In this document: positions 1-64,000 of the stretch, piece after piece
How positions within the stretch are numbered: the stretch's first letter is position 1
How the letters are laid out: every line of letters starts with the position of its first letter
Origin: Ulvibacterium sp.
GTDB lineage: Bacteria > Bacteroidota > Bacteroidia > Flavobacteriales > Flavobacteriaceae
NCBI RefSeq assembly: GCF_028285715.1
Contig: NZ_JANQOO010000035.1
Span: forward strand, 62,001-126,000
Reading direction: 5' to 3'
Length of the DNA: 64,000 nucleotides
Position numbers and translations under genes: made by a program
Notes under the pieces: generated by a model
The model's database searches: none
What the model was told of the DNA's origin: nothing
The model's input: only the letters and a program-made list of their open reading frames with translations

Positions 1-1648
1 AGATCCCTGGGCATCAAAGTAGGAAACTTCCATTCCGGTCTGGTTGCCGACCACCACACCTTCTACCTCGGAGGTATCGAATTCTGCAATACCGTCATCG
101 TCGCACACGATAAGATCTGGGAGGGCATGTACCACGGGTAAGGGGCTTACGATGAGGTTGAAGGTGGTCTCGGCGTGAAATTTTGGGTTACTATCGTCCG
201 TCACGGTTGCGGTAACGGTCTGGGAATAAGGGGTAATGTTCCTATAAAAGTTTGAAGGGAAATTGTTCAGTTCCCTTCCATCGGCATCCCAATAGGAGAC
301 GTTCAGTCCCGTTTGTGAACCAATGATTTGCGTCTGGATCGAGGAAACATCAAATTGGCCAAAACCGTTTCCTTCGTCACAGGCATATTGGTCGGGTGGA
401 CTTCCTACGGAAGGGATGTTCAAAACCTGTAGGTTCAATATAGTTTCGGCGTAACAATTTGTGAGCGGGTCCGTGACCCGTACGGTAATCGTCTCCATCT
501 GGCGCACCGTATTGGTATATGGATTCGGGAGGGGATAGGGGAGGGGAGATCCCTGGGCATCAAAGTAGGAAACTTCCATTCCGGTTTGGTTGCCGACCAC
601 CACACCTTCGACCTCAGAGGTATCGAATTCTGCAAACCCGTCATCGTCGCGCACGATAAGATTTGGGAGGGCATGTGCCACAGGTATAGGACTTACAATA
701 AGGTCAAAGGCTGTCTCGAAATGAAATGTAGGGTCGTTAGGGTCCGTTATACTGACGGTAACGGTCTGGGAATAGGGGTTCTGGTTCCTATAGGATACTG
801 AGGGAAAATCTTGCAGTACCTGTCCATTGGCATCCAGATAGGCAACATCGAGTCCTGTCTGTGTACCAATGATTTGCGTCTCGATTGAAGAAGCGTCGAA
901 ATGAGCATAACCGTTTCCTTCATCACAACCATATATGTCGGATGGATTCATTGCTATTGGTGTATTGGAAACCCGAAGGTTCAGTGCGGTCTCATTGAAA
1001 CAACCCGTAGAGGAGTTGGTTACCCGTACTGTAATGACCTCGTGGTAAGGTGTTGTATTTGCAAATGGGTTAGGAAGCGGTGAGGGAAGCGGAGACCCTA
1101 GCGCATCAAAATAGGAAACGTCCATTCCGGTCTGCCCGTTAACTACGAGGCTTGTAATGTTGGAAGTATCGAATTCACCAAGTCCATTGCCATCATCGTC
1201 CGGGACAATAAGATCTTGAACAGGCCCAGCTTTCGGACGCGGCTGCACAATAAGATCAAAGGTGGTTTCTTTCTCACAACGGGGAAAAGATGTCTTCTCC
1301 ACCCTTGCTGTAATAGTTTGGGTGTAAGGCTCCTGATTCCTATAGGAAGCAGCTGGAAAATTAGGTAATTCATCTCCGTTGGAATCATAATATGAAACCC
1401 TTACATTGGTCTGCGCGCCAATTATTTGATTTTCGATTGACGAGGCGTCAAATGTGGCAAAGCCATTCCCCTCGTCACAGGCAAATAGGTCGGTTGGCTT
1501 AATGGCATCCGGCCTGTCATGGACTATAAACCAAAATTTAACATCTTCACATGTCCCTGCAAAGGTGTTAAATGTCCTTGTCGTAATCACTTCTAAATGA
1601 CGCGTTTTATTGGTGTAGGTATCCGGAAAGGGAGCTGGAATCGGATTT
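1..1648 (-). repeat. 546-bp in-frame tandem repeats (3 copies)
   Basis: The sequence beginning agatccctgggcatcaaagt at base 1 recurs at 547 and, more diverged, near 1093, a period of 546 bases (182 codons). A fourth, clearly older junction starts near 1645 at a spacing of about 552. In the first 140 bases, copies 1 and 2 differ at only about nine positions, while the third and fourth differ far more. The repeats continue past the window edge. All copies stay in frame inside the large secreted protein. Confidence 0.85.
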
Positions 1649-2466
1649 CCTTGACCATCAAAATACGAAACCACAAATCCAAATCTACGATCAGCATCCT
1701 TAAACCAAGAAGTATCAAACTCCAAGAAGCCATCATTATCGGTATCACAACCATGTTCTCTATAGCTTATCGGAGGAGTGGCACAGCTTGCAGGAGGTGT
1801 CTCCGTATTGCCAAAGACTTTAAGGTAAAAATGGGAATTTGGGTATCCGTAGTCATCTGTGGTGAGATAGCTATGAGGTGGGCAGTCACCTGAATCTACC
1901 CAAGATGCGTCCGTTTCATCTTGGGTAGATGCCAAATAAAAACGATTGGGGTATATATCCTCCTCTATGTCAAGTCCTATATCTAAATGAAATGGGTTTC
2001 GACTCACTTCTATTTCGACCAGTATTTTTTTGATGTTTGGAGGTATATGGATTGGAGCATCTAGATCAATCTTCAGCATTTTTACAGGGGTCAGCCCATT
2101 TGAGGTCGGTGATGTTTCCAATTGAATAACTTGAAAGTTTCTTGAAATCGGAATTGCTTGAGGGTAGGACGCCGGGAAATTGTCATCAATCGCGTACACA
2201 TAAAAATGTAAAAAAGTTTCAAAATCTTCTTCTAGCTTAATCTGGTATGCTATTTCTAGGGAATTGATAACAAACATCTCATTTTCTGCAACCCCAAAGT
2301 CCTGAAGGTCAAAAACCCTGGCCTGCTTGGATGGACTGCAAGCAAAAGGTGCACTGGCTACGATTTCCCCAACATTGTGGGTCAAGGTTACCTGTGCTGT
2401 TATTGTATGTCCCAACACAAGCAAAAGCAAGGGCATAAAACGTAGGTTAAGCTTTTTTGGGAACAT
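1..2466 (-). CDS. Large secreted repeat protein, N-terminal part (cut by window edge)
   Basis: The frame is open from an ATG at 2466 to base 1, giving 822 codons with no stop, so the C-terminus lies outside the window. Residues 1-25 form a Sec signal peptide: two lysines, a leucine-rich core and an ITAQ cleavage region. Residues ~26-230 are a non-repeated head domain. After that come alternating ~91-residue modules, one kind carrying D-L-I-V-x-D-D-D and Q-T-G-M-x-V-S-Y-F-D, the other carrying A-C-D-E-G-N-G-F and Q-T-G-L-x-V-S-Y. The pair repeats every 182 residues. Such repeats are typical of very large flavobacterial surface proteins that end in a type IX secretion (gliding-motility-associated) C-terminal domain; that end is not visible here, so secretion by T9SS and an adhesin role are inference. 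It is separated from ppdK by a terminator and is probably its own transcription unit. Confidence 0.85.
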   Translation of the reverse strand, partial: MFPKKLNLRFMPLLLLVLGHTITAQVTLTHNVGEIVASAPFACSPSKQARVFDLQDFGVAENEMFVINSLEIAYQIKLEEDFETFLHFYVYAIDDNFPASYPQAIPISRNFQVIQLETSPTSNGLTPVKMLKIDLDAPIHIPPNIKKILVEIEVSRNPFHLDIGLDIEEDIYPNRFYLASTQDETDASWVDSGDCPPHSYLTTDDYGYPNSHFYLKVFGNTETPPASCATPPISYREHGCDTDNDGFLEFDTSWFKDADRRFGFVVSYFDGQGNPIPAPFPDTYTNKTRHLEVITTRTFNTFAGTCEDVKFWFIVHDRPDAIKPTDLFACDEGNGFATFDASSIENQIIGAQTNVRVSYYDSNGDELPNFPAASYRNQEPYTQTITARVEKTSFPRCEKETTFDLIVQPRPKAGPVQDLIVPDDDGNGLGEFDTSNITSLVVNGQTGMDVSYFDALGSPLPSPLPNPFANTTPYHEVITVRVTNSSTGCFNETALNLRVSNTPIAMNPSDIYGCDEGNGYAHFDASSIETQIIGTQTGLDVAYLDANGQVLQDFPSVSYRNQNPYSQTVTVSITDPNDPTFHFETAFDLIVSPIPVAHALPNLIVRDDDGFAEFDTSEVEGVVVGNQTGMEVSYFDAQGSPLPYPLPNPYTNTVRQMETITVRVTDPLTNCYAETILNLQVLNIPSVGSPPDQYACDEGNGFGQFDVSSIQTQIIGSQTGLNVSYWDADGRELNNFPSNFYRNITPYSQTVTATVTDDSNPKFHAETTFNLIVSPLPVVHALPDLIVCDDDGIAEFDTSEVEGVVVGNQTGMEVSYFDAQGS

Positions 2467-2717
2467 GGTCAAACTAATTTTACATGTCTTAGGTTCAATT
2501 TAAGTTTGCCCTTTGGGAGAGACATCTAAATGGAAAACCTAATGGTTACAGTGTCAAAACTAGCAGGAAAAAGAAGTGGGTGTCTCTGCAATCCCATTAA
2601 CGGTAGCTTCGGTCCCCTTATCGGTAAATATTTCCGGCTGCCAGTTGTGTTCTTAGATCAGTTTTACCACACTATTAGATTTCTAGCAAGGATATGGATT
2701 GCAGTTTATGGGTAGGC
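2467..2717. other. Gene-free spacer upstream of the repeat protein
   Basis: Between the repeat-protein start (2466) and the ppdK terminator no convincing gene is seen. A 61-codon plus-strand frame at 2530-2715 has no recognisable composition or homologue and is not called. The stretch should hold the promoter of the repeat protein on the minus strand, but no clean TTTG / TAnnTTTG pair was found. Confidence 0.5.
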
Positions 2718-2765
2718 AAAAAAATGCGAATTGTCACCACTACGGAGTAAGCGTGACAATTCGCA
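2718..2765 (-). terminator. Intrinsic terminator of ppdK
   Basis: A perfect 13-bp inverted repeat (2725-2737 with 2753-2765, tgcgaattgtcac and its complement) encloses a 15-base loop. Read on the minus strand it is followed at once by seven T residues (2724-2718). It lies 53 bases after the ppdK stop, the position expected for a Rho-independent terminator of that gene. Confidence 0.9.
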
Positions 2766-2818
2766 CTATAACTGCAGAACTTCTCTATTCTGCAAAAGGG
2801 TAGAAACCGGAAATTATG

Positions 2819-5548
2819 TCAACTACCGGCCTTTAGGACGGCCTGGGCGGCGGCAATCCGTGCAATAGGAACTCGAAATGGAGAACAACTCACATAGTTC
2901 ATTCCTAGGGTATAACAGAATTCCACCGAACTGGGATCTCCCCCATGTTCTCCACAAATACCCAATTTTAGACCAGGTTTGGTGGTGCGGCCGCGTTCCG
3001 CTCCCATTTTTAATAATTGTCCGACACCTTTTTGGTCCAAAACCTCGAAGGGGTCGGCGGTCAAAATTCCTTTTTCCAAATAGATGGGCAGAAATTTACC
3101 GGCATCATCCCGGGAATAGCCAAAGGCCATTTGGGTAAGGTCGTTTGTTCCAAAGGAGAAGAAATCGGCCCGCTCCGCAATGGAATCGGCCATTAATGCC
3201 GCGCGGGGAACCTCTATCATAGTACCTACCAGATAATCGATGGTGTCCTCATACTCTTCAAATACTTTGTCTGCAGTTTCCCGTATTACCTTTTCCTGTT
3301 CCATAAATTCACTTAATGTACCTACCAAGGGTACCATAATTTCGGGTTTGGAGATAATACCTCTTTCCTTTAGGTTTAGTGCCGCTTCAATTATGGCCCT
3401 GGTCTGCATTTCAGTGATTTCTGGATAGGTGTTTCCCAATCTACATCCCCTGTGCCCCAACATAGGATTGAATTCCTGCAGTTCCGCCACTTTGTTTTTA
3501 ACGGCCAATAACGAAATGTGCATATCCTCGGCCAACTCCTTTTGTGTAGCCAATTGGTGGGGCACAAATTCGTGCAATGGGGGATCCAAGAGGCGAATGG
3601 TAACCGGATGTCCATCCATGGCCTCAAAAATACCCTCAAAGTCCTTACGCTGCATGGGCAACAAATCTTCCAAGGCGTGTTTTCTGCCCTTTACCGTATC
3701 GGCCAAAATCATTTCGCGCATGGTCTTAATACGGTCCACTTCAAAGAACATATGTTCGGTACGGGCCAGTCCTATACCCTGTGCACCGAAATTACGGGCA
3801 ATTTTGGCATCTTTTGGAGAATCTGCATTGGTGCGTACCTCCATGGTCCTGTAGGTATCGGCCAATTTCATGATTTCACCGAACTCTCCGCTCAATTCGG
3901 GTTCGCTTGTAGCTACTTTACCTTCCAGGATATTTCCGGTAGAACCATTTAAGGAAATCCAATCTCCTTCTTGATATACCTTTCCATCCACGGTCAAGGT
4001 CCGCCTTTTGTAATTGATTTTCAGCGCTCCGGCCCCGGAGATACAGCATTTTCCCATTCCCCTGGCAACTACGGCCGCATGGGAAGTCATCCCGCCCCTA
4101 GCGGTAAGGATACCCTTGGCAATGTTCATCCCTTCCAAATCTTCGGGAGAAGTTTCTATTCGCGTTAAGATGCTATGACGGAATTTATGGGCCTCGTCGG
4201 CAAAAAACACAATTTGTCCGGTTGCGGCCCCTGGAGACGCTGGAAGTCCTTGGGCAATGACATGTGCCCGTTTCAGGGCTTTTTGGTCAAAGACAGGGTG
4301 CAATAATTCGTCCAACTTGTTGGGCTCTATGCCAAGTAAGGCCCCCTTTTCAGTAATTAGACCCTCTTTCAGCAAATCCATAGCGATTTTTACCATGGCG
4401 GCCCCGGTACGCTTCCCATTACGTGTCTGTAAAATCCAGAGTTTTCCTTCCTGGATGGTAAACTCCATATCCTGCATATCCCGATAATGTTTTTCCAGAA
4501 TATCCTGATATCCGTGAAGTTCCTTATATATGGTAGGCATTAGTTCTTCCAAGGAAGGATAGGTGACCAATCGCTCATTCTCATTAATTTTGGCCAATTC
4601 GGCCCATCGCTTTGACCCTAGCGTAGTAATTTGCCTCGGGGTACGGACCCCGGCGACCACATCTTCGCCCTGTGCATTGATAAGATATTCGCCATTAAAA
4701 ACGTTTTCACCGGTTCCGGCATCACGGGTAAAGCATACACCGGTTCCCGAATTATCGCCCATATTACCATAGACCATGGCCTGTACGTTTACCGCAGTAC
4801 CCCAATCTGCGGGGTAACCGTGCATTTTGCGGTAGTATAGGGCGCGGTCTCCGTTCCAGCTGTTAAAAACGGCGATAACGGCTCCCCATAGTTGTTGCCA
4901 AGGATCGGTTGGAAAACCATGACCGGTACGTTTTTTTACGATGTCCTTAAAATCATAGACCAAATCCTTTAGGTCCTGAACGGTAAACTGGGTATCGAGC
5001 TCTATTTCACGTTTTTCCTTTAAGTGCTCCATAATTTCCTCAAAGGGATCTATATCGTCCTTGGACTCTGGTTTCATGCCAAGGACTACCCCTCCATACA
5101 TTTGGATAAACCTACGGTAGGAATCCCACGCAAATCGGTCATTTTTAGTCTTGGCGGCCAGCCCTCTTACTACCTCGTCATTAAGACCTAAATTTAAGAC
5201 GGTATCCATCATTCCGGGCATGGAAACACGGGCCCCGGAACGTACGGAAATCAAAAGGGGGTTCTCCGGATTGCCAAATTCCGTGCCCATTATTTTTTCG
5301 ATATTGGCGATGGCCTGTTCCATGTCTTCCTTGATGAGTCTTAACGTGGCTTCCTCTCCCAACTCGTTGTACTCGGTACAAACCTCTGTAGTTATGGTAA
5401 ATCCTGGCGGCACTGGAATACCGATAGCGCTCATTTCGGCAAGATTGGCGCCTTTTCCTCCAAGTAAGTTTCGCATGGTACTGTCCCCATCTGCGGATTT
5501 GCCCCCAAATCGGAATACCCTCTTTTTAACCTCTTCCATGATTTCCAT
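2819..5548 (-). CDS. ppdK: Pyruvate, phosphate dikinase
   Basis: Cytosolic enzyme that interconverts pyruvate + ATP + Pi and PEP + AMP + PPi (EC 2.7.9.1), feeding gluconeogenesis or running as a PPi-linked glycolytic step. The 909-residue length matches the family. The N-terminal nucleotide-binding domain starts with G-G-K-G-A-N-L-A-E-M near residue 30. The swivelling phosphohistidine domain carries GGMTSHAAVVARGMGKCC with the catalytic His at 490. The C-terminal PEP/pyruvate barrel carries G-T-N-D-L-T-Q-M and CGEHGGDPSSVEFC with the catalytic Cys at 865. Start ATG at 5548 agrees with the usual N-terminus. It stands alone, with its own terminator downstream and the divergent ebo operon upstream. 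No truncation or frameshift was seen. Confidence 0.97.
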   Translation of the reverse strand: MEIMEEVKKRVFRFGGKSADGDSTMRNLLGGKGANLAEMSAIGIPVPPGFTITTEVCTEYNELGEEATLRLIKEDMEQAIANIEKIMGTEFGNPENPLLISVRSGARVSMPGMMDTVLNLGLNDEVVRGLAAKTKNDRFAWDSYRRFIQMYGGVVLGMKPESKDDIDPFEEIMEHLKEKREIELDTQFTVQDLKDLVYDFKDIVKKRTGHGFPTDPWQQLWGAVIAVFNSWNGDRALYYRKMHGYPADWGTAVNVQAMVYGNMGDNSGTGVCFTRDAGTGENVFNGEYLINAQGEDVVAGVRTPRQITTLGSKRWAELAKINENERLVTYPSLEELMPTIYKELHGYQDILEKHYRDMQDMEFTIQEGKLWILQTRNGKRTGAAMVKIAMDLLKEGLITEKGALLGIEPNKLDELLHPVFDQKALKRAHVIAQGLPASPGAATGQIVFFADEAHKFRHSILTRIETSPEDLEGMNIAKGILTARGGMTSHAAVVARGMGKCCISGAGALKINYKRRTLTVDGKVYQEGDWISLNGSTGNILEGKVATSEPELSGEFGEIMKLADTYRTMEVRTNADSPKDAKIARNFGAQGIGLARTEHMFFEVDRIKTMREMILADTVKGRKHALEDLLPMQRKDFEGIFEAMDGHPVTIRLLDPPLHEFVPHQLATQKELAEDMHISLLAVKNKVAELQEFNPMLGHRGCRLGNTYPEITEMQTRAIIEAALNLKERGIISKPEIMVPLVGTLSEFMEQEKVIRETADKVFEEYEDTIDYLVGTMIEVPRAALMADSIAERADFFSFGTNDLTQMAFGYSRDDAGKFLPIYLEKGILTADPFEVLDQKGVGQLLKMGAERGRTTKPGLKLGICGEHGGDPSSVEFCYTLGMNYVSCSPFRVPIARIAAAQAVLKAGS

Positions 5549-5588
5549 ACTATTGTGTTTTAAGTGTTTAACTGAAATTAGGATGGCT

Positions 5589-5596
5589 CAAAAGTA
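5589..5596 (-). promoter_or_regulatory. Possible -7 box for ppdK
   Basis: On the minus strand this octamer reads TACTTTTG, an exact match to the Bacteroidota -7 consensus TAnnTTTG, 40 bases before the ppdK ATG. No TTTG was found at the expected -33 distance, so this is only a weak prediction. Confidence 0.3.
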
Positions 5597-5702
5597 GGGA
5601 CTTCATGGTGGCGTTTTCATGACATTTATCACATTATTCACTTAAAATTTGGCAAAAGAAGTTGCAAAAGCGCGGATTGCGGCGAATACCGCCACCAACC
5701 CC

Positions 5703-5733
5703 TTTCATTATATGGGAATTAGCTTTATTTTTG
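5703..5733 (+). promoter_or_regulatory. Predicted promoter of the ebo operon
   Basis: TATTTTTG at 5726-5733 matches the Bacteroidota -7 consensus TAnnTTTG exactly. TTTC at 5703-5706, one mismatch from the -33 TTTG, sits 19 bases upstream, the usual spacing. The predicted transcript would start near 5740, about 80 bases before eboA. Confidence 0.45.
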
Positions 5734-5819
5734 ATGATGTTTGGGCAAAATGGTTTGCTTGACAGAAGAAGTGGTAGCAACCCCATGGACTACCGATTAC
5801 CTTTAAAATAGGTGGTTTT

Positions 5820-6674
5820 ATGCAGTTAAATGACGTTGGCGAAAAGCTGTCAAGAATTATTGGGAATACTATTGATGCGGAAGCCCATGATTGGTTGGAG
5901 GAAAAGATCCGAAAAATTATCCGTGAAGGTTCTGCCCGTGATATGTACATGACCTATAGCCTTATTCCTTCAAAGGTTTACCTTCAGGATATCCAAAGTA
6001 TGGGTTACGGTAACGATTTGGAGGATTACTTACGGGTTCAAAAAGCGAACATCCAGCAAATTTCGAGAATTCACCTATTGATCAGCGTATTGAACGCCGA
6101 TATGGAATTTTTTACGCCTAAGGTGGCCAATATCATTCAAGTAGCGGATACCGGGGAGTTGGAAACCTTTTTGAAATTCTTGATTTTGTTGCCCAATCCG
6201 GAGGCGTACAAAACCCAAGCGGTGGAGGCGTTGCGGACCAATGTATCCACAGTTTTTAACGCCATTTCCCTGAATAACCCTTATCCTGCATTGTTCTTTG
6301 ATGAGCAACAATGGAACCAGATGTATCTCAAAACAGCTTTTATGCAAGGGGATTTGAGTGCAATACTGGATATTGACAAGAGGGCGAACAAAGAATTGGC
6401 CCGCATTATTTCCGATTATGCCCACGAACGATGGGCGGCCTCCAGGGATATCGACCCCTATTTTTGGCGTCCGGTTTCCGGATTCCTGAATAATGGGCTT
6501 TTAACGGACATGGAGCGCTTGTTGGAGAGTGCCAATTGTATGGAGAACAGGGCGGGAGCCTTATGCTGTTATCATTCGGATAAGCCCGAGGCCAAGAAGT
6601 TGTTGGCAGGTTATCCCGGTTTGCAGGAGCAGATTACAAATAAAATACTGAGTTGGAAAACCTTAAAAGATTGA
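5820..6674 (+). CDS. eboA: EboA family metabolite traffic protein
   Basis: First gene of a six-gene ebo cluster. The 284-residue protein is soluble and mostly helical, with no signal peptide. It resembles the EboA family, whose biochemical activity is unknown; identification rests on overall sequence character and on the diagnostic gene order eboA-B-C-D-E-F that follows. In the cyanobacterium Nostoc punctiforme the ebo genes are needed to move a scytonemin precursor to the periplasm; in Bacteroidota the metabolite is not known. A predicted promoter lies 90-115 bases upstream. The stop at 6674 is two bases before the preferred eboB start, so translation is probably coupled. Confidence 0.85.
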   Translation: MQLNDVGEKLSRIIGNTIDAEAHDWLEEKIRKIIREGSARDMYMTYSLIPSKVYLQDIQSMGYGNDLEDYLRVQKANIQQISRIHLLISVLNADMEFFTPKVANIIQVADTGELETFLKFLILLPNPEAYKTQAVEALRTNVSTVFNAISLNNPYPALFFDEQQWNQMYLKTAFMQGDLSAILDIDKRANKELARIISDYAHERWAASRDIDPYFWRPVSGFLNNGLLTDMERLLESANCMENRAGALCCYHSDKPEAKKLLAGYPGLQEQITNKILSWKTLKD

Positions 6675-6676
6675 AT

Positions 6677-7585
6677 ATGGAAGAAAAAATGATGTTTATT
6701 GACTCACATGTTCATATGTCGTCCAGGACCACGGATGATTATGAAGCTATGGCAGAAGCCGGAGTTGTGGCGGTTATAGAACCTTCTTTTTGGTTGGGAC
6801 AGGCACGTACCCAAGTAGGTTCATTTCAAGATTATTACAGCAGTTTGGTAGGTTGGGAGCCCTTTAGGGCCAGTCAATTTGGTATACAACATTATTGTAC
6901 CATTGGTCTAAACTCCAAGGAAGCCAATAATGAAGCCTTGGCGGAAGAAGTAATTGAGTTATTGCCCTTATATCTCCATAAGGAAAATGTAGTAGCCATA
7001 GGGGAAATAGGGTACGATGACCAAACCCCTGCGGAGGATAAATATTTTCGGGTTCAATTGGAAATGGCCAAGGAATTGGGAATGGTAGTTCAGGTGCATA
7101 CGCCGCATCGCGATAAGAAATCAGGTACCATCCGAAGTATGGAGGTATGTTTGGAACATGGTCTGGACCCCGCAATGGTCGTTATTGATCATAACAATGA
7201 GGAAACGGTGCAAGAGGTACTGGATAGGGGTTTTATTGCGGCCTTTACCATCTACCCCAAGACAAAAATGGGGAATGAACGCATGGTAGAAGTAGTCAGA
7301 AAATACGGTAGCACGAATATCATTGTGGATAGCTCGGCAGATTGGGGCGTTAGTGATCCATTGGCGGTCCCCAAAACCGGAAACCTAATGCTGAAACGTG
7401 GTATTGCGAAAGAGGATGTGATTAAGACCTGTTATCAAAACGCCTTGGATATTTACGGGAAAAATGGAAAGATGAAGGAGTCGGATTGGTTGACCCCCAA
7501 GGGTATTGACCAGACCAAATTATACAATGACAACAGCGTGCTACGCGGTCAGGTCCCTAAGGTGGATTCGGATAAAATCGTGTAG
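6677..7585 (+). CDS. eboB: EboB, TatD-like metal-dependent hydrolase
   Basis: A TatD-type amidohydrolase-fold protein, predicted cytosolic. Metal-ligand motifs of the family are all visible: H-V-H near the N-terminus (FIDSHVHMSS, residues 11 and 13 from this start), the bridging Glu in V-A-I-G-E-I-G-Y-D, then V-Q-V-H-T-P-H, V-V-I-D-H-N and V-D-S-S-A-D-W-G. I chose the ATG at 6677, two bases after the eboA stop; the frame also has an ATG at 6653 that would overlap eboA by 22 bases, and a later one at 6689. The substrate is unknown; TatD relatives include nucleases and small-molecule hydrolases, and the ebo setting favours a small molecule. It abuts eboC directly, with no intergenic base. Confidence 0.85.
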   Translation: MEEKMMFIDSHVHMSSRTTDDYEAMAEAGVVAVIEPSFWLGQARTQVGSFQDYYSSLVGWEPFRASQFGIQHYCTIGLNSKEANNEALAEEVIELLPLYLHKENVVAIGEIGYDDQTPAEDKYFRVQLEMAKELGMVVQVHTPHRDKKSGTIRSMEVCLEHGLDPAMVVIDHNNEETVQEVLDRGFIAAFTIYPKTKMGNERMVEVVRKYGSTNIIVDSSADWGVSDPLAVPKTGNLMLKRGIAKEDVIKTCYQNALDIYGKNGKMKESDWLTPKGIDQTKLYNDNSVLRGQVPKVDSDKIV

Positions 7586-8476
7586 ATGCGAAACATTTTA
7601 AAGGGATACCTGCGGTTGGCCCGTCCGGCGAATTTACCCACGGCTGCCGCTGATATTTTGGCAGGTGTCGCAATTGCAGGGGCGCTCTCCCATGACTTTA
7701 TCGACTTTGACGCAAAAACCAAAACGATGCTTTTGGTTTTTGCATCGGTCTTTTTATATGCGGGCGGGGTGGTCCTTAATGATGTATTCGATTTGGATCT
7801 GGACAAGGTAGAGCGTCCGGAAAGACCAATTCCCAGTGGACTGATTCCTTTGAAATCGGCGGCCGTTTATGGAACATTTTTATTGATACTGGGTATACTG
7901 CTGGCTTTTTTTTGCGGGCCGTTCAGCGGTTTCATTTCCATCGTTTTGGCTTTTTTCATCGTCCTTTATGACTCGTTTTCGAAAAAGGATGGTCTTCTGG
8001 GCCCTTTGAACATGGGATTATGCAGAGGATTGAACCTTATTTTGGGAATGTCTATTTTGGGAGGGGCTGCCCAGTGGTGGTATGCCGCAATTCCTTTGGT
8101 ATATATCTTTGCGATTACGCTCATAAGTAGGGGCGAGGTGCACGGAAATAATAAGAACCACATCATTTGGGCAGGAGTATTGTATAATCTAGTTATCTTA
8201 GCTGTTATCATCTTAATTATGTCCCAAACCGATAACATACTGCAGGCAGTTCCTTTTTTGGCGCTCTTTGCTTTTTTGGTCCTTAAGCCTTTGGTTCGTG
8301 CATACCACACAAATTCTCCGGAAAACATAAAAAAAGCGGTAATAGCCGGGGTACTTTCCCTAATCGTCCTAGATGCTTCCTTGGCCGTCGGGTTTTCTGT
8401 TTGGTGGTATGGTCTTTTGTTATTATTATTACTGCCTTTATCTATATTTTTGTCCAAGCTTTTTGCCGTTACCTAA
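7586..8476 (+). CDS. eboC: EboC, UbiA-like membrane prenyltransferase
   Basis: An integral membrane protein of 296 residues with about eight or nine hydrophobic helices and the UbiA-superfamily signature. The first Asp-rich motif is N-D-V-F-D-L-D-L-D (residues 65-73), followed by R-P-x-R-P-I-P-S-G, which binds prenyl diphosphate through Mg2+. The second motif region (Y128, D129, then N142, R147, N150) is less canonical than in UbiA or COQ2. UbiA enzymes join an isoprenoid chain to an aromatic or sugar-like acceptor. Here a prenylated carrier or product is a reasonable guess but unproven. The start follows the eboB stop immediately and eboD follows after nine bases, so it is firmly inside the operon. 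Confidence 0.88.
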   Translation: MRNILKGYLRLARPANLPTAAADILAGVAIAGALSHDFIDFDAKTKTMLLVFASVFLYAGGVVLNDVFDLDLDKVERPERPIPSGLIPLKSAAVYGTFLLILGILLAFFCGPFSGFISIVLAFFIVLYDSFSKKDGLLGPLNMGLCRGLNLILGMSILGGAAQWWYAAIPLVYIFAITLISRGEVHGNNKNHIIWAGVLYNLVILAVIILIMSQTDNILQAVPFLALFAFLVLKPLVRAYHTNSPENIKKAVIAGVLSLIVLDASLAVGFSVWWYGLLLLLLLPLSIFLSKLFAVT

Positions 8477-8485
8477 ACCAAACCC

Positions 8486-9652
8486 ATGCATTCAAAATTT
8501 ATAGAACAGTCCTTTGCCGTACCGTATGCGTATAAATTACATTTTACGCAAAGGCTGTTTAGTACCGATAATACCTTGTTCAGGGATATTTTTGATGAAT
8601 ATAAAGTGAATGATACGGTAAAAGCACTTTTTGTTCTTGACAAGGGTGTTCATGAATATCATCCTGAACTGCATAAGGAGATTAAAGACTATTGCAGTAA
8701 GTATCCTGATACCATACAATATACCGGAAGTTTGATCATAGCCGGAGGGGAGCAGTCTAAAAATGATTATGGGAATGTCACTTCCGTTTTGGAGAAAATC
8801 AATACGAACGCTATATGCCGACATTCCTTTGTGGTAGTCATAGGTGGGGGTGCCGTGATAGATATGGTCGGCTATGCCGCAGCGATTGCACACCGCGGGG
8901 TAAAGTTGATCCGCGTTCCTACCACCGTGCTTTCCCAGAACGATTCCGCGGTGGGGGTAAAAAACAGCATCAACAGCTTTGGCAAGAAAAACTTTCTGGG
9001 CACTTTTGCGCCACCCTATGCTATAATCAATGATTCGGATTTTCTAAAAACCCTGGAACATAGGGATTGGATAGCAGGAATAGCCGAAGCCATAAAAGTA
9101 GCCTTGATCAAGGATAAAAAGTTTTTCAATTACCTTGAAGATAAGGCCGAAAAATTGGGGAATAGGGATATGGCCGCCATGCAAGATGTGATTTATAAAT
9201 GCGCCGAAATGCATATGCATCATATTGCCCGTGGGGGCGACCCCTTTGAAAGTGGTTCTTCCAGACCCTTGGACTTTGGCCATTGGGCCGCCCATAAACT
9301 AGAGCAGATGTCCAACTACAACCTTAGACATGGTGAGGCGGTGGCAAAGGGAATAGCGCTGGATGTAACCTATGCACGGCTAATGGGCCTTATATCCGAA
9401 GATACCCAAAAACGTATTTTGGCCGTTATGCGAAAAATTGGGCTCGATGTACACATTCCCGTGGAAACTGAAAAGGAAATACAGGAATTATTGCAAGGAA
9501 TTGAGGAATTTAGGGAGCATTTGGGAGGGGAGCTTTGTATCACCTTAATCTCTGAAATTGGAAAAAAGCTTGATGTCAACAAGATAGATATAGAATCTAT
9601 GCAACATGCCATTACGGTTCTAAACGACAGTTGCAAAATAAAAATGGACTAA
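8486..9652 (+). CDS. eboD: EboD, 3-dehydroquinate synthase-like sugar phosphate cyclase
   Basis: Sugar phosphate cyclase superfamily, 388 residues, cytosolic. The NAD-binding G-G-G-A-V-I-D (120-126) and H-R-G-V-K..V-P-T-T segments are clear. The three zinc ligands expected from dehydroquinate synthase are present: E201, H266 (in D-F-G-H) and H282 (in R-H-G-E-A-V). Two usual DHQS motifs are altered: G-G-K reads G-V-K (157-159) and L-N-F-G-H reads L-D-F-G-H. This suggests a cyclase with another substrate rather than the shikimate-pathway AroB; in this superfamily such changes separate DHQS from cyclitol-forming enzymes. The product is unknown. It may supply a cyclic polyol headgroup for the EboC prenyltransferase, which is speculation. 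Confidence 0.88.
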   Translation: MHSKFIEQSFAVPYAYKLHFTQRLFSTDNTLFRDIFDEYKVNDTVKALFVLDKGVHEYHPELHKEIKDYCSKYPDTIQYTGSLIIAGGEQSKNDYGNVTSVLEKINTNAICRHSFVVVIGGGAVIDMVGYAAAIAHRGVKLIRVPTTVLSQNDSAVGVKNSINSFGKKNFLGTFAPPYAIINDSDFLKTLEHRDWIAGIAEAIKVALIKDKKFFNYLEDKAEKLGNRDMAAMQDVIYKCAEMHMHHIARGGDPFESGSSRPLDFGHWAAHKLEQMSNYNLRHGEAVAKGIALDVTYARLMGLISEDTQKRILAVMRKIGLDVHIPVETEKEIQELLQGIEEFREHLGGELCITLISEIGKKLDVNKIDIESMQHAITVLNDSCKIKMD

Positions 9653-9657
9653 CCAAA

Positions 9658-10854
9658 ATGGATGTAAACGGAACTCATCAGCTTACCTATTGTACCAATA
9701 TCCATCCTGGATCAAATTGGGAGAGCACCTTTACTAGTTTAAAGGAATTCGTTCCGGGCATCAAGGCAAAGGTGTCTCCCGATCGACCTTTTGGACTAGG
9801 CCTGCGTTTGTCCAACAAGGCCAGTGAGGAACTTGATGAGGCCAGTCATTTGACGGAATTCAAAGGGTGGTTGGAACGCCATAGTCTTTACGTTTTTACG
9901 ATGAACGGATTCCCCTATGGCAATTTCCATGGTGAACGGGTAAAGGAAGAGGTACATGCTCCGGATTGGACCACACGGGAAAGGGTTACCTATACTAAAC
10001 GTCTTTTTGAGCAGTTGGCCGAATTACTTCCCAGTGGAATGTCCGGGGGAATTTCTACCTCGCCGATCAGTTACAAATATTGGTATGCTACCAAAGACTT
10101 AAAAAGAAAGGCTTTTGAAACAGGGGCGAGACATCTATCCGAAATTGTTTTGCAGCTTTACGACCTGGAGTCCGGTACCGGTAAATATTTGCATCTGGAC
10201 CTAGAACCGGAACCCGATGGTCTTCTGGAAAACAGCGAAGAAGTACTTGGTTTCTTTGCAGATTATTTGCTCCCGATAGCTATTCCAGTCCTTCAGGATA
10301 CAATCCGTGTTGACGAAGCTGAGGCGGAGAGATTAATTAAAAAATATATAACAGTATGCTACGACATTTGCCATTTTTCCTTGGCCTATGAAGAACCGGA
10401 ATATACTTTTCAAAAGTTTGCCAAGGAAGGAATCCAAGTGGGAAAGATTCAAGTTAGCGCCGCTCTAAAAATTCTTTTCGATGAAAGGGATCAAGACGCG
10501 ATTTGGGCATCCCTTTCCCATTTTGATGAACCGACCTATTTACATCAAGTTACGGAAAAAAAGGAGGATGGGAAGGTGAAGACCTATAACGATTTGCCTA
10601 TAGTTTTGGAGGAGAAAAACGATTTTACCGAATTAAGGGCCCACTTTCATGTTCCGATTTTTTTGGAGCGTTTTGATACCTTATTTTCTACCCAGGACCA
10701 TATCGTAAAGGTGATCGACTATCTCAAGGAACATTCCGTTTCCGAACATCTGGAAATTGAGACCTATACCTGGGATGTGCTCCCTAAGGGGTTAAAACGC
10801 GATTTATCGGAATCGATAATTCGGGAAATCAACTGGTTAAAGGAAAGAATGTAA
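9658..10854 (+). CDS. eboE: EboE metabolite traffic protein, TIM-barrel type
   Basis: EboE family protein with the family's typical opening T-Y-C-T-N-I-H-P-G and a sugar phosphate isomerase/epimerase-like TIM-barrel character, including His, Glu and Asp residues that could bind a metal (for example L-D-L-E-P-E-P-D and C-Y-D-I-C-H-F). No signal peptide. I prefer the ATG at 9658, five bases after the eboD stop; an in-frame ATG at 9631 would overlap eboD by 22 bases. The reaction is unknown. EboF starts four bases after its stop. Confidence 0.83.
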   Translation: MDVNGTHQLTYCTNIHPGSNWESTFTSLKEFVPGIKAKVSPDRPFGLGLRLSNKASEELDEASHLTEFKGWLERHSLYVFTMNGFPYGNFHGERVKEEVHAPDWTTRERVTYTKRLFEQLAELLPSGMSGGISTSPISYKYWYATKDLKRKAFETGARHLSEIVLQLYDLESGTGKYLHLDLEPEPDGLLENSEEVLGFFADYLLPIAIPVLQDTIRVDEAEAERLIKKYITVCYDICHFSLAYEEPEYTFQKFAKEGIQVGKIQVSAALKILFDERDQDAIWASLSHFDEPTYLHQVTEKKEDGKVKTYNDLPIVLEEKNDFTELRAHFHVPIFLERFDTLFSTQDHIVKVIDYLKEHSVSEHLEIETYTWDVLPKGLKRDLSESIIREINWLKERM

Positions 10855-10858
10855 TCCC

Positions 10859-12238
10859 ATGCAAAAGACGGTGGTGGTTAATGTAGTGGGACTGACCAAA
10901 CGACTTATTGGAGAACATACTCCTTTTATAGCATCCTTTTTGGCAAAAGGAAAATCAACATGTATTCAACCTGTGCTTCCTGCTGTTACCTGTTCCGCAC
11001 AATCCACCTATCTCACTGGGAAATACCCTTCAGAACATGGTATCGTTGGTAACGGATGGTATTTTAAGGACGAATGCGAGGTGAAATTTTGGCGGCAATC
11101 CAACAAGTTGGTCCAAAGCGAAAAAATCTGGGACACGCTTAAAAAGCAAGACCCGAATTTTACGAGCGCCAATCTATTTTGGTGGTATAATATGTACGCC
11201 AATACGGATTACAATGTAACGCCACGTCCCAATTACTTGGCGGATGGAAGAAAGATACCCGATATTTATTCGCACCCTTCGAGCTTACGCGATACCCTGC
11301 AGGGGGAATTGGGAACGTTTCCGTTATTCCATTTTTGGGGCCCTAAGACTTCTATAAAGTCCAGCCAATGGATAGCGGATGCCACGCTAAGAACGGATGA
11401 ACTTTATAATCCTACGCTTACGCTGGTCTACCTTCCCCATCTGGATTACAACCTGCAACGCTATGGTCTTAATTTTGACATTATATCAAAGGATTTACAG
11501 GAGATTGACGCCGTGGTCAAGCAATTAGTGGAACACTATCGGAAGCAAGAAGCGAATATTATCTTGCTTTCCGAGTATGGAATTACAAACGTTAACCGTG
11601 CGGTACACCTGAATCGAATACTTCGAAAAGCGGGTTACGTTAACATTCGCATGGAAAGAGGATTGGAACTTTTGGATCCCGGTGCGAGCAAGGCCTTTGC
11701 CGTGGCGGATCATCAGATTGCTCATGTATATCTCAATGATAGCTCTATCAAATCCAAAGTACGTGGGATTTTGGAAAAAGTGGAAGGTGTAGAAAACGTA
11801 TTATCCGAAAAAGAAATACAGGAAGCACATTTAGATCATGACCGCTGTGGCGATTTGGTGGTAATAGCGGACAAGGATTCTTGGTTTACCTATTATTTTT
11901 GGTTGGATGATGCCAAGGCCCCGGATTTTGCCCGTATGGTTGACATTCACAAAAAACCGGGATACGACCCTGTGGAAATGCATACGGACCCCAGGGATAA
12001 ATGGGTCATGGCCAAGGTAATCGGTAAACTTGTTAAAAAGAAATTAGGCTTCCGAACGGTAATGGATATTATTCCTTTGGATGCAAGTCTAATAAAAGGT
12101 TCACATGGCAGGGTTCCTGAACATACGGATGACTATCCCATTTTTATTACGAACAACACTTCAGCGAACTTCCATGAACAAATACCACCTACCGAAGTCT
12201 TTCAACAATTGCAAAATCACCTTTGCGCTGATCATTGA
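10859..12238 (+). CDS. eboF: EboF, alkaline phosphatase / phosphodiesterase-like protein
   Basis: Alkaline-phosphatase superfamily protein of the nucleotide pyrophosphatase/phosphodiesterase branch, 459 residues, without a signal peptide. The nucleophile Thr is kept at T44 in P-A-V-T-C-S-A-Q-S-T, and the distal His at 416 in G-S-H-G-R. Several expected zinc ligands differ: the first Asp is N8 (V-V-N-V-V-G), D-x-x-x-H reads D196-x-x-x-Q200, and the S-D-H-G motif reads S-E-Y-G (238-241). Either the metal site is remodelled or only one site is filled. Its role in the cluster could be hydrolysis of a phosphodiester intermediate, but activity is not certain. It is the last ebo gene; the next gene follows 109 bases later on the same strand with no strong terminator in between. 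Confidence 0.85.
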   Translation: MQKTVVVNVVGLTKRLIGEHTPFIASFLAKGKSTCIQPVLPAVTCSAQSTYLTGKYPSEHGIVGNGWYFKDECEVKFWRQSNKLVQSEKIWDTLKKQDPNFTSANLFWWYNMYANTDYNVTPRPNYLADGRKIPDIYSHPSSLRDTLQGELGTFPLFHFWGPKTSIKSSQWIADATLRTDELYNPTLTLVYLPHLDYNLQRYGLNFDIISKDLQEIDAVVKQLVEHYRKQEANIILLSEYGITNVNRAVHLNRILRKAGYVNIRMERGLELLDPGASKAFAVADHQIAHVYLNDSSIKSKVRGILEKVEGVENVLSEKEIQEAHLDHDRCGDLVVIADKDSWFTYYFWLDDAKAPDFARMVDIHKKPGYDPVEMHTDPRDKWVMAKVIGKLVKKKLGFRTVMDIIPLDASLIKGSHGRVPEHTDDYPIFITNNTSANFHEQIPPTEVFQQLQNHLCADH

Positions 12239-12347
12239 TACTGCCTTAGGCATTGGAAGTCCATTATTTTTTTATTTTTAAGGGATGGGCTTTATCCGAA
12301 TAAAGATAAATTCCCGCTTCCAAGAACCGTTTCAACACAATAAAAAT

Positions 12348-15300
12348 ATGGGACTGCTAATCAAGACCAAGGAAAGATGGTATTCACGAAAAAGTAACTT
12401 TGCCCAATACATCCTTCGGACTTGCGTTTTTTGGGCCTTCCTAACTATGCTCGGTTGTGGTTCGGAGGTTATCGAAGAATCTTGGAGCTATGAAATAGAT
12501 TTTGGGGACGAGAATCCTCAAGGCACCCTAAATTTGGCAAAATCCCAAGGTAACGATCGGGCATCGTTAGTTTCCTTGGATTGGGGAACATTCAATCTCG
12601 AAAATGTTTCCATTACATCGGACCATTTTTCGGCGAATTTTGAACTTTTTGGAAATGAGGCCAAGTTGGAAGGTACCTTTACGGAGAATAGTTTTTCTGG
12701 AGCACTCAGAATGGATGATGAGAGTTTTCCATTTAAGGCTACAAAGCTCTCCGATGAGTTTTTTAAAATTGATCGCTCCAATATTGCCTATGTACTTTCC
12801 GAATCGGATCTTTCGGAATCCGAAATTAACATAGACCATGCAGGAATCATAGCGAGCGCGGATCGGGAAGGATACAAAAGAGGTGAACGGATTTATTCCG
12901 CCAATTGTATCAACTGCCATGGAACGGAAGAGGTAGAAGGTTCGATCCCATTGTCCACCAAGTTTTGGGAACAATCGTTACAAACGGGTAGCGACCCTTT
13001 CTCCATGTACCAGACCGTAAGCCGGGGTTATGGTTCCATGCCGCCGCAACCAACATTAACACCTCAGGAAAAATACGATGTCATTTCCTATATACGCCAT
13101 AAATATATCAAGGAAAACAAAACGGAGACCTATGTCGCGAGCTCCCCGGGCTATTTGGCAGGTTTGCCGAAAGGAACTTCAAGAGGTCCGGAAGCCAAAC
13201 CCTACCAACCGTGGTCGGACATGGATTATGGAGACTTTTTGATCAACACCTATGAATTGGTCGATGAGGAAACCGGTCCGGAACGGTATCATTCACCAGG
13301 GCCGACCCCATATCCCGATGAGGATTACAGCAAGAATAATTTTGCCTACAAGGGCATTGCCATACGTTTGGACCCAGGTGAAGGGGGAGTATCCAAAGGC
13401 AAGGCCTGGATGTTATTTGATCATGACCTAATGCGTGTTGCCGGGGGATGGACCGGAGCGGGGTTTATAGACTGGGATGGGATTCTTCTGAATGACAAAC
13501 ATGAGACCTATCCCCGGACCATCGGGAAACTTCATTTTGAGACCCCGGTAGGCCCCGGATGGGCCAATCCCGAGACCGGTTCTTTTGAAGACCCGAGATT
13601 TCGGGCACGGGATGGTAGGGCTTTTGGACCATTACCCAAAGCTTGGGCAGATTATAAAGGCCTCTATCACTATGAAAATCATAGCATTATTTCCTATACC
13701 ATCGGAAATACAGACATTCTGGAAGAATTAGGCATGTTGGAACGGGATGGGGAAACCATCTTTACCCGAACGTTGAATATTGGGCGTTCCAACCGTGAGT
13801 TAAAAATGAAAGTGGCACCAGTAACGAATAAGGTGGCCCTTGCCGGCAAGGGTGGGGTACTGGGAGAGGAAGAAGGGTACATAATACTCAAGGTACAACC
13901 TGGAATTGCGTTGAATCTCAAGCTTTTTATCGCCGATTCGGGAGTAATGGACTTGGATAATTTGGCCGCTTCAAGCCCCCCGGAATCCTTGACTCCATAT
14001 ACCTTGGGCGGTCCCTCACATTATCCTGAGGAAATCAAAACCGTGATCACCACAGGAAATGAGGATGGGCTTTTTGCGGTAGATCAATTGACTCCACCTT
14101 TCGACAATCCATGGGCCTGTAGGATGAAATTAAGTGGTATTGACTTTTTGGAAGATCCGAATAAAGCTGTGGTCTGTGCAACGGATGGTGATGTATGGTT
14201 AATTGAAGGGCTTACCGCTAATACGGGACAACTAACATGGCAGCGAATTGGCTCGGGTCTTTTTCAACCGCTGGGTATCAAAGTCCTTAATGGTAATATC
14301 TATGTAATCTGTAGGGACCAATTGGTGTTGTTGCATGATTTTAACAGAGATAATGAAACCGATTTCTACGAAAGCTTTAATCATGACCATCAAGTAACCG
14401 ATCATTTCCATGAGTTTGCCATGGGGCTACAGGCCGATGAACAAGGCAATCTCTACTATGCTAAAAGTGGCCGTCATGCAAGGGAGGCTTTGGTACCCCA
14501 ACACGGTACCCTGTTAAAAGTGAGTAGGGATGGTTCCCGAACGGATATCATTGCCACTGGTTTTAGGGCGGCCAATGGGGTATGTATTAATCCAGATGGC
14601 AGTTTTTTGGTCACTGATCAACAAGGGTTTTGGAATCCAATGAACCGTATCAACTGGGTTGATGGAAAAGGTAAGTTTTACGGTAATATGTGGGGATATG
14701 GCCCACCCAAGGACACGACCAGGGTAGCCATGGAACAACCTATGGTCTGGGTAGATATGCAATTTGATCGTTCCCCATCCGAACTCTTATGGGTGGATAG
14801 TGAAAAATGGGGTCCATTAGATGGAAGTCTGTTGAGTTTCTCTTATGGTTATGGCAAGATTCAGTTGGTGCTTCACGAAAAAGTAAAGGGCCAGATGCAG
14901 GGAGGGGTTATTGATTTGCCCGGGGTCAAATTTTTGACGGGCGTTATGCGCGGAAGGTTCAACCCCGGTGATGGGCAATTATATGCTTGTGGCATGTCGG
15001 CCTGGGGTACCAACCAAATGTTACGGGGCGGAGGACTTTACCGGATCCGATATACCGGAAAACCGTTCACACTTCCCATCGGGCTTAAGGTAGCAACTTC
15101 ATCCGTTCAATTGGCCTTTGACCAACCTTTGGACCAAAACATAGCCAAGGACCTTGGGAATTATGGGATAAGGACTTGGAACCTTATTAGAAGTAGTAAA
15201 TATGGCTCTGATCGTTATAACGAACTCACCTTGGACATCTCCAAAGTGGAACTACTTAATGATGGGAAAACCGTAAAGCTTTATATTCCGGATATAAAGC

Positions 15301-15413
15301 CTGTGGACGTAATGACTATCGACTACAATTTGGTCTCTCAAAATGGAGCCCCTATACAAGGCACTATTCAGAATACCATACATGCCTTGAGTCCGGAAAA
15401 GGAACCACTTTAG
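12348..15413 (+). CDS. Exported cytochrome c with DUF6797-like and propeller domains
   Basis: Predicted lipoprotein: a hydrophobic stretch ends in M-L-G-C (C37). After a ~130-residue unknown N-terminal region comes a mono-haem cytochrome c domain with C-I-N-C-H (187-191) and a likely axial Met at 231 (G-S-M-P-P). A DUF6797-like region follows (about 265-560), and the rest looks like a beta-propeller of the kind found in planctomycete haem-binding proteins. The likely role is electron transfer linked to oxidation of a sugar-type substrate outside the cytoplasm, by analogy with propeller quinoproteins; no cofactor or substrate is shown. The frame extends to an ATG at 12285, but that would put 57 residues before the lipobox Cys, so I chose the later ATG, which follows the A-rich stretch usual here. 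Confidence 0.8.
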   Translation: MGLLIKTKERWYSRKSNFAQYILRTCVFWAFLTMLGCGSEVIEESWSYEIDFGDENPQGTLNLAKSQGNDRASLVSLDWGTFNLENVSITSDHFSANFELFGNEAKLEGTFTENSFSGALRMDDESFPFKATKLSDEFFKIDRSNIAYVLSESDLSESEINIDHAGIIASADREGYKRGERIYSANCINCHGTEEVEGSIPLSTKFWEQSLQTGSDPFSMYQTVSRGYGSMPPQPTLTPQEKYDVISYIRHKYIKENKTETYVASSPGYLAGLPKGTSRGPEAKPYQPWSDMDYGDFLINTYELVDEETGPERYHSPGPTPYPDEDYSKNNFAYKGIAIRLDPGEGGVSKGKAWMLFDHDLMRVAGGWTGAGFIDWDGILLNDKHETYPRTIGKLHFETPVGPGWANPETGSFEDPRFRARDGRAFGPLPKAWADYKGLYHYENHSIISYTIGNTDILEELGMLERDGETIFTRTLNIGRSNRELKMKVAPVTNKVALAGKGGVLGEEEGYIILKVQPGIALNLKLFIADSGVMDLDNLAASSPPESLTPYTLGGPSHYPEEIKTVITTGNEDGLFAVDQLTPPFDNPWACRMKLSGIDFLEDPNKAVVCATDGDVWLIEGLTANTGQLTWQRIGSGLFQPLGIKVLNGNIYVICRDQLVLLHDFNRDNETDFYESFNHDHQVTDHFHEFAMGLQADEQGNLYYAKSGRHAREALVPQHGTLLKVSRDGSRTDIIATGFRAANGVCINPDGSFLVTDQQGFWNPMNRINWVDGKGKFYGNMWGYGPPKDTTRVAMEQPMVWVDMQFDRSPSELLWVDSEKWGPLDGSLLSFSYGYGKIQLVLHEKVKGQMQGGVIDLPGVKFLTGVMRGRFNPGDGQLYACGMSAWGTNQMLRGGGLYRIRYTGKPFTLPIGLKVATSSVQLAFDQPLDQNIAKDLGNYGIRTWNLIRSSKYGSDRYNELTLDISKVELLNDGKTVKLYIPDIKPVDVMTIDYNLVSQNGAPIQGTIQNTIHALSPEKEPL

Positions 15414-15466
15414 CCTAAGTATAGATTTCCCTGCAAAAAAATGGTTGGCTTATGATAGAAAAGGGT

Positions 15467-15497
15467 TTTGAAGGCACTTTCAAAATCTGTACTTTAA
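15467..15497 (+). promoter_or_regulatory. Possible promoter of the 15522 cytochrome gene
   Basis: TTTG at 15467-15470 is followed after 19 bases by TACTTTAA (15490-15497), a partial match to the Bacteroidota -7 consensus. The spacing is right but two -7 positions differ, so this is tentative. Confidence 0.3.
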
Positions 15498-15521
15498 ACC
15501 TCCACGGAATAAACCAAAAAA

Positions 15522-18125
15522 TTGATTCGTAGGAGTTTTTACCACGTAATATCCTCACTGCAACTTGCCTTTAATTTGAGCATAATTTGCACTGTGGTAT
15601 TCTTTGTTTCCTGTGCAGGAGAGCCCTTATCAAATAAGGGTATTATTCTCCATGATCCCAATCTTTCCATACAATTGCTTGCAGAACATCCAAGCGTTAA
15701 GACGCCGATAGGGATGGCTATTGATGCAAGGGATGCCGTCTACGTTTTGGAATCCCACACCCATACTCCTCCAGATGACTATCAAGGACCGAAATTTGAT
15801 CTGATAAAAAAATCGGTCGACGAAAATGGTGATGGTATCCCAGAGAAATGGACGGTTTTTGCGGATAGTATAGAAGATGGTATGAATCTGCATTACGATT
15901 TGGAGCACGGTTTGTTTTTGACCACTAAAAATGGTGTATTCCAATATCTTGATCAGGATAAAAATGGTGTAAGTGATTCGAAAAAACAGCTAGTTGCCAT
16001 GGTAGAACCTCAAAATGTCTACGATCATGCGGGGATTTTAGGACTGGCCATTGGTGAAGATGATTGGCTCTACGTCTCAAGGGGAAATGTAGGGGGAAAC
16101 CCTTGGACTATCCAGGGAACCGATGGTTCGCAAATCGAGGGATACGGTGATGGTGGTAATGTTTTTCGATGTAAGCTTGATGGTAGCCAATTGGAGGAGA
16201 TAGCCACCGGTTTTTGGAATCCGTTTGACTTAAAGTTCAATGGAGAAGGTCGACTTTTTGTAACCGATAACGACCCTGATAGCCGCGGCCCAAATCGATT
16301 GATCGAAATTGTACCTGGCGGGGATTACGGATACAAGTCGGTATATGGCGGAAGCGGTATTCATCCTTTTTCTTCATGGAATGGGGAGTTACCGGGAACA
16401 TTGCCTTTTTCCGCTCCTTTAGGAGAGGCACCTTGCGCCATGATCGATGCGAGTTTTACTAATTTTGGAGACTCATACGCTTCTCAGATGTTGGTGAATA
16501 TTTGGGAGGAGAACAATATGGTTCATATTCCTTTGGACCAAAATGGTTCCTCTGTAAAAGGTATTCCTGAGGTTTTAATTCAGGGAGATTCCTCTTTTCA
16601 TCCCGTTGCCTTGGCTACAAATAGTAGGGGAGATTTGTTTATCACCGATTGGGTCTTACGGGAGTATCCCAATCACGGTAATGGGCGTTTATGGAAAGTA
16701 AGTTCCAAATCAGTTACCGCAAAACAACCTTATTCCGGCCCTAAAATCAATAGATTTAAAAAAGATACCAGAAGCATAGAACAACTTATTACGGACCTCA
16801 AACCAAAGGACCCTTTTGAATTGGCTGTGACCCGGCATTTCTTGGCAAAAAATGCAGGGTTGGAAGAGTTACTTCCTTTGGTAGAAAGTAATGATTCCCA
16901 CCTGCGCTTGCAGGGTCTGCTAACCCTATTTAAGGTAAAGGAAAATCTGAATAGAACGGTTTTGCTTTCTTTGTTGAGGGATGAAAATCAGGATATTCAA
17001 AGGATGACCTTGATGTATATCGCTAAAAAAGGCATCACCGAAATGGAGCCTTATCTGTTAAGTGCATTGAGGGAAAGCCAAATACGACCGGAACTTTTCG
17101 AGACTTTTCTGGCAACCGTTCGCCATTTGCAACCCGATTTTATAGATGGCATGAGGAAAAAATCCGGGAGAAGTTCCAAAATTCCAAGAGCGTTGCCCAA
17201 ATCATTTATTGAGGATATTTTGAAGAACCCGATGATAAGCGAGGAAGTAAAGGCCATGGCTTTGCCCTATTTGTCGGATTTTACTTCGAATAGGGAACTT
17301 GTCGCCGAGCTACTTGGGAATGCCGGGAATGGGAAACTTCAGATTGCCCTTATAAAGGCCGTTCAAAAAATACCGGGAGGGGATTTTAGCGATGCCCTCA
17401 GGAACATTGCCTTCAATACTGAGTTCATGCCAATTGCGCGATCAGTAGCCCTTCAGGAGCTGAGTTATAGTACCCAAAAATACATTGATAGGGTAGTGGG
17501 TATGCTTAAGGAAAATGATGAAATCCTGCAATATGCTGCCCTGAAGTATCTCTGTGCGACAGGACTGGACGACGCAACGCAAAGCGGGATTGAAGAATGG
17601 ATAGCAAATTCGAAAAACCAAATTTCGAAAACTGCTTTTTCCATTTGGAATAATTGTGACAAAGATGGTACACCCCCGTTGAATAAAACTGCGTATGCAA
17701 CAGCAACGGGTAACGGAGATTCTGAAATTGGGCGATTGGTTTTTGAAAATAGGGTAGGCCTCTGTACAACTTGTCATAAGATAAACGGTTGGGGAGGGTC
17801 TTTTGGACCTGAGCTGTCCAATATTGGAGGTAGTAAATCCATTTCGCAATTGGTCTCTGCGGTTTTGGAACCCTCATTGGAAATTTCCCCGGAATGGCAG
17901 GGCTGGTATTTGGTAGATGTTAAAGGGACTAGACATACGGGAAGACAGATCGATGTACATCTCAACTATGCCGAGTTGATGAACACGAATGGGGAATACG
18001 ATACATTCAAAAATCCTAGGTCTTATGGGGTCATGGAAAGTTCCTTGATGCCCGAAGGGCTGGAAAGGACCATGACCCCATTGGAATTCAACGATTTAAT
18101 CACATTTCTAAGCCATTTAAAATAG
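15522..18125 (+). CDS. Exported propeller-HEAT-cytochrome c protein (PVC-type haem-binding)
   Basis: 867-residue predicted lipoprotein (lipobox F-V-S-C). Residues ~45-400 are a glucose-dehydrogenase-like beta-propeller with Asp-rich D-x-N-G-D-G loops that probably bind calcium, ~430-720 resemble HEAT repeats, and the C-terminus is a mono-haem cytochrome c domain with C-T-T-C-H (748-752) and the paired S-S-L-M-P-E-G segment that supplies an axial Met. This order is that of the membrane-bound dehydrogenase / haem-binding proteins first noticed in Planctomycetes and Verrucomicrobia. The start must be TTG: an in-frame stop lies at 15510-15512 and no Met occurs before the mature propeller. It is six bases upstream of the Tat-exported TIM-barrel gene, so the two are probably co-expressed. 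Confidence 0.85.
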   Translation: MIRRSFYHVISSLQLAFNLSIICTVVFFVSCAGEPLSNKGIILHDPNLSIQLLAEHPSVKTPIGMAIDARDAVYVLESHTHTPPDDYQGPKFDLIKKSVDENGDGIPEKWTVFADSIEDGMNLHYDLEHGLFLTTKNGVFQYLDQDKNGVSDSKKQLVAMVEPQNVYDHAGILGLAIGEDDWLYVSRGNVGGNPWTIQGTDGSQIEGYGDGGNVFRCKLDGSQLEEIATGFWNPFDLKFNGEGRLFVTDNDPDSRGPNRLIEIVPGGDYGYKSVYGGSGIHPFSSWNGELPGTLPFSAPLGEAPCAMIDASFTNFGDSYASQMLVNIWEENNMVHIPLDQNGSSVKGIPEVLIQGDSSFHPVALATNSRGDLFITDWVLREYPNHGNGRLWKVSSKSVTAKQPYSGPKINRFKKDTRSIEQLITDLKPKDPFELAVTRHFLAKNAGLEELLPLVESNDSHLRLQGLLTLFKVKENLNRTVLLSLLRDENQDIQRMTLMYIAKKGITEMEPYLLSALRESQIRPELFETFLATVRHLQPDFIDGMRKKSGRSSKIPRALPKSFIEDILKNPMISEEVKAMALPYLSDFTSNRELVAELLGNAGNGKLQIALIKAVQKIPGGDFSDALRNIAFNTEFMPIARSVALQELSYSTQKYIDRVVGMLKENDEILQYAALKYLCATGLDDATQSGIEEWIANSKNQISKTAFSIWNNCDKDGTPPLNKTAYATATGNGDSEIGRLVFENRVGLCTTCHKINGWGGSFGPELSNIGGSKSISQLVSAVLEPSLEISPEWQGWYLVDVKGTRHTGRQIDVHLNYAELMNTNGEYDTFKNPRSYGVMESSLMPEGLERTMTPLEFNDLITFLSHLK

Positions 18126-18131
18126 AGATTT

Positions 18132-19145
18132 ATGAGCGATAGAAGAACATTTGTAAAACGTGTGGCCGGAACTGCGGCAGGTATGGCCATAGGTGTACCT
18201 ATACAAAGTAATGCGTCCAATAAGAAAGAACAAGAGTTTCCCGGAGATAAAAAAATCAAGGATTTACCCCAAAATCCACTGGTGCTCTTTGATAATTTTC
18301 ATATAGGAAATCGAAGATCCTATTCCTGGAAGGCAAAATTAGCGGCGGCCGATCATGCAGGTTTTGATGGATTTGAATTTGTTGGGTTAAATACCAAAAC
18401 GGATACCTGGAATGAAGTTAGCGACCTTTTTTTTAAGACACGTTTTAAGGTTATGGGCTTTCATGGTACCACCCAGGCCGTGATAGATGGGAAAGCACCC
18501 GAAATCGATGAGGAAATCGACAAAATTGTAAATAACGTAAAAGCCTTGTCCCAATTGCCCATAAAGCCTTACTACTCTCTGTCCTTGAGTGGACGCGGAG
18601 AGTTAATAGGGGATACTATTGCCGAAAGTGGTTCGGCTAGGGCGGAAGATAGGCATTGGGAACGTGCCTACAAAATAGTCGCTGCTTTTGACAAAGCCTG
18701 TAAATCCTATGGGATAGTTGGTGCACTATACCCGCATACCCATTGGATATGCGACACGCCCCAGTCCGCCTTTAGGATATTGAAAGGCGCCAAAGCGAAC
18801 ACCATAGGCCCTTCTTTTTGCTCCCATCATTGGTATGCCAATGCGGCTTCGGATGAATTGGATGAAGTCCTAAAAAATGACTATATGAAGCGCTTAAATT
18901 ATGTGGTCCTCACCAATGGGATTTTTTCACCGTCCAATTTTCAGGCAGTTCGTTTTAACGAAGGTCAGATAGATATGGCCTGGATGCTTGCCAAAATTTA
19001 TGAATTTGGCTATACCGGTCCCATTTCCACACAAGGATGGCGTATAGGGGGAGACCCCTTGGTAGCCTGCAAACAATTCGTGGATACCATAAGAGCACTT
19101 CGAAAAAGATTTTCAGAACATCCGGAGCTATATCCGTTGATTTGA
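18132..19145 (+). CDS. Tat-exported sugar phosphate isomerase/epimerase-like TIM barrel
   Basis: 337 residues. The N-terminus has a twin-arginine signal: R-R-T-F-V-K at residues 4-9, then a short Ala/Gly-rich core, ending near residue 30. The body is a xylose isomerase-like TIM barrel (AP endonuclease 2 superfamily) with G-F-D-G-F-E-F and H-T-H-W segments that can hold a divalent metal. Export by Tat fits an enzyme folded with its metal inside the cell. It follows the propeller-cytochrome gene by six bases, suggesting that both act on one substrate in the periplasm. Which sugar it isomerises, or whether it is instead a lyase or hydrolase as in keto-glycoside pathways, cannot be told. Confidence 0.8.
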   Translation: MSDRRTFVKRVAGTAAGMAIGVPIQSNASNKKEQEFPGDKKIKDLPQNPLVLFDNFHIGNRRSYSWKAKLAAADHAGFDGFEFVGLNTKTDTWNEVSDLFFKTRFKVMGFHGTTQAVIDGKAPEIDEEIDKIVNNVKALSQLPIKPYYSLSLSGRGELIGDTIAESGSARAEDRHWERAYKIVAAFDKACKSYGIVGALYPHTHWICDTPQSAFRILKGAKANTIGPSFCSHHWYANAASDELDEVLKNDYMKRLNYVVLTNGIFSPSNFQAVRFNEGQIDMAWMLAKIYEFGYTGPISTQGWRIGGDPLVACKQFVDTIRALRKRFSEHPELYPLI

Positions 19146-19313
19146 GCCGTATAATATAGAAAAGGATTTCATTATGGATAGGTAGGCAATTGCTGCCCTT
19201 TAAGTTTTCATCAATCCCAAAGCTTCCCACTAATCGCTATTTTTTATTAAAAAACAGTAATTATTTATTGTTTTTCAATAATTTTTTGTTTTTTTATAAT
19301 TAAATTCGTTGTT

Positions 19314-19958
19314 ATGGTAGTGAAAAATAGAGTTTATGGCGGTGCTCTTATTCAGTTTTTATTATGGGTGCTTAGAATTGGTTTTTTTCTTTTTGCACAC
19401 GGAGTGATTATCTGGCTGATTTACAGCATTTTCATTTTTATTACCGGTGGTCCAACACGTCATATGGATTTTCCCGTGATGTTTTCCTTTGCTGATGAGG
19501 GTTCTCTAAAAACACTTAATGATGATTCGGCCGCAAAGTTTTATATGCGAGGTGCAACCGGAGCAATTATGTCAGATGAAGTTCCTAGAGGGTTTTTGGC
19601 CATATACAGCTTTATAGCCCTTTTGATCAAAGTTCTTTTTCTTCTTTCTTTGCGGTTGACAATTCGTATCCTGGATTCAGTGCGAATAGGAAAATTTTTC
19701 ATTGTGGAAAACGCTATTCGATTAAGGTATATTGGGTTGTTAGGGATTGTGTTTTTTATTCTAGACCGATTGGGAACGGTAATTTCTGCATCCTATTTCA
19801 GTGATAGATTGGAATTTTCTGGCATGGTATTTACAAGTTTTAACCTGTTTTCTTGGGTTACGCTAAACTCTTTATTCATATCTCTTTTCCTTTTAGTCAT
19901 TGCGGAGGCATTCCGTATCGGAGCACAATTAAAGGCAGAAAATGATTTAACTATTTAA
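19314..19958 (+). CDS. DUF2975 membrane protein
   Basis: 214-residue protein with four predicted membrane helices (about 10-40, 95-118, 143-163 and 178-200), matching the DUF2975 family. Genes of this family are very often followed, as here, by a small XRE-type regulator; the pair is thought to sense membrane or other stress, but function is unproven. The upstream 160 bases are extremely AT-rich (T and A runs at 19230-19305), which would suit a promoter, yet no clean box pair was seen. Confidence 0.8.
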   Translation: MVVKNRVYGGALIQFLLWVLRIGFFLFAHGVIIWLIYSIFIFITGGPTRHMDFPVMFSFADEGSLKTLNDDSAAKFYMRGATGAIMSDEVPRGFLAIYSFIALLIKVLFLLSLRLTIRILDSVRIGKFFIVENAIRLRYIGLLGIVFFILDRLGTVISASYFSDRLEFSGMVFTSFNLFSWVTLNSLFISLFLLVIAEAFRIGAQLKAENDLTI

Positions 19959-19967
19959 GAAAAGAGC

Positions 19968-20180
19968 ATGCCCATTGTTGTGAATCTTGATGTTATGTTG
20001 GCCAAACGAAAAATGTCTCTTACCGAGCTTTCGGAAAAAGTAGGGATTACCATATCCAATCTTTCCATTTTAAAGAAGGGAAAGGCAAAGGCTATTCGCT
20101 TCAGTACCCTTCAGGCCATTTGTGAAGTTTTGGAATGTCAACCTGGGGACATCCTCGAATACATTCAAGAACAAGAATGA
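19968..20180 (+). CDS. Small XRE-family regulator (YozG-like)
   Basis: A 70-residue protein that is little more than one helix-turn-helix domain: L-A-K-R-K-M-S-L-T-E-L-S-E-K-V-G-I-T-I-S, a recognition helix, then C-Q-P-G-D-I-L-E-Y. This is the Cro/C1-type fold of the short regulators paired with DUF2975 proteins. It starts nine bases after the DUF2975 gene, so the two form one operon. It is the only DNA-binding regulator recognised in the whole window. Confidence 0.88.
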   Translation: MPIVVNLDVMLAKRKMSLTELSEKVGITISNLSILKKGKAKAIRFSTLQAICEVLECQPGDILEYIQEQE

Positions 20181-20202
20181 TTTTGATGATGTTTTAATGT
20201 CT

Positions 20203-21312
20203 TTATTCCAAATCTTCGATTTTCAATTGTTTTTCCAACCAGTACTCATCTGTTTGAAACCCATAGGCGGAGGGATCATACGCACCAATTAGATTTACAT
20301 TGGCTTTTTCGGGTACTGGCATATCCAACGCCCAAAATACCCCATTGATCAAAAGTCTCCGGACACCTTCGTTCATTAGGTCACTGGAGGAGCCGATAGT
20401 GGAAGTAAAAGCTTTCCCCATTTTGCCATTTGGAATTTGATAACTTTTGGTCCAGGCAATTGGCATTAAGGTCTCGTTAACCGTAATTTCTTTGTCATTA
20501 ACCGTAGCGATTTCATCATCGGTAGGCCTCATGCCATAAAAGACATCGTTCTCATCATATTCTCCTTTTCGATTGACAACCTGGCCTAAGACCACATGCT
20601 CCGCATCTCCTGGCAGAGGTAGTCTAACACCGTATACGTCCGTGGAGCCCCAAATTTCACCGTTTTCGATACCATTGGTAATGGGATGTGATTTGGTTTC
20701 TTCCGGGATAATTCCTCGGGTACTCTGATGTTTATGGTGGCCATGGTGCGTATGCCATTTCTCGCCTAAGACCAAACGACCGAAACCATCGGTCCATTCC
20801 TTCTTTTCCCCATTATAATAATTTCCATAATGTACGTAATTAGAGGTGGAATCCTCTGCGAAATTGAAAGCATGGGTAGCCGTTCTGATGGCAACTATCG
20901 GTTTTCCAGCTTTGAGATAATTGTCAATGGGTTTCATTTGCTCATCCGGTAATGCCCTAAAACGAGTAAATAGCACCATAGCGTCAGCGGTATCCAAGGC
21001 TTTCAGTCCGGGGATATTTTTTAAGTAATTGGCGTCAACTATACCGGGGCTATCCGGACGTTGGGCAAATAACACGGTACAAGTAAACCCGTGATGTTCG
21101 GATAATATTTTGGCCAATTGGGGTAGTGCCTCCTCGGACCGGTATTCCTCATCCCCGGAAACCAGGACTACATGTTTTCCGGTATCACCCTTCCCTTTAA
21201 AGGTCAATAGCTGCTTCGGCGCCTTCACCGTCTCTTCTGTCTCTTTCTTTTCCGTTTTTTGCCCACAGGCCATTAACAGCGCACAGAGCAAAAGGGTAGA
21301 TAGTTTCTTCAT
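20203..21312 (-). CDS. ThuA-like lipoprotein
   Basis: 369 residues with a lipobox at L-M-A-C (C16), so exported and lipid-anchored. The body matches the ThuA (trehalose utilisation) class I glutamine amidotransferase-like fold: V-V-L-V-S-G-D-E-E-Y-R-S near residue 50, D-A-M-V-L-F-T-R-F, and a conserved A-I-R-T-A-T-H-A-F segment. In rhizobia ThuA works with an oxidoreductase (ThuB) on 3-keto-disaccharides, which fits this sugar-redox neighbourhood. No glutamine amidotransferase Cys nucleophile is evident. It lies 88 bases after a TIM-barrel gene on the same strand and is probably the end of that operon. Confidence 0.82.
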   Translation of the reverse strand: MKKLSTLLLCALLMACGQKTEKKETEETVKAPKQLLTFKGKGDTGKHVVLVSGDEEYRSEEALPQLAKILSEHHGFTCTVLFAQRPDSPGIVDANYLKNIPGLKALDTADAMVLFTRFRALPDEQMKPIDNYLKAGKPIVAIRTATHAFNFAEDSTSNYVHYGNYYNGEKKEWTDGFGRLVLGEKWHTHHGHHKHQSTRGIIPEETKSHPITNGIENGEIWGSTDVYGVRLPLPGDAEHVVLGQVVNRKGEYDENDVFYGMRPTDDEIATVNDKEITVNETLMPIAWTKSYQIPNGKMGKAFTSTIGSSSDLMNEGVRRLLINGVFWALDMPVPEKANVNLIGAYDPSAYGFQTDEYWLEKQLKIEDLE

Positions 21313-21380
21313 ATTTATCGATTGACTTTCAAGTTATGTATTTCGGTATTCGTTACCGGTTAAATTTTGTTTTTTCATTT

Positions 21381-21401
21381 ACCACTTACCACTTACCACT
21401 T
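21381..21401. repeat. Three tandem accactt heptamers
   Basis: Three exact copies of accactt run head to tail and reach into the stop codon of the TIM-barrel gene that ends at 21401 on the minus strand. Too short to be more than a slippage-type microsatellite. Confidence 0.8.
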
Positions 21402-22240
21402 CAAATCCCCATTCCTTTTTTTATAAACTCCAATCCCTTTTGGTAGACTTCCTGCATAGGGGAATAATCGCGCCATACATTGATGGCATTTGCGAATTCC
21501 GGAATAATCGTACTAAAGGCCTCAATGGTCAACCATCCATCATATTCTATTTCCTTCAGGGTTGTAAAAACATCGTCCCACTGTACCTGCCCACTCCCAG
21601 GGGTGCCCCTATCATTTTCGCTAATATGTACATGTTTTAAATGGGGTGCTATTGTCTTTAGTGCCTTGGATTGACTTTTTTCCTCAATATTGCTATGGTG
21701 TGTATCGTACATAGCACCCAGGTTTGGATGGTCCACGGCCTCTACCAAGGTCCTAAGGTCCGCCATAGTATTGTACAGGTAACATTCAAAACGGTTTAAG
21801 GCTTCCGGGGCCAACATAATATCGGCTTCGGCGGCATACTCTGCCGCTTTGCTTAACATTTCGGCACTCCATTGGCGTTCCTCCAGCGTTGGAGGTTGCC
21901 GGGTAAAATGCGCAAAACTGGAATGCAAGGGGCCACATATGTTTTCAGATCTTAACGCTTGTCCATTGTCAATGGCCCACTTTAATCGGTCGAGTCCCGT
22001 TTGCCTGATTTTCGGATCGGGGCTCGCTATGTTTTCTTCCGGACTCAACCCGGTTACCGTAGTTACACCTAGGCCTAATTGGGCCAAATGATCTCCCAAC
22101 TTGGAATAATGCGCCACATCGCCATCGCCCATGTAAAGCTCAATGCCGTCGTATCCCGTTTCCTTTAAATCGTCAATAATGGGATAATGCTCTTCCGTCA
22201 CATGATTGGTCCAGAGCAAAAGATTCATTCCAATTTTCAT
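21401..22240 (-). CDS. Hydroxypyruvate isomerase-like sugar isomerase (TIM barrel), cytosolic
   Basis: 279 residues, no signal peptide, xylose isomerase-like TIM barrel. Metal-ligand regions are visible: G-Y-D-G-I-E-L-Y, L-A-P-E-A-L-N-R-F-E (Glu), M-Y-D-T-H-H-S-N (Asp and His) and W-L-T-I-E-A-F (Glu). This set is typical of hydroxypyruvate isomerase, D-psicose/tagatose 3-epimerase and the iol cluster isomerases. Substrate is not determined. It sits between an MFS transporter and a ThuA-like gene on the same strand, suggesting import, then isomerisation, of one sugar or cyclitol. Confidence 0.82.
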   Translation of the reverse strand: MKIGMNLLLWTNHVTEEHYPIIDDLKETGYDGIELYMGDGDVAHYSKLGDHLAQLGLGVTTVTGLSPEENIASPDPKIRQTGLDRLKWAIDNGQALRSENICGPLHSSFAHFTRQPPTLEERQWSAEMLSKAAEYAAEADIMLAPEALNRFECYLYNTMADLRTLVEAVDHPNLGAMYDTHHSNIEEKSQSKALKTIAPHLKHVHISENDRGTPGSGQVQWDDVFTTLKEIEYDGWLTIEAFSTIIPEFANAINVWRDYSPMQEVYQKGLEFIKKGMGI

Positions 22241-22295
22241 CTATGTCAATTTAGTACAGTGTTTCAGATTTCAATACCATTTCCTAAAAGAAACA

Positions 22296-22321
22296 ACCCC
22301 CACCTGTAATAGGCAGGGGGT
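22296..22321 (-). terminator. Hairpin after the MFS transporter gene
   Basis: A-C-C-C-C-C pairs with G-G-G-G-G-T, and an inner C-C-T/A-G-G pair closes a five-base loop, with a small bulge. It lies 63 bases after the MFS stop on the minus strand and is followed there by ttgtttctttt, a broken T-tract. It may end or reduce transcription before the TIM-barrel gene. Confidence 0.5.
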
Positions 22322-22383
22322 GATTCTAAATCTCTATTTTTTTGACCAGTCTTGCAATTCCGAATGGCCACTATTTTTTATAG

Positions 22384-23631
22384 TTATGATGCGGCCGCAG
22401 CTGCGGCTTCCGGCTTCCGATTTTTTATCCAAAAATAAAGAATGGTAAATAGTATGATCAAAATACCAGGAAACAGGGTCATGGTTTCCAAAGTTGCTTG
22501 GCCGGAAACCAATTCCAGTTCATCTCCTGTAAGACCTGCAGCGGCGGCTTCAGCTTTGTCCGCATCGATCCAGCTACCAATGATGGGTTGGAAAATAGAT
22601 GATGAGAACATCCCTACGGCACCTATGATGGATAGTCCCAGGGCACCACTTTTAGGGATTTTATCCGCCACAAAGCCAACCATATTTGGCCAGAAATAGG
22701 CAATGCCTAAGGCAAAAAAGATGGCGGCAACATAGGCCATAGTCCCTGTTTGGGTACTAAACAGATAAATACCAATAGTAGCCAAAACGGCCGATCCCAA
22801 GAGTACGCCGGTTTGATCGAATTTATGTACCATTTCACCACCAAAATATCGTGCCACAGCCATAATTCCCGTAACTAAAGCCAATATAATCATTGGAGAT
22901 GCCCCACTTTTGGACAAAATCAGTCCTACCCACTGCTGGGGCCCGAACTCTGAAATTGCAGTGAGGGACATGCAGGCGATCATAAAAAGAAATAACGGGG
23001 AAATCATTGCTTTCAAGTTCCCGGTTAGGGTAGCACCCTCCTTGACTTTTGCCTTGGGCCAGGTCTGACCAAAGAAAAGATAGGCATAAATCAGGGTCGG
23101 AATCAATATGACCCAAATTTGGGATTCCCAACTCATGCCCATATCGGTCATTATCTTGGAAACGATACTTCCAATAACGATGCCTCCGGGGAACCACATA
23201 TGAAAGCGATTCATCATCTTACTCATTTTGTTGCCCTCATAGGCATCGGCTATCATAGGGTTACAGGCTGCTTCGGTACATCCGTTCCCCAGTCCTATGA
23301 GAAGGGTAGAAATAAGGAGGCCCGTGTAACTGCCTGAGTAAATGGTCATAATGATTCCTATGGCATGCGCAAAGAAAGCAAATTGCATAATAGCCTTTCC
23401 ACCTACCTTATGATAGATGAGTCCACCGATGACCATGGATATAGGAAAGCCCAAAAACCACATTTGGTTAATAAAGCCCAATTGTGTTGCGGATAGGCTC
23501 AATTCCTCTCCCAGTTGGGGGAGGATCCCCGCACGGATGCTAAATGATAAAGCCGTAGTGATCAATGCAAAACAACTACCATAAAATAGTCTTTTGTCGT
23601 TGATCATTGGGGCGGAAGCAGTATTTTCCAT
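22384..23631 (-). CDS. MFS transporter
   Basis: 415 residues with about 12 membrane helices and the general layout of the major facilitator superfamily, without a clear match to a named sugar carrier. The first half has G-G-L-I-Y-H-K-V-G-G-K in the loop between helices 2 and 3 (the usual position of the MFS GX3(D/R)XG signature) and an unusual N-G-C-T-E-A-A-C-N-P segment. The C-terminus is Ala-rich. It probably imports the sugar or cyclitol handled by the adjacent isomerase and oxidoreductases. It is divergent from the 23872 operon across a 240-base region that contains two perfect palindromes. Confidence 0.85.
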   Translation of the reverse strand: MENTASAPMINDKRLFYGSCFALITTALSFSIRAGILPQLGEELSLSATQLGFINQMWFLGFPISMVIGGLIYHKVGGKAIMQFAFFAHAIGIIMTIYSGSYTGLLISTLLIGLGNGCTEAACNPMIADAYEGNKMSKMMNRFHMWFPGGIVIGSIVSKIMTDMGMSWESQIWVILIPTLIYAYLFFGQTWPKAKVKEGATLTGNLKAMISPLFLFMIACMSLTAISEFGPQQWVGLILSKSGASPMIILALVTGIMAVARYFGGEMVHKFDQTGVLLGSAVLATIGIYLFSTQTGTMAYVAAIFFALGIAYFWPNMVGFVADKIPKSGALGLSIIGAVGMFSSSIFQPIIGSWIDADKAEAAAAGLTGDELELVSGQATLETMTLFPGILIILFTILYFWIKNRKPEAAAAAAS

Positions 23632-23782
23632 AAGTTTTTTGTTTAGGTTGATTAAAATCGATACTAAAATTTCAATTCAAGGTATAAGTTTACTTACTTT
23701 TTTGATATTATCATAATTATTTTGCGGTTGTCTTACTAGTTTGTCACAAAATAAAGGCCGCTGTTAAAAAAGCCACAATATT

Positions 23783-23796
23783 TATTTCATGAAATA
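23783..23796. promoter_or_regulatory. Palindrome A, candidate operator
   Basis: tatttcatgaaata is a perfect 14-base palindrome in the MFS/TIM-barrel divergent region. It overlaps the predicted -33 box of the plus-strand promoter (TTTC, 23785-23788), a usual place for a repressor to bind. Confidence 0.45.
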
Positions 23797-23816
23797 CATG
23801 ATTTTAGCTAATTTAG
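23785..23816 (+). promoter_or_regulatory. Predicted promoter of the 23872 operon
   Basis: TTTC (23785-23788) and TAATTTAG (23809-23816) each have one mismatch to the Bacteroidota -33 and -7 boxes and are 20 bases apart. The transcript would begin near 23823, about 50 bases before the ATG. Confidence 0.4.
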
Positions 23817-23824
23817 TCCACTTA

Positions 23825-23836
23825 GTGTACGTACAC
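23825..23836. promoter_or_regulatory. Palindrome B, candidate operator
   Basis: gtgtacgtacac is a perfect 12-base palindrome at the predicted transcription start of the 23872 operon, 36 bases before its ATG. A GC-containing perfect palindrome in AT-rich DNA at this site suggests a regulator-binding site. Confidence 0.5.
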
Positions 23837-23871
23837 ACCGAAATTTTCAATACCCTAAACACGAAGATAAA

Positions 23872-24918
23872 ATGCAACAGAACAATTATCCCAAATTGCA
23901 CAATGCCTCTTGGCCTGGTGTAGTAGGAAAAGGTCCGGATTCCGAGCCTCCTATAGACATCGATACCATGATTGAACTTACCGCCAATGCCGAGGTGGAC
24001 GGAGTAAAATTCGATGGTTTTGATCTATTCCTTTTCGACCCGCATATGGACATCGATGCTTCGGAAGATGACATAAAAAAAATGGCGGATAAGGCCACTT
24101 CCAAAAACTTGGAGATCGGAAGTCTGGTAGCCCCCGTTTGGACCCCAACGGGAGGGGGGTCTGCCATGGGCACTTCAGAAGAACGAAAACAGTTTGTGAC
24201 GCAGGTACACAAATCCTGTAAGATAGGACAAAAACTTCGTGAGATTGGGGTTCGGCCAAACGGGATTATTCGAATAGATTCCTCAATAGATCCCGAAAGT
24301 TGGGCCCAAGACCCGGTTGGAAATACAAAATTGATTGCACAAACCTTTCGGGAGGCTTGCGATATCGCAGCGGATTATGGGGAATCGCTGGCCGCGGAGG
24401 GTGAAATCTGTTGGGGCGGAATGCACGGTTGGAAATCCATGATTGACACCTTGGAAGCCGTGGATCGTCCAAATATAGGTTTTCAAGCGGATATGGCACA
24501 TACCTTATTATATCTTTTGGGCTATAACAAACCGGATGAGCGGATTCTTCCCGAAGATTTTCAGTGGGACGACAGGGCCACCTTAACGGAAGGGCTTAAA
24601 ACCCTTACAGCTGCGCTGCGACCTTGGACCATAGATTTTCACGTGGCCCAGAACGATGGCACCGTATTCGGGGCGGGCTCCCATGATAAGACCGGTAGGC
24701 ATTGCCAGGCCGCAGACCCCAATGGGAAATTGGACATTCCAGTTGATGCCGGACATTGGCTACGAAATGAAGATGGTAGCCTAACTAAAAGGTTCAAGCA
24801 TATTTGCTGGGATGGTTGCATGTTTCCCAATGAAGTTATGATGCAGCCTAAGACTTGGAACGATGTTCTAGGGGCAATGATTAAGGTACGCGAGCTTCAC
24901 GGATGGTACGAGGGGTAG
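23872..24918 (+). CDS. Sugar phosphate isomerase/epimerase-like TIM barrel, cytosolic
   Basis: 348 residues, no export signal. Xylose isomerase-like TIM barrel with [19 protein letters not shown] (Glu), F-Q-A-D-M-A-H-T (Asp, His) and D-F-H-V-A-Q-N-D as likely metal ligands. It opens a plus-strand operon and is followed by a Gfo/Idh oxidoreductase and a zinc dehydrogenase, the standard grouping for sugar or cyclitol dehydrogenation followed by isomerisation. The exact sugar is unknown. Confidence 0.82.
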
Positions 24919-24985
24919 TAATACAGGAAACACAGGTATTTTATAGGATGAAACACATTAAATAATTTAATAGCGATTACTCTAA

Positions 24986-26140
24986 ATGGCAGACAAAAAA
25001 GAATTGAGAATAGGACTGATAGGATATGGTTTTATGGGTAGGACCCATAGCAATGCGTATAAACGTTTGGGCGATTTTTTCCCGGAATTGAAACATAAAC
25101 CTGTGCTAAAGGTTGTATGTGCCCGAAACAAGGAACGGTTGCAAGCCTTTGCTGACCAATGGGGATATGAATCCATAGAAACCGACTGGCGGGCCGTAGT
25201 CGCCCGGGATGACGTAGATGCCATTGATATTTGCACCCCCAACAATATGCACGCGGAGATTGCCATAGCTGCCGCAGAGGCCGGGAAAATAATACTATGT
25301 GAAAAGCCATTGGCCAGAACCGTGGCCGAAGCACAACCTATGGTAGACGCGGTAGAAAAGGCTGGAGTTCCCAATACGGTGTATTATAATTATCGCAGGG
25401 TTCCGGCGGTAACCTTGGCCAAACAATTGATCGATGCTGGAAAACTCGGAAAGATATTTCACTACAGGGCCAATTTTTTGCAGGATTGGACCATTAGCCC
25501 AGAGCTTCCCCAAGGGGGGGAAGGTTTATGGCGGTTGGATAACGATGCTGCCGGATCCGGGGTCACCGGAGATCTTTTGGCGCACTGCATAGATACGGCC
25601 ATGTGGTTGAACGGGGGCATTAAGGATGTTTCCGCAATGACGGAAACTTTTATCAAGGAACGAGTGCATACAAAGACCGGTGAGGTACAAAAGGTTGGCA
25701 TAGACGATGCCTGTATTTTCCATTGCCATTTTGAAAATGGCTCTCTGGGTCTTTTTGAATCCACACGTTATGCCAGGGGTCATAAAGCCCTCTATACCTT
25801 TGAAATCAATGGGGAGCATGCCTCCATTAAATGGAACCTCCATGACCTGACCCGCTTGGAATATTTTGATCACCGAAATGAATCCATAGAGCGAGGGTGG
25901 CGATCCATTCATGTAACCGATGGTGACCAACCCTATATGGATAAATGGTGGGTTCCCGGTCTTTCCATTGGTTATGAGCACAGTTTTGTACACCAAGTGG
26001 CCGATTTCTTCAAAAGTATCGAGGATGGAACGCCCTGTTCCCCAACCTTTAAAGAGGCCCAGGAAACACAAAAGGTCTGCGAGGCGGTATTGAACTCCGC
26101 AAAATCAAAAAGCTGGCAGGAAACAGGTGTCGATTGGTAA
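24986..26140 (+). CDS. Gfo/Idh/MocA family oxidoreductase, cytosolic
   Basis: 384 residues, no signal. The N-terminal Rossmann fold begins [12 protein letters not shown], and the family's E-K-P motif is at E106-K107-P108. The C-terminal alpha/beta substrate domain has [12 protein letters not shown], with the His that usually takes part in catalysis. Members oxidise sugars, sugar phosphates or inositols with NAD(P), some by transient 3-oxidation. It lies between the TIM-barrel gene and the zinc dehydrogenase. Confidence 0.9.
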
Positions 26141-26209
26141 TGGTAAAACGACAATTTCCAAAACCAAATTAACTTCCATTTCAAAAAATTAATAAAGAAT
26201 TTGTTCATA

Positions 26210-27322
26210 ATGACCAATGCAATAAAAGGTTTTTGTCTCCATGGAAAGGAGAGAATATACCCTAACTCCGGGGTTTCCGTTACAAGCAATACTTCTGTAG
26301 TGGATATGGAGCTTCCCGAATTGAAGGAAGGCGAAATTTTGGCCAAGACCCTCTATACCGGAATCTGTGGTTCGGATAATAGTGCAAGCTTGGGAAAGCC
26401 TAATTTTGATTGGGTACAGCGCCCAAGGATAATAGGCCACGAATTTAGTGCCGAAGTATTGGAATTGGGGCCCGGGGAACATGGTGATGTAAAAGTAGGC
26501 GATGTTTTTACCCCCTTGGCCATGTTGGGTTGCCGAGACGAAAATTGTCCGGCCTGTATGGTAGGCAAATGGAATTTGTGTCCCAAGAAACAAATTATCG
26601 GATTTCATAGAAACGGGGGATTTGGTCAGCAGGTGGTACTGGAGTCAGATAGGGTCGTCCATTTAATCGATGGCCTTACGCCGGAACAGGGCGCTTTGGT
26701 AGAACCCCTCTCCATTATTGTAAATGCCCTTAATAATAAGTGCAACATAAAGCCAGGGCAGGATGTGGTTGTCACCGGTTGCGGGATTATAGGCCTTATG
26801 TCCGCAGAATTGGCAAGGGCGGCAGGGGCAAGGGTTGCCGTTACCGGAATAGCCCATGATCGGGATATTCGCTTAAAAAAGGCTAGGGAACGGGGTTTTA
26901 TCACTATTGAAGTCTCTCCAGATAATACTTTGAGTGCCCAGTTGTCCAAGGGTGTTGTAGATGATCAGGGCATTCCCTTTGGAAATTACGGTAAGGTAGA
27001 TTTGCTTATAGAGTGTTCCGGGGTACCTCAGGTATTGACCGAAGCCATAGACGTTGTCCGGCCGGAAGGGGATATCTGCGTCATTGCCACTTACCCCAAG
27101 GAAGTAGAGATTAACGCTACGCACCTTACGCGTACCTCCCTGAATATGCGGGGATCCATGGGGTCTTGCAGGGATGATTATATGATAGCCCAAAAACTCA
27201 TGGTCACCGGTATTTTCCCATCGGAGCATTATACCAATTTTTATGATTTTGAGAATATTACACAGGCTTTTGAGGATTCCATTAGGGCCAACAATGTAAA
27301 GGCCGTGATAAAAATGAACTGA
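26210..27322 (+). CDS. Zinc-dependent MDR-family sugar/alcohol dehydrogenase
   Basis: Medium-chain dehydrogenase of 370 residues. Catalytic-zinc ligands C53 (G-I-C-G-S-D), H77 and E78 (G-H-E-F) are visible, as are the four structural-zinc cysteines C108, C113, C116 and C124. The nucleotide-binding turn reads V-T-G-C-G-I-I-G-L. This is the glucose/sorbitol/threonine dehydrogenase branch, so it probably oxidises a polyol or sugar with NAD(P). The frame begins with a TTG at 26201, but the ATG at 26210 fits the family N-terminus better. It is the third gene of the operon starting at 23872. Confidence 0.88.
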   Translation: MTNAIKGFCLHGKERIYPNSGVSVTSNTSVVDMELPELKEGEILAKTLYTGICGSDNSASLGKPNFDWVQRPRIIGHEFSAEVLELGPGEHGDVKVGDVFTPLAMLGCRDENCPACMVGKWNLCPKKQIIGFHRNGGFGQQVVLESDRVVHLIDGLTPEQGALVEPLSIIVNALNNKCNIKPGQDVVVTGCGIIGLMSAELARAAGARVAVTGIAHDRDIRLKKARERGFITIEVSPDNTLSAQLSKGVVDDQGIPFGNYGKVDLLIECSGVPQVLTEAIDVVRPEGDICVIATYPKEVEINATHLTRTSLNMRGSMGSCRDDYMIAQKLMVTGIFPSEHYTNFYDFENITQAFEDSIRANNVKAVIKMN

Positions 27323-27331
27323 TTTTTCACA

Positions 27332-27514
27332 AAGACCTAAGATATAAGACCTAAGACTTTAAACATGCTATGGATTGTTATATGATTTCATTTTATGCTG
27401 GCCAATGCCTAGTATATCAAACTAAAAATTCAAATTGAGAACCAGTCCATAATATAGCATCTAACGTCCAACATCTAATATCTAAAGTCTAGCATTTAAT
27501 ATCCAGAATTCAAC
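27332..27514. repeat. Degenerate short repeats between operon genes
   Basis: aagacctaaga occurs at 27332-27342 and 27346-27356. Further on (27458-27514) is a run of loosely repeated atctaa / catcta / atatcta units. They lie in the 196-base gap before the epimerase gene. No hairpin or promoter pair was recognised in them. Confidence 0.5.
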
Positions 27515-27518
27515 ATAC

Positions 27519-28535
27519 ATGCATACCATATTTATCACAGGAGGGACGGGTTGTATAGGTTCAGTAACTATTTACAAGTTATTGCAGTCCCCCGAAGTCC
27601 GTAAAATTGTCGTGGCCACGCGATCTAATAATACAGATCCCTTAAAGTTATGGCTGGGTGAGGAGCTGGATTCCCGTTTAGAGTTTATTACCCTTGACGT
27701 TTCGGATTACCAGGCCATAGATGCCGTGATGCAAAGCCTAAAACCTACCCATATTATTCATTTGGGCGCCTACCAAAGTCCGGATTGTTCTAAATATCAT
27801 ATCCGTGGCATGGAAATCAATACCGGTGGCACCATGGCTCTTTTTGATGCAGCGGAGAAGCTTCCAAATTTAAAAAGGTTCGTATTTGCAAGTTCCGGAG
27901 CAGTATATGGAATGCGGTCTATGTATCCACAGGCAACCATTACTGAAGATGTACCCTTGGCGCCTCCGAATCATTATGGAATCTGGAAACTGGCGGGAGA
28001 GCATTTGGCCCGTTTGTTCTTCGATAATACTCAGGTGCCCACAGTTTGCCTACGGATCAATACCACCTATGGGAAAGGAAGGGACAAGGGAAAGACATCA
28101 GCGCCTACCAATGCCATGAAGGCAATAGCCATGGGATCGGTCTCAGGGAAATTGATACCCTTTGAGATGCCCTATCAAGGACGCGAAAATTATCATTTTG
28201 TTGAGGACGTCGGCGCTCACTTTGCGGCTTGTACGCTACAATCGTATTCCGGTTTCGGTGCCTTTAACATAAAGGGGGAAACCATACCCATACCAACATT
28301 TCTGCAGATTGTTGAGGAACAGGCGAGTGCATTGGGTATGGGGAAGTTTGCCAAGCTTTCCATAATCGATGATGCGCCCCCCAATCTTTTTATTTGTGAT
28401 TTGGATCATACCAAAATAGATGGAACATTTAAAGATTTACCACGTACCGCCATAGCCGAAGGGGTACGGAGGTCGCTACAAGAATTCAGGAAAATGGCGG
28501 AAAAGGACATTTTAGATTTTTCGATAAGCACATGA
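27519..28535 (+). CDS. NAD-dependent epimerase/dehydratase (extended SDR)
   Basis: 338 residues, cytosolic. Extended short-chain dehydrogenase with T-G-G-T-G-C-I-G (7-14) for NAD(P) binding, the SSGAVYG segment near 125-131 and the catalytic Y153-x-x-x-K157. These enzymes act on nucleotide sugars or on free sugar acids (uronate dehydrogenase type); no feature decides between them. Its stop overlaps the start of the next Gfo/Idh gene by four bases, so translation is coupled and the two enzymes probably share a pathway. Confidence 0.87.
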   Translation: MHTIFITGGTGCIGSVTIYKLLQSPEVRKIVVATRSNNTDPLKLWLGEELDSRLEFITLDVSDYQAIDAVMQSLKPTHIIHLGAYQSPDCSKYHIRGMEINTGGTMALFDAAEKLPNLKRFVFASSGAVYGMRSMYPQATITEDVPLAPPNHYGIWKLAGEHLARLFFDNTQVPTVCLRINTTYGKGRDKGKTSAPTNAMKAIAMGSVSGKLIPFEMPYQGRENYHFVEDVGAHFAACTLQSYSGFGAFNIKGETIPIPTFLQIVEEQASALGMGKFAKLSIIDDAPPNLFICDLDHTKIDGTFKDLPRTAIAEGVRRSLQEFRKMAEKDILDFSIST

Positions 28536-29503
28536 ATACAATACGAATAGGATTACTAGGTGCTGGTGACGTGGCCAATTTGCATGCCGAGGCCATCAAT
28601 GGTCTGGAGGGCTCAGAGTTGGTTGGACTTTGGAATCGCACCCCTGAAAAAGGTGAGATAAAGGCTGAACAATATGGTTGTAAGACCTATGCCACTGCAG
28701 ATGATTTGCTCAATGACCCTAATATTGATGCGGTATTTATATTGACCAATATGGAAACCCATTGCGACTATACCATTAGGGCGGCTAAAGCGGGAAAACA
28801 TGTTTTGGTGGAAAAGCCGGCAGCTTCTACTATTGAAGAATTGGAACGCATGAAAAAAGCTGTTGCCGAGGCAGGGATAAAATGTATGCCCGTTCATAAC
28901 TATATTTATGAAACGGGGATTCGTCGGGCAAAGGATATGATTGAAAATGGGAAACTGGGGGAGGTGACACAATTTTACATGATGTATAATATTCATCATG
29001 CGGATGAGATTAGGGCCAGGTATCCCGGTGTAATTCGTCAGATTTTGACCCACCATAGCTATACCATGCTCTATTTGGCCGGAAAGCCAAAGACCATATC
29101 TTGTTTAAAGCATACGGTGGATGGTACCTTGGCGCCACAAGAAAATGTTGCTATGGCCAACATTCAAATGCAGAACGGAACCTTAAGTCATTTATGTGCC
29201 AGTTTTGCCAATGATGATCATGCCGGTGACCCATGGACCTGTATTATCAAGGTAATCGGTACCAAGGGCAGTACGCGTTATAGCTATCGGGATTGGGTAA
29301 TCAACGATCGAAATGGGGCCCATTCGCAAACGTATTACTGCTATCCGGAATCCATTAAAAATACGACAACACATTTTATCAATAAAGTTTTACGGGAAGA
29401 TGCGGCACCACTTTCCACTCTAGACGATGCCATTACGTGTCAACGAATAATAGAGGCATGTGAAAAATCGGTAGAAGAGGGGATACATGTAACCTTCAAA
29501 TAA
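28532..29503 (+). CDS. Gfo/Idh/MocA family oxidoreductase, cytosolic
   Basis: 323 residues, a compact member without signal peptide. The Rossmann start is G-L-L-G-A-G-D-V-A-N, the E-K-P motif is E94-K95-P96, and a H-H-S-Y segment lies where the substrate-binding His is expected. It overlaps the epimerase gene by four bases and is 27 bases upstream of the cytochrome fusion gene. Likely works on a sugar or sugar acid with NAD(P); the direction is unknown. Confidence 0.88.
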   Translation: MNTIRIGLLGAGDVANLHAEAINGLEGSELVGLWNRTPEKGEIKAEQYGCKTYATADDLLNDPNIDAVFILTNMETHCDYTIRAAKAGKHVLVEKPAASTIEELERMKKAVAEAGIKCMPVHNYIYETGIRRAKDMIENGKLGEVTQFYMMYNIHHADEIRARYPGVIRQILTHHSYTMLYLAGKPKTISCLKHTVDGTLAPQENVAMANIQMQNGTLSHLCASFANDDHAGDPWTCIIKVIGTKGSTRYSYRDWVINDRNGAHSQTYYCYPESIKNTTTHFINKVLREDAAPLSTLDDAITCQRIIEACEKSVEEGIHVTFK

Positions 29504-29530
29504 AAAGTAATCAACCAAAGTAACATTTAG

Positions 29531-32500
29531 ATGAACAGAAAGATAAATCGGAGCAAAGGAAAAGCACTATTGTTTTGCCTCGCCTTGTTGATAATGGGCT
29601 GTAGTAAAAAGGAAGGCCCTGTATTGGAATTGAAAAAAGACTCCCACATTGTCTTAATAGGAAATAACTTAGGTTCCAGAATGCTAAATTTTGGTCATTT
29701 CGAAACAGAAATGCAGTTGCGATATCCAGATAGCCTTTTATTTATTCGAAATATGTGTGATCCAGGAAATACACCTGGTTTTAGGCCACATTCTTCTAGG
29801 AATTCTCCTTGGGCCTTTCCCGGGGCGGAAAAATTTCAGGATGAGTATGCCCAGAAGTCCGGTAGTATAGGACATTTCCCGTCCGAAGATGAATGGCTTA
29901 CACAGCTGGGGTCGGATATAATCATTGCTTTTTTTGGCTATAGCGAATCGTTTCAAGGCCCGGAAGGCCTGGAAAACTACAAAAATGAGTTAAAAGCTTT
30001 CATTGACCACACGAAGGAACAACAATACAATGGAAAATCTGCACCCCAATTGGCCTTGGTATCTCCTATTGCCTTTGAAGATCTGTCCTCTCAAATGGAT
30101 TTACCCAATGGTCAAAGGGAAAATCAAAATCTGGCGCTTTATACCCAAGCCATGGAAGAGGTGGCCACAAAGGACAGTGTTCTTTTTGTAAATGCATTTG
30201 AATCAAGTAAGAAGTGGTTCAAGGATGCGCAAGAGAACCTTACAAAAGATGGTTTCCAGCTAAATGATCTAGGCTACCAAAAATTCGCCAAGTTTCTGGT
30301 AGATCAAGTATTTGGGAAGCAAAAAAACAAAGCTGGGGATAATCGCGACTTGGTACACGATGCAGTGATGGAGAAAAATTGGTTTTGGCATAACGATTTT
30401 AAAATTCCCAACGGGGTACATGCCTATGGAAGACGTTACGATCCCTTTGGGCCGGCCAACTATCCCTTTGAAATAGAAAAGATTCGCCAAATGACAGCGA
30501 TTCGCGATAGTGCCATATGGGAAGCTACCAAAGGCAAAATAGTTGACTTGGCCGTTGCTGATGCCAAAACCAGATCGTTGCCACCGGTAAAAACGAACTA
30601 TGATCCCGGTCAGGGTGATGTGGAAGCCGGATATTTATATGGGCAGGACGCGTTGGATAAGTTTGAAATCGCGGATGGCTATAAAATAGAGTTGTTCGCC
30701 TCGGAACAGGAATTCTCCGATTTGGCCAATCCCGTTCAGTTATCCTTTGACAATAAAGGAAGGCTTTGGGTCGGGGTTATGCCGTCGTATCCGCACTACA
30801 AGCCTGGGGACAGTAAACCTAATGATAAACTCATTATTTTAGAGGATACCGATAAGGACGGTAAAGCTGACAAGCAGACTACCTTTGCGGACGGTCTACA
30901 TTTGACCATAGGATTTGAATTTGCTCCGGAAGGCGTGTATGTCTCCCAGGGAACCAACCTTGTTTTATTGAAGGACACCGATGGGGACGATGAGGCGGAT
31001 GTTACGGAAGTTATCCTAAGTGGTTTTGACGACCACGATACACATCACACGGCCGGGGCCTTTACAGCAGACCCCTCAGGGGCCATTTATATGGGAGAAG
31101 GTGTGTTTTTGCATACCAATGTGGAAACCGCCTATGGTCCTGTTAGGGGCACGAATGGAGGCTTTTATCGGTACAGTCCACAACGAAATCATCTGGAGCG
31201 AACGGCACAATTGCCAATTCCCAACCCTTGGGGTATTGCCTTTGATGAATGGGGACAGAACTTTTTTGCGCATACTTCGGGCCCCGATATGACCTGGATG
31301 ATGCCAGGTAGCATTAAACCGCGATACGGAAGGGCTTCCCCTTTACCTAAAAATTTGATACAGGAAGAACATCGGGTACGGCCCACCTCCGGTCTGGAAT
31401 TTATTTCCAGCCGCCATTTCCCCGATGAGGTTCAGGGAGATATCATCATTAACAATACCATAGGTTTCTTGGGGACCAAGCAACATACCATGGTCGACGA
31501 CCCGAATAGTTCAGGATACAATAGTCGGCACAGGTTGGATTTGATAAGCTCCACGGACACCAATTTCCGTCCTGTAGATATGGAGTTTGCCCCGGATGGT
31601 TCGTTGTACTTGGTAGACTGGCATAATGTTCTGGTAGGGCATATGCAACACAATGCCCGCGATCCCTTGCGCGACCATGTTCATGGTAGGATTTACCGAA
31701 TTACCTATCCATCCCGACCTCTGGTAAAGCCCGCAAAAATAGTGGATGCCACTATTGATGAACTTTTGGAAAATCTAAAACTACCGGAATATCGCACGAG
31801 GTATCGCACCAAGAGGGAACTTAGGGCCAGAGACAAGGCTCAGGTATTGGCAAAATTGGAGGATTGGGTCAAAGGTTTGGATAAAAACGACCCAAAATAC
31901 GAGCACCACGCATTGGAGGCTTTATGGGTAACTTGGGGGCTCAATGCCGTTGACGATGAATTGCTACAGCAAATGTTGAATGCCAACGATTTTCGGGCTA
32001 GGGCCGCAGCGGTAAAAGTATTGCGTTACGTGGGTCATCAAATCGATAATCAAGACGAACTGCTATTGAAGGCTGTTCAAGATGATAATCCTCGCGTCCG
32101 TTTGGAAGCTCTTGTAGCGGCATCCTGGTTGGACAAGGAAATTGGAAATCCAATTCTACAATCCGCTGGTAACATGCCTTTGGACGATTGGATGGAATTG
32201 CCTTATGAGGCTGCGGTTGCCCATTTAAACGGTTATAATTTAGGAGAAGGTGGACGGTATTCGGAAAAATTTGGTGATGGCAGTTTAAAGACCAGCCTTG
32301 AGGGTGAGGAAAAGGAACTCTACATTTTGGGGCAGGGAATTTATGAACGGGAAGGTTTTTGTGTTACCTGCCACCAGCCGGACGGTAATGGCCTTACCGC
32401 CTCCCAATTTCCGCCCTTGGCTGGCGTACCCTGGGTTACCGGAAACGAGGACCGGCTTATAAAACTTACCTTAAAGGGAATTATGGGCCCAATAGAGGTA

Positions 32501-32719
32501 AAGGGCAAGACCTATCCAGGACAAGTCCCTATGACTCCTTTTGGGGGAATGCTGGATGATAAGGAAATCGCCGCTGTGCTGACCTACGTCAGAAACAGTT
32601 TTGGCAATAAAGCTTCGGCCATCTCCCCAAATAAGGTGAAAGAAGTGCGGGAAAGCATCAAGGACAAAGAAGGATTTTACTTGGCGGAAGAACTTCTAAA
32701 GGAACATCCCATGGAATAG
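29531..32719 (+). CDS. SGNH-propeller-HEAT-cytochrome c fusion lipoprotein
   Basis: 1062 residues, lipobox I-M-G-C (C24). Domain order: SGNH/GDSL-hydrolase-like (about 38-265), beta-propeller haem-protein type (about 350-735) with D-T-D-K-D-G-K-A-D calcium-like loops, HEAT-like repeats (about 745-900), then mono-haem cytochrome c with C-V-T-C-H (944-948) and likely axial Met in V-P-M-T-P. The SGNH domain lacks the usual catalytic residues: G-D-S reads G-N-N (44-46) and the final D-x-x-H reads D240-x-x-Q243, so it may only bind carbohydrate. The protein is expected outside the cytoplasm, taking electrons from a sugar substrate. It ends three bases from the convergent rhamnose mutarotase gene. 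Confidence 0.87.
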   Translation: MNRKINRSKGKALLFCLALLIMGCSKKEGPVLELKKDSHIVLIGNNLGSRMLNFGHFETEMQLRYPDSLLFIRNMCDPGNTPGFRPHSSRNSPWAFPGAEKFQDEYAQKSGSIGHFPSEDEWLTQLGSDIIIAFFGYSESFQGPEGLENYKNELKAFIDHTKEQQYNGKSAPQLALVSPIAFEDLSSQMDLPNGQRENQNLALYTQAMEEVATKDSVLFVNAFESSKKWFKDAQENLTKDGFQLNDLGYQKFAKFLVDQVFGKQKNKAGDNRDLVHDAVMEKNWFWHNDFKIPNGVHAYGRRYDPFGPANYPFEIEKIRQMTAIRDSAIWEATKGKIVDLAVADAKTRSLPPVKTNYDPGQGDVEAGYLYGQDALDKFEIADGYKIELFASEQEFSDLANPVQLSFDNKGRLWVGVMPSYPHYKPGDSKPNDKLIILEDTDKDGKADKQTTFADGLHLTIGFEFAPEGVYVSQGTNLVLLKDTDGDDEADVTEVILSGFDDHDTHHTAGAFTADPSGAIYMGEGVFLHTNVETAYGPVRGTNGGFYRYSPQRNHLERTAQLPIPNPWGIAFDEWGQNFFAHTSGPDMTWMMPGSIKPRYGRASPLPKNLIQEEHRVRPTSGLEFISSRHFPDEVQGDIIINNTIGFLGTKQHTMVDDPNSSGYNSRHRLDLISSTDTNFRPVDMEFAPDGSLYLVDWHNVLVGHMQHNARDPLRDHVHGRIYRITYPSRPLVKPAKIVDATIDELLENLKLPEYRTRYRTKRELRARDKAQVLAKLEDWVKGLDKNDPKYEHHALEALWVTWGLNAVDDELLQQMLNANDFRARAAAVKVLRYVGHQIDNQDELLLKAVQDDNPRVRLEALVAASWLDKEIGNPILQSAGNMPLDDWMELPYEAAVAHLNGYNLGEGGRYSEKFGDGSLKTSLEGEEKELYILGQGIYEREGFCVTCHQPDGNGLTASQFPPLAGVPWVTGNEDRLIKLTLKGIMGPIEVKGKTYPGQVPMTPFGGMLDDKEIAAVLTYVRNSFGNKASAISPNKVKEVRESIKDKEGFYLAEELLKEHPME

Positions 32720-32722
32720 GAT

Positions 32723-33061
32723 TCAGGAAGCCTTAAAGTCGAATATCTTATCCATGGGCAACCATTTCTCGCCTGGTTTGGCCATAGGTAAGGCCTGTTG
32801 GTATTCCCACATGAGTACTTCCCATTCCTGAACTTTTACATTATCGGCATCCATTTGGGCCTTTCTATCAAAAGAGAAGGAATCCTCTACCTCAATGATC
32901 ATAAACAGTCGATTCCCGACCCGATAGATTTCCATATGTGAAATACCGGAATCTTGGAGGCTGTCCAATACCTCTGGCCAAACCTCCCTATGGTATTCCT
33001 CATATTTTGCGATTAAGGTCTCATCGTTCTTTAGGTCTAATGCCAAGCAATGTCTTTTCAT
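32723..33061 (-). CDS. L-rhamnose mutarotase family protein
   Basis: 112 residues, the size of the RhaM (DUF718) family, which interconverts alpha and beta anomers of L-rhamnose and related 6-deoxy sugars. The catalytic-region motif E-Y-H-R-E-V-W-P-E is present with His at 24, and the W-E-x-L-M-W-E-Y-Q end is typical. It is the last gene of the long minus-strand set. It suggests that a 6-deoxyhexose such as rhamnose or fucose is one substrate of the locus, though some relatives act on other sugars. Confidence 0.85.
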   Translation of the reverse strand: MKRHCLALDLKNDETLIAKYEEYHREVWPEVLDSLQDSGISHMEIYRVGNRLFMIIEVEDSFSFDRKAQMDADNVKVQEWEVLMWEYQQALPMAKPGEKWLPMDKIFDFKAS

Positions 33062-33119
33062 GGGTTGTTACATTTAATATGTTGTATCTTAAATTGACAG
33101 TGGTTTAATTATCCGCTCC

Positions 33120-34208
33120 CTATTTTAGTTTTAAAAAGTTTACTGCATTTTGATAATATACCTTTTTAAGGATATCGATAGGCAAGCCCAGGCCACGGGT
33201 TTTTTGTCCCCGTATCTCCAAGGAATCCGTACCACTTAGGTAATTCCATAACAGTCTATAATTGGTATCAAGCAATCTTTGTTCTTCCTTAAGTTGGGCA
33301 TTTTCAATGGAACTTTGCGGTATACTATTTCCATAATCGGTACCAAAAAATACCCTATCCTGATATTTTGTGAGAAAGGCCTTTACCTCATCGCTATCCT
33401 GACTCGCCAAATCTCCAAACCTAGCGGCTGTCTCTACGTACATATTTGGAAATTTGTCCAGCCGTTCCGCCACCATATCCACATTGTGGGACATACTGCC
33501 CATATGGGCGCCTAAAATTTTTAGATTAGGATTTTTTTGAATCCAATTGTCCCTCGCAGAAATAATAGTCTCGTAAGACGGTATCTCGGGAAAGTTGTAA
33601 GCGTGGTACTGCGGGTGTCCCATATAATATCCATAATGTGGACTTTTGGGATCCAATTTCCGCCAAGCCTGTAAAGGTTCTGCAATATGGGCCAGTACCG
33701 GGATTTGTTTGGATTTCAAAAAGTCCCATATGGGCTGTAAACGGGGATCGTCAATTTGAATATATTTCCCAGAGGCATCTTTGGTTACCATACCAAAATT
33801 CTTCCATACCTTCACCATTCTGGCCCCAGAATCGATTTCCTGGCTTAGTTGTTCGATAGTTTTTTTGGCATAATCCGGTTCATCTATACCCACCCCGATA
33901 ATCGCGGAACATAAACTAAACATTTTGGGATAAGTTTGAGCATGGGTCAAGTAATTATCCCAACTTCTAACGATACCATTAGGGTCTTCTCGGTAAACAT
34001 CCACCAGAACACCTTGCATATTCCATTTTTTAAAGAGTGCGGGCAGGTATTCCCTGGAATATTTAAAATGTACATGGATGTCTATTTTTTTTAACGTTCC
34101 TTCATCCATGGCGATTGGCGTTTCGCTATGGGAAGATTGACTTTCCGCTTTTGGCTTGCAGCCAAAAAAAACACTTATCACAAACAAGACAAATATGGTG
34201 TTTTTCAT
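33120..34208 (-). CDS. Amidohydrolase-family lipoprotein
   Basis: 362 residues with lipobox F-F-G-C (C17), so exported. The amidohydrolase_2 fold is shown by D-I-H-V-H (H45 and H47), V-L-A-H-I-A-E near the middle, G-A-H-M-G-S and F-G-T-D-Y-G-N. Cytosolic members in sugar pathways open lactones (for example L-fucono- or L-rhamnono-lactone); here the signal peptide places it outside the inner membrane, so a periplasmic lactonase or unrelated hydrolase is possible. It lies 58 bases upstream of the mutarotase and 108 bases downstream of the symporter. Confidence 0.82.
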   Translation of the reverse strand: MKNTIFVLFVISVFFGCKPKAESQSSHSETPIAMDEGTLKKIDIHVHFKYSREYLPALFKKWNMQGVLVDVYREDPNGIVRSWDNYLTHAQTYPKMFSLCSAIIGVGIDEPDYAKKTIEQLSQEIDSGARMVKVWKNFGMVTKDASGKYIQIDDPRLQPIWDFLKSKQIPVLAHIAEPLQAWRKLDPKSPHYGYYMGHPQYHAYNFPEIPSYETIISARDNWIQKNPNLKILGAHMGSMSHNVDMVAERLDKFPNMYVETAARFGDLASQDSDEVKAFLTKYQDRVFFGTDYGNSIPQSSIENAQLKEEQRLLDTNYRLLWNYLSGTDSLEIRGQKTRGLGLPIDILKKVYYQNAVNFLKLK

Positions 34209-34316
34209 AATCGCCGTTTTAAGCTGTACCGAGCAACTGATACTTTATTCTTATTGCTACAAGAACTCTGTCCTATAAATGTAATTATTTTTTTGCCGAT
34301 ACCTTTGCTAGGCCAT

Positions 34317-35732
34317 TCAATCGCTTAAGGTAGTGCCCTTGGCCTTACCGAGCAGGAAAACTTCCAAAACACTGGCAATAGCCAGTATTGCGAACAGGGA
34401 CAATTCAATTTCCAAGACCCCTATTTTAGATGGAATCATTCCTATTTTGGCAAGGATGAAAATAATCAAGATCATCACAGTGACCACGGGCATCAGCAGT
34501 GAGGGTTTTCGAGAGCTTAGTATTCCCACCAGGATCATAGGCCCCATCATGGCCGTACCCGTAAAACTGGTCCTGGCCAATAGGACCAAATGTTCTGTAC
34601 TAAGGATGGAAAAAATAAGGGCCAAAATCCCAAAAAGGAAAATAAAAATCCGGGTTATCAAAACCGCCTTTTGATCCCTTAGGGTAAGCAAAGATCTTAA
34701 CTCGGAGCCTAAGGCGAATATCTGGGAATCAGAAGTTGAAATGGCAGCCGCGATCAAGCCTATTAATCCTAATGCGGCAATACCTTCGGCTTGATCGTAC
34801 AAAAGCACATGTCCGATGAATTCCTGGGTCGATGCCTCTGGGTATAGCACGGCTCCATACATTCCCATAAAGAGCGTGGGAAGAATGATCAATATGGCCA
34901 CAATCCCAAGCCCAATGGCCATTTTTCGCAAGGCCGAACTACTTTTCATGATAACCACCCGAGTAGAAATTTGGGGTTGAGTAAAAGGCAAGGAAATGAT
35001 GGCAATCGCGGAAATAATCAAAAATTGGGTGGTAAAGAGCCCCTTGGGACCTGGAACGGAAAGCAATTCATTGCTTATGGACTCCACTTTATTAAACATA
35101 GAGGGGATACTCCCAAAATGACTTATACAGTTCCAACCGATAATCCATATAGTTATAAAAAGAAGGATACCCTGCAAGGTGTCATTGTACATAATCGCCC
35201 GGAGCCCCCCTGTTTCACTATATAAAATCATGATACCTACAATAATCAAACTCCAGGCCCATACCGGAATCGCATCTGGAAAGGCTGCATTTAGAAATAT
35301 GGAAATACCACTGATCTGCACTGCGATGTAGGGAATCAAAAAAATCACTGCCCCTCCGAAGGCCACATAACCTGCTAATTTGGCCCCATAGGTATTGACC
35401 ATTAAACCGGACATTCCCTTAAAATCCAGTTTTCTTGCTTTTCTTCTGAGCATTTCCCCTATGCGGATCAAGGCATAGACCATCATAGTATCCGACACCG
35501 CCAAAAAAATCCAGGCACCAATACCGTGGGTTCGGAAAAAGTCAGGCATTCCTATTACGGTAAAGGCACTGAACAAGGTTGCGGCTGTCGTAAAAAGTCC
35601 AATAACAAATCCGATATTGCCACCACCCAATAAATAGCTGGAAGTAGTCTTTTCCCTAACACGGGTACGTCTTACCAGAAAGACCAAGATACCTAGATAG
35701 ATTACCCCCGCTATTAAAAACTTAGTCAGCAT
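34317..35732 (-). CDS. Sodium:solute symporter (SSS family)
   Basis: 471 residues, about 13 membrane helices, with the S-S-Y-L-L-G-G-G segment after helix 1 and the G-W-N-type core helices of the SSS family. These carriers import sugars, sugar acids, amino acids or vitamins with Na+, as suits a marine host. A 73-residue two-helix protein is encoded just upstream and overlaps by 11 bases, a known arrangement for SSS subtypes with a small partner. Substrate is presumably a product of the neighbouring GH88 and mutarotase enzymes. Confidence 0.87.
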   Translation of the reverse strand: MLTKFLIAGVIYLGILVFLVRRTRVREKTTSSYLLGGGNIGFVIGLFTTAATLFSAFTVIGMPDFFRTHGIGAWIFLAVSDTMMVYALIRIGEMLRRKARKLDFKGMSGLMVNTYGAKLAGYVAFGGAVIFLIPYIAVQISGISIFLNAAFPDAIPVWAWSLIIVGIMILYSETGGLRAIMYNDTLQGILLFITIWIIGWNCISHFGSIPSMFNKVESISNELLSVPGPKGLFTTQFLIISAIAIISLPFTQPQISTRVVIMKSSSALRKMAIGLGIVAILIILPTLFMGMYGAVLYPEASTQEFIGHVLLYDQAEGIAALGLIGLIAAAISTSDSQIFALGSELRSLLTLRDQKAVLITRIFIFLFGILALIFSILSTEHLVLLARTSFTGTAMMGPMILVGILSSRKPSLLMPVVTVMILIIFILAKIGMIPSKIGVLEIELSLFAILAIASVLEVFLLGKAKGTTLSD

Positions 35733-35943
35733 TGTTTTCTTCTTTGTTTATGACGGACACCAAGTAGGCGAGGATTACGAATAGGAAACTGACCAATAGC
35801 CCGGTCCATAGCGCATAGGGAAATCCCAAAACAAAAGGTCCGGCCACATGTTGTGGGGTTACCAACGGACTAAACGATGCAACAAAGGCAAAAATGGCGA
35901 GACCATCCAAAATTTTTAAAAGAACAACACGTCGTTTTTTCAT
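35722..35943 (-). CDS. Small two-helix membrane protein, symporter partner (DUF3311-like)
   Basis: 73 residues with two predicted membrane helices (about 9-27 and 44-64) and a P-Q-H-V-A-G-P-F-V-L-G-F-P-Y-A-L-W segment resembling the DUF3311 family, which often accompanies SSS symporters. It overlaps the symporter start by 11 bases and the upstream SDR by four, so all three are translationally coupled. A role as a small accessory subunit is inferred from this context only. Confidence 0.78.
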   Translation of the reverse strand: MKKRRVVLLKILDGLAIFAFVASFSPLVTPQHVAGPFVLGFPYALWTGLLVSFLFVILAYLVSVINKEENNAD

Positions 35944-36713
35944 AATCTAGGTGTGGTTAATCCTCCATCGACCATAATCACTTGTCCGGTAGAATAGGGA
36001 AATCTTCCTTCCACTAAAGCGAGAACCGCCTTGCCAACATCCTCAGGGGATCCTATCCTGGATTGAAGGGTGAGTCCCATATCAATCATTTCTTGGTATT
36101 TCCGTAGCACTTTTGCCGTCATATCGGTTTCAATGACCCCTGGCCTCACCTCATATACCGGTATGCCAAATTCCCCTAGTTTTGTAGCGAACAATTGGGT
36201 CATCATACTTAGCCCGGCCTTGGACAAACAATACTCTCCTCGATTGATGGAAGCCGTGGTAGCACTAATGGATGATATATTGATGATGCAAGGAACATTT
36301 TCTTTATCCCTATCCTTGTGTTGTATCATGTGATCGGCCACTTTTTGGGTAAGGAAAAAAGGTCCCTTAAGATTAATGTCCATGACCCGATCGTAGCTTT
36401 CTTCCGTAGTCTCCAATAAGTCAAGTCTTTTTAGAGGTCCGACACCTGCATTGTTGACCAGCACATGAAGTTGCTCAAACGTTCCCAATACCTCCTCAAT
36501 TACTTTGCTCCTGTCTTGGGCAATTGCGATATTTCCTTGACAGTAGATTACCTTTTGGGCGCCAAGTCCTTTCAACTCTTCCAAGACCTTTATAATGTTA
36601 TTAGCTTCCCTTATCCCATTGATGGCCAAATTGCAACCGGCTTTTGCCAATTCCCTAGCTATTCCCAGTCCGATCCCTCGGGATCCCCCGGTTATCAAAA
36701 CATTTTTTGTCAT
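35940..36713 (-). CDS. SDR-family oxidoreductase
   Basis: 257 residues, classical short-chain dehydrogenase with T-G-G-S-R-G-I-G (8-15), N-N-A-G, the catalytic Ser in N-I-S-S-I-S, and Y-x-x-x-K in Y-C-L-S-K. Cytosolic and NAD(P)-dependent. Enzymes of this kind oxidise L-fucose, L-rhamnose or reduce keto-acids such as the GH88-derived 5-keto-4-deoxyuronate. It overlaps both neighbours by four bases. Confidence 0.9.
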   Translation of the reverse strand: MTKNVLITGGSRGIGLGIARELAKAGCNLAINGIREANNIIKVLEELKGLGAQKVIYCQGNIAIAQDRSKVIEEVLGTFEQLHVLVNNAGVGPLKRLDLLETTEESYDRVMDINLKGPFFLTQKVADHMIQHKDRDKENVPCIINISSISATTASINRGEYCLSKAGLSMMTQLFATKLGEFGIPVYEVRPGVIETDMTAKVLRKYQEMIDMGLTLQSRIGSPEDVGKAVLALVEGRFPYSTGQVIMVDGGLTTPRL

Positions 36714-38158
36714 AAGCCGGAACTTTTTTTGAACGCTTTCAATTCGGCGGCTTCAGGTTTTCCCTTGTAATAGGGATCTAAAGGAAAACAACCGGAGATC
36801 ATACCTATTCGGGGTGCCGTGGTACAATCGGAAAAGGTTCTGCAAATTTTACCTCGGGTCAGTGTTCTACCATTTAAAATATCATCGGGCATATCCGGGT
36901 AACTCAGTACCATTCTCCCCAAACCGACAAAATCTGCCATTCCATTCTCCACAACGGCCTCTGCCACATGGGGCAGCCATTCCTGAAGATAGGAATAAGC
37001 CGATCCTACAATGGCCATGTTTGGGAATCTTTTTTTTATTTCATGGGTAACCTGGATCTGACGTGCCACCCCAAGAAGCGGATCTTCGGGAGGAAGATAA
37101 CCATCTGAAGGTGGGAAAAGTGCCGGTCTTTGAATATGGGGAACATAATACGGGCTTCCCGCGGTAATACATACCATTTCGATTCCCATTTTCTCCAAAT
37201 GACCGATCATCTCAAAAACTTCTGAAAGATCAATACCCGTACCTGTATCGTTCCCCCCGAACGCCTCATGGTATGTAGAACCCAATTTTTCAGGAACTCC
37301 AATGTCGTTTTCTCCCTGGGTAAATGGAATCCAGTCAAAGGCACTAAGTCTAACGGCAATGGGAATATCACTGGTAGCTTTGATACCTCTGACAATGGAG
37401 GTAAGGAAACGCGTACGATTCTCCAAAGAACCCCCATATCTTCCATCGCGATTAAAGGCGCTAAGAAATTCATGACCCAAATAGCCATGGCAGTGCTTAA
37501 TATCTACAAATTGGAACCCTGCCTCCTTTGCAAGAGCCGCTGCCCTTACAAAATCTTGTACCAACCCATCAATCTCGTCATCGGACAATACCGGATAATG
37601 TTCAGGGATATTGAATTTTTTATCCAGGACGGAATGGCGATATACAATTTTGGGCTTCCGCTTACGATCATCATCAGGAATGGCAAATCTACCGGAGTGG
37701 GTGAGTTGCAGACCCACATATAAGTCGGACGAAGTTCCGAATTTGGATTCGTGGGCTTGAATCAAATCAGCATACAGAAGCCTGAATGCTTCTAAATTGG
37801 CTTCATTGATCAGCAACTGATTGGGGTTGGCCCTCCCTTCCGGGTTTACGGCCACAGCTTCACAGCCCCAAAGTAATTTAGCCCCGCTGGTGGCAAAATT
37901 GTGCCAACGCCTCTTGGTCATTTTGGAAGGCCGACCTTGGAGGGTTCCATCCCAACCTTCCATGGGAAGGATGCAAAATCGATTGCCAATGGTCTTGCCG
38001 GATCGTAGTCTAAAATCATGACCCATAATGGAATGTCCAGGCTCATTTAAAATATCCCTAAAAGGTAAGTCGGCCTCGATTTTGGACAGGTGCTGTAAAA
38101 AGCTTTCAGCCGTTTTCAATTGTGCTATACGCGGGAATCTAGGTTTGGATTTGGCCAT
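36710..38158 (-). CDS. Old Yellow Enzyme-type NADH:flavin oxidoreductase
   Basis: 482 residues with the FMN-binding TIM barrel of the Old Yellow Enzyme family: Q-L-T-H-S-G-R (151-157), the H222-C-H224 substrate site and N-R-D-G-R-Y-G-G-S-L-E-N-R (236-248). The C-terminal part has scattered Cys (C-R-T-F-S-D-C) but lacks the NAD(P)-binding half of 2,4-dienoyl-CoA reductases, which are ~670 residues. Such enzymes reduce C=C bonds next to a carbonyl. In a sugar operon, the likely substrates are unsaturated keto-sugars made by elimination reactions. It is one base from GH88 and overlaps the SDR by four. Confidence 0.88.
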   Translation of the reverse strand: MAKSKPRFPRIAQLKTAESFLQHLSKIEADLPFRDILNEPGHSIMGHDFRLRSGKTIGNRFCILPMEGWDGTLQGRPSKMTKRRWHNFATSGAKLLWGCEAVAVNPEGRANPNQLLINEANLEAFRLLYADLIQAHESKFGTSSDLYVGLQLTHSGRFAIPDDDRKRKPKIVYRHSVLDKKFNIPEHYPVLSDDEIDGLVQDFVRAAALAKEAGFQFVDIKHCHGYLGHEFLSAFNRDGRYGGSLENRTRFLTSIVRGIKATSDIPIAVRLSAFDWIPFTQGENDIGVPEKLGSTYHEAFGGNDTGTGIDLSEVFEMIGHLEKMGIEMVCITAGSPYYVPHIQRPALFPPSDGYLPPEDPLLGVARQIQVTHEIKKRFPNMAIVGSAYSYLQEWLPHVAEAVVENGMADFVGLGRMVLSYPDMPDDILNGRTLTRGKICRTFSDCTTAPRIGMISGCFPLDPYYKGKPEAAELKAFKKSSGL

Positions 38159-38159
38159 A

Positions 38160-39542
38160 TTATGATGTTATACCTTTAAAAAATGTATAATATGAATTAC
38201 CTCTTATCATCTCATCCAAATACAATGCCAGTTCCCTGGCATGATAATCTCCCCACATACAGGCCTCCGCATTAGGAATACTACTGCCTTTTGGAATATG
38301 GTCCCAACCATTGGGACGGTGATAGATGGCATGTAGGATCAATCCCTGATGATTTTCTTTTATACTGAGATATGGCTCGCTGAAAAGATTGTCGGCAATG
38401 GTCAAACCAGCGGACCAATACCTATCTGCATCGGCCCCGTTCTTGCCCTTCAGGTAGTTGCCCAACCTCAATAAGCCTTGCGCTCCGATGGCCGCTGCCG
38501 AACTGTCTACAGGTTCATGATCATTTAAGGGATTTGATTTTTTATTCCGCCAACCCGGAAGATGGAATAAACCCGGTGCTCCGGTATCCCAATATGGGAT
38601 TCCATCGGCTGCGCTGTTTTCCAAATAAAAGTCGCAAGTGGCCCGTGCCGCCTTGAGAAAAATTTCCTCCAGTTGCTTCTTGCCTCCGAATTCATCCAGC
38701 CCTGGTAGCTCCTTTTGGCTTTGTAGAAATTCCAACTGTTCCGAAAAGCCCAACATGGCCCAACTGAGACCTCGGGTCCAGGTTGAGAACCCGCTATATC
38801 CCTGTTGGGTGGAAGGGGAGCGAAAGTTTCCGTCATTGGTATTAAAGATAGCTTCATGGGCCGTTCTTCCCCAAACGTCATAGCTATCCCGTCCCTCACC
38901 ATAATAAATGGAATACTGGGCCGTAGCCAAAGCATGTTGGTAGGCCCTTTTGAGCAAGTTTATCTTGGAATCGTTCTCACCGGATGAGTGGTGTCCCAAC
39001 ATATGGCCTGCTACCAGGATTCGAATGGTCCTCATGGTATCCACAAATAGGGAGTGTGGACCGTTGAAGGAATAGATATAGCCTCCCTGAGGAAGGGTGG
39101 TCCAACGCTGTGCCTGGACCGAGGCCGATAGCTTCAATGCCAAAACACAGAGTTCCTTTGTTCCCTGGTCTTTTGGAATTTTCCCCTCATTCAAGAGTCT
39201 TAACAGGTTACCGTAAGTGCTAAGATTATTGAAGCCATGATCATGAACACCAAAATGGCTGATATGGGCCGGCATATGGTCCTTTATATGATCAATGCCA
39301 AGATCAAGAAAGTAGGTATCCCCGGTTGCATCAAATTGCAAGAGTTCCGAACCATACTGGAAACCTTGTGTCCAATCCGTCCAACTTCTTGGCTCATAAG
39401 TTCCGTTTACGGTGACTACAGGAGATCCGGAAACACCTTCCAGATGAGAAGCCATGCTCTTTATTTTCTGTCCGGATAAGGCCCATAATCTGTCTAGCTT
39501 GTCCTTAAGGTCTTGGGGTTTCAGTTGGGGGTTTATTTGCAT
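38160..39542 (-). CDS. GH88-type unsaturated glucuronyl hydrolase
   Basis: 460 residues. (alpha/alpha)6-barrel glycoside hydrolase of family 88, which removes the 4,5-unsaturated uronic acid left at the end of oligosaccharides by polysaccharide lyases. The two Asp residues expected at the active site appear as H-D-H-G-F (D101) and F-V-D-T-M-R (D168). Family landmarks W-T-R-G-L-S-W-A and V-D-S-S-A-A-A-I-G are present. No signal peptide was seen, so it acts in the cytosol on imported oligosaccharides. No polysaccharide lyase is encoded in the window. It starts a tightly packed group, after a 141-base gap from the sulfatase. Confidence 0.87.
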   Translation of the reverse strand: MQINPQLKPQDLKDKLDRLWALSGQKIKSMASHLEGVSGSPVVTVNGTYEPRSWTDWTQGFQYGSELLQFDATGDTYFLDLGIDHIKDHMPAHISHFGVHDHGFNNLSTYGNLLRLLNEGKIPKDQGTKELCVLALKLSASVQAQRWTTLPQGGYIYSFNGPHSLFVDTMRTIRILVAGHMLGHHSSGENDSKINLLKRAYQHALATAQYSIYYGEGRDSYDVWGRTAHEAIFNTNDGNFRSPSTQQGYSGFSTWTRGLSWAMLGFSEQLEFLQSQKELPGLDEFGGKKQLEEIFLKAARATCDFYLENSAADGIPYWDTGAPGLFHLPGWRNKKSNPLNDHEPVDSSAAAIGAQGLLRLGNYLKGKNGADADRYWSAGLTIADNLFSEPYLSIKENHQGLILHAIYHRPNGWDHIPKGSSIPNAEACMWGDYHARELALYLDEMIRGNSYYTFFKGITS

Positions 39543-39628
39543 ACGTTCAATTTGCTTTAGAGCGGTCTAACAGGTTTCTGAAAGAGAAGCTCATCCATCA
39601 ATATAATCTGTTTCTAAATATAGGCATA

Positions 39629-39665
39629 AAGAACCTATCCAAACTGCTCTTGGAACCTGTTCTTT
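39629..39665 (-). terminator. Weak hairpin after the sulfatase gene
   Basis: aagaac at 39629 pairs with gttctt near 39660, with an inner ccaa/ttgg pair. It lies about 20 bases after the sulfatase stop but is followed on the minus strand only by a short tttatg, so termination is doubtful. Confidence 0.25.
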
Positions 39666-39683
39666 GTAATTTTTTTATCAGGT

Positions 39684-41393
39684 TTACTGTGGTCTCGGAA
39701 CAATTCCCGTCCTTTTCCCCCAGGTCATCCACATTTGTGCCATCTTTTGAACCAAATCAGGATGAACGGCGGCCAAATTGTGCATTTCGGTTCGGTCCTC
39801 TTCCATATCGAACAGTTCCCATTTGTCCAATTCCAAATCATCGATTTTATCCCATATAAAAGAATGGGTTTTGTCCGCCTTGGAGACCAATTTCCATTTC
39901 CCCATTCTTACGGCCCGGTTACCCTCATGTTCCCAATAGATGGCTTCCCTTTCCAGGGCATTTCCAGAGAATGCAGGAAGCAGGCTTTTACCTTCCATAG
40001 CTTGTATCTTGTGGCCATTAAAAATGGTAGGGTAGGGGCTGTTACTCACGTCTACACAGGTAGCCATAATGTCTACTAAGTGGGTAGGTTCGGTTCTAAA
40101 TCCACCAATTCCGGATGTCCCGGAGTTTATTTTTGCGGGCCAATGCACAATCAAAGGTGAAGAAATACCACCCTCATGTACCCAATGCTTGTATTCCCGA
40201 AAGGGTGTATTGCTTGCATTGGCCCAATTTCGACCGTAGGCGGTATAACCCTCCGGCGGGCCCGGCCATCCCTTTTTCATAATCCCAATGGGCTTACCGT
40301 CCCTTGTAAAAAAGGGCACCATTTCGGTTTGAAGCTCTCCTGGGCCCAAGGGTAACCGGTCCTCTTCCGTGGTACGTTTTGACACCCATTTCAATTCCTC
40401 GGCGCAGGCGCCATTGTCCTGTAAGTAAATAATCAAGGTATTCTCCAATTCTCCTTTGGCCTTAAGGGCGTCGACCACTTTTCCTATGCCTCGGTCCATA
40501 AGGGTGACCATAGCTGCATAAGTCTCCATATTGGCGAGTTCCCATTCCTTGTCCGGAATATCTTCGGACCAAGGCTGTATGAGGGAATCCCGTGGCGTGA
40601 GTTCCCATTCCGTTTTGGTCAATTGCATTTTTTTCATCCGCTCAAAGCGATTCTTTCGCATCTCGTCCCAACCTTCGTCATAGCTTCCCTTATATTTCGC
40701 AACGGCCTCGGCCGGGGCATGCATGGGCCAGTGTGCCGCTGTGTAGGACAAATACAGAAAGAAAGGGGTATCGTCTTGATGTTCCTCAATACGTTCCACG
40801 GCATAATCCGTAAAATCGGTGGTGCAATAGAAGCCTTCACGTGGCGCAACATACTTATTATCTTCCGTTAGGGAGCGTGGATCATATAGGCTACCCGCTC
40901 CTGAGATCATTCCAAAAAACCTATCAAAACCGCGTTGTCTGGGCCAATTGTGTTTATCAGGGTTATCTATAACATAGGGGGTTACATGCCACTTCCCCGA
41001 CATATACGTGGAATACCCCGCTTTCTTTAAGACTTCTGCGATGGTCACCGCATTGAAACTTAAATCTCCCTTAAAAGCTGGTGTTCCACGGTCATTGACC
41101 ATATGGCCAATCCCAGCTTGTTGAGGATAAAGACCTGTTAGCAGCGCAGCACGGGTAGGGCAGCAACGTGCTGTATTGTAGAATTGGGTAAACCGCAGCC
41201 CGTTGGCCGCCAGTCCATCCAGTCTTGGGGTTTTGATCTCCCCACCGTAGCAGCCAATGTCGGAATAGCCCATATCGTCTCCCATAATAACAATAATGTT
41301 AGGGCGATTTCCGTTTTTCGATGGAGTAGGGGAAGTACAGCATTGGAAAAGTAGCGCGAAACCCATGCACAGGCAACCAATTGTTTCTTTCAT
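39684..41393 (-). CDS. Sulfatase (Cys-type, formylglycine-dependent), lipoprotein
   Basis: 569 residues from the chosen start. Alkaline-phosphatase-fold sulfatase of family S1. The modification motif is C77-C-P-T-R81, where the first Cys becomes formylglycine. Metal-ligand D-D (39-40) and the S-G-K-W-H segment are present. The N-terminus looks like a lipoprotein signal ending at L-F-Q-C (C18), with an unusual Gln before the Cys. The frame extends to an ATG at 41444, but this would overlap the upstream gene by 41 bases, so I prefer 41393, ten bases after that gene. It removes sulfate from algal sugars; the position and sugar are unknown. A formylglycine-generating enzyme is encoded at 59182. 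Confidence 0.9.
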   Translation of the reverse strand: MKETIGCLCMGFALLFQCCTSPTPSKNGNRPNIIVIMGDDMGYSDIGCYGGEIKTPRLDGLAANGLRFTQFYNTARCCPTRAALLTGLYPQQAGIGHMVNDRGTPAFKGDLSFNAVTIAEVLKKAGYSTYMSGKWHVTPYVIDNPDKHNWPRQRGFDRFFGMISGAGSLYDPRSLTEDNKYVAPREGFYCTTDFTDYAVERIEEHQDDTPFFLYLSYTAAHWPMHAPAEAVAKYKGSYDEGWDEMRKNRFERMKKMQLTKTEWELTPRDSLIQPWSEDIPDKEWELANMETYAAMVTLMDRGIGKVVDALKAKGELENTLIIYLQDNGACAEELKWVSKRTTEEDRLPLGPGELQTEMVPFFTRDGKPIGIMKKGWPGPPEGYTAYGRNWANASNTPFREYKHWVHEGGISSPLIVHWPAKINSGTSGIGGFRTEPTHLVDIMATCVDVSNSPYPTIFNGHKIQAMEGKSLLPAFSGNALEREAIYWEHEGNRAVRMGKWKLVSKADKTHSFIWDKIDDLELDKWELFDMEEDRTEMHNLAAVHPDLVQKMAQMWMTWGKRTGIVPRPQ

Positions 41394-41403
41394 CACTTCA
41401 TTT

Positions 41404-42516
41404 TTACTTGAAAGTAAAGTCGGGTAATCTGATAATTTCCCCACCTTTCATAGCCGAATCATGGGCCAAGATACCTACGCATGTAATGTTTGCCGATTGC
41501 ACGGCATTGGGATAAGGTTCCCGTTCATTGACCAGGGCCGTCAAGAACTCATGCACCAAATGTGGATGAGATCCGCCATGGCCCGCACCTTGGATAAAGG
41601 AAAGGTGCTGGTTGTCATCGGAATCATACACACCTGCGGTGGTAAAAGGGGCAATTTCCTCCGGCAGGAGGTGGGCATAATCCGGAATCTTTACCCTTTC
41701 TGGAGTTTCCCCGGTATGGATTACGGAATCCTCGTGCTCGATCAAGGTCCATTCAAAGGATTTCTTGCTGCCATAAACATCAAAGCTTTCCCGGTATTGT
41801 CTTGCCGTATTGAATAACGAACGTGTCAATTCAGCGGCCAGATCAGAGTCCTTTAGTTTAATATGACAAGTTTCAATGGCAAAGGGGGAACCATATATGG
41901 GAATTAGATTTTCATCTATTCTCCCGGATCCAAAGCAGGAGACATATTCAGCTTCCCCTTTGGGCAAGGCCAATATAGGTCCAACACAATGGGTAGCATA
42001 ATGCATAGGTGGTAAACCTTCCCAATAGCCAGGCCATCCCGCCATTTCCTGTTGGTGCGAGGCCCTTAGGAATTGTATCCTTCCTAGCTCACCTTTTTCA
42101 TACATCTCCTTAACATAAAGAAATTCACGACTGTATATGACAGTTTCCATCATCATGTAGGATAGCCCTGTTTCCTTGGCAAGTTCAACGATTTGTTGGC
42201 ATTCCTCAACTGTGGTTGCCATGGGTACGGTACAGGCCACATGTTTACCTGCCTTCAGAGCTGCAATGGACTGTTCCGTGTGATTGGGAATGGGCGTATT
42301 GATATGTACCGCATCGATTTCAGGGTCTTTCAACATTTCATCATAGTCCGTATATCTATTTACGATTCCGAAGGCATCACCTATTTCATCCAACTTGGAT
42401 TGGGTCCGTTGACAGATGGCATACATTTCGGCGTTTGGATGTTTTTGGTAAATAGGAATAAATTCCGCTCCAAAACCGAGTCCGGCTATCGCTATTTTTA
42501 TTTTTTTATTGCTCAT
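41404..42516 (-). CDS. Gfo/Idh/MocA family oxidoreductase with altered EKP motif
   Basis: 370 residues, cytosolic. The Rossmann start is A-G-L-G-F-G-A-E-F and the C-terminal domain carries H-Y-A-T-H-C-V-G-P, where the catalytic His is expected. The usual E-K-P motif reads T96-V97-P98 (K-H-V-A-C-T-V-P-M-A-T-T). The lysine of E-K-P normally touches nicotinamide and substrate, so this enzyme may bind cofactor differently or have a changed reaction. It lies between the sulfatase and the DUF6807 fusion, in the same operon. Confidence 0.86.
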   Translation of the reverse strand: MSNKKIKIAIAGLGFGAEFIPIYQKHPNAEMYAICQRTQSKLDEIGDAFGIVNRYTDYDEMLKDPEIDAVHINTPIPNHTEQSIAALKAGKHVACTVPMATTVEECQQIVELAKETGLSYMMMETVIYSREFLYVKEMYEKGELGRIQFLRASHQQEMAGWPGYWEGLPPMHYATHCVGPILALPKGEAEYVSCFGSGRIDENLIPIYGSPFAIETCHIKLKDSDLAAELTRSLFNTARQYRESFDVYGSKKSFEWTLIEHEDSVIHTGETPERVKIPDYAHLLPEEIAPFTTAGVYDSDDNQHLSFIQGAGHGGSHPHLVHEFLTALVNEREPYPNAVQSANITCVGILAHDSAMKGGEIIRLPDFTFK

Positions 42517-42541
42517 AAATTGGGATATAAAAAGTTAAGGA

Positions 42542-45500
42542 TTACAAATTTTCTGAAGGATCGAGCATTTTTAGGTACGCTACCAGATTCAGGACATCCG
42601 CGTCGCTTAGAGTGTTCAACAAGCCTTCGGGCATCATCGATTTTTCGGTAACATCCCGGGACCTTATTTTGGATTTGTTGATGGAAATAGGCTCTTGGCC
42701 CACTACCCTAAGGGTAATATTTCGGTCATTTTCGGCGATGATGTTTCCGCTATACGTTCTGCCGTCTTGGGTTATGATGACCACTAGTTTGTAGTCATCT
42801 TGAATTTCACCACTGGGATTTAGTATATTGTTTAAAAGGTAGGCCGTATTGGTACGGTTGGAACCAGTAAGATCGGGTCCAATAACTCCCCCTTCCCCAA
42901 ACATCACATGACAAGCTGCACAGGTACGCTGATAGATATTTTTTCCTTCAGAAACATCGGCCTTGGCGATGGCCTCATCGGAAAGGAGTCGTTGATATTT
43001 ACTGAACTGCCCTTGGATATCTCCCGAAATATCGTCGATAGGTCCCCAAATTTCTACAAAACCACTTCCTACCACCCGGCGCATTTGCATGGCTACATAG
43101 GCTGGAATGTCTTTTCTGGGAATGGTCTCCTCCTTAATAGCTTTGGCCAAAATCCTACCGTAGGTACCCCTTGAGGCAAGGGTTAGGATGGCCTCTTGCT
43201 TTTCTTCCGGGGAAAGTTTGGTATACTTTTGGAACAAGGCCTTGCCCAAGTCCTCATTTTCATAGGCCGCAATTGCCCGTATCGACTCCATTCGGAGATC
43301 GGGGTTGTCCAGTAATTTGGCCAATCTGTTTTCCAGTTCCTCTCTTTGGTGAAGGGCGAGGTTTTTTATCGCATTTTGTTTTTGCTCAATATCAGATTCA
43401 ACATCATTTATGATGGCCATCATTTTTTTGGCCGTCTCCGCATTACCAAAACGTTGTGCTATTTGATCGGATAAGGTAGCCAATTCAGAATCGGACTGTA
43501 GCGATTTGTAGGCCGAGGCCCAATTGGAAGGCTCCCTCATATCCGATCTACCTTCGAGACCGGCCAACATACCCCTTAATAAATACTTTCGATTATCGGA
43601 TTTTTTACCTATCTCGGCAACTAATTTTTGCAATTGCTCCCCATCTACCAAACGTCTGGCAATTTTCTCTACCAGGGATGGAATGGCACAGGTATTGGCC
43701 ATTGATAATGCCTTTTCGGGTTGGTCCGTCAACATAGGTTCTATTCCAAACCACAACATCAACGGAATGTTGGGATCATCCACATCTTCTTCAAATTGTA
43801 TAAGGGATGCGGCTATATCCCAACGGTCTGCTCTGGGAATTCTTTGTAAAGCACCGGCCAGATAGCGCCGAACAACGGGAGAGCTTTCGTTTTTTGCCAA
43901 TTGGGTGAGGGCCGCTACAACTGTCTTCGAGGTTGGCCCATCCTCCGTAAGAAATTGAATGGCCCATGCCCGGACATATTGCTGCCCGTCCGCGAGAAGT
44001 CCCAATAACTGATCTGAAGTAACGTTCCCCGTAATCCAAAGGGTCCACAAGGCACGTAACCTAAGATCTTCGTTCCCCTCTTTTTCCAGTATTTTTTCCA
44101 ATCGGGAAATGGCTTCCCCTTCCAATGCCCTTTTGGTTGCCCTGTATTGAAGGATTACCCTAGCCCTTTGAGCATGCCAATTGCTTTTGCTGTGTTGTAA
44201 TTCCGCGAGCTCCAAGTCGCTTTTTCCATTTAAATCCTCAAATCTTCCGGGCCAATTTTTGGCCTTCGATTTTTTGGGCATGATTCTAAAAACACGTCCG
44301 GTTTCCTTATTGAGTACTTCCCCGCCACAAATGTCCGCATCATGCCAATCCAGGACATAGAGTCCGCCTTCAGGGCCTACTTCCACACTAAATCCTACCC
44401 ATTGGGCATTATTCGCCAATAAAAAATCCTCACCATGACTCGCCGTAAAGCCAGAACCATTTGGAATTAAAATATCGGATAGTACGGCATGTTCGTGGAT
44501 ATTGGCCATAAAAATTCGCCCGTGTTGTTCACTTGGAAAGGCGTCGGATTGATAAATTCTAGCACCACCATGGGCCGATCGATGACGATGGTCCACAATA
44601 GTCTTTATATCGTCATAGACATAAGGATTAAAATGTTGCCCACCCTGTCTATGATATATACCACCGGGAATAACATGGAACAAATGTGGGATAACACATG
44701 CTGTGATAAAGAGCTGACCTTTGGAATCGTAATCGATGCCCCAGGGATTGCTAAAACCATGGGAGACCACTTCAAAACGATCTTTTACGGGGTGATAGCG
44801 CCAAACACCTCCATTGATGTCCACCCCTTCCGCATTCAACAAATCCTCGGGGAAGGCTTCGCCATGCCGATAAATACGCCCTTTTCCTTTAGGTTTTCGA
44901 ATTACCGAGGGTGTTGCAAACCCCTCAAGACCATAGAGCCAGCCATCCGGTCCCCAATGGAAGCTATTAATGGTTTCATGTCGATCCCGGATTCCCCACC
45001 CGGTCAATAAGACTTTTATGTCCTCTTCATCCGCCTTATCATCCCCATTTGCATCGGGTACAAATAACAAGTTGGGCGGTGCTCCCAAAAAAAGCCCACC
45101 ATGGCCTACTGCAATTGCAGAAGGAAATGGAATACCTTCCAAAAAAACCTTTTTGCTATCCGCGACTCCGTCCTTATCGGTATCCTCCAAAATCAGAATG
45201 CGACTGTCCCCGAAATTGGAAAAACCGTGCCCACGGGACTCATAATCACGATTCTCAGCAATCCACATACGGCCCTTATCATCCCAGCAAAAGGCCATGG
45301 GTTGTGTAATCATAGGTTCCGATGCAAATGCATTCACCTTATAGCCCTCTTTTAGGGTCATCGCTTCAACCGCTTCCTCCGGATTCAATAATTTGGCGTC
45401 CCGTCCTTCTTTTTTGGCCAGTTCCCAAAGCGAAGCGGTATTGTACATCCCTTTATCACCCACATAATCTCCCCAAAGCTCATCTATTTTAATGGCGTTC

Positions 45501-46450
45501 AATTTTCCGGTATACGCCACTATTTGGTGCCGAATAGTTTCAACTTCCCCTTTTTTAATATGCCAATCCCCCATTTTTGCACGTACCGGTCCAATGCCTA
45601 ATTGGGAGTCCACGCGCCAAGTTTGGGGGAAGCCTTCATTATCGGGGTGGTCAAAAATGGCAATATGACCCCATTCGTCCAAACCATCGATTTCCATACC
45701 TGCATCTACCCACATGGCCCTTTGACCTTCGGCCTTTTCGTTTCGTTGCCGAGCGGCGTTCTCCACTTCACCATGAATACCCTCTTTCCAGGGCATCCTT
45801 AGAAACAACCCACCATAATCGAATTCGTTGATGGTAATATCCGTAAGTGCCTCCCCTTGCCATTCCAGGCTCATAAGATAGCTATCCGATTTTTTGGTAA
45901 AAGTCCAGGTCTGAGATTCTTTTAAGATGGGTATACCGGCCTCATCCAGCATGTGGTAAACAGTGTTCCATTTTACCTCCTTTCCTTGGGGAATGAGCAC
46001 TTGGGCCGACACCTTTTTCCAATGGTCGCCTCCAGGAAAGTGAAAATAATCCCGCCCAATTTTTTTCTTGATGTCTTCAGGTTTGTTCCGGTCATAGAAC
46101 CATTTTTTTAGTCCGGCGGAATCTATTCCAGTACCATTTACACGCGTGAAACCCCAATAGAGTCCGGTTTGGTGTGGGTGATGACCGGGACTGTACTGTG
46201 TCATTTCGGCACTGGAACCCGGTGCCAAAATCGGGTGGATAAAAGGACGAAAATCCGCTTTAATATTTTGTGTCACCAAGGCCAAATCGCCGTCGATGGT
46301 AAATACCTCAATGATATCGTCCCCTTTTTTAATGACAAAGCTGCTTTCTTGGTTGTTCCCCTCATTTTTTTGGTCATTTTTTTTGGTCCGGCAAGCGATG
46401 ACAGAGGCCAAACCCAAAACTAAAACGAAATACCTTAGTACTGCTTTCAT
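42542..46450 (-). CDS. DUF6807-propeller-HEAT-cytochrome c fusion lipoprotein
   Basis: 1302 residues, the largest complete gene here; lipobox V-I-A-C (C20). Domains in order: DUF6807 (often mislabelled PmoA; about 40-345, with G-H-H-P-H-Q-T-G), beta-propeller of the planctomycete haem-binding type (about 365-750) with D-T-D-K-D-G and D-A-N-G-D-D loops, long HEAT-like region (about 770-1120), and mono-haem cytochrome c with C-A-A-C-H (1177-1181) and S-M-M-P-E-G as axial Met region. DUF6807 usually occurs with Gfo/Idh enzymes in sugar loci. The protein should sit on the periplasmic face or the cell surface and pass electrons on. It is nine bases downstream of a second propeller-cytochrome gene. 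Confidence 0.87.
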   Translation of the reverse strand: MKAVLRYFVLVLGLASVIACRTKKNDQKNEGNNQESSFVIKKGDDIIEVFTIDGDLALVTQNIKADFRPFIHPILAPGSSAEMTQYSPGHHPHQTGLYWGFTRVNGTGIDSAGLKKWFYDRNKPEDIKKKIGRDYFHFPGGDHWKKVSAQVLIPQGKEVKWNTVYHMLDEAGIPILKESQTWTFTKKSDSYLMSLEWQGEALTDITINEFDYGGLFLRMPWKEGIHGEVENAARQRNEKAEGQRAMWVDAGMEIDGLDEWGHIAIFDHPDNEGFPQTWRVDSQLGIGPVRAKMGDWHIKKGEVETIRHQIVAYTGKLNAIKIDELWGDYVGDKGMYNTASLWELAKKEGRDAKLLNPEEAVEAMTLKEGYKVNAFASEPMITQPMAFCWDDKGRMWIAENRDYESRGHGFSNFGDSRILILEDTDKDGVADSKKVFLEGIPFPSAIAVGHGGLFLGAPPNLLFVPDANGDDKADEEDIKVLLTGWGIRDRHETINSFHWGPDGWLYGLEGFATPSVIRKPKGKGRIYRHGEAFPEDLLNAEGVDINGGVWRYHPVKDRFEVVSHGFSNPWGIDYDSKGQLFITACVIPHLFHVIPGGIYHRQGGQHFNPYVYDDIKTIVDHRHRSAHGGARIYQSDAFPSEQHGRIFMANIHEHAVLSDILIPNGSGFTASHGEDFLLANNAQWVGFSVEVGPEGGLYVLDWHDADICGGEVLNKETGRVFRIMPKKSKAKNWPGRFEDLNGKSDLELAELQHSKSNWHAQRARVILQYRATKRALEGEAISRLEKILEKEGNEDLRLRALWTLWITGNVTSDQLLGLLADGQQYVRAWAIQFLTEDGPTSKTVVAALTQLAKNESSPVVRRYLAGALQRIPRADRWDIAASLIQFEEDVDDPNIPLMLWFGIEPMLTDQPEKALSMANTCAIPSLVEKIARRLVDGEQLQKLVAEIGKKSDNRKYLLRGMLAGLEGRSDMREPSNWASAYKSLQSDSELATLSDQIAQRFGNAETAKKMMAIINDVESDIEQKQNAIKNLALHQREELENRLAKLLDNPDLRMESIRAIAAYENEDLGKALFQKYTKLSPEEKQEAILTLASRGTYGRILAKAIKEETIPRKDIPAYVAMQMRRVVGSGFVEIWGPIDDISGDIQGQFSKYQRLLSDEAIAKADVSEGKNIYQRTCAACHVMFGEGGVIGPDLTGSNRTNTAYLLNNILNPSGEIQDDYKLVVIITQDGRTYSGNIIAENDRNITLRVVGQEPISINKSKIRSRDVTEKSMMPEGLLNTLSDADVLNLVAYLKMLDPSENL

Positions 46451-46459
46451 GTAATCTGT

Positions 46460-48970
46460 TTATAAGTCCTTATTAAAGACCAGGGTATCCAGTTCCGTTG
46501 CTTTCCATGGGGTAACCTGCCCCTGGGTGCGGAAGCGGATATGGCCTACAGCTCCGGCGGACAGAGGTTTTTGGGAATGCCCCCAAGTATTTCTAATGTA
46601 GGTAGAGATGGCAGCTATATCCTCATTTTGCAGGGTGGAGAAGGAAGGCATGCTAGGCAAAATGTCGGGGATGCCATACTCCTTGCCATTTACGGTTACT
46701 GGGCCCTCCATACCATGCAATAATATCATCGCCAATCGGTAATCCGCCCCTGTGACCCACTCCGAGTTTTTAAGGGGAGGTGCAAAACGGGAAATGCCTT
46801 CCCCTTGGGTGCCATGACAGTTGGCACATAGGTTTAAATATTTTTGTCTCCCCAACGCAAACAATTGGGGGTCTACTTCGTGTTCCGATTTTTTTATGGC
46901 AAGTTGTCTTTTTGGTTTCCCGGGCCAAGTCAATTTTTGAAGCAGTGCCTCGGGCAAGGTTTCACTTTTTAGAAGAACCGGTTTTTTTAAAAGCGCAATC
47001 TCCCCTTCGTCGTTGGCACCTTTGGAATTAAGCATACCATTTATCACTGCAGTTTTGATCCACGATTGATTCTCAGGCACTTTATCCTGAACAAGGGCCA
47101 ACATATGTTGCACTTCTTCATCCGAGCCTTTATTCGCAATAGCCGTGGCCAACATTTCTATGAATATTTCCTTGGCTTGGCTGTAGGTCTTCCATTCCGA
47201 TTCGGCCATGAGCATTTTCAACAGTGCGGCTTCCCTGTTTTCCAAACTGCTCATCACAACATCCCTTGATACGGGCAATTGCCCAAATCGGGATAGAAAT
47301 TTTTGTGCGATATCGAAAGCAATTTCCGAATCGATTTGGCCACTTTCCAATACCATTTGCATCTGTAGCAAAGGAGCAGCCTGATCATAGGTCTCCTGTA
47401 TGAATTCGGTAACCTCTTTTTCTACGTCCACAAGGTCGGAATCCTTAGCGATGATCATTCGTAAAGCAGCTTGCGCTACCTTCGGGTCTTTCGACTTTAA
47501 AGCGGACAATAAGACTTTAGGTTGTGCCAGACCTAAACCTTCCAAAGTCCATAAGGCGTGCAATTGAGCCAATGGATTTCCCTTTTCGATAACTTCTTTC
47601 AGCTGGTTGGCAACGGGTTCCCCTTTTTCCACCAATAGCCGTTGGGCCATGTCGCGCGTCCATCCGTTGGGGTGCCCCAAAAGGTTCGCTAAAGTCTTGG
47701 AATCGGTCTCGGAAAGATCAATAGGTTTTTCCTTGTTTTTCTTTTTTGAAGTGATTCTCCAGATGCGTCCCATATGAATGGGTTTGTCCAATTTACGTTC
47801 CAAGGTCACTTCACGAAGATATGGCGTCATATACGGGCCATGTTGAATGATACCTTTGTACATATCAACCACATACAGTGCGCCGTCCGGACCCGAGGCC
47901 AAGGAAATGGGGCGGAAGCGCTCATCGGTCGAAGCTAGGAATTCCCGATTGTTGTACACTCCTTGGGCACTTAGCATAAAGCCCTCTTCCGTAATTTTGT
48001 TGCGTTTGATGAGATTGGCGGTGGGTTCGCAGATAAAGGCATTGCCCTTATATGTATTGGGAAGCACATCTCCCCGGTAAATTAGGGGACCACAAGCCGA
48101 AGCAAATTCCAAAAGACGCCCTTTTTCATCCAAGGTGCCAGGTACATATCCCCGATTTACCGCCGTATTGCTTCGAATGGGAAATATGCGGCGTTCCAAT
48201 GTCAATCCATGGTCAATTCCACTTGAGGGTGTATGGTTTTCATTGCGCATCAAAGCGTTGGGTGGTACCAAATCGGCGTGTAGTTGTGACCAGTTGTAGT
48301 TGTAAAAGAGTCGGCCCGCATCGTCATGGGCAATGCCCCATTGCCCGCGGAATTCGGTTTCATCCCTAACCCATTCCCCATTCATATTTCTATACCGGTA
48401 TTTGGATTTTGCATTATAATACCAGTTATCCATTCCACGCCAAAGTCCATTGGCGGAATGTTCGGGCATGCCACTACCTCCATAGGTGGAATCGATCAAG
48501 GTTTTGGTATCGGCCTTAAAGTCTCCATCGGTATCCTCAACATGCCATAAAGGTATATTTTCGGCAACCAGCGCACCTCCTTGAATGACCGCAAGGGCCC
48601 TGGGTAATATAAGGCTATCCAAAAAGATTTGACCGCGGTCCATTTGACCATCGTTATCATCATCGAACAAGACCGAGATGCGACCTATACGATCTTCTTC
48701 ACCCGTACCATCGATATCGGACATAAACCCAAGCATTTCCACTACCCAAAGTCTTCCACCCTCATCGAAGGAGATGGCTACGGGGTCCTGGACCAAAGGC
48801 TCGGCAGCGACTAGTTGAATTTGTAAATCTTCGTCCGCCAGAACAAAGGAATTCAATGCTTCTTCTGGGGATAGGGGTGGAGAGGGGTCTTTTTTACAGC
48901 CCGATGCACTTAATACAGCACATAGAATGCTAAGCGTAAACCGTACTTTATTTATAATACAAATCCCCAT
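46460..48970 (-). CDS. Propeller-HEAT-cytochrome c lipoprotein
   Basis: 836 residues, lipobox A-S-G-C (C25). The layout is beta-propeller (about 45-420, with D-D-D-N-D-G-Q-M-D loop), HEAT-like repeats (about 440-690) and a mono-haem cytochrome c domain with C-A-N-C-H (715-719) and probable axial Met in P-S-M-P-S. A short C-terminal tail follows. It has the same plan as the 15522 and 29531 proteins without an added N-terminal domain. It lies 52 bases after the GntP gene and nine bases before the DUF6807 fusion. Confidence 0.87.
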   Translation of the reverse strand: MGICIINKVRFTLSILCAVLSASGCKKDPSPPLSPEEALNSFVLADEDLQIQLVAAEPLVQDPVAISFDEGGRLWVVEMLGFMSDIDGTGEEDRIGRISVLFDDDNDGQMDRGQIFLDSLILPRALAVIQGGALVAENIPLWHVEDTDGDFKADTKTLIDSTYGGSGMPEHSANGLWRGMDNWYYNAKSKYRYRNMNGEWVRDETEFRGQWGIAHDDAGRLFYNYNWSQLHADLVPPNALMRNENHTPSSGIDHGLTLERRIFPIRSNTAVNRGYVPGTLDEKGRLLEFASACGPLIYRGDVLPNTYKGNAFICEPTANLIKRNKITEEGFMLSAQGVYNNREFLASTDERFRPISLASGPDGALYVVDMYKGIIQHGPYMTPYLREVTLERKLDKPIHMGRIWRITSKKKNKEKPIDLSETDSKTLANLLGHPNGWTRDMAQRLLVEKGEPVANQLKEVIEKGNPLAQLHALWTLEGLGLAQPKVLLSALKSKDPKVAQAALRMIIAKDSDLVDVEKEVTEFIQETYDQAAPLLQMQMVLESGQIDSEIAFDIAQKFLSRFGQLPVSRDVVMSSLENREAALLKMLMAESEWKTYSQAKEIFIEMLATAIANKGSDEEVQHMLALVQDKVPENQSWIKTAVINGMLNSKGANDEGEIALLKKPVLLKSETLPEALLQKLTWPGKPKRQLAIKKSEHEVDPQLFALGRQKYLNLCANCHGTQGEGISRFAPPLKNSEWVTGADYRLAMILLHGMEGPVTVNGKEYGIPDILPSMPSFSTLQNEDIAAISTYIRNTWGHSQKPLSAGAVGHIRFRTQGQVTPWKATELDTLVFNKDL

Positions 48971-49022
48971 TCAATTTGACGTACATCCATCAACCCTTTT
49001 TTATACTAGCTCTGGCCATGAT

Positions 49023-50360
49023 TTAGAAAAGAAAACTGGCCAGAAAGACCATAAATGCTGCACTGGTTCCTACAACCAATGTCCCCAAGGTATATACACG
49101 ATATCCGGTTTTAACATCGATACCCGAAAACTGGGTGAGGATCCAAAATCCACTATCATTGGCATGCGAAACCACCATGGCACCGGCACCTATGGCCGAA
49201 ACTACCAATGCCTTGTCGATTTCCGTAGTAAAACCCATGGTGGCCAGTAAAGGAGCCACAATGGAAGCCGTGGTAATCAGCGCAACGGTGGACGAACCTT
49301 GTGCGCTCTTAATGGCCGCACACAACAAAAATGGCAACCAAATACCCAAATTTGCCCCGGACAATGAATCCGCCAAAGTATCGGCAATGCCACTATTCTG
49401 CAATATTGTTCCAAAAATGCCACCGGCCCCGGTAATTAGAATAATATTTGAGGCGTCTGAAAGCGCCTTACCTACCCACCCCGTTGTGGCCAACATTTCA
49501 TTGTCCCATTTTTTTGGTAAGAGGAAGGCGAATAGCATTCCGATCATCAGTGCTATTATCGGAGAACCAATAAATGAAATAAACTTGAACAGACCGGATA
49601 CTTCCTCTCCTTCGACCATGTTGAACTCCAATATTGATTTCCCTACAATAAGTAATATAGGAATCAATATGGGCAAGAAAGACTTGAAAGCTCCCGGAGC
49701 CTGTTTCATCCGCTCTTGAATAACCCCTTCCGTAACATCCGGATTGGGGTCTATATATGTTTTAGCGCCCATTTTCTTGCAGTAAATCACGGCGATAATC
49801 AAGGACAATAACCCAATGACCAATCCTATCAACATTACCAATCCCACATCGGCACCTATAATCCCTGCTGCCGCTATAGGGCCGGGAGTAGGCGGAACCA
49901 ATACGTGTGTAATCATCAAACCCAAAATCAGGGCCGTAGCCGTACCGACAATGGAGAGCCCCGCCCTTTTGGTCAAGCTTTTGTTCAAGGGGTTAAGGAT
50001 TATGAACCCACTATCGGCAAATACCGGAATGGATACAATAAAACCCACAATACCCATGGCCTCGTGAACCCGTTTTTTTCCGATAATGCGCAGAACCACT
50101 TCGGCCAATTTATAGGCACCTCCAGAATGCTCCAAAAAAGCTCCGATAATGACACCGAGAATAATGACTATACCGATTTTTCCCAATGTAATTCCAAAAC
50201 CGTCATTCACCAGTTTAACGATATCGTCCAATGTCATGCCCGAAAAGAGGGCAAAAAAGAGGGCCGCTGCAAGCAGGGAAAGGAATGGATGTACTTTCCA
50301 CTTTACGGTAAGTAGAATTATGATGAGAACACTGAATACTAAAAGAATAATATTGATCAT
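49023..50360 (-). CDS. GntP-family gluconate/sugar-acid permease
   Basis: 445 residues, 12-14 membrane helices, with the A-D-S-G-F and P-P-T-P-G-P-I-A-A-A motifs typical of GntP (gluconate:H+ symporter) proteins. It probably imports an aldonic acid such as gluconate, galactonate, arabonate or xylonate. The sugar-acid dehydratase gene is 11 bases upstream, which supports this. Expected in the inner membrane. Confidence 0.92.
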   Translation of the reverse strand: MINIILLVFSVLIIILLTVKWKVHPFLSLLAAALFFALFSGMTLDDIVKLVNDGFGITLGKIGIVIILGVIIGAFLEHSGGAYKLAEVVLRIIGKKRVHEAMGIVGFIVSIPVFADSGFIILNPLNKSLTKRAGLSIVGTATALILGLMITHVLVPPTPGPIAAAGIIGADVGLVMLIGLVIGLLSLIIAVIYCKKMGAKTYIDPNPDVTEGVIQERMKQAPGAFKSFLPILIPILLIVGKSILEFNMVEGEEVSGLFKFISFIGSPIIALMIGMLFAFLLPKKWDNEMLATTGWVGKALSDASNIILITGAGGIFGTILQNSGIADTLADSLSGANLGIWLPFLLCAAIKSAQGSSTVALITTASIVAPLLATMGFTTEIDKALVVSAIGAGAMVVSHANDSGFWILTQFSGIDVKTGYRVYTLGTLVVGTSAAFMVFLASFLF

Positions 50361-50371
50361 GGTTGGTTTTT

Positions 50372-52102
50372 TTAATGTGCGTCCCTACTAACCTGTCCCC
50401 CTGATTTTCCTACCAAAAAATCAAGATCGGCCCCAAGGTGCGCCTGTTGAACGGTTCTGGTATACAGATTGGCATAGCCTCTATTCATTGGCGGTTCAGG
50501 TGGGGTCCAAGCTGCCTTTCGTCTTTGGATTTCGGCTTCGTCCACCTCCAAATGAAGTTTACGGTTGGGCACGTCCAAAACAATGGGGTCCCCGGTTTTT
50601 ACAAGAGCTAAAAGTCCCCCGACAGAAGACTCTGGTGATACGTGGAGCACCACCGTACCGAAAGCGGTACCACTCATTCTACCATCAGAGATACGCACCA
50701 TATCCTTAATTCCCTTCTTTAGCAGTTTTTCCGGGATATCCATATTCCCGACCTCGGGCATTCCCGGATATCCTACCGGTCCTACGCCTTTTAAGACCAT
50801 TACGCTGTTTTCATCAATATCCAATTCCGGATCATCCACCGAAGCATGGAAGTCTTCTATTGTCTCAAAGACCACCGCCTTGCCCCTATGGGTCATTAGT
50901 TCCGGAGTTGCCGCGGACGGCTTGATAACGGCACCGTCTTCACACAGATTTCCGTATAAAACGGCAATGCCGGCCTCTTCCATAAAGGGTTTGTCCAAGG
51001 TGGCAATGACCTCGCGATTGTAGCATTCTGCCGTGACATTATTATCTATTAGGGACTTTCCATTTGCGGTAATCACATTTTTATGCAGCTGATTCTTCAT
51101 TTCCTTTATGACCACAGGAAGGCCACCGGCGTCAAAGAAATCTTCCATGAGGTATTTACCGGAAGGCATCAGATTGACCAATAACGGAATTTTACTTCCC
51201 AAGGTGTCGAATTCCTTTAAATTAAGTTTTATACCGATTCGCCCGGCAATGGCTGATAAGTGGATAATGAAATTAGTCGACCCGCCTATGGCCGCATTAA
51301 TTTTTATGGCATTTTCAAAAGCTTCCTTGGTGAGTATTTTTGATAGTTTAAGGTCTTCCCTTACCATTTCAACAATACGTCTTCCCGAAAGTTGGGCCAT
51401 TACCTTTTTTCTGGAATCCACCGCGGGGATAGCTGCGGCACCGGGAAGGGTAAGTCCAAGAGATTCTACCATACAGGCCATGGTGGAGGCTGTTCCCATG
51501 GTCATACAATGCCCAGCACTTCGCGCTGAACATATTTCGGCTTCAATTTGATCTTCTTTTGTAAAGCCCTCGTTTTTGATTTTATCCTTTAGTTGCCAGA
51601 CAAAGGTGCCGGAACCTATACGTTCCCCCTTGTACTTGCCATTGAGCATTGGCCCGCCTGGTACCACTATGGTTGGGAGATCTACACTACAGGCGCCCAT
51701 AACGGTAGAGGGAGTGGTCTTGTCGCATCCGGTCAATAGCACAACACCATCGAGCGGATTGGCCCGAATACTTTCCTCAGTATCCATACTGGCCAGATTT
51801 CTAAAAAGCATCGCCGTAGGTCGCATCAGTATTTCGCCTAGGCTGGTCACAGGGAATTCAAATGGCACACCCCCGGCTTCCAGTACTCCACGTTTCACGA
51901 ACTCGGCAAACTCGCGAAGATGTCCATTGCACGGTGTAAGTTCAGACCATGTATTACAAATACCGATAACGGGACGCCCTTCAAAATAATCGTTCGGATA
52001 CCCCTGATTGCGGAGCCAGGACCGATGTATAAAAGCCGATTTCTCATCATCTGGATTGAACCAACCCTCACTTCGTAATTTTTTGTTGTTTGTATTCCCC
52101 AT
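50372..52102 (-). CDS. IlvD/Edd-family sugar-acid dehydratase
   Basis: 576 residues, cytosolic iron-sulfur dehydratase. Cys58, Cys126 (G-C-D-K-T-T-P) and Cys199 (S-A-G-H-C-M-T) line up with the [2Fe-2S] ligands of L-arabinonate and D-xylonate dehydratases, and the length also fits that branch rather than branched-chain IlvD. It would remove water from an aldonic acid to give a 2-keto-3-deoxy acid. It is the first gene of the long minus-strand set and is followed by the GntP permease. Which aldonate is used cannot be read from the sequence. Confidence 0.9.
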   Translation of the reverse strand: MGNTNNKKLRSEGWFNPDDEKSAFIHRSWLRNQGYPNDYFEGRPVIGICNTWSELTPCNGHLREFAEFVKRGVLEAGGVPFEFPVTSLGEILMRPTAMLFRNLASMDTEESIRANPLDGVVLLTGCDKTTPSTVMGACSVDLPTIVVPGGPMLNGKYKGERIGSGTFVWQLKDKIKNEGFTKEDQIEAEICSARSAGHCMTMGTASTMACMVESLGLTLPGAAAIPAVDSRKKVMAQLSGRRIVEMVREDLKLSKILTKEAFENAIKINAAIGGSTNFIIHLSAIAGRIGIKLNLKEFDTLGSKIPLLVNLMPSGKYLMEDFFDAGGLPVVIKEMKNQLHKNVITANGKSLIDNNVTAECYNREVIATLDKPFMEEAGIAVLYGNLCEDGAVIKPSAATPELMTHRGKAVVFETIEDFHASVDDPELDIDENSVMVLKGVGPVGYPGMPEVGNMDIPEKLLKKGIKDMVRISDGRMSGTAFGTVVLHVSPESSVGGLLALVKTGDPIVLDVPNRKLHLEVDEAEIQRRKAAWTPPEPPMNRGYANLYTRTVQQAHLGADLDFLVGKSGGQVSRDAH

Positions 52103-52664
52103 GTTTCAAGTTTGACTTTATTTATTTTAAAGGCCCTTTGGATTTTTAAAAATTTCGGAATAAGGTATCATCTTTACTACAGTTAACAAAATGGAATGGT
52201 TATTTATTTGTCATCTTGTTGTTCTTTTAATGGCTTTTTTAATAATATGATAATCTTTTGTTATTTTTAGCTTTATAGCGTTGTATCTCACAATGGGTAG
52301 GTAATTGACATCGCAAGGGTTAATGATGTGCTGCCTAGGTATATGTTTCAAGGATAAACAAAGTGTCCCATCAATTTGTTGCTCCTTACTGAGTTGAACA
52401 ACTGCGGAATTTTAGGGTTGGTAGATTTTGAAATGGCGAGATACAGAAGTTTGGTACAATTAAACCCTGATGGGTTATTTGCGCAACGATTTAGGCTATA
52501 TGTGGTATTCGAGTCTAGCAGTATAGCTTAGCTTGGTACGGCTAAAGCTTGTTGTGATGTCTTAGGAAATGTTCGCACGCTTTCTTATAGATTGTTTATT
52601 TGGCAATTGTCTTGAACCCAAGGAAATATAGAATCCCAATAGCTAACTCCAACATAAGAAAAGT
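52103..52664. other. 562-base divergent control region
   Basis: No gene is supported here. It separates the divergent ilvD-type and Gfo/Idh operons and must contain both promoters. The left half is very AT-rich. A hairpin-forming sequence lies at 52525-52549 (agcttagc / gctaaagct, one bulged A, eight-base loop). No TTTG / TAnnTTTG pair with correct spacing was found. Confidence 0.6.
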
Positions 52665-53996
52665 ATGAAACGCAGAATCTTTATACAAAAAACGGCGGTG
52701 GCATCTGCCGCAATGTCCGTACCCTCAATTTTACCTGCGACCACTTCTTCCTATAAAAGAATTCTTGGGGCCAATGATCGCGTTCAGGTAGGGCTCATAG
52801 GTTGTGGCGGAAGGGGAACTTTTGTAGGCAAGGCCATGAAAGAAATGAACAATATGCAATTTTCCGCCATATGCGATTTGTACCCCAAACATCTTGATCG
52901 TGCCAAAGAATGGACTGAAAGCAAGGATAACGCCTACATGGATTTCCGTCATTTATTAGATCAAAAAGGGTTGGACGCGGTGCTCATAGCGACTCCTGAT
53001 CATTGGCATGCGATTCCTGCAATAATGGCTTGTCAGGCCGGACTTGACATTTATCTAGAAAAACCTCTGGGCCACAATATTCGTGAAGGTCAGGCTATTC
53101 TTAAGGCATCCAAAACGGCCAATAACATAGTTCAGACCGGCACGCAACATCGCTCTGCCCCGCATTGGGAAGTTATTCGGGAAATTGTCCAAAGCGGTAA
53201 GTTAGGCGTAGTACGCTATGTCCGTGTATGGAATTGCCAAAACACTTATCCTAGCGGTCTGGGAAAGGTAGCTGATTCAAAACCTCCGGAAGGTGTCGAT
53301 TGGGATTTCTATTTAGGTCCGGCTCCTTATGTGCCTTTCAACAAGAATAGATTTGTAGGGACCTATAGATGGTTTTCAGACTATTGCGGGGGCATAATTA
53401 CAGATTATGCAGCACATCGTCTGGATAGTATGCACCAGGTTATGGAAGAAGATGCTCCTTTGACCATTTCTGCAACAGGAAATCTCTATGATATTATTGA
53501 AGATGGCGGTGATATTCCGGATGTGTTACAGGTTACCTATGAATATCCTGGATTTGTGGTAAGCTATGAATCATTGAGAAATAATGCACATGGAGCGGGT
53601 GGACGAATCCCAGGAAGGAAATATTATAATGCCAAAGGCGATACCGATAGGCCCAATGGGCTTGCCTTTTACGGTAGTAACGGAACACTGTTAGCCGATC
53701 GTATTGGATTTGAGATATATCCGGAAGGCGATAAAATTGAAAGACAGGAAATGTCAGTGGGCGATTCCACGCCGGAACATACCAAGGATTTTATTGATTG
53801 TGTACGTTCCAGAAAAAGACCAGTGGCCGATATCGAGATTGGACATAAAGGTTCCAATGCCTGTCATTTGGGAAACATTGCATTTAAAACTGGACTGAAA
53901 TTTAAGTGGGACAGTGAAAAGGAAGAAATCATTGATGCCCCGGAGGCTACAAAGCTTATGGGAAGGAAGGCGCGCAAACCTTGGGATATGGTCTAA
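52665..53996 (+). CDS. Tat-exported Gfo/Idh/MocA oxidoreductase
   Basis: 443 residues. The N-terminus K-R-R-I-F-I-Q-K followed by an Ala/Ser-rich core is a twin-arginine-type signal, ending near residue 28. The Rossmann start is G-L-I-G-C-G-G-R-G (43-51), and E132-K133-P134 is intact. The C-terminal domain has D-Y-A-A-H-R-L-D with the expected His. Tat-exported members keep NAD(P) tightly bound and run closed redox cycles on sugars, as in glucose-fructose oxidoreductase and GH109. First gene of a plus-strand operon; the next gene is a Tat-exported TIM barrel. Confidence 0.88.
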   Translation: MKRRIFIQKTAVASAAMSVPSILPATTSSYKRILGANDRVQVGLIGCGGRGTFVGKAMKEMNNMQFSAICDLYPKHLDRAKEWTESKDNAYMDFRHLLDQKGLDAVLIATPDHWHAIPAIMACQAGLDIYLEKPLGHNIREGQAILKASKTANNIVQTGTQHRSAPHWEVIREIVQSGKLGVVRYVRVWNCQNTYPSGLGKVADSKPPEGVDWDFYLGPAPYVPFNKNRFVGTYRWFSDYCGGIITDYAAHRLDSMHQVMEEDAPLTISATGNLYDIIEDGGDIPDVLQVTYEYPGFVVSYESLRNNAHGAGGRIPGRKYYNAKGDTDRPNGLAFYGSNGTLLADRIGFEIYPEGDKIERQEMSVGDSTPEHTKDFIDCVRSRKRPVADIEIGHKGSNACHLGNIAFKTGLKFKWDSEKEEIIDAPEATKLMGRKARKPWDMV

Positions 53997-54197
53997 GTCG
54001 GTTAAAATATTTACCCCAATACGATGGGTCATAAGCCGCCAACCTTGACCTGATGCTTTTTGTTTATCAACTTTATTGTCATTTTATTGCTTTCGTTTAC
54101 CTTTAGGCTTGGCGTTCATCGGTTTCGCTATAAGCTCTCTTCTTCGAAAAAGGCTTAATGGAATCGAAAATGATATCCGTAGAATCAACATTGTAAC

Positions 54198-55265
54198 ATG
54201 AAACGAAGAAAATTTGTTAAAAGCTCGGTAGCAGGTACCATGGCGATGAGTTTGCCCATACTGCCAAACTTTTCGACAGTGGTGGCGGAGACACGATTTG
54301 GGGTTGCGGACGCATCCTATATGATGAGACGGTATCGAAAGATGAAAAGCGATTCCTATCCTCCGTTTACCAATGCCCTGGAAATGATAGAACATTGTAG
54401 CTCCCTGGGTTTTGGGGGAATGCAGGTTGGTGTTGGCGGGTGGGACTCCGATTTTTCAAAGAAAGTCAAAAAACGAAAAGAAGAACTGGACATTTTTTTG
54501 GAGGCTCAAATTAGGCTGCCCAAAAATGTAGAAGATATTGGTCGATTTGACCATGAAGTACAAACAGCCAAGAAGACAGGTATCGATGTTTTTAGAACGG
54601 CTTGTTTATCGGGAAGGCGTTATGAGAATTTTGAGACTATGCAAGCCTTTCAGACCTTTAAGAAAACTGCCATTAATTCCATACAATTAGCAGAACCCAT
54701 AATGCGCAGGCATAAAGTGATGCTTGCAGTAGAAAACCACAAAGATTGGCGTATCAATGAAATGGTAGCTATATTAAAGATGATCGGTAGTGAATGGGTA
54801 GGGGTTACCCTGGATACCGGAAACAACATATCGCTTTTGGAAGACCCAATGGAAGTAGTGGAAGCGCTAGCGCCCTATGCTTTTTCTGTTCATCTAAAGG
54901 ATATGGCCGTGGAGGAATATAAGGATGGATTTTTGTTATCGGAGGTTAATCTTGGAACCGGCAGCCTGGATATCGATGCCATGATTAAGACAATCAAAAA
55001 ACACCGTCCTGATATCCGTTTCAATCTGGAAATGATTACCAGAGACCCTTTAAAAATACCTTGCCTAACCGAAAAATATTGGGCTACCTTTGATCAAATA
55101 TCCGCCCCTGAACTCGCGCTCTACTTGCACAAGATAAGAACAATGAAGACAAAGGGACGGTTACCTCTGATATCAAACAGGCCTACGGATGAACAGCTTT
55201 CACTTGAGGTGGAAAACAACCGTACCTGCCTTGTGTATGCCAAACAAAATTTAGGATTCAAATAA
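54198..55265 (+). CDS. Tat-exported TIM-barrel sugar isomerase-like protein
   Basis: 355 residues. M-K-R-R-K-F-V-K plus a short hydrophobic core is a twin-arginine signal ending near residue 30. The rest is a xylose isomerase-like TIM barrel: A-V-E-N-H-K-D-W (Glu), T-L-D-T-G-N-N (Asp), V-H-L-K-D-M (His) and F-N-L-E-M-I (Glu) give a metal-binding set. It follows the exported Gfo/Idh by 201 bases and precedes an SDR by 12. It could isomerise, dehydrate or cleave a keto-sugar made by that oxidoreductase. Confidence 0.83.
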   Translation: MKRRKFVKSSVAGTMAMSLPILPNFSTVVAETRFGVADASYMMRRYRKMKSDSYPPFTNALEMIEHCSSLGFGGMQVGVGGWDSDFSKKVKKRKEELDIFLEAQIRLPKNVEDIGRFDHEVQTAKKTGIDVFRTACLSGRRYENFETMQAFQTFKKTAINSIQLAEPIMRRHKVMLAVENHKDWRINEMVAILKMIGSEWVGVTLDTGNNISLLEDPMEVVEALAPYAFSVHLKDMAVEEYKDGFLLSEVNLGTGSLDIDAMIKTIKKHRPDIRFNLEMITRDPLKIPCLTEKYWATFDQISAPELALYLHKIRTMKTKGRLPLISNRPTDEQLSLEVENNRTCLVYAKQNLGFK

Positions 55266-55277
55266 AAATTGAAATAC

Positions 55278-56063
55278 ATGACCAAAACAACTTTACCTGG
55301 AATAAAACAATTTGATCTCACTGGAAAATGCGCCTTGGTTACAGGTGGCTCCAAAGGATTGGGCTATGCCATGGCCGCCGGTCTGGCCTCGGCCGGGGCC
55401 GATATTTGCCTGTTGAACCGAAATTTGGAAGAAGGAGAGACGGCAGCCGAACAATTGACCAAGGATTACGGTGTCAAAGCCAAGGCTTTTGCTGCCAATG
55501 TTACCGATTTGGCCGCTGTGGAAAATATAGTGGCCTCCATTGTCGACGATTTTGGGCGATTGGATATTTTGATAAACAGTGCCGGAATCAACATTCGTGG
55601 TGCCATAGATGAGCTTAGCCCGGATGAGTTCGAACAGGTAATGAAAGTGAATGTTGATGGTACATGGAATGCTTCAAGAGCGGTTACCCCACAGATGAAA
55701 AAACAAGGCAGTGGACGTATCATCAACATGGCCAGTACACTCGGCTTGGTCGGTTTGGCCAACCGTACACCCTATGCTACCAGTAAGGGTGCCGTGGTGC
55801 AAATGACCCGGGCCTTGGGTCTGGAACTAGCACCATTCAATATTACGGTAAACGCCATTTGTCCCGGGCCGTTTTTGACGGAAATGAACATTCCCATTGC
55901 GGAAACGGCCGAAGCTAAAAACTTTATTGTTGGGGCCACGGCTTTGGCACGCTGGGGAGAACTTCGGGAAATTCAGGGAGCGGCACTTTTCTTGGCCAGT
56001 GATGCCGGCAGTTATGTAGTAGGATCCATGCTTACCGTAGATGGTGGATGGACAGCTAAGTAG
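55278..56063 (+). CDS. SDR-family oxidoreductase
   Basis: 261 residues from the preferred ATG (a TTG at 55269 is also in frame). Classical SDR: T-G-G-S-K-G-L-G (22-29), N-S-A-G-I-N, catalytic Ser in M-A-S-T-L-G and Y-A-T-S-K. Similar to gluconate 5-dehydrogenase or 3-oxoacyl reductase types; in this setting a sugar or keto-sugar-acid reductase is most likely. No signal peptide, so cytosolic, unlike the exported proteins on either side. Confidence 0.88.
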   Translation: MTKTTLPGIKQFDLTGKCALVTGGSKGLGYAMAAGLASAGADICLLNRNLEEGETAAEQLTKDYGVKAKAFAANVTDLAAVENIVASIVDDFGRLDILINSAGINIRGAIDELSPDEFEQVMKVNVDGTWNASRAVTPQMKKQGSGRIINMASTLGLVGLANRTPYATSKGAVVQMTRALGLELAPFNITVNAICPGPFLTEMNIPIAETAEAKNFIVGATALARWGELREIQGAALFLASDAGSYVVGSMLTVDGGWTAK

Positions 56064-56195
56064 AAGGTACTCCACTTCTTTTTTAACGAAAAGGATTTTT
56101 TGCGTTAAGCGGCATGCAGATCATTGCCGATTTCCTAATAAAGTTTTATCTTAACTGCCTATCCCAAAAAATAGCATAAAATAAATTCAGATATA

Positions 56196-57548
56196 ATGAA
56201 AAACTTAGGAAAGAATCACAATTCTGCCGATCAGGAAAAAAAGTCTCGTAGAGACTTTGTAAAGAAAAGCGCTCTGTTCACTGGAGGCGCCATGATATTG
56301 CCCAATCTTCAAATGAATGCTATGGTAAACGTCCTCAATGACAAGAAGCTCAAAATTGCTTTGGTAGGTTGTGGTGGACGAGGAACGGGTGCTGCCGTAC
56401 AGGCCTTAAATGCTGATGACAATGTGGAATTGGTGGCCATGGCCGATGCATTCGAAGATCGTTTACAAAATAGCTTTACAAACATTGCAAAGGCACTGGG
56501 TGAGAACAAGAAAAAGCTCAATGTTAACGAAAAGCACAAATTTGTTGGATTCGATGGGGCCAAAAAGGCAATAGATCTGGCTGATGTGGTTATTTTGGCG
56601 ACACCTCCTGGTTTTCGTCCGGAACATTTTGCCTATGCCATTGACAATGGAAAGCACGTATTTATGGAAAAGCCGGTTGCGACTGATGTTCCCGGTGTTC
56701 GCAAAGTCTTGGCGTCCGCAAAAAAAGCCAAGGAGAACAAATTGAACGTGGTGGTCGGATTACAACGTCATTATCAGGACAACTATCTGGCCGCAATAGA
56801 TCAGTTGAAAAAGGATGCCATTGGCAAGATCGTGTCCGGTCAAGTGTATTGGAACAGCGGCGGTGTTTGGGTTAGGGAGAGAAAACCGGAACAAACTGAA
56901 TTGGAATACCAAATGCGAAATTGGTACTATTTCAACTGGTTATGTGGTGATCATATATTAGAACAGCATATACACAACATAGATGTAGCGAATTGGTTTA
57001 TTGGGGAGTACCCGATTTCTGCACAAGGTATGGGAGGAAGACAGGTACGTACAGGAAAAGATCACGGTGAGATTTATGACCACCACTTTGTGGAATTTAC
57101 GTATCCCAGTGGAGCGGTTATTGCCAGCCAGTGTCGCCATCAACCCGAGACGATGAGTAGGGTTTCCGAATTTTTCCAAGGGACCAAAGGAACAGTCTCT
57201 ACGGAAGGGGACAATACAAGCATCAAAGGATGGGATGGAAGTACCATCTTTGAACATAGGGGCAAGGATGACCCTAATCCGTACGAAGTAGAGCACGTAA
57301 AACTCTTTGAGTCCATACGAAACGGTGATGTAATAGCGGATGGCGAAAATGGAGCAAAAAGTACTATGACCGCTATCTTGGGAAGAATGGCAACCTACTC
57401 CGGAAAAGTGGTAAAATGGGACGAGGCCATGGCCTCCAACTTGGTTTTGGTTCCTGAGAACCTATCGTGGGATTCTCCGGCACCTGTAAAACCCAACGCA
57501 GACGGATGGTATGAAATACCAACTCCTGGAAAGACTGTAGTAATGTAG
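56196..57548 (+). CDS. Tat-exported Gfo/Idh/MocA oxidoreductase
   Basis: 450 residues. A polar leader of ~16 residues precedes a perfect twin-arginine motif S-R-R-D-F-V-K and a short hydrophobic stretch. The Rossmann motif is A-L-V-G-C-G-G-R-G-T-G, E158-K159-P160 is intact, and E-Q-H-I-H-N-I-D carries the catalytic-type His. Resembles the large group of exported Gfo/Idh enzymes that act on glycosides through a 3-keto intermediate. It is four bases upstream of the sulfatase gene, so removal of sulfate and sugar oxidation may be linked. Confidence 0.9.
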   Translation: MKNLGKNHNSADQEKKSRRDFVKKSALFTGGAMILPNLQMNAMVNVLNDKKLKIALVGCGGRGTGAAVQALNADDNVELVAMADAFEDRLQNSFTNIAKALGENKKKLNVNEKHKFVGFDGAKKAIDLADVVILATPPGFRPEHFAYAIDNGKHVFMEKPVATDVPGVRKVLASAKKAKENKLNVVVGLQRHYQDNYLAAIDQLKKDAIGKIVSGQVYWNSGGVWVRERKPEQTELEYQMRNWYYFNWLCGDHILEQHIHNIDVANWFIGEYPISAQGMGGRQVRTGKDHGEIYDHHFVEFTYPSGAVIASQCRHQPETMSRVSEFFQGTKGTVSTEGDNTSIKGWDGSTIFEHRGKDDPNPYEVEHVKLFESIRNGDVIADGENGAKSTMTAILGRMATYSGKVVKWDEAMASNLVLVPENLSWDSPAPVKPNADGWYEIPTPGKTVVM

Positions 57549-57552
57549 CGGT

Positions 57553-59148
57553 ATGAAGCGAAGGAGAATAGTGAAAACATATAGTTTTATGTCCCTGCTT
57601 TTGGCAGGGACACTCTTTTTGGCCTGTAAGGAAAGGCCAATTGGTAGAGAAGAAGTTTCCAATACCCGGCAGCCCAACATCATTTACATTTTGGCGGACG
57701 ATTTGGGTTATGCGGAAATCGGCGCCTATGGACAGGAGAAAATAGAAACTCCCAATATCGATGCCCTCGCTCAAGAAGGTATGTTGTTTACCCAGCATTA
57801 TACAAGTGCTCCGGTGTGCGCCCCGGCGCGATATATGTTAATGACGGGAAAACATGCCGGGCATGCCTATATTCGGAGCAATTCCGAATGGGGGGAAAGA
57901 GGAGATGTTTGGAATTATGTGGCCATGGCAAAGGATTCTACTTTAGAAGGTCAGGGACCCATGCCGGAAAATACCATCACCCTGGCTCATCGCCTAAAAC
58001 AAGCCGGATATGCCACGGGTATGGTTGGCAAATGGGGTCTTGGTGCTCCCCATACCGCATCCATTCCCAACAAAATGGGATTCGATTTTTTTTACGGTTA
58101 TAATTGTCAACGTCAGGCACATACCTATTATCCCTTACATTTATACAAGAACACTGCACGGGTACATTTGGCCAACGATACCATTGCTCCGAACACCCCT
58201 TTTCCGGAAGGTGCCGATCCCCAGGACATAGCCAGTTATGCGGATTTTACCTTAACGGACTATGCGCCGGATCTTATGTTTAAGGAGCTTACCCAATTTG
58301 TTGACCACAATAAAGACAAACCTTTCTTTTTATATTGGGCATCCCCAATACCACATGTGGCGTTACAGGCCCCGCAACGTTGGGTGGATTACTACATTAA
58401 AAAATTCGGGGATGAGGAACCCTATCTTTCCGGAGGGGAAAACCGTTACTTTTCACACAAAAATCCGCATGCGGCCTATGCGGCCATGGTTTCTTACTTG
58501 GATGAAAACATCGGAAAATTGGTGCAACAACTTAAGGACGCGGGTATTTATGACAATACACTTATAGTATTCACTTCCGACAATGGTCCTAGTTATGCAG
58601 GAGGTGCGGACCCGGAACATTTTGATAGTGCCAAACCTTTTGAGGGAACTTATGGTAGGGGAAAGGGCTTTTTATATGAAGGAGGAATTAGAATACCTAT
58701 GATTGCCGTTTGGCCCGAAAAAATAAAAGCAGGTAGTAGAAGCGACCATATCTCCGCACACTATGACATGGTGGCCACCCTTGCCGAAGTGTCAGGTTAT
58801 GAAAAACCACAAGACACGGATGGAATAAGTATGTTACCTACTTTGTTGGGCCAAGGGGAACAAGAACCACACGAATTCCTATATTGGGAATTTCCTAGTT
58901 ATGGGGGACAGATCGCTATTCGGATGGACCATTGGAAAATAGTACGCCGCAATCTGCTTAATGGCGATGATGCTACCTTGGAATTGTATGATTTAAATAA
59001 AGATCCGACTGAAACCAAAAATGTGGCGGATATACATCCAGAAGTGTTGAGGAAAGCCGCGGAAATATTTGCACGGGAACGGGAATCCCCAGAATTGGAA
59101 CATTTTAGGATACCTATAGTTAAGAATGGATTACTGACCCAAAAATAG
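57553..59148 (+). CDS. Sulfatase (Cys-type, formylglycine-dependent), lipoprotein
   Basis: 531 residues. Lipobox L-F-L-A-C (C25). Family S1 sulfatase with modification motif C89-A-P-A-R93, metal-ligand D-D (49-50), G-K-W-G-L-G and F-T-S-D-N-G-P. It is not a close copy of the 39684 sulfatase, differing in the modification motif and in the loop after it. Expected outside the inner membrane, releasing sulfate from a sulfated sugar. The next gene encodes a formylglycine-generating enzyme, which would activate it. Confidence 0.92.
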   Translation: MKRRRIVKTYSFMSLLLAGTLFLACKERPIGREEVSNTRQPNIIYILADDLGYAEIGAYGQEKIETPNIDALAQEGMLFTQHYTSAPVCAPARYMLMTGKHAGHAYIRSNSEWGERGDVWNYVAMAKDSTLEGQGPMPENTITLAHRLKQAGYATGMVGKWGLGAPHTASIPNKMGFDFFYGYNCQRQAHTYYPLHLYKNTARVHLANDTIAPNTPFPEGADPQDIASYADFTLTDYAPDLMFKELTQFVDHNKDKPFFLYWASPIPHVALQAPQRWVDYYIKKFGDEEPYLSGGENRYFSHKNPHAAYAAMVSYLDENIGKLVQQLKDAGIYDNTLIVFTSDNGPSYAGGADPEHFDSAKPFEGTYGRGKGFLYEGGIRIPMIAVWPEKIKAGSRSDHISAHYDMVATLAEVSGYEKPQDTDGISMLPTLLGQGEQEPHEFLYWEFPSYGGQIAIRMDHWKIVRRNLLNGDDATLELYDLNKDPTETKNVADIHPEVLRKAAEIFARERESPELEHFRIPIVKNGLLTQK

Positions 59149-59181
59149 CTTTACCTTTATTGCTCCTTAATTTTTACTGTA

Positions 59182-60327
59182 ATGAAATTCGTTCCAAAAT
59201 CACTTTTTTTACTATCGCTGATTTTCTGCTTAACCCAATGCAAGGAGGAGAACAAGAAAATGCCCGAAACAACTTCATCTCCAAACATTGCGGAAAAATC
59301 TGAGCTTGTTGCGGATACCGCAAACATTCTGGTCAAGAAACCTGATGACCTTAAAACCCCGGAAGGAATGGTTTGGATTCCCGGAGGCATTTTTTCCCAG
59401 GGGGCCGTTCCGCAGGATAAAATGGCCATGGGCCATGAAAAACCAGCTCATAGGGTAGCAGTGGATGGATTCTTTATGGATATTACGGAGGTGACGAATA
59501 GGGAATTTCGCGAATTTGTAATGGAGACGGGGTATGTAACGGTAGCCGAACGCGAAATTGATTGGGAGGAAATGAAAAAACAGTTACCCGAAGGTACGCC
59601 GAAACCTCATGATAGCATAATGCAACCGGGATCCCTAACTTTTAAAAAAGCCAAAAGTTCGGTACCCAATCTATATGATTTTTCCCAGTGGTGGCAATGG
59701 ACCATAGGCGCTAATTGGAAGCACCCCAACGGGCCGGGAAGCTCCATTAAGGGCAAAGATAACTATCCGGTGGTACAAGTGGCCTATGAGGATGCCGTGG
59801 CCTACTGTGAGTGGGCTGGAAGGCGATTGCCCACCGAGGCCGAATGGGAGCGGGCGGCGAGGGGCAACAAGGAAAGCACAATTTATTTTTGGGGCGATGA
59901 TCTCGCTGTACTTTCCCAAATGGCAAATACATGGGAGGGAGAATTTCCGGTGAACAACACTCTAAAGGACGGTTTTGAGCTACGGGCCGTGGTGAAATCC
60001 TATCCCCCAAATGATTTTAATCTCTATGATATTGCAGGCAACGTTTGGGAGTGGACCAGCGATTGGTATAACACCGATTATTATGATAAGGTCAGTTCCA
60101 AGAGTACGATCCTGAGGAATCCAAGGGGAGCAGAGACTGCCCATAATGCGAGAGATCCCTATGCCAGGGAAAAAGTAATGAAAGGCGGTTCTTTCTTGTG
60201 CAATGAATCGTACTGTGCCAGCTATCGGATATCTTCCCGAATGGCTACCAGTTTGGACTCTTCACTGGAGCATTTGGGTTTTAGAACGGTCGCCACGGTG
60301 GATATGTTACGGGGAAACGACAATTGA
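59182..60327 (+). CDS. Formylglycine-generating enzyme (SUMF1 type), exported
   Basis: 381 residues. FGE-sulfatase domain from about residue 70: M-V-W-I-P-G-G opening, L-P-T-E-A-E-W-E-R-A-A-R-G, G-N-V-W-E-W-T-S-D-W and the final K-G-G-S-F-L-C-N-E-S-Y-C. The pair C340 and C345 aligns with the copper-binding catalytic cysteines of human SUMF1 (336 and 341), so this is probably an active enzyme rather than an EgtB or PvdO relative. It turns the sulfatase Cys into formylglycine using oxygen. The N-terminus is a signal peptide, perhaps a lipoprotein one (L-T-Q-C, C20; Gln at -1 is unusual). It lies 33 bases after the sulfatase gene. Confidence 0.9.
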   Translation: MKFVPKSLFLLSLIFCLTQCKEENKKMPETTSSPNIAEKSELVADTANILVKKPDDLKTPEGMVWIPGGIFSQGAVPQDKMAMGHEKPAHRVAVDGFFMDITEVTNREFREFVMETGYVTVAEREIDWEEMKKQLPEGTPKPHDSIMQPGSLTFKKAKSSVPNLYDFSQWWQWTIGANWKHPNGPGSSIKGKDNYPVVQVAYEDAVAYCEWAGRRLPTEAEWERAARGNKESTIYFWGDDLAVLSQMANTWEGEFPVNNTLKDGFELRAVVKSYPPNDFNLYDIAGNVWEWTSDWYNTDYYDKVSSKSTILRNPRGAETAHNARDPYAREKVMKGGSFLCNESYCASYRISSRMATSLDSSLEHLGFRTVATVDMLRGNDN

Positions 60328-60341
60328 TCAAGCCGAGAGCT

Positions 60342-61472
60342 ATGGAGTTTATTGAGGATTTTACCCCAGAATTGACTGTGAAGTCGCCGGGAAGAATCAA
60401 TCTTATCGGGGAACATACGGATTACAATCTGGGCTATGTATTACCGACAGCGATAGAGAATCAAATTACATTTAGGTTCCAAAGGAACAATTCGGTCAGT
60501 ACATGCAACCTTTATAGTCTTACCTATGATACCGGTTTTACCCTTGACCTGAACATGATTTCCAAAAGCGAAGTGGAGTGGGAGAACTATATTCTAGGAG
60601 TTCTCAATGAAATTTCGAAGCTGACCGATAGGGTCAAAGGTTTTGATTGTACTGTAGAAAGTAATCTTCCCACAGGATCCGGCCTAAGTTCCTCTGCCGC
60701 CTTGGAGTGTGGACTGGCCTATGGGTTAAACGAATTGTTTGGTTTGGGGCTTTCCAAAATGAGTATGGTAAAACTATCCCAAATTGCGGAGCACACTTAT
60801 GTGGGCACCCAATGCGGAATTATGGATCAATTTGCGTCGGTTATGAGCAAGGAAGGGCACGTAATCCTTTTGGATTGCAAGTCTTTGGAGTATGATTATG
60901 TTCCCATGGACATCCGACCGTATAAAATCATACTGCTCAATACCAAGGTTTCCCATAATCTAGCTTCGAGCGAATACAATACACGAAAGCAGGAATGTCA
61001 AAAAGGAGTGGACGTTATAAGGAAAAAGCACCCCCAGGTAAACTCCTTACGCGATGTGACCTTGGACATGTTGAGACCTCACAAAAATGAAATGGGCCAG
61101 ACAATTTTTAATCGATGCTCCTTTATTGTAGAAGAAAACAGAAGGGTTCTTGCCATGACCCAAGCCTTGAAGTCCAGCAAATTAGAGGAAGTAGGGGATT
61201 TGCTTTATGAAGCCCATGATGGAATAAGCAAGTTGTACGAGGTAAGTTGTCCCGAATCCGATTTTTTGGTCAATTTCTCCAAAGACTATGATGCCGTTCT
61301 TGGAGCCCGGCAAACCGGCGGTGGATTTGGGGGGTGTACCCTTAACCTAGTCCATGAAACGGCTATTGATGATTTTACGACTGCCGCCGCCAAAGCCTAC
61401 AAAGATGCCTTTGCCATAGATTTGGAGGTTTTTGAGGTAAGGCCTAGTGGAGGAACCCGGATAGTTGGTTGA
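60342..61472 (+). CDS. galK: Galactokinase
   Basis: 376 residues, GHMP kinase. The galactokinase signature P-G-R-I-N-L-I-G-E-H-T-D-Y-N is at 16-29, the phosphate-binding loop is G-S-G-L-S-S-S-A-A, and the third motif is Q-T-G-G-G-F-G-G-C. It makes galactose 1-phosphate from galactose and ATP in the cytosol. A TTG at 60324 would overlap the FGE gene by four bases; the ATG at 60342 fits the family start and is preferred. Its place after a sulfatase and its activator suggests that galactose from a sulfated galactan is a product of the locus. Confidence 0.95.
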   Translation: MEFIEDFTPELTVKSPGRINLIGEHTDYNLGYVLPTAIENQITFRFQRNNSVSTCNLYSLTYDTGFTLDLNMISKSEVEWENYILGVLNEISKLTDRVKGFDCTVESNLPTGSGLSSSAALECGLAYGLNELFGLGLSKMSMVKLSQIAEHTYVGTQCGIMDQFASVMSKEGHVILLDCKSLEYDYVPMDIRPYKIILLNTKVSHNLASSEYNTRKQECQKGVDVIRKKHPQVNSLRDVTLDMLRPHKNEMGQTIFNRCSFIVEENRRVLAMTQALKSSKLEEVGDLLYEAHDGISKLYEVSCPESDFLVNFSKDYDAVLGARQTGGGFGGCTLNLVHETAIDDFTTAAAKAYKDAFAIDLEVFEVRPSGGTRIVG

Positions 61473-61503
61473 AAGATTCCAGAACTACTTTGATCGTTTT
61501 TTA

Positions 61504-62013
61504 TTACTTAACCAACTGCCTTCTGCATTTTTTGATAAGCTTCAAAGCCCAATCGTAGTGACTGGAAGTAGCTGAAATAAGGTAAGAACCCAAAGATGTA
61601 GAGCCTGTCCAAGGATAGTATTTCTTTTCAAAAAGCTCCTCTTCCGTATGTGTCGCCATGATTTCCTGCAAATTTTCGAAGGATTCCTCCAAGCAATCTT
61701 GTATTACTCGTAGATCTACGTTGCTATAGGTATGCTGTATTTTCCGGTTGAGTTCTGGCACAGTCTTCCAACTATAGCCCTTGCTGGGCATATCGGGCAC
61801 TTTACCGGACATCCCCACTTTATACCATTCCAGCATCATCAAATGCCAATGATGAAGGTGAGCCAGTACATCCCGAATATTTCTGTTTAAATATTCCGGG
61901 GGAAATTCGTTTTCCAGTTCTTCTCTAGGCATGTATCTAATAAAATTCAATAGGCTCTTGTAGTTGGCCTTGCTCAATTCCAAAAGCTCCTTTTTCGTTC
62001 CGGGTCTTGGCAT
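61504..62013 (-). CDS. ClbS/DfsB family four-helix-bundle protein
   Basis: 169 residues, cytosolic. Matches the ClbS/DfsB group (DUF1706, DinB-like helical bundle): opening R-P-G-T-K-K-E-L-L, R-D-V-L-A-H-L-H-H-W-H-L-M-M and Y-P-W-T-G-S-T-S-L. ClbS protects E. coli from colibactin by hydrolysing its cyclopropane, and DfsB relatives are otherwise uncharacterised. No toxin or polyketide genes lie nearby. It is convergent with galK (31-base gap) and has a long upstream spacer. Confidence 0.88.
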   Translation of the reverse strand: MPRPGTKKELLELSKANYKSLLNFIRYMPREELENEFPPEYLNRNIRDVLAHLHHWHLMMLEWYKVGMSGKVPDMPSKGYSWKTVPELNRKIQHTYSNVDLRVIQDCLEESFENLQEIMATHTEEELFEKKYYPWTGSTSLGSYLISATSSHYDWALKLIKKCRRQLVK

Positions 62014-62676
62014 AACGGTTCTTTTTTGATATTACCATCAGAGGCATACTAGGATGCAATTGAATTTTCTAATGGGAAACATAAAAATAGATTCCAAAAT
62101 AGTAGGGATAAATGATTTTTGTCATTGTCTTACCTTGGTCCACAAGTATTTCCGGCTTAGGGATGAAAATTCGCGATAAGGCCATATTAGACCAGCTTTT
62201 AGCCCTTTGAAAAAACTTGGGGAAATCAAAATATTTTTTGATGAACTGACCAAAGTCATTTCAATTGCACTTCCGCTGTATTAGTTTTGAAATATTATAC
62301 AAGTTTTAAGAGAAAAGCAGGAATCGGGAGTGTTCCAAGGTTTTGTAAATGGCATGTACGTTTCAGCGATGGAAGTATGTACGGTATTGCTACCTGCGTC
62401 CATGAACACTTACGATACTGCAATAAAGACCGGGATGCTTACCGTACCCCGGTCTTTTAATATCCGTCCATTGGTTCCAAAAAAGATTCTTCTTGTACAA
62501 GGGAAATGCGCCGAAAGTGTATAATAAGAATACAATGGAAGTTCATAATCATTTTTGGTCATCGTATAGTCTAGTTGCCACCAGTTTGGATGAACTGGAT
62601 TTGAAATACTGATTTTTATCATGATTTAAATCGGGCCATAGCTATAGTTTTAGGGTAACCATAAATTTAATTTGTA
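62014..62676. other. 663-base spacer with a candidate small RNA or terminator
   Basis: No protein gene is supported. Small frames at 62330-62524 (plus) and 62410-62622 (minus) overlap a strong hairpin and show no recognisable composition. The region should carry the promoters of the ClbS-like gene (minus) and of hpf/uspA (plus). A TAGTTTTA at 62645-62652 is a one-mismatch -7 box 25 bases before hpf, without a matching -33 box. Confidence 0.5.
62425..62458 (+). terminator. Intrinsic terminator-like hairpin without an upstream gene
   Basis: A perfect 10-bp stem (aaagaccggg at 62425-62434 with cccggtcttt at 62448-62457) with a 13-base loop, ending in tttt. It has the form of a plus-strand Rho-independent terminator. 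No protein gene lies upstream on that strand within 950 bases except the galK end at 61472, so it may end a small RNA or a leader transcript. Confidence 0.6.
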
Positions 62677-62976
62677 ATGACTATTGATGTTCAATTTATC
62701 CAAATGCCTACTAGTGAGGCCATGGAGGCGCTTGTTTCCAAGAAGTTAAATGTACTTGCCCGAAAATATGACTGGATTATTAGGGCTCAAGTCCAATTTA
62801 AACAAGAAAAAGACCCTACCGGTAAAGGAAAGATTTGTGAAATGGAACTTAGTGCCCCAGGCCCGAGGATTTTTGCAAAATCCAATGAAGATGACTTTGA
62901 AAAGGCAGCTGCTTCCACTATTAAGGAATTGGAAAGACAATTGAGCAAAAGGAAATCCACTTTTCAAAAACATTAG
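62677..62976 (+). CDS. hpf: Ribosome hibernation promoting factor (HPF/RaiA family)
   Basis: 99 residues, the short form of the ribosome-associated translation inhibitor family (S30AE). It shows the family's beta-alpha-beta-beta-beta-alpha pattern, with the final helix F-E-K-A-A-A-S-T-I-K-E-L-E-R-Q-L. It binds the 30S decoding region in stationary phase or stress and silences or dimerises ribosomes. A universal stress protein gene follows 34 bases later, a fitting stress-response partner. Confidence 0.88.
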   Translation: MTIDVQFIQMPTSEAMEALVSKKLNVLARKYDWIIRAQVQFKQEKDPTGKGKICEMELSAPGPRIFAKSNEDDFEKAAASTIKELERQLSKRKSTFQKH

Positions 62977-63010
62977 GAAATATGCACCACATTTTTGATA
63001 CTGGACGTAG

Positions 63011-63847
63011 ATGAACAAGATTCTGGTACCCATAGATTTTTCGGAATGTTCCGCTCATGCCTTGGAGGTTGCCGCTACTTTGGCTAAGGATTCCGGGGCG
63101 AGTATCCTAGTTCTTCACATGCTTGGGCTATCAGAGGCTATCCTTACCAAGAACGAGGCCCAGGAATTTATGGAGGCCAAGTTTTATATGATGCTTACCA
63201 AAAAAAGATTTGCCGAATTCTTGGATAAGGATTATCTCAAAGCTATCAAAGTGAACGAGATGGTTCAGAACTACAGAATTTTTGAAGAATTGAATAAGGT
63301 AGCCCTTGAACAAAATGTGGATTTAATTGTAATGGGATCACATGGAACAGGGGGTTTGGGGAAGTTTTTTGTGGGTTCCAACACGGAAAAGGTAGTACGA
63401 ACTTCCGAAGTTCCTGTTCTTGTTATCAAGGAACGAATTTCTAGTCTAAAAATGGACAAGGTTGTTTTTGCCTGCGATTTTAAGATAGAGAGTGTACCGG
63501 CCTATCATAGGGCCCAACAAATGTTTAGACCCTGGAGTTCCAAGTTATATCTGGTATACATTAACTTACCCCATGCCCATTTTAAGAGTACGCAAGAAAT
63601 AGAGCAAGAACGAGATGCCTTTTTACGGGTGGCACATCATGGGGATGTTCCTGGCCATATACAGATTACCCATAGAAACGATTATAGTACGGAGGAGGGT
63701 CTATATAATTATGCGGATGAACTTGATGCGGATTTGATTGCCATTCCTACCCATGGTAGAAGGGGTCTTTCACATTTTTTTCAGGGAAGTATTGGGGAGG
63801 ATTTGGCGAATCGTGCCAATTTGCCGGTAATGACCTTTAAAATCTAA
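63011..63847 (+). CDS. Universal stress protein, two UspA domains
   Basis: 278 residues with two UspA folds in tandem (about 1-145 and 150-278). The first starts K-I-L-V-P-I-D-F-S-E-C and has the ATP-binding pattern G-S-H-G-T-G-G-L-G-K-F-F-V-G-S. The second has T-H-G-R-R-G-L-S-H-F-F-Q-G-S, also of ATP-binding form. Cytosolic; role in stress or stationary-phase survival is inferred from the family. Probably co-transcribed with hpf. Confidence 0.92.
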   Translation: MNKILVPIDFSECSAHALEVAATLAKDSGASILVLHMLGLSEAILTKNEAQEFMEAKFYMMLTKKRFAEFLDKDYLKAIKVNEMVQNYRIFEELNKVALEQNVDLIVMGSHGTGGLGKFFVGSNTEKVVRTSEVPVLVIKERISSLKMDKVVFACDFKIESVPAYHRAQQMFRPWSSKLYLVYINLPHAHFKSTQEIEQERDAFLRVAHHGDVPGHIQITHRNDYSTEEGLYNYADELDADLIAIPTHGRRGLSHFFQGSIGEDLANRANLPVMTFKI

Positions 63848-63868
63848 AATTAAAATTTTAGATTTTAT
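63841..63868. terminator. Shared AT-rich hairpin between convergent genes
   Basis: aatctaaaat (63841-63850) pairs with attttagatt (63855-63864) around a four-base loop, with a T-rich tail on the plus strand and a shorter one on the minus strand. It overlaps the uspA stop and lies just after the stop of the convergent gene at 63865. The stem has only one G-C pair, so termination would be weak. Confidence 0.45.
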
Positions 63869-64000
63869 TCCTGTTCCAACAACATTTTCAATTTGGTAAG
63901 GAGAACCAGTTCGGACTTATTGGTTCCTGCAAAGGAAACAGCAATGGCCCTAGCTGTTTTATAGATCTGTTCAGATATTCTTTTTGTAAATAAGGAACGG
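63865..64000 (-). CDS. C-terminal end of an unidentified protein (cut by window edge)
   Basis: The minus strand is open from base 64000 to a TAA at 63867-63865, giving 45 codons. The peptide is charged and helical-looking (R-I-S-E-Q-I-Y-K-T-A-R and T-K-L-K-M-L-L-E-Q-E at the end). I do not recognise a family. The composition looks coding, and the convergent hairpin supports a gene end here. The start and most of the gene lie outside the window. Confidence 0.6.
   Translation of the reverse strand, partial: RSLFTKRISEQIYKTARAIAVSFAGTNKSELVLLTKLKMLLEQE

Follow-up and report, generated by a model that had tools for sequence, protein, structure and literature searches.

An ordinary ebo operon of Ulvibacterium sp., with evidence suggesting that its product bears an inositol-like ring

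Within the stretch of 64,000 nucleotides of Ulvibacterium sp. analysed here (the window), the open reading frames and profile matches place eboA to eboF, all present and in order, on the + strand at positions 5820–12238. With a candidate promoter element the features are:

5726–5733, + strand: TATTTTTG, candidate Bacteroidota −7 promoter element
5820–6674, + strand: eboA, predicted all-helical HEAT/ARM-like solenoid
6677–7585, + strand: eboB, TatD-family metal hydrolase
7586–8476, + strand: eboC, UbiA-like membrane prenyltransferase
8486–9652, + strand: eboD, sugar-phosphate-cyclase family, candidate cyclitol synthase
9658–10854, + strand: eboE, xylose-isomerase-like TIM barrel
10859–12238, + strand: eboF, type I phosphodiesterase/alkaline-phosphatase-like

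From A to F the successive gaps are 2, 0, 9, 5 and 4 nt, taking ATG starts for eboB and eboE, for which the list of reading frames also has earlier TTG starts. Since 59 of 80 relatives keep all six genes adjacent in ABCDEF order, this order is not due to chance. In the remaining 21 a contig end intervenes, eboA is distant or out of view, the reading frame is broken or, in one relative only (L074), eboD is lacking. Relatives with eboA distant or out of view are mostly Arenibacter. With gaps of 0–9 nt, profile matches and so many similar relatives, the description in the earlier note of a complete, ordered, nearly gapless six-gene cluster holds.

To which families do these proteins belong? EboC scores 385 bits against the NCBIfam EboC equivalog (cut-off 250) and 71 bits against Pfam UbiA (cut-off 34). 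EboE scores 490 bits against NCBIfam TIM_EboE (cut-off 250) and just 20 bits against Pfam AP_endonuc_2, under the cut-off of 31.1. EboB matches Pfam TatD_DNase at 69 bits (cut-off 27) and EboF matches Pfam Phosphodiest (PF01663) at 235 bits (cut-off 23). EboA passes the NCBIfam EboA_domain model (145 bits, cut-off 50), stays under the cut-off of the stricter EboA_family model (174 bits, cut-off 320) and has no Pfam match. It is also the most variable of the six (median identity 56%, 68 matches), EboB being the best conserved (76–94%, median 86%, 76 relatives). The NCBIfam and Pfam searches, which might have placed the genes in other families, left the ebo assignment standing; gene order, the EboC and EboE scores and one EboA model all agree with an operon of the ABCDEF type. 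We conclude that the cluster is an ordinary copy of the ebo operon already described for Bacteroidota in the available part of PMC5133447.

Is the operon preceded by a promoter of the Bacteroidota type, as had been predicted? The −7 half of that prediction stands. TATTTTTG at 5726 fits TAnnTTTG, which we take to be the Bacteroidota −7 consensus, and is retained in five of eight relatives examined (L006, L131, L013, L014 and L010); a sixth, L021, has TAGTTTTG instead, and the element is missing in L009 and L022. The −33 half does not, as no TTG was found 17–23 nt upstream of TATTTTTG. Taken by itself, TAnnTTTG has 41 matches on the window's + strand, and a sigma-70 scan gave fewer sites than its shuffles. 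The motif hints weakly at promoter activity.

What might EboD catalyse? It scores 556 bits (cut-off 333) against the NCBIfam model PRK06203, named '3-dehydroquinate synthase', and the solved chains that it matches are mostly 3-dehydroquinate synthases, as would befit a second such enzyme feeding an aromatic, shikimate-type headgroup to EboC. Yet against the aroB model TIGR01357 it reaches 232 bits, missing the cut-off of 305. Residues E201, H266, H282, K159, K168, N169, K204 and H270 are retained in 37 of 37 EboD sequences, and with them, presumably, the zinc ligands and the catalytic lysine, in metal and DAHP roles as in AroB. On the other hand, where four AroB-like proteins have a Lys, an Asn and a DxKN motif, all 37 EboD sequences have H243, D263 and F342-x-E344-H345. 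EboD has neither the TIGR01357 score nor the AroB-type residues of an AroB, and the genome holds a separate AroB-like gene (G000:C19:105552). The widest span of the EboD profile on a solved chain is residues 15–389 of 395 of 4p53 (7.1e-52), which we take to be the cyclase ValA. A second 3-dehydroquinate synthase is very improbable. EboD is better placed, judging by its sequence, in the sugar-phosphate-cyclase family, as a candidate sedoheptulose-7-phosphate cyclase of the EEVS, EVS or DDGS type. In Ketogulonicigenium, two Gfo/Idh/MocA genes run into eboD.

Does another enzyme ever take the place of EboD? Among 47 EboE-bearing plasmid records (thresholds E<=1e-50 for EboD, E<=1e-5 for inositol-3-phosphate synthase, MIPS), 29 have MIPS only, 15 EboD only, three neither and none both; like the counts for TMEM220 and other genes below, this tally ignores phylogenetic kinship. 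MIPS lies 4.4–5.2 kb from EboE (29 of 47) and EboD within 2.5 kb (15 of 47). L195, L199 and L200 have neither in the stretch examined. The substitution occurs in two phyla, Actinomycetota and Gemmatimonadota (Gemmatirosa). Streptomyces accounts for 25 of the 29 MIPS records; 19 of these share one identity value to the query and are probably near-copies, so that the exchange represents few events. The hypergeometric p of 1e-9 for the exclusion counts Streptomyces plasmids that are probably near-identical as if they were independent, and is therefore no fair probability. MIPS was confirmed by PF07994 and PF01658 in three of three tested, and one of them has myo-inositol-1-phosphate synthase 1u1i as its closest solved chain (1.7e-66). 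MIPS has two neighbours in eight of nine annotated Streptomyces loci, a prenyltransferase of the SCO3242 family and a sugar phosphate isomerase, for which the one protein tested gave PF01261; the ninth locus has eboE alone. Since an unrelated ring-forming enzyme takes its slot, EboD is probably cyclitol-making; a 3-dehydroquinate synthase step is not one that MIPS would be expected to replace. This replacement in distant bacteria suggests that the ebo product bears an inositol-like ring.

In Bacteroidota, two genomes without EboD (G323 and G440, whose EboD matches are AroB-like only, at 6.1e-28 and 1.7e-26) carry a related MIPS, at 1.4e-51 and 2.5e-52, with an isomerase, both elsewhere in the genome than ebo. 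No MIPS match was found in any of six EboD-bearing genomes searched, and G347 has EboD together with a MIPS of another type. Presence of MIPS is not rare in the phylum (48 of 296 genomes). The G440 pair lies within a Gfo/PIG-L cluster that is present too in the ebo-negative G339, and may therefore serve another inositol pathway. A quick-method tree of 45 rows, which drew on 30 of 49 phylum matches plus G339 and G323 (17 were left out, and a few of the 30 failed the filter), joins G323, G440 and G339 in one group (95) and sets the 12 plasmid ebo MIPS in a separate group (100); it falls short of showing that the Bacteroidota MIPS descend from the plasmid ones, in a region of the tree where long branches meet. 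G324, considered as an EboD-less genome, was rejected: its EboD adjoins EboE, making it neither a counter-example nor a swap.

Could the exclusion of EboD and MIPS reflect lineage only? The actinobacterial pathway would then be a different one that shares EboA, B, E and F, and MIPS would be uninformative on the product of EboD. The preponderance of Streptomyces is consistent with this, as are the SCO3242-type, rather than EboC-type, prenyltransferase in the three loci tested and the occurrence of the G440 MIPS cluster without ebo. However, Gemmatirosa, of another phylum, has the same MIPS pairing, G323 carries the MIPS–isomerase pair elsewhere in its genome, the EboE of one Streptomyces cluster scores 412 bits, above the EboE cut-off, and no record of the 47 has both enzymes. 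We hold an effect of lineage only to be unlikely. The exchange strengthens the cyclitol part of the published ebo hypothesis. In open-licence PMC literature we found nothing joining ebo, inositol-3-phosphate synthase and a prenyltransferase, although the link may still be published; papers there that combine the EboA, prenyltransferase and TatD themes leave inositol unmentioned, and neither 'inositol' nor 'TMEM220' occurs in the text of PMC5133447.

What does EboC prenylate? In the available part of PMC9235831, the EboC (Ubi-297) proteins of Maribacter, Zobellia and Algoriphagus farnesylate 8-hydroxyquinoline-2-carboxylate (8-HQA) in vitro, the product being examined by 1H NMR. The 14 acceptors described there are all aromatic, with no cyclitol among them; quinoline acids were preferred and 8-HQA was best. 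Transfer by the window's EboC is predicted by analogy with these relatives; Zobellia russellii (L021), related to the Zobellia that was assayed, has an EboC sharing 62% identity with that of the window. The earlier note had called the metabolite undescribed in Bacteroidota, and indeed the accessible ebo literature yielded no report of an isolated product, there or elsewhere, but EboC relatives had already been assayed with 8-HQA. Might the product then be a prenylated quinoline, with EboC farnesylating 8-HQA or a tryptophan-derived relative and the other genes making or exporting it? The three active enzymes and a tryptophan-dioxygenase-family match in the window's genome would fit. The presence of this family does not follow that of ebo (20 of 22 ebo-positive against 103 of 127 ebo-negative genomes, p=0.37), although it is too common to inform. 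A quinoline product leaves no role for a sugar-phosphate cyclase, nor for MIPS in its place, and the similar activity of the mutant in the conserved R145 (PMC9235831, available part) would fit a loose surrogate acceptor. A prenylated quinoline is quite improbable.

Which genes accompany ebo? Behind eboF, 66 of 77 relatives carry TMEM220 (PF15071), which is found in 22 of 22 ebo-positive against nine of 127 ebo-negative genomes of the family. The gene used as a synteny control, miaE, is present in all 22 ebo-positive and in 108 of 127 ebo-negative genomes (p=0.08); being nearly universal, it makes a weak control. The search for genes that always accompany ebo, proposed in the earlier note, succeeds in part: TMEM220 emerges in Bacteroidota, but not always (18 of 24 ebo-positive genomes in the phylum sample, absent in six; none of 22 plasmid ebo stretches), and sugar-locus genes fail. 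TMEM220 persists at an empty ebo site in three ebo-negative genomes, and in the window's genome ebo has relocated, leaving TMEM220 at the ancestral site. It is a candidate seventh ebo gene in Bacteroidota, not strictly dependent on ebo. No paper on TMEM220 in Bacteroidetes was found in open-licence PMC literature. The human protein is located in the Golgi, and its knockdown upset Golgi shape and secretion (PMC6979480, available part); the link to ebo opens bacterial genetics for its family.

The window and Arenibacter have suggestive sugar-catabolism genes nearby, and several Pfam matches among 14 further window proteins are to sugar-metabolism families. As a general partner of ebo this neighbourhood was rejected (four of 20 ebo regions against five of 20 controls, the controls coming from 12 ebo-positive genomes, 10 of which also supplied ebo regions). 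Scans of the ebo proteins and these 14 others in the window revealed no scytonemin genes.

We think it probable, if well short of certain, that the product of ebo is a cyclitol with an isoprenoid tail, which remains in the inner membrane or passes across it. From a phosphorylated sugar, probably sedoheptulose 7-phosphate, EboD would form a carbocycle. Trimming, isomerisation and dephosphorylation, whether of the ring or of the prenyl donor, would fall to EboB, EboE and EboF, and EboC would attach the isoprenyl chain to the ring within the membrane. EboA, as a scaffold, would keep the soluble enzymes together. The small membrane protein TMEM220 might, in Bacteroidota, help to position or move the product. 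Bound to the membrane, the product would then act as a carrier or auxiliary in the export of a small molecule, a part proposed for ebo with the scytonemin monomer of Nostoc. Which cyclitol this is, how the steps follow one another, its use as a carrier and the parts of EboA and TMEM220 are all inferred. A prenylated, cyclitol-derived product, as in the earlier note, is already a published hypothesis (PMC5133447 and PMC6282210, available parts); it appears right in outline, its cyclitol part the stronger for the EboD/MIPS exchange, but is not proven. A wider reading, which we consider rather unlikely, is of a modular prenyl-cyclitol lipid system whose ring is supplied by one of two NAD-dependent cyclases unrelated to each other, EboD or MIPS with its isomerase, and whose lipid TMEM220 handles in Bacteroidota. 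If true, the human Golgi TMEM220 would descend from or resemble a handler of a prenyl-cyclitol membrane lipid.

How does the operon compare with known systems? Named in 2016, ebo is found in several bacterial phyla, algal plastids and scytonemin makers. Bacteroidota and the plastids of eustigmatophytes (Yurchenko 2016, PMC5133447, available part) have operons with the same six families in ABCDEF order on one strand. Most relatives' operons sit between miaE and dnaX, whereas that of the window adjoins ppdK and a cytochrome locus and, unlike most, has no adjacent TMEM220. Ubi-297 is the EboC of the same operon type, with assays, as far as the available part of PMC9235831 goes, only on aromatic acceptors. 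The MIPS-type loci of Actinomycetota and Gemmatimonadota (L189–L194, L196–L198 and L201–L203) share EboB, E, F and an EboC-like prenyltransferase, SCO3242-type in the three Streptomyces loci tested; EboA was matched in the 11 from Actinomycetota and had no match in L203, and MIPS with a PF01261-type isomerase replaces EboD. In Pseudomonas a cluster with ebo has been linked to nematode resistance (PMC6282210, available part). The scy-ebo cluster of Nostoc punctiforme (Klicki 2018, same source and extent) has EboA, B, C, E and F; the ebo genes tested there, eboD not among them, were needed to move the scytonemin monomer, and its authors proposed a prenyl-cyclitol carrier. Nostoc has its eboD apart from the cluster and uses ebo in exporting scytonemin, whereas the window's eboD lies inside the operon, for which we propose, by analogy, a similar role in assisting transport.

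Is the cluster in the window a genuine ebo operon? The earlier note had read a complete, ordered six-gene cluster here, and it is real:

5820-12238, + strand: eboA to eboF, six genes with gaps of 0-9 nt, matched by profile to EboA-EboF

In the profile search EboA passed EboA_domain and missed the strict EboA_family cut-off, and EboE strongly passed the EboE equivalog and missed the Pfam TIM-barrel cut-off. EboA is predicted with high confidence to be an all-helical solenoid, nearest to HEAT/ARM repeats among the chains listed by structure comparison, without a telling match. The source genome is 5.0 Mb and 99.98% complete (window, C9:62001-126000). All six genes are adjacent in ABCDEF order in 59 of 80 relatives; most of the remaining 21 are truncated by a contig end or have eboA elsewhere. 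Median identity among the relatives is highest for EboB (86%) and lowest for EboA (56%) and EboC (60%). We conclude that this is the ebo operon as published (accessible text of PMC5133447), that it is ordinary of its kind, and that the note's interpretation was mostly already in print. Added to published ebo work, both as leads, are an exchange of EboD for inositol-3-phosphate synthase (MIPS) and an association with the small membrane protein TMEM220 (PF15071). Downstream of ebo, at 12285-29500, lie cytochrome c/DUF6797, DUF7133, PF01261 barrel, ThuA, MFS and Gfo/Idh/MocA genes; the region has a sugar-catabolic look. In six genomes of family f23 (L142, L144, L147, L151, L155, L156), ABC and DEF form divergent transcription units.

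Most relatives carry ebo between miaE and dnaX, both reversed, often with ppk 5'. In the window's genome it adjoins ppdK and the cytochrome c/DUF6797 gene, while the miaE-dnaX site (L124, G000:C22:139000-151000) holds miaE, TMEM220 and dnaX and no ebo; the operon has therefore moved or been replaced. L124 is the ancestral site, emptied of ebo with TMEM220 left behind. The new location is common to both other genomes of the genus (L006 and G002:C1, each of 1,077,379 bases, are apparently one and the same contig), and G020 is a second case of ebo lying apart from an ebo-free miaE-dnaX site.

How closely does TMEM220 follow ebo? Its gene lies directly 3' of eboF at 66 of 77 loci, these being the loci among the 80 relatives with eboF and readable downstream DNA (L020 and L050 lack eboF, L057 leaves no room; PF15071 was tested in two). 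Since dnaX lies downstream in 63 of the 66, this is largely a single inherited arrangement. Elsewhere TMEM220 is immediately 5' of eboA (G004, G038, G051, G228, G283) or unlinked to ebo (the window's genome, G020, G112). Among 149 family genomes it exceeds the cut-off in 22/22 with EboC over cut-off versus 9/127 without; among 296 phylum genomes, in 18/24 bearing EboE versus 21/272 without (by genus, 13/16 versus 13/124). Three ebo-negative genomes (G034, G039, G128) retain it at the empty site. Such genomes count against a strict link, as do the 6 of 24 ebo-positive phylum-sample genomes in which it was not found and the 22 plasmid ebo stretches, one from Bacteroidota, with none. Human TMEM220 was found to be Golgi-resident, and its knockdown to disturb Golgi shape and secretion (accessible text of PMC6979480).

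Other neighbours were seen. Aureibacter (L182) and Mycetohabitans (L188), of different phyla, both carry a hypothetical gene of ~600 aa and a PF12902 ferritin-like gene just 5' of ebo; PF12902 has a role in violacein-type chemistry. Mycetohabitans also has:

L188:13409-13990: TMEM165/GDT1-family gene, after the eboF-like gene

Annotation calls EboD a 3-dehydroquinate synthase (AroB). The metal and lysine core is present in 37/37 EboD sequences (Bacteroidota, Pseudomonadota, Deinococcota), and in all 37 several fixed positions are unlike those of four AroB-like proteins; apart from eboD, the window's genome also contains an AroB-like gene. In Ketogulonicigenium two Gfo/Idh/MocA oxidoreductases run into eboD.

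What stands in for EboD where it is absent? Among 72,556 plasmid records 47 carry EboE, 29 of them with MIPS (E<=1e-5), 15 with EboD (E<=1e-50), none with both and 3 with neither; EboE-less records have MIPS in 15 and EboD in 1. The 22 of these 47 loci that were fetched divide into 12 with MIPS only, 7 with EboD only and 3 with neither. In Actinomycetota and Gemmatirosa clusters (L189-L194, L196-L198, L201-L203) MIPS and a PF01261-type isomerase replace EboD. Eight of nine annotated Streptomyces plasmid loci lack EboD and read MIPS, prenyltransferase (MIPS immediately 5' of it), sugar phosphate isomerase, EboA, EboB, EboE, EboF; the ninth has eboE alone.

Within Bacteroidota (80 relatives' loci and 20 phylum regions), eboD is missing with both neighbours in view from two clusters, L074 (Neolewinella antarctica, G440) and L158 (G323). 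EboD was not found elsewhere in either genome; MIPS is present in both, and in 0/6 EboD-bearing genomes tested. A third candidate, L161 (G324), was ruled out, EboD being in place. Among 24 ebo-positive phylum-sample genomes only G323 and G347 have MIPS; G347 has EboD as well, its MIPS being of another type and adjoining a nucleotidyltransferase-like gene. Straight after the G323 MIPS comes an isomerase resembling the Streptomyces one (191 bits). The ebo-negative genome G339 has a related MIPS, within a cluster that G440 shares, so a different role is possible for the G440 enzyme. Both loci (L241, Neolewinella; L246, G339) hold MIPS, Gfo/Idh, isomerase and PIG-L-like genes, L241 also a glycosyltransferase-like gene (PIG-L and glycosyltransferase labels assigned by reading sequences, not by profile), and possibly make another inositol product.

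EboD-type cyclases and MIPS both use NAD to turn open sugar phosphates into carbocycles, and by profile search their Pfam families differ. A cyclitol headgroup is the best explanation for why the two exclude each other next to the same prenyltransferase-hydrolase set. The reading matches the earlier cyclitol proposal, which rested on EboD's family, and adds independent support. Prenyl transfer by EboC is shown by its farnesylation of 8-hydroxyquinoline-2-carboxylate in vitro, with an acceptor panel of aromatics only (accessible text of PMC9235831). A role of the product as carrier or auxiliary lipid is favoured, because Nostoc ebo mutants, eboD not being among the genes tested, keep scytonemin monomer in the cytoplasm (accessible text of PMC6282210). 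Some Streptomyces MIPS-ebo loci resemble scytonemin operons, for which ScyD and ScyE are named (same source), in carrying a ScyD/ScyE-family gene: it lies immediately 5' of the cluster in four of the eight MIPS-bearing annotated loci (L189, NF033206 over cut-off; L190, L196 and L198, from annotation).
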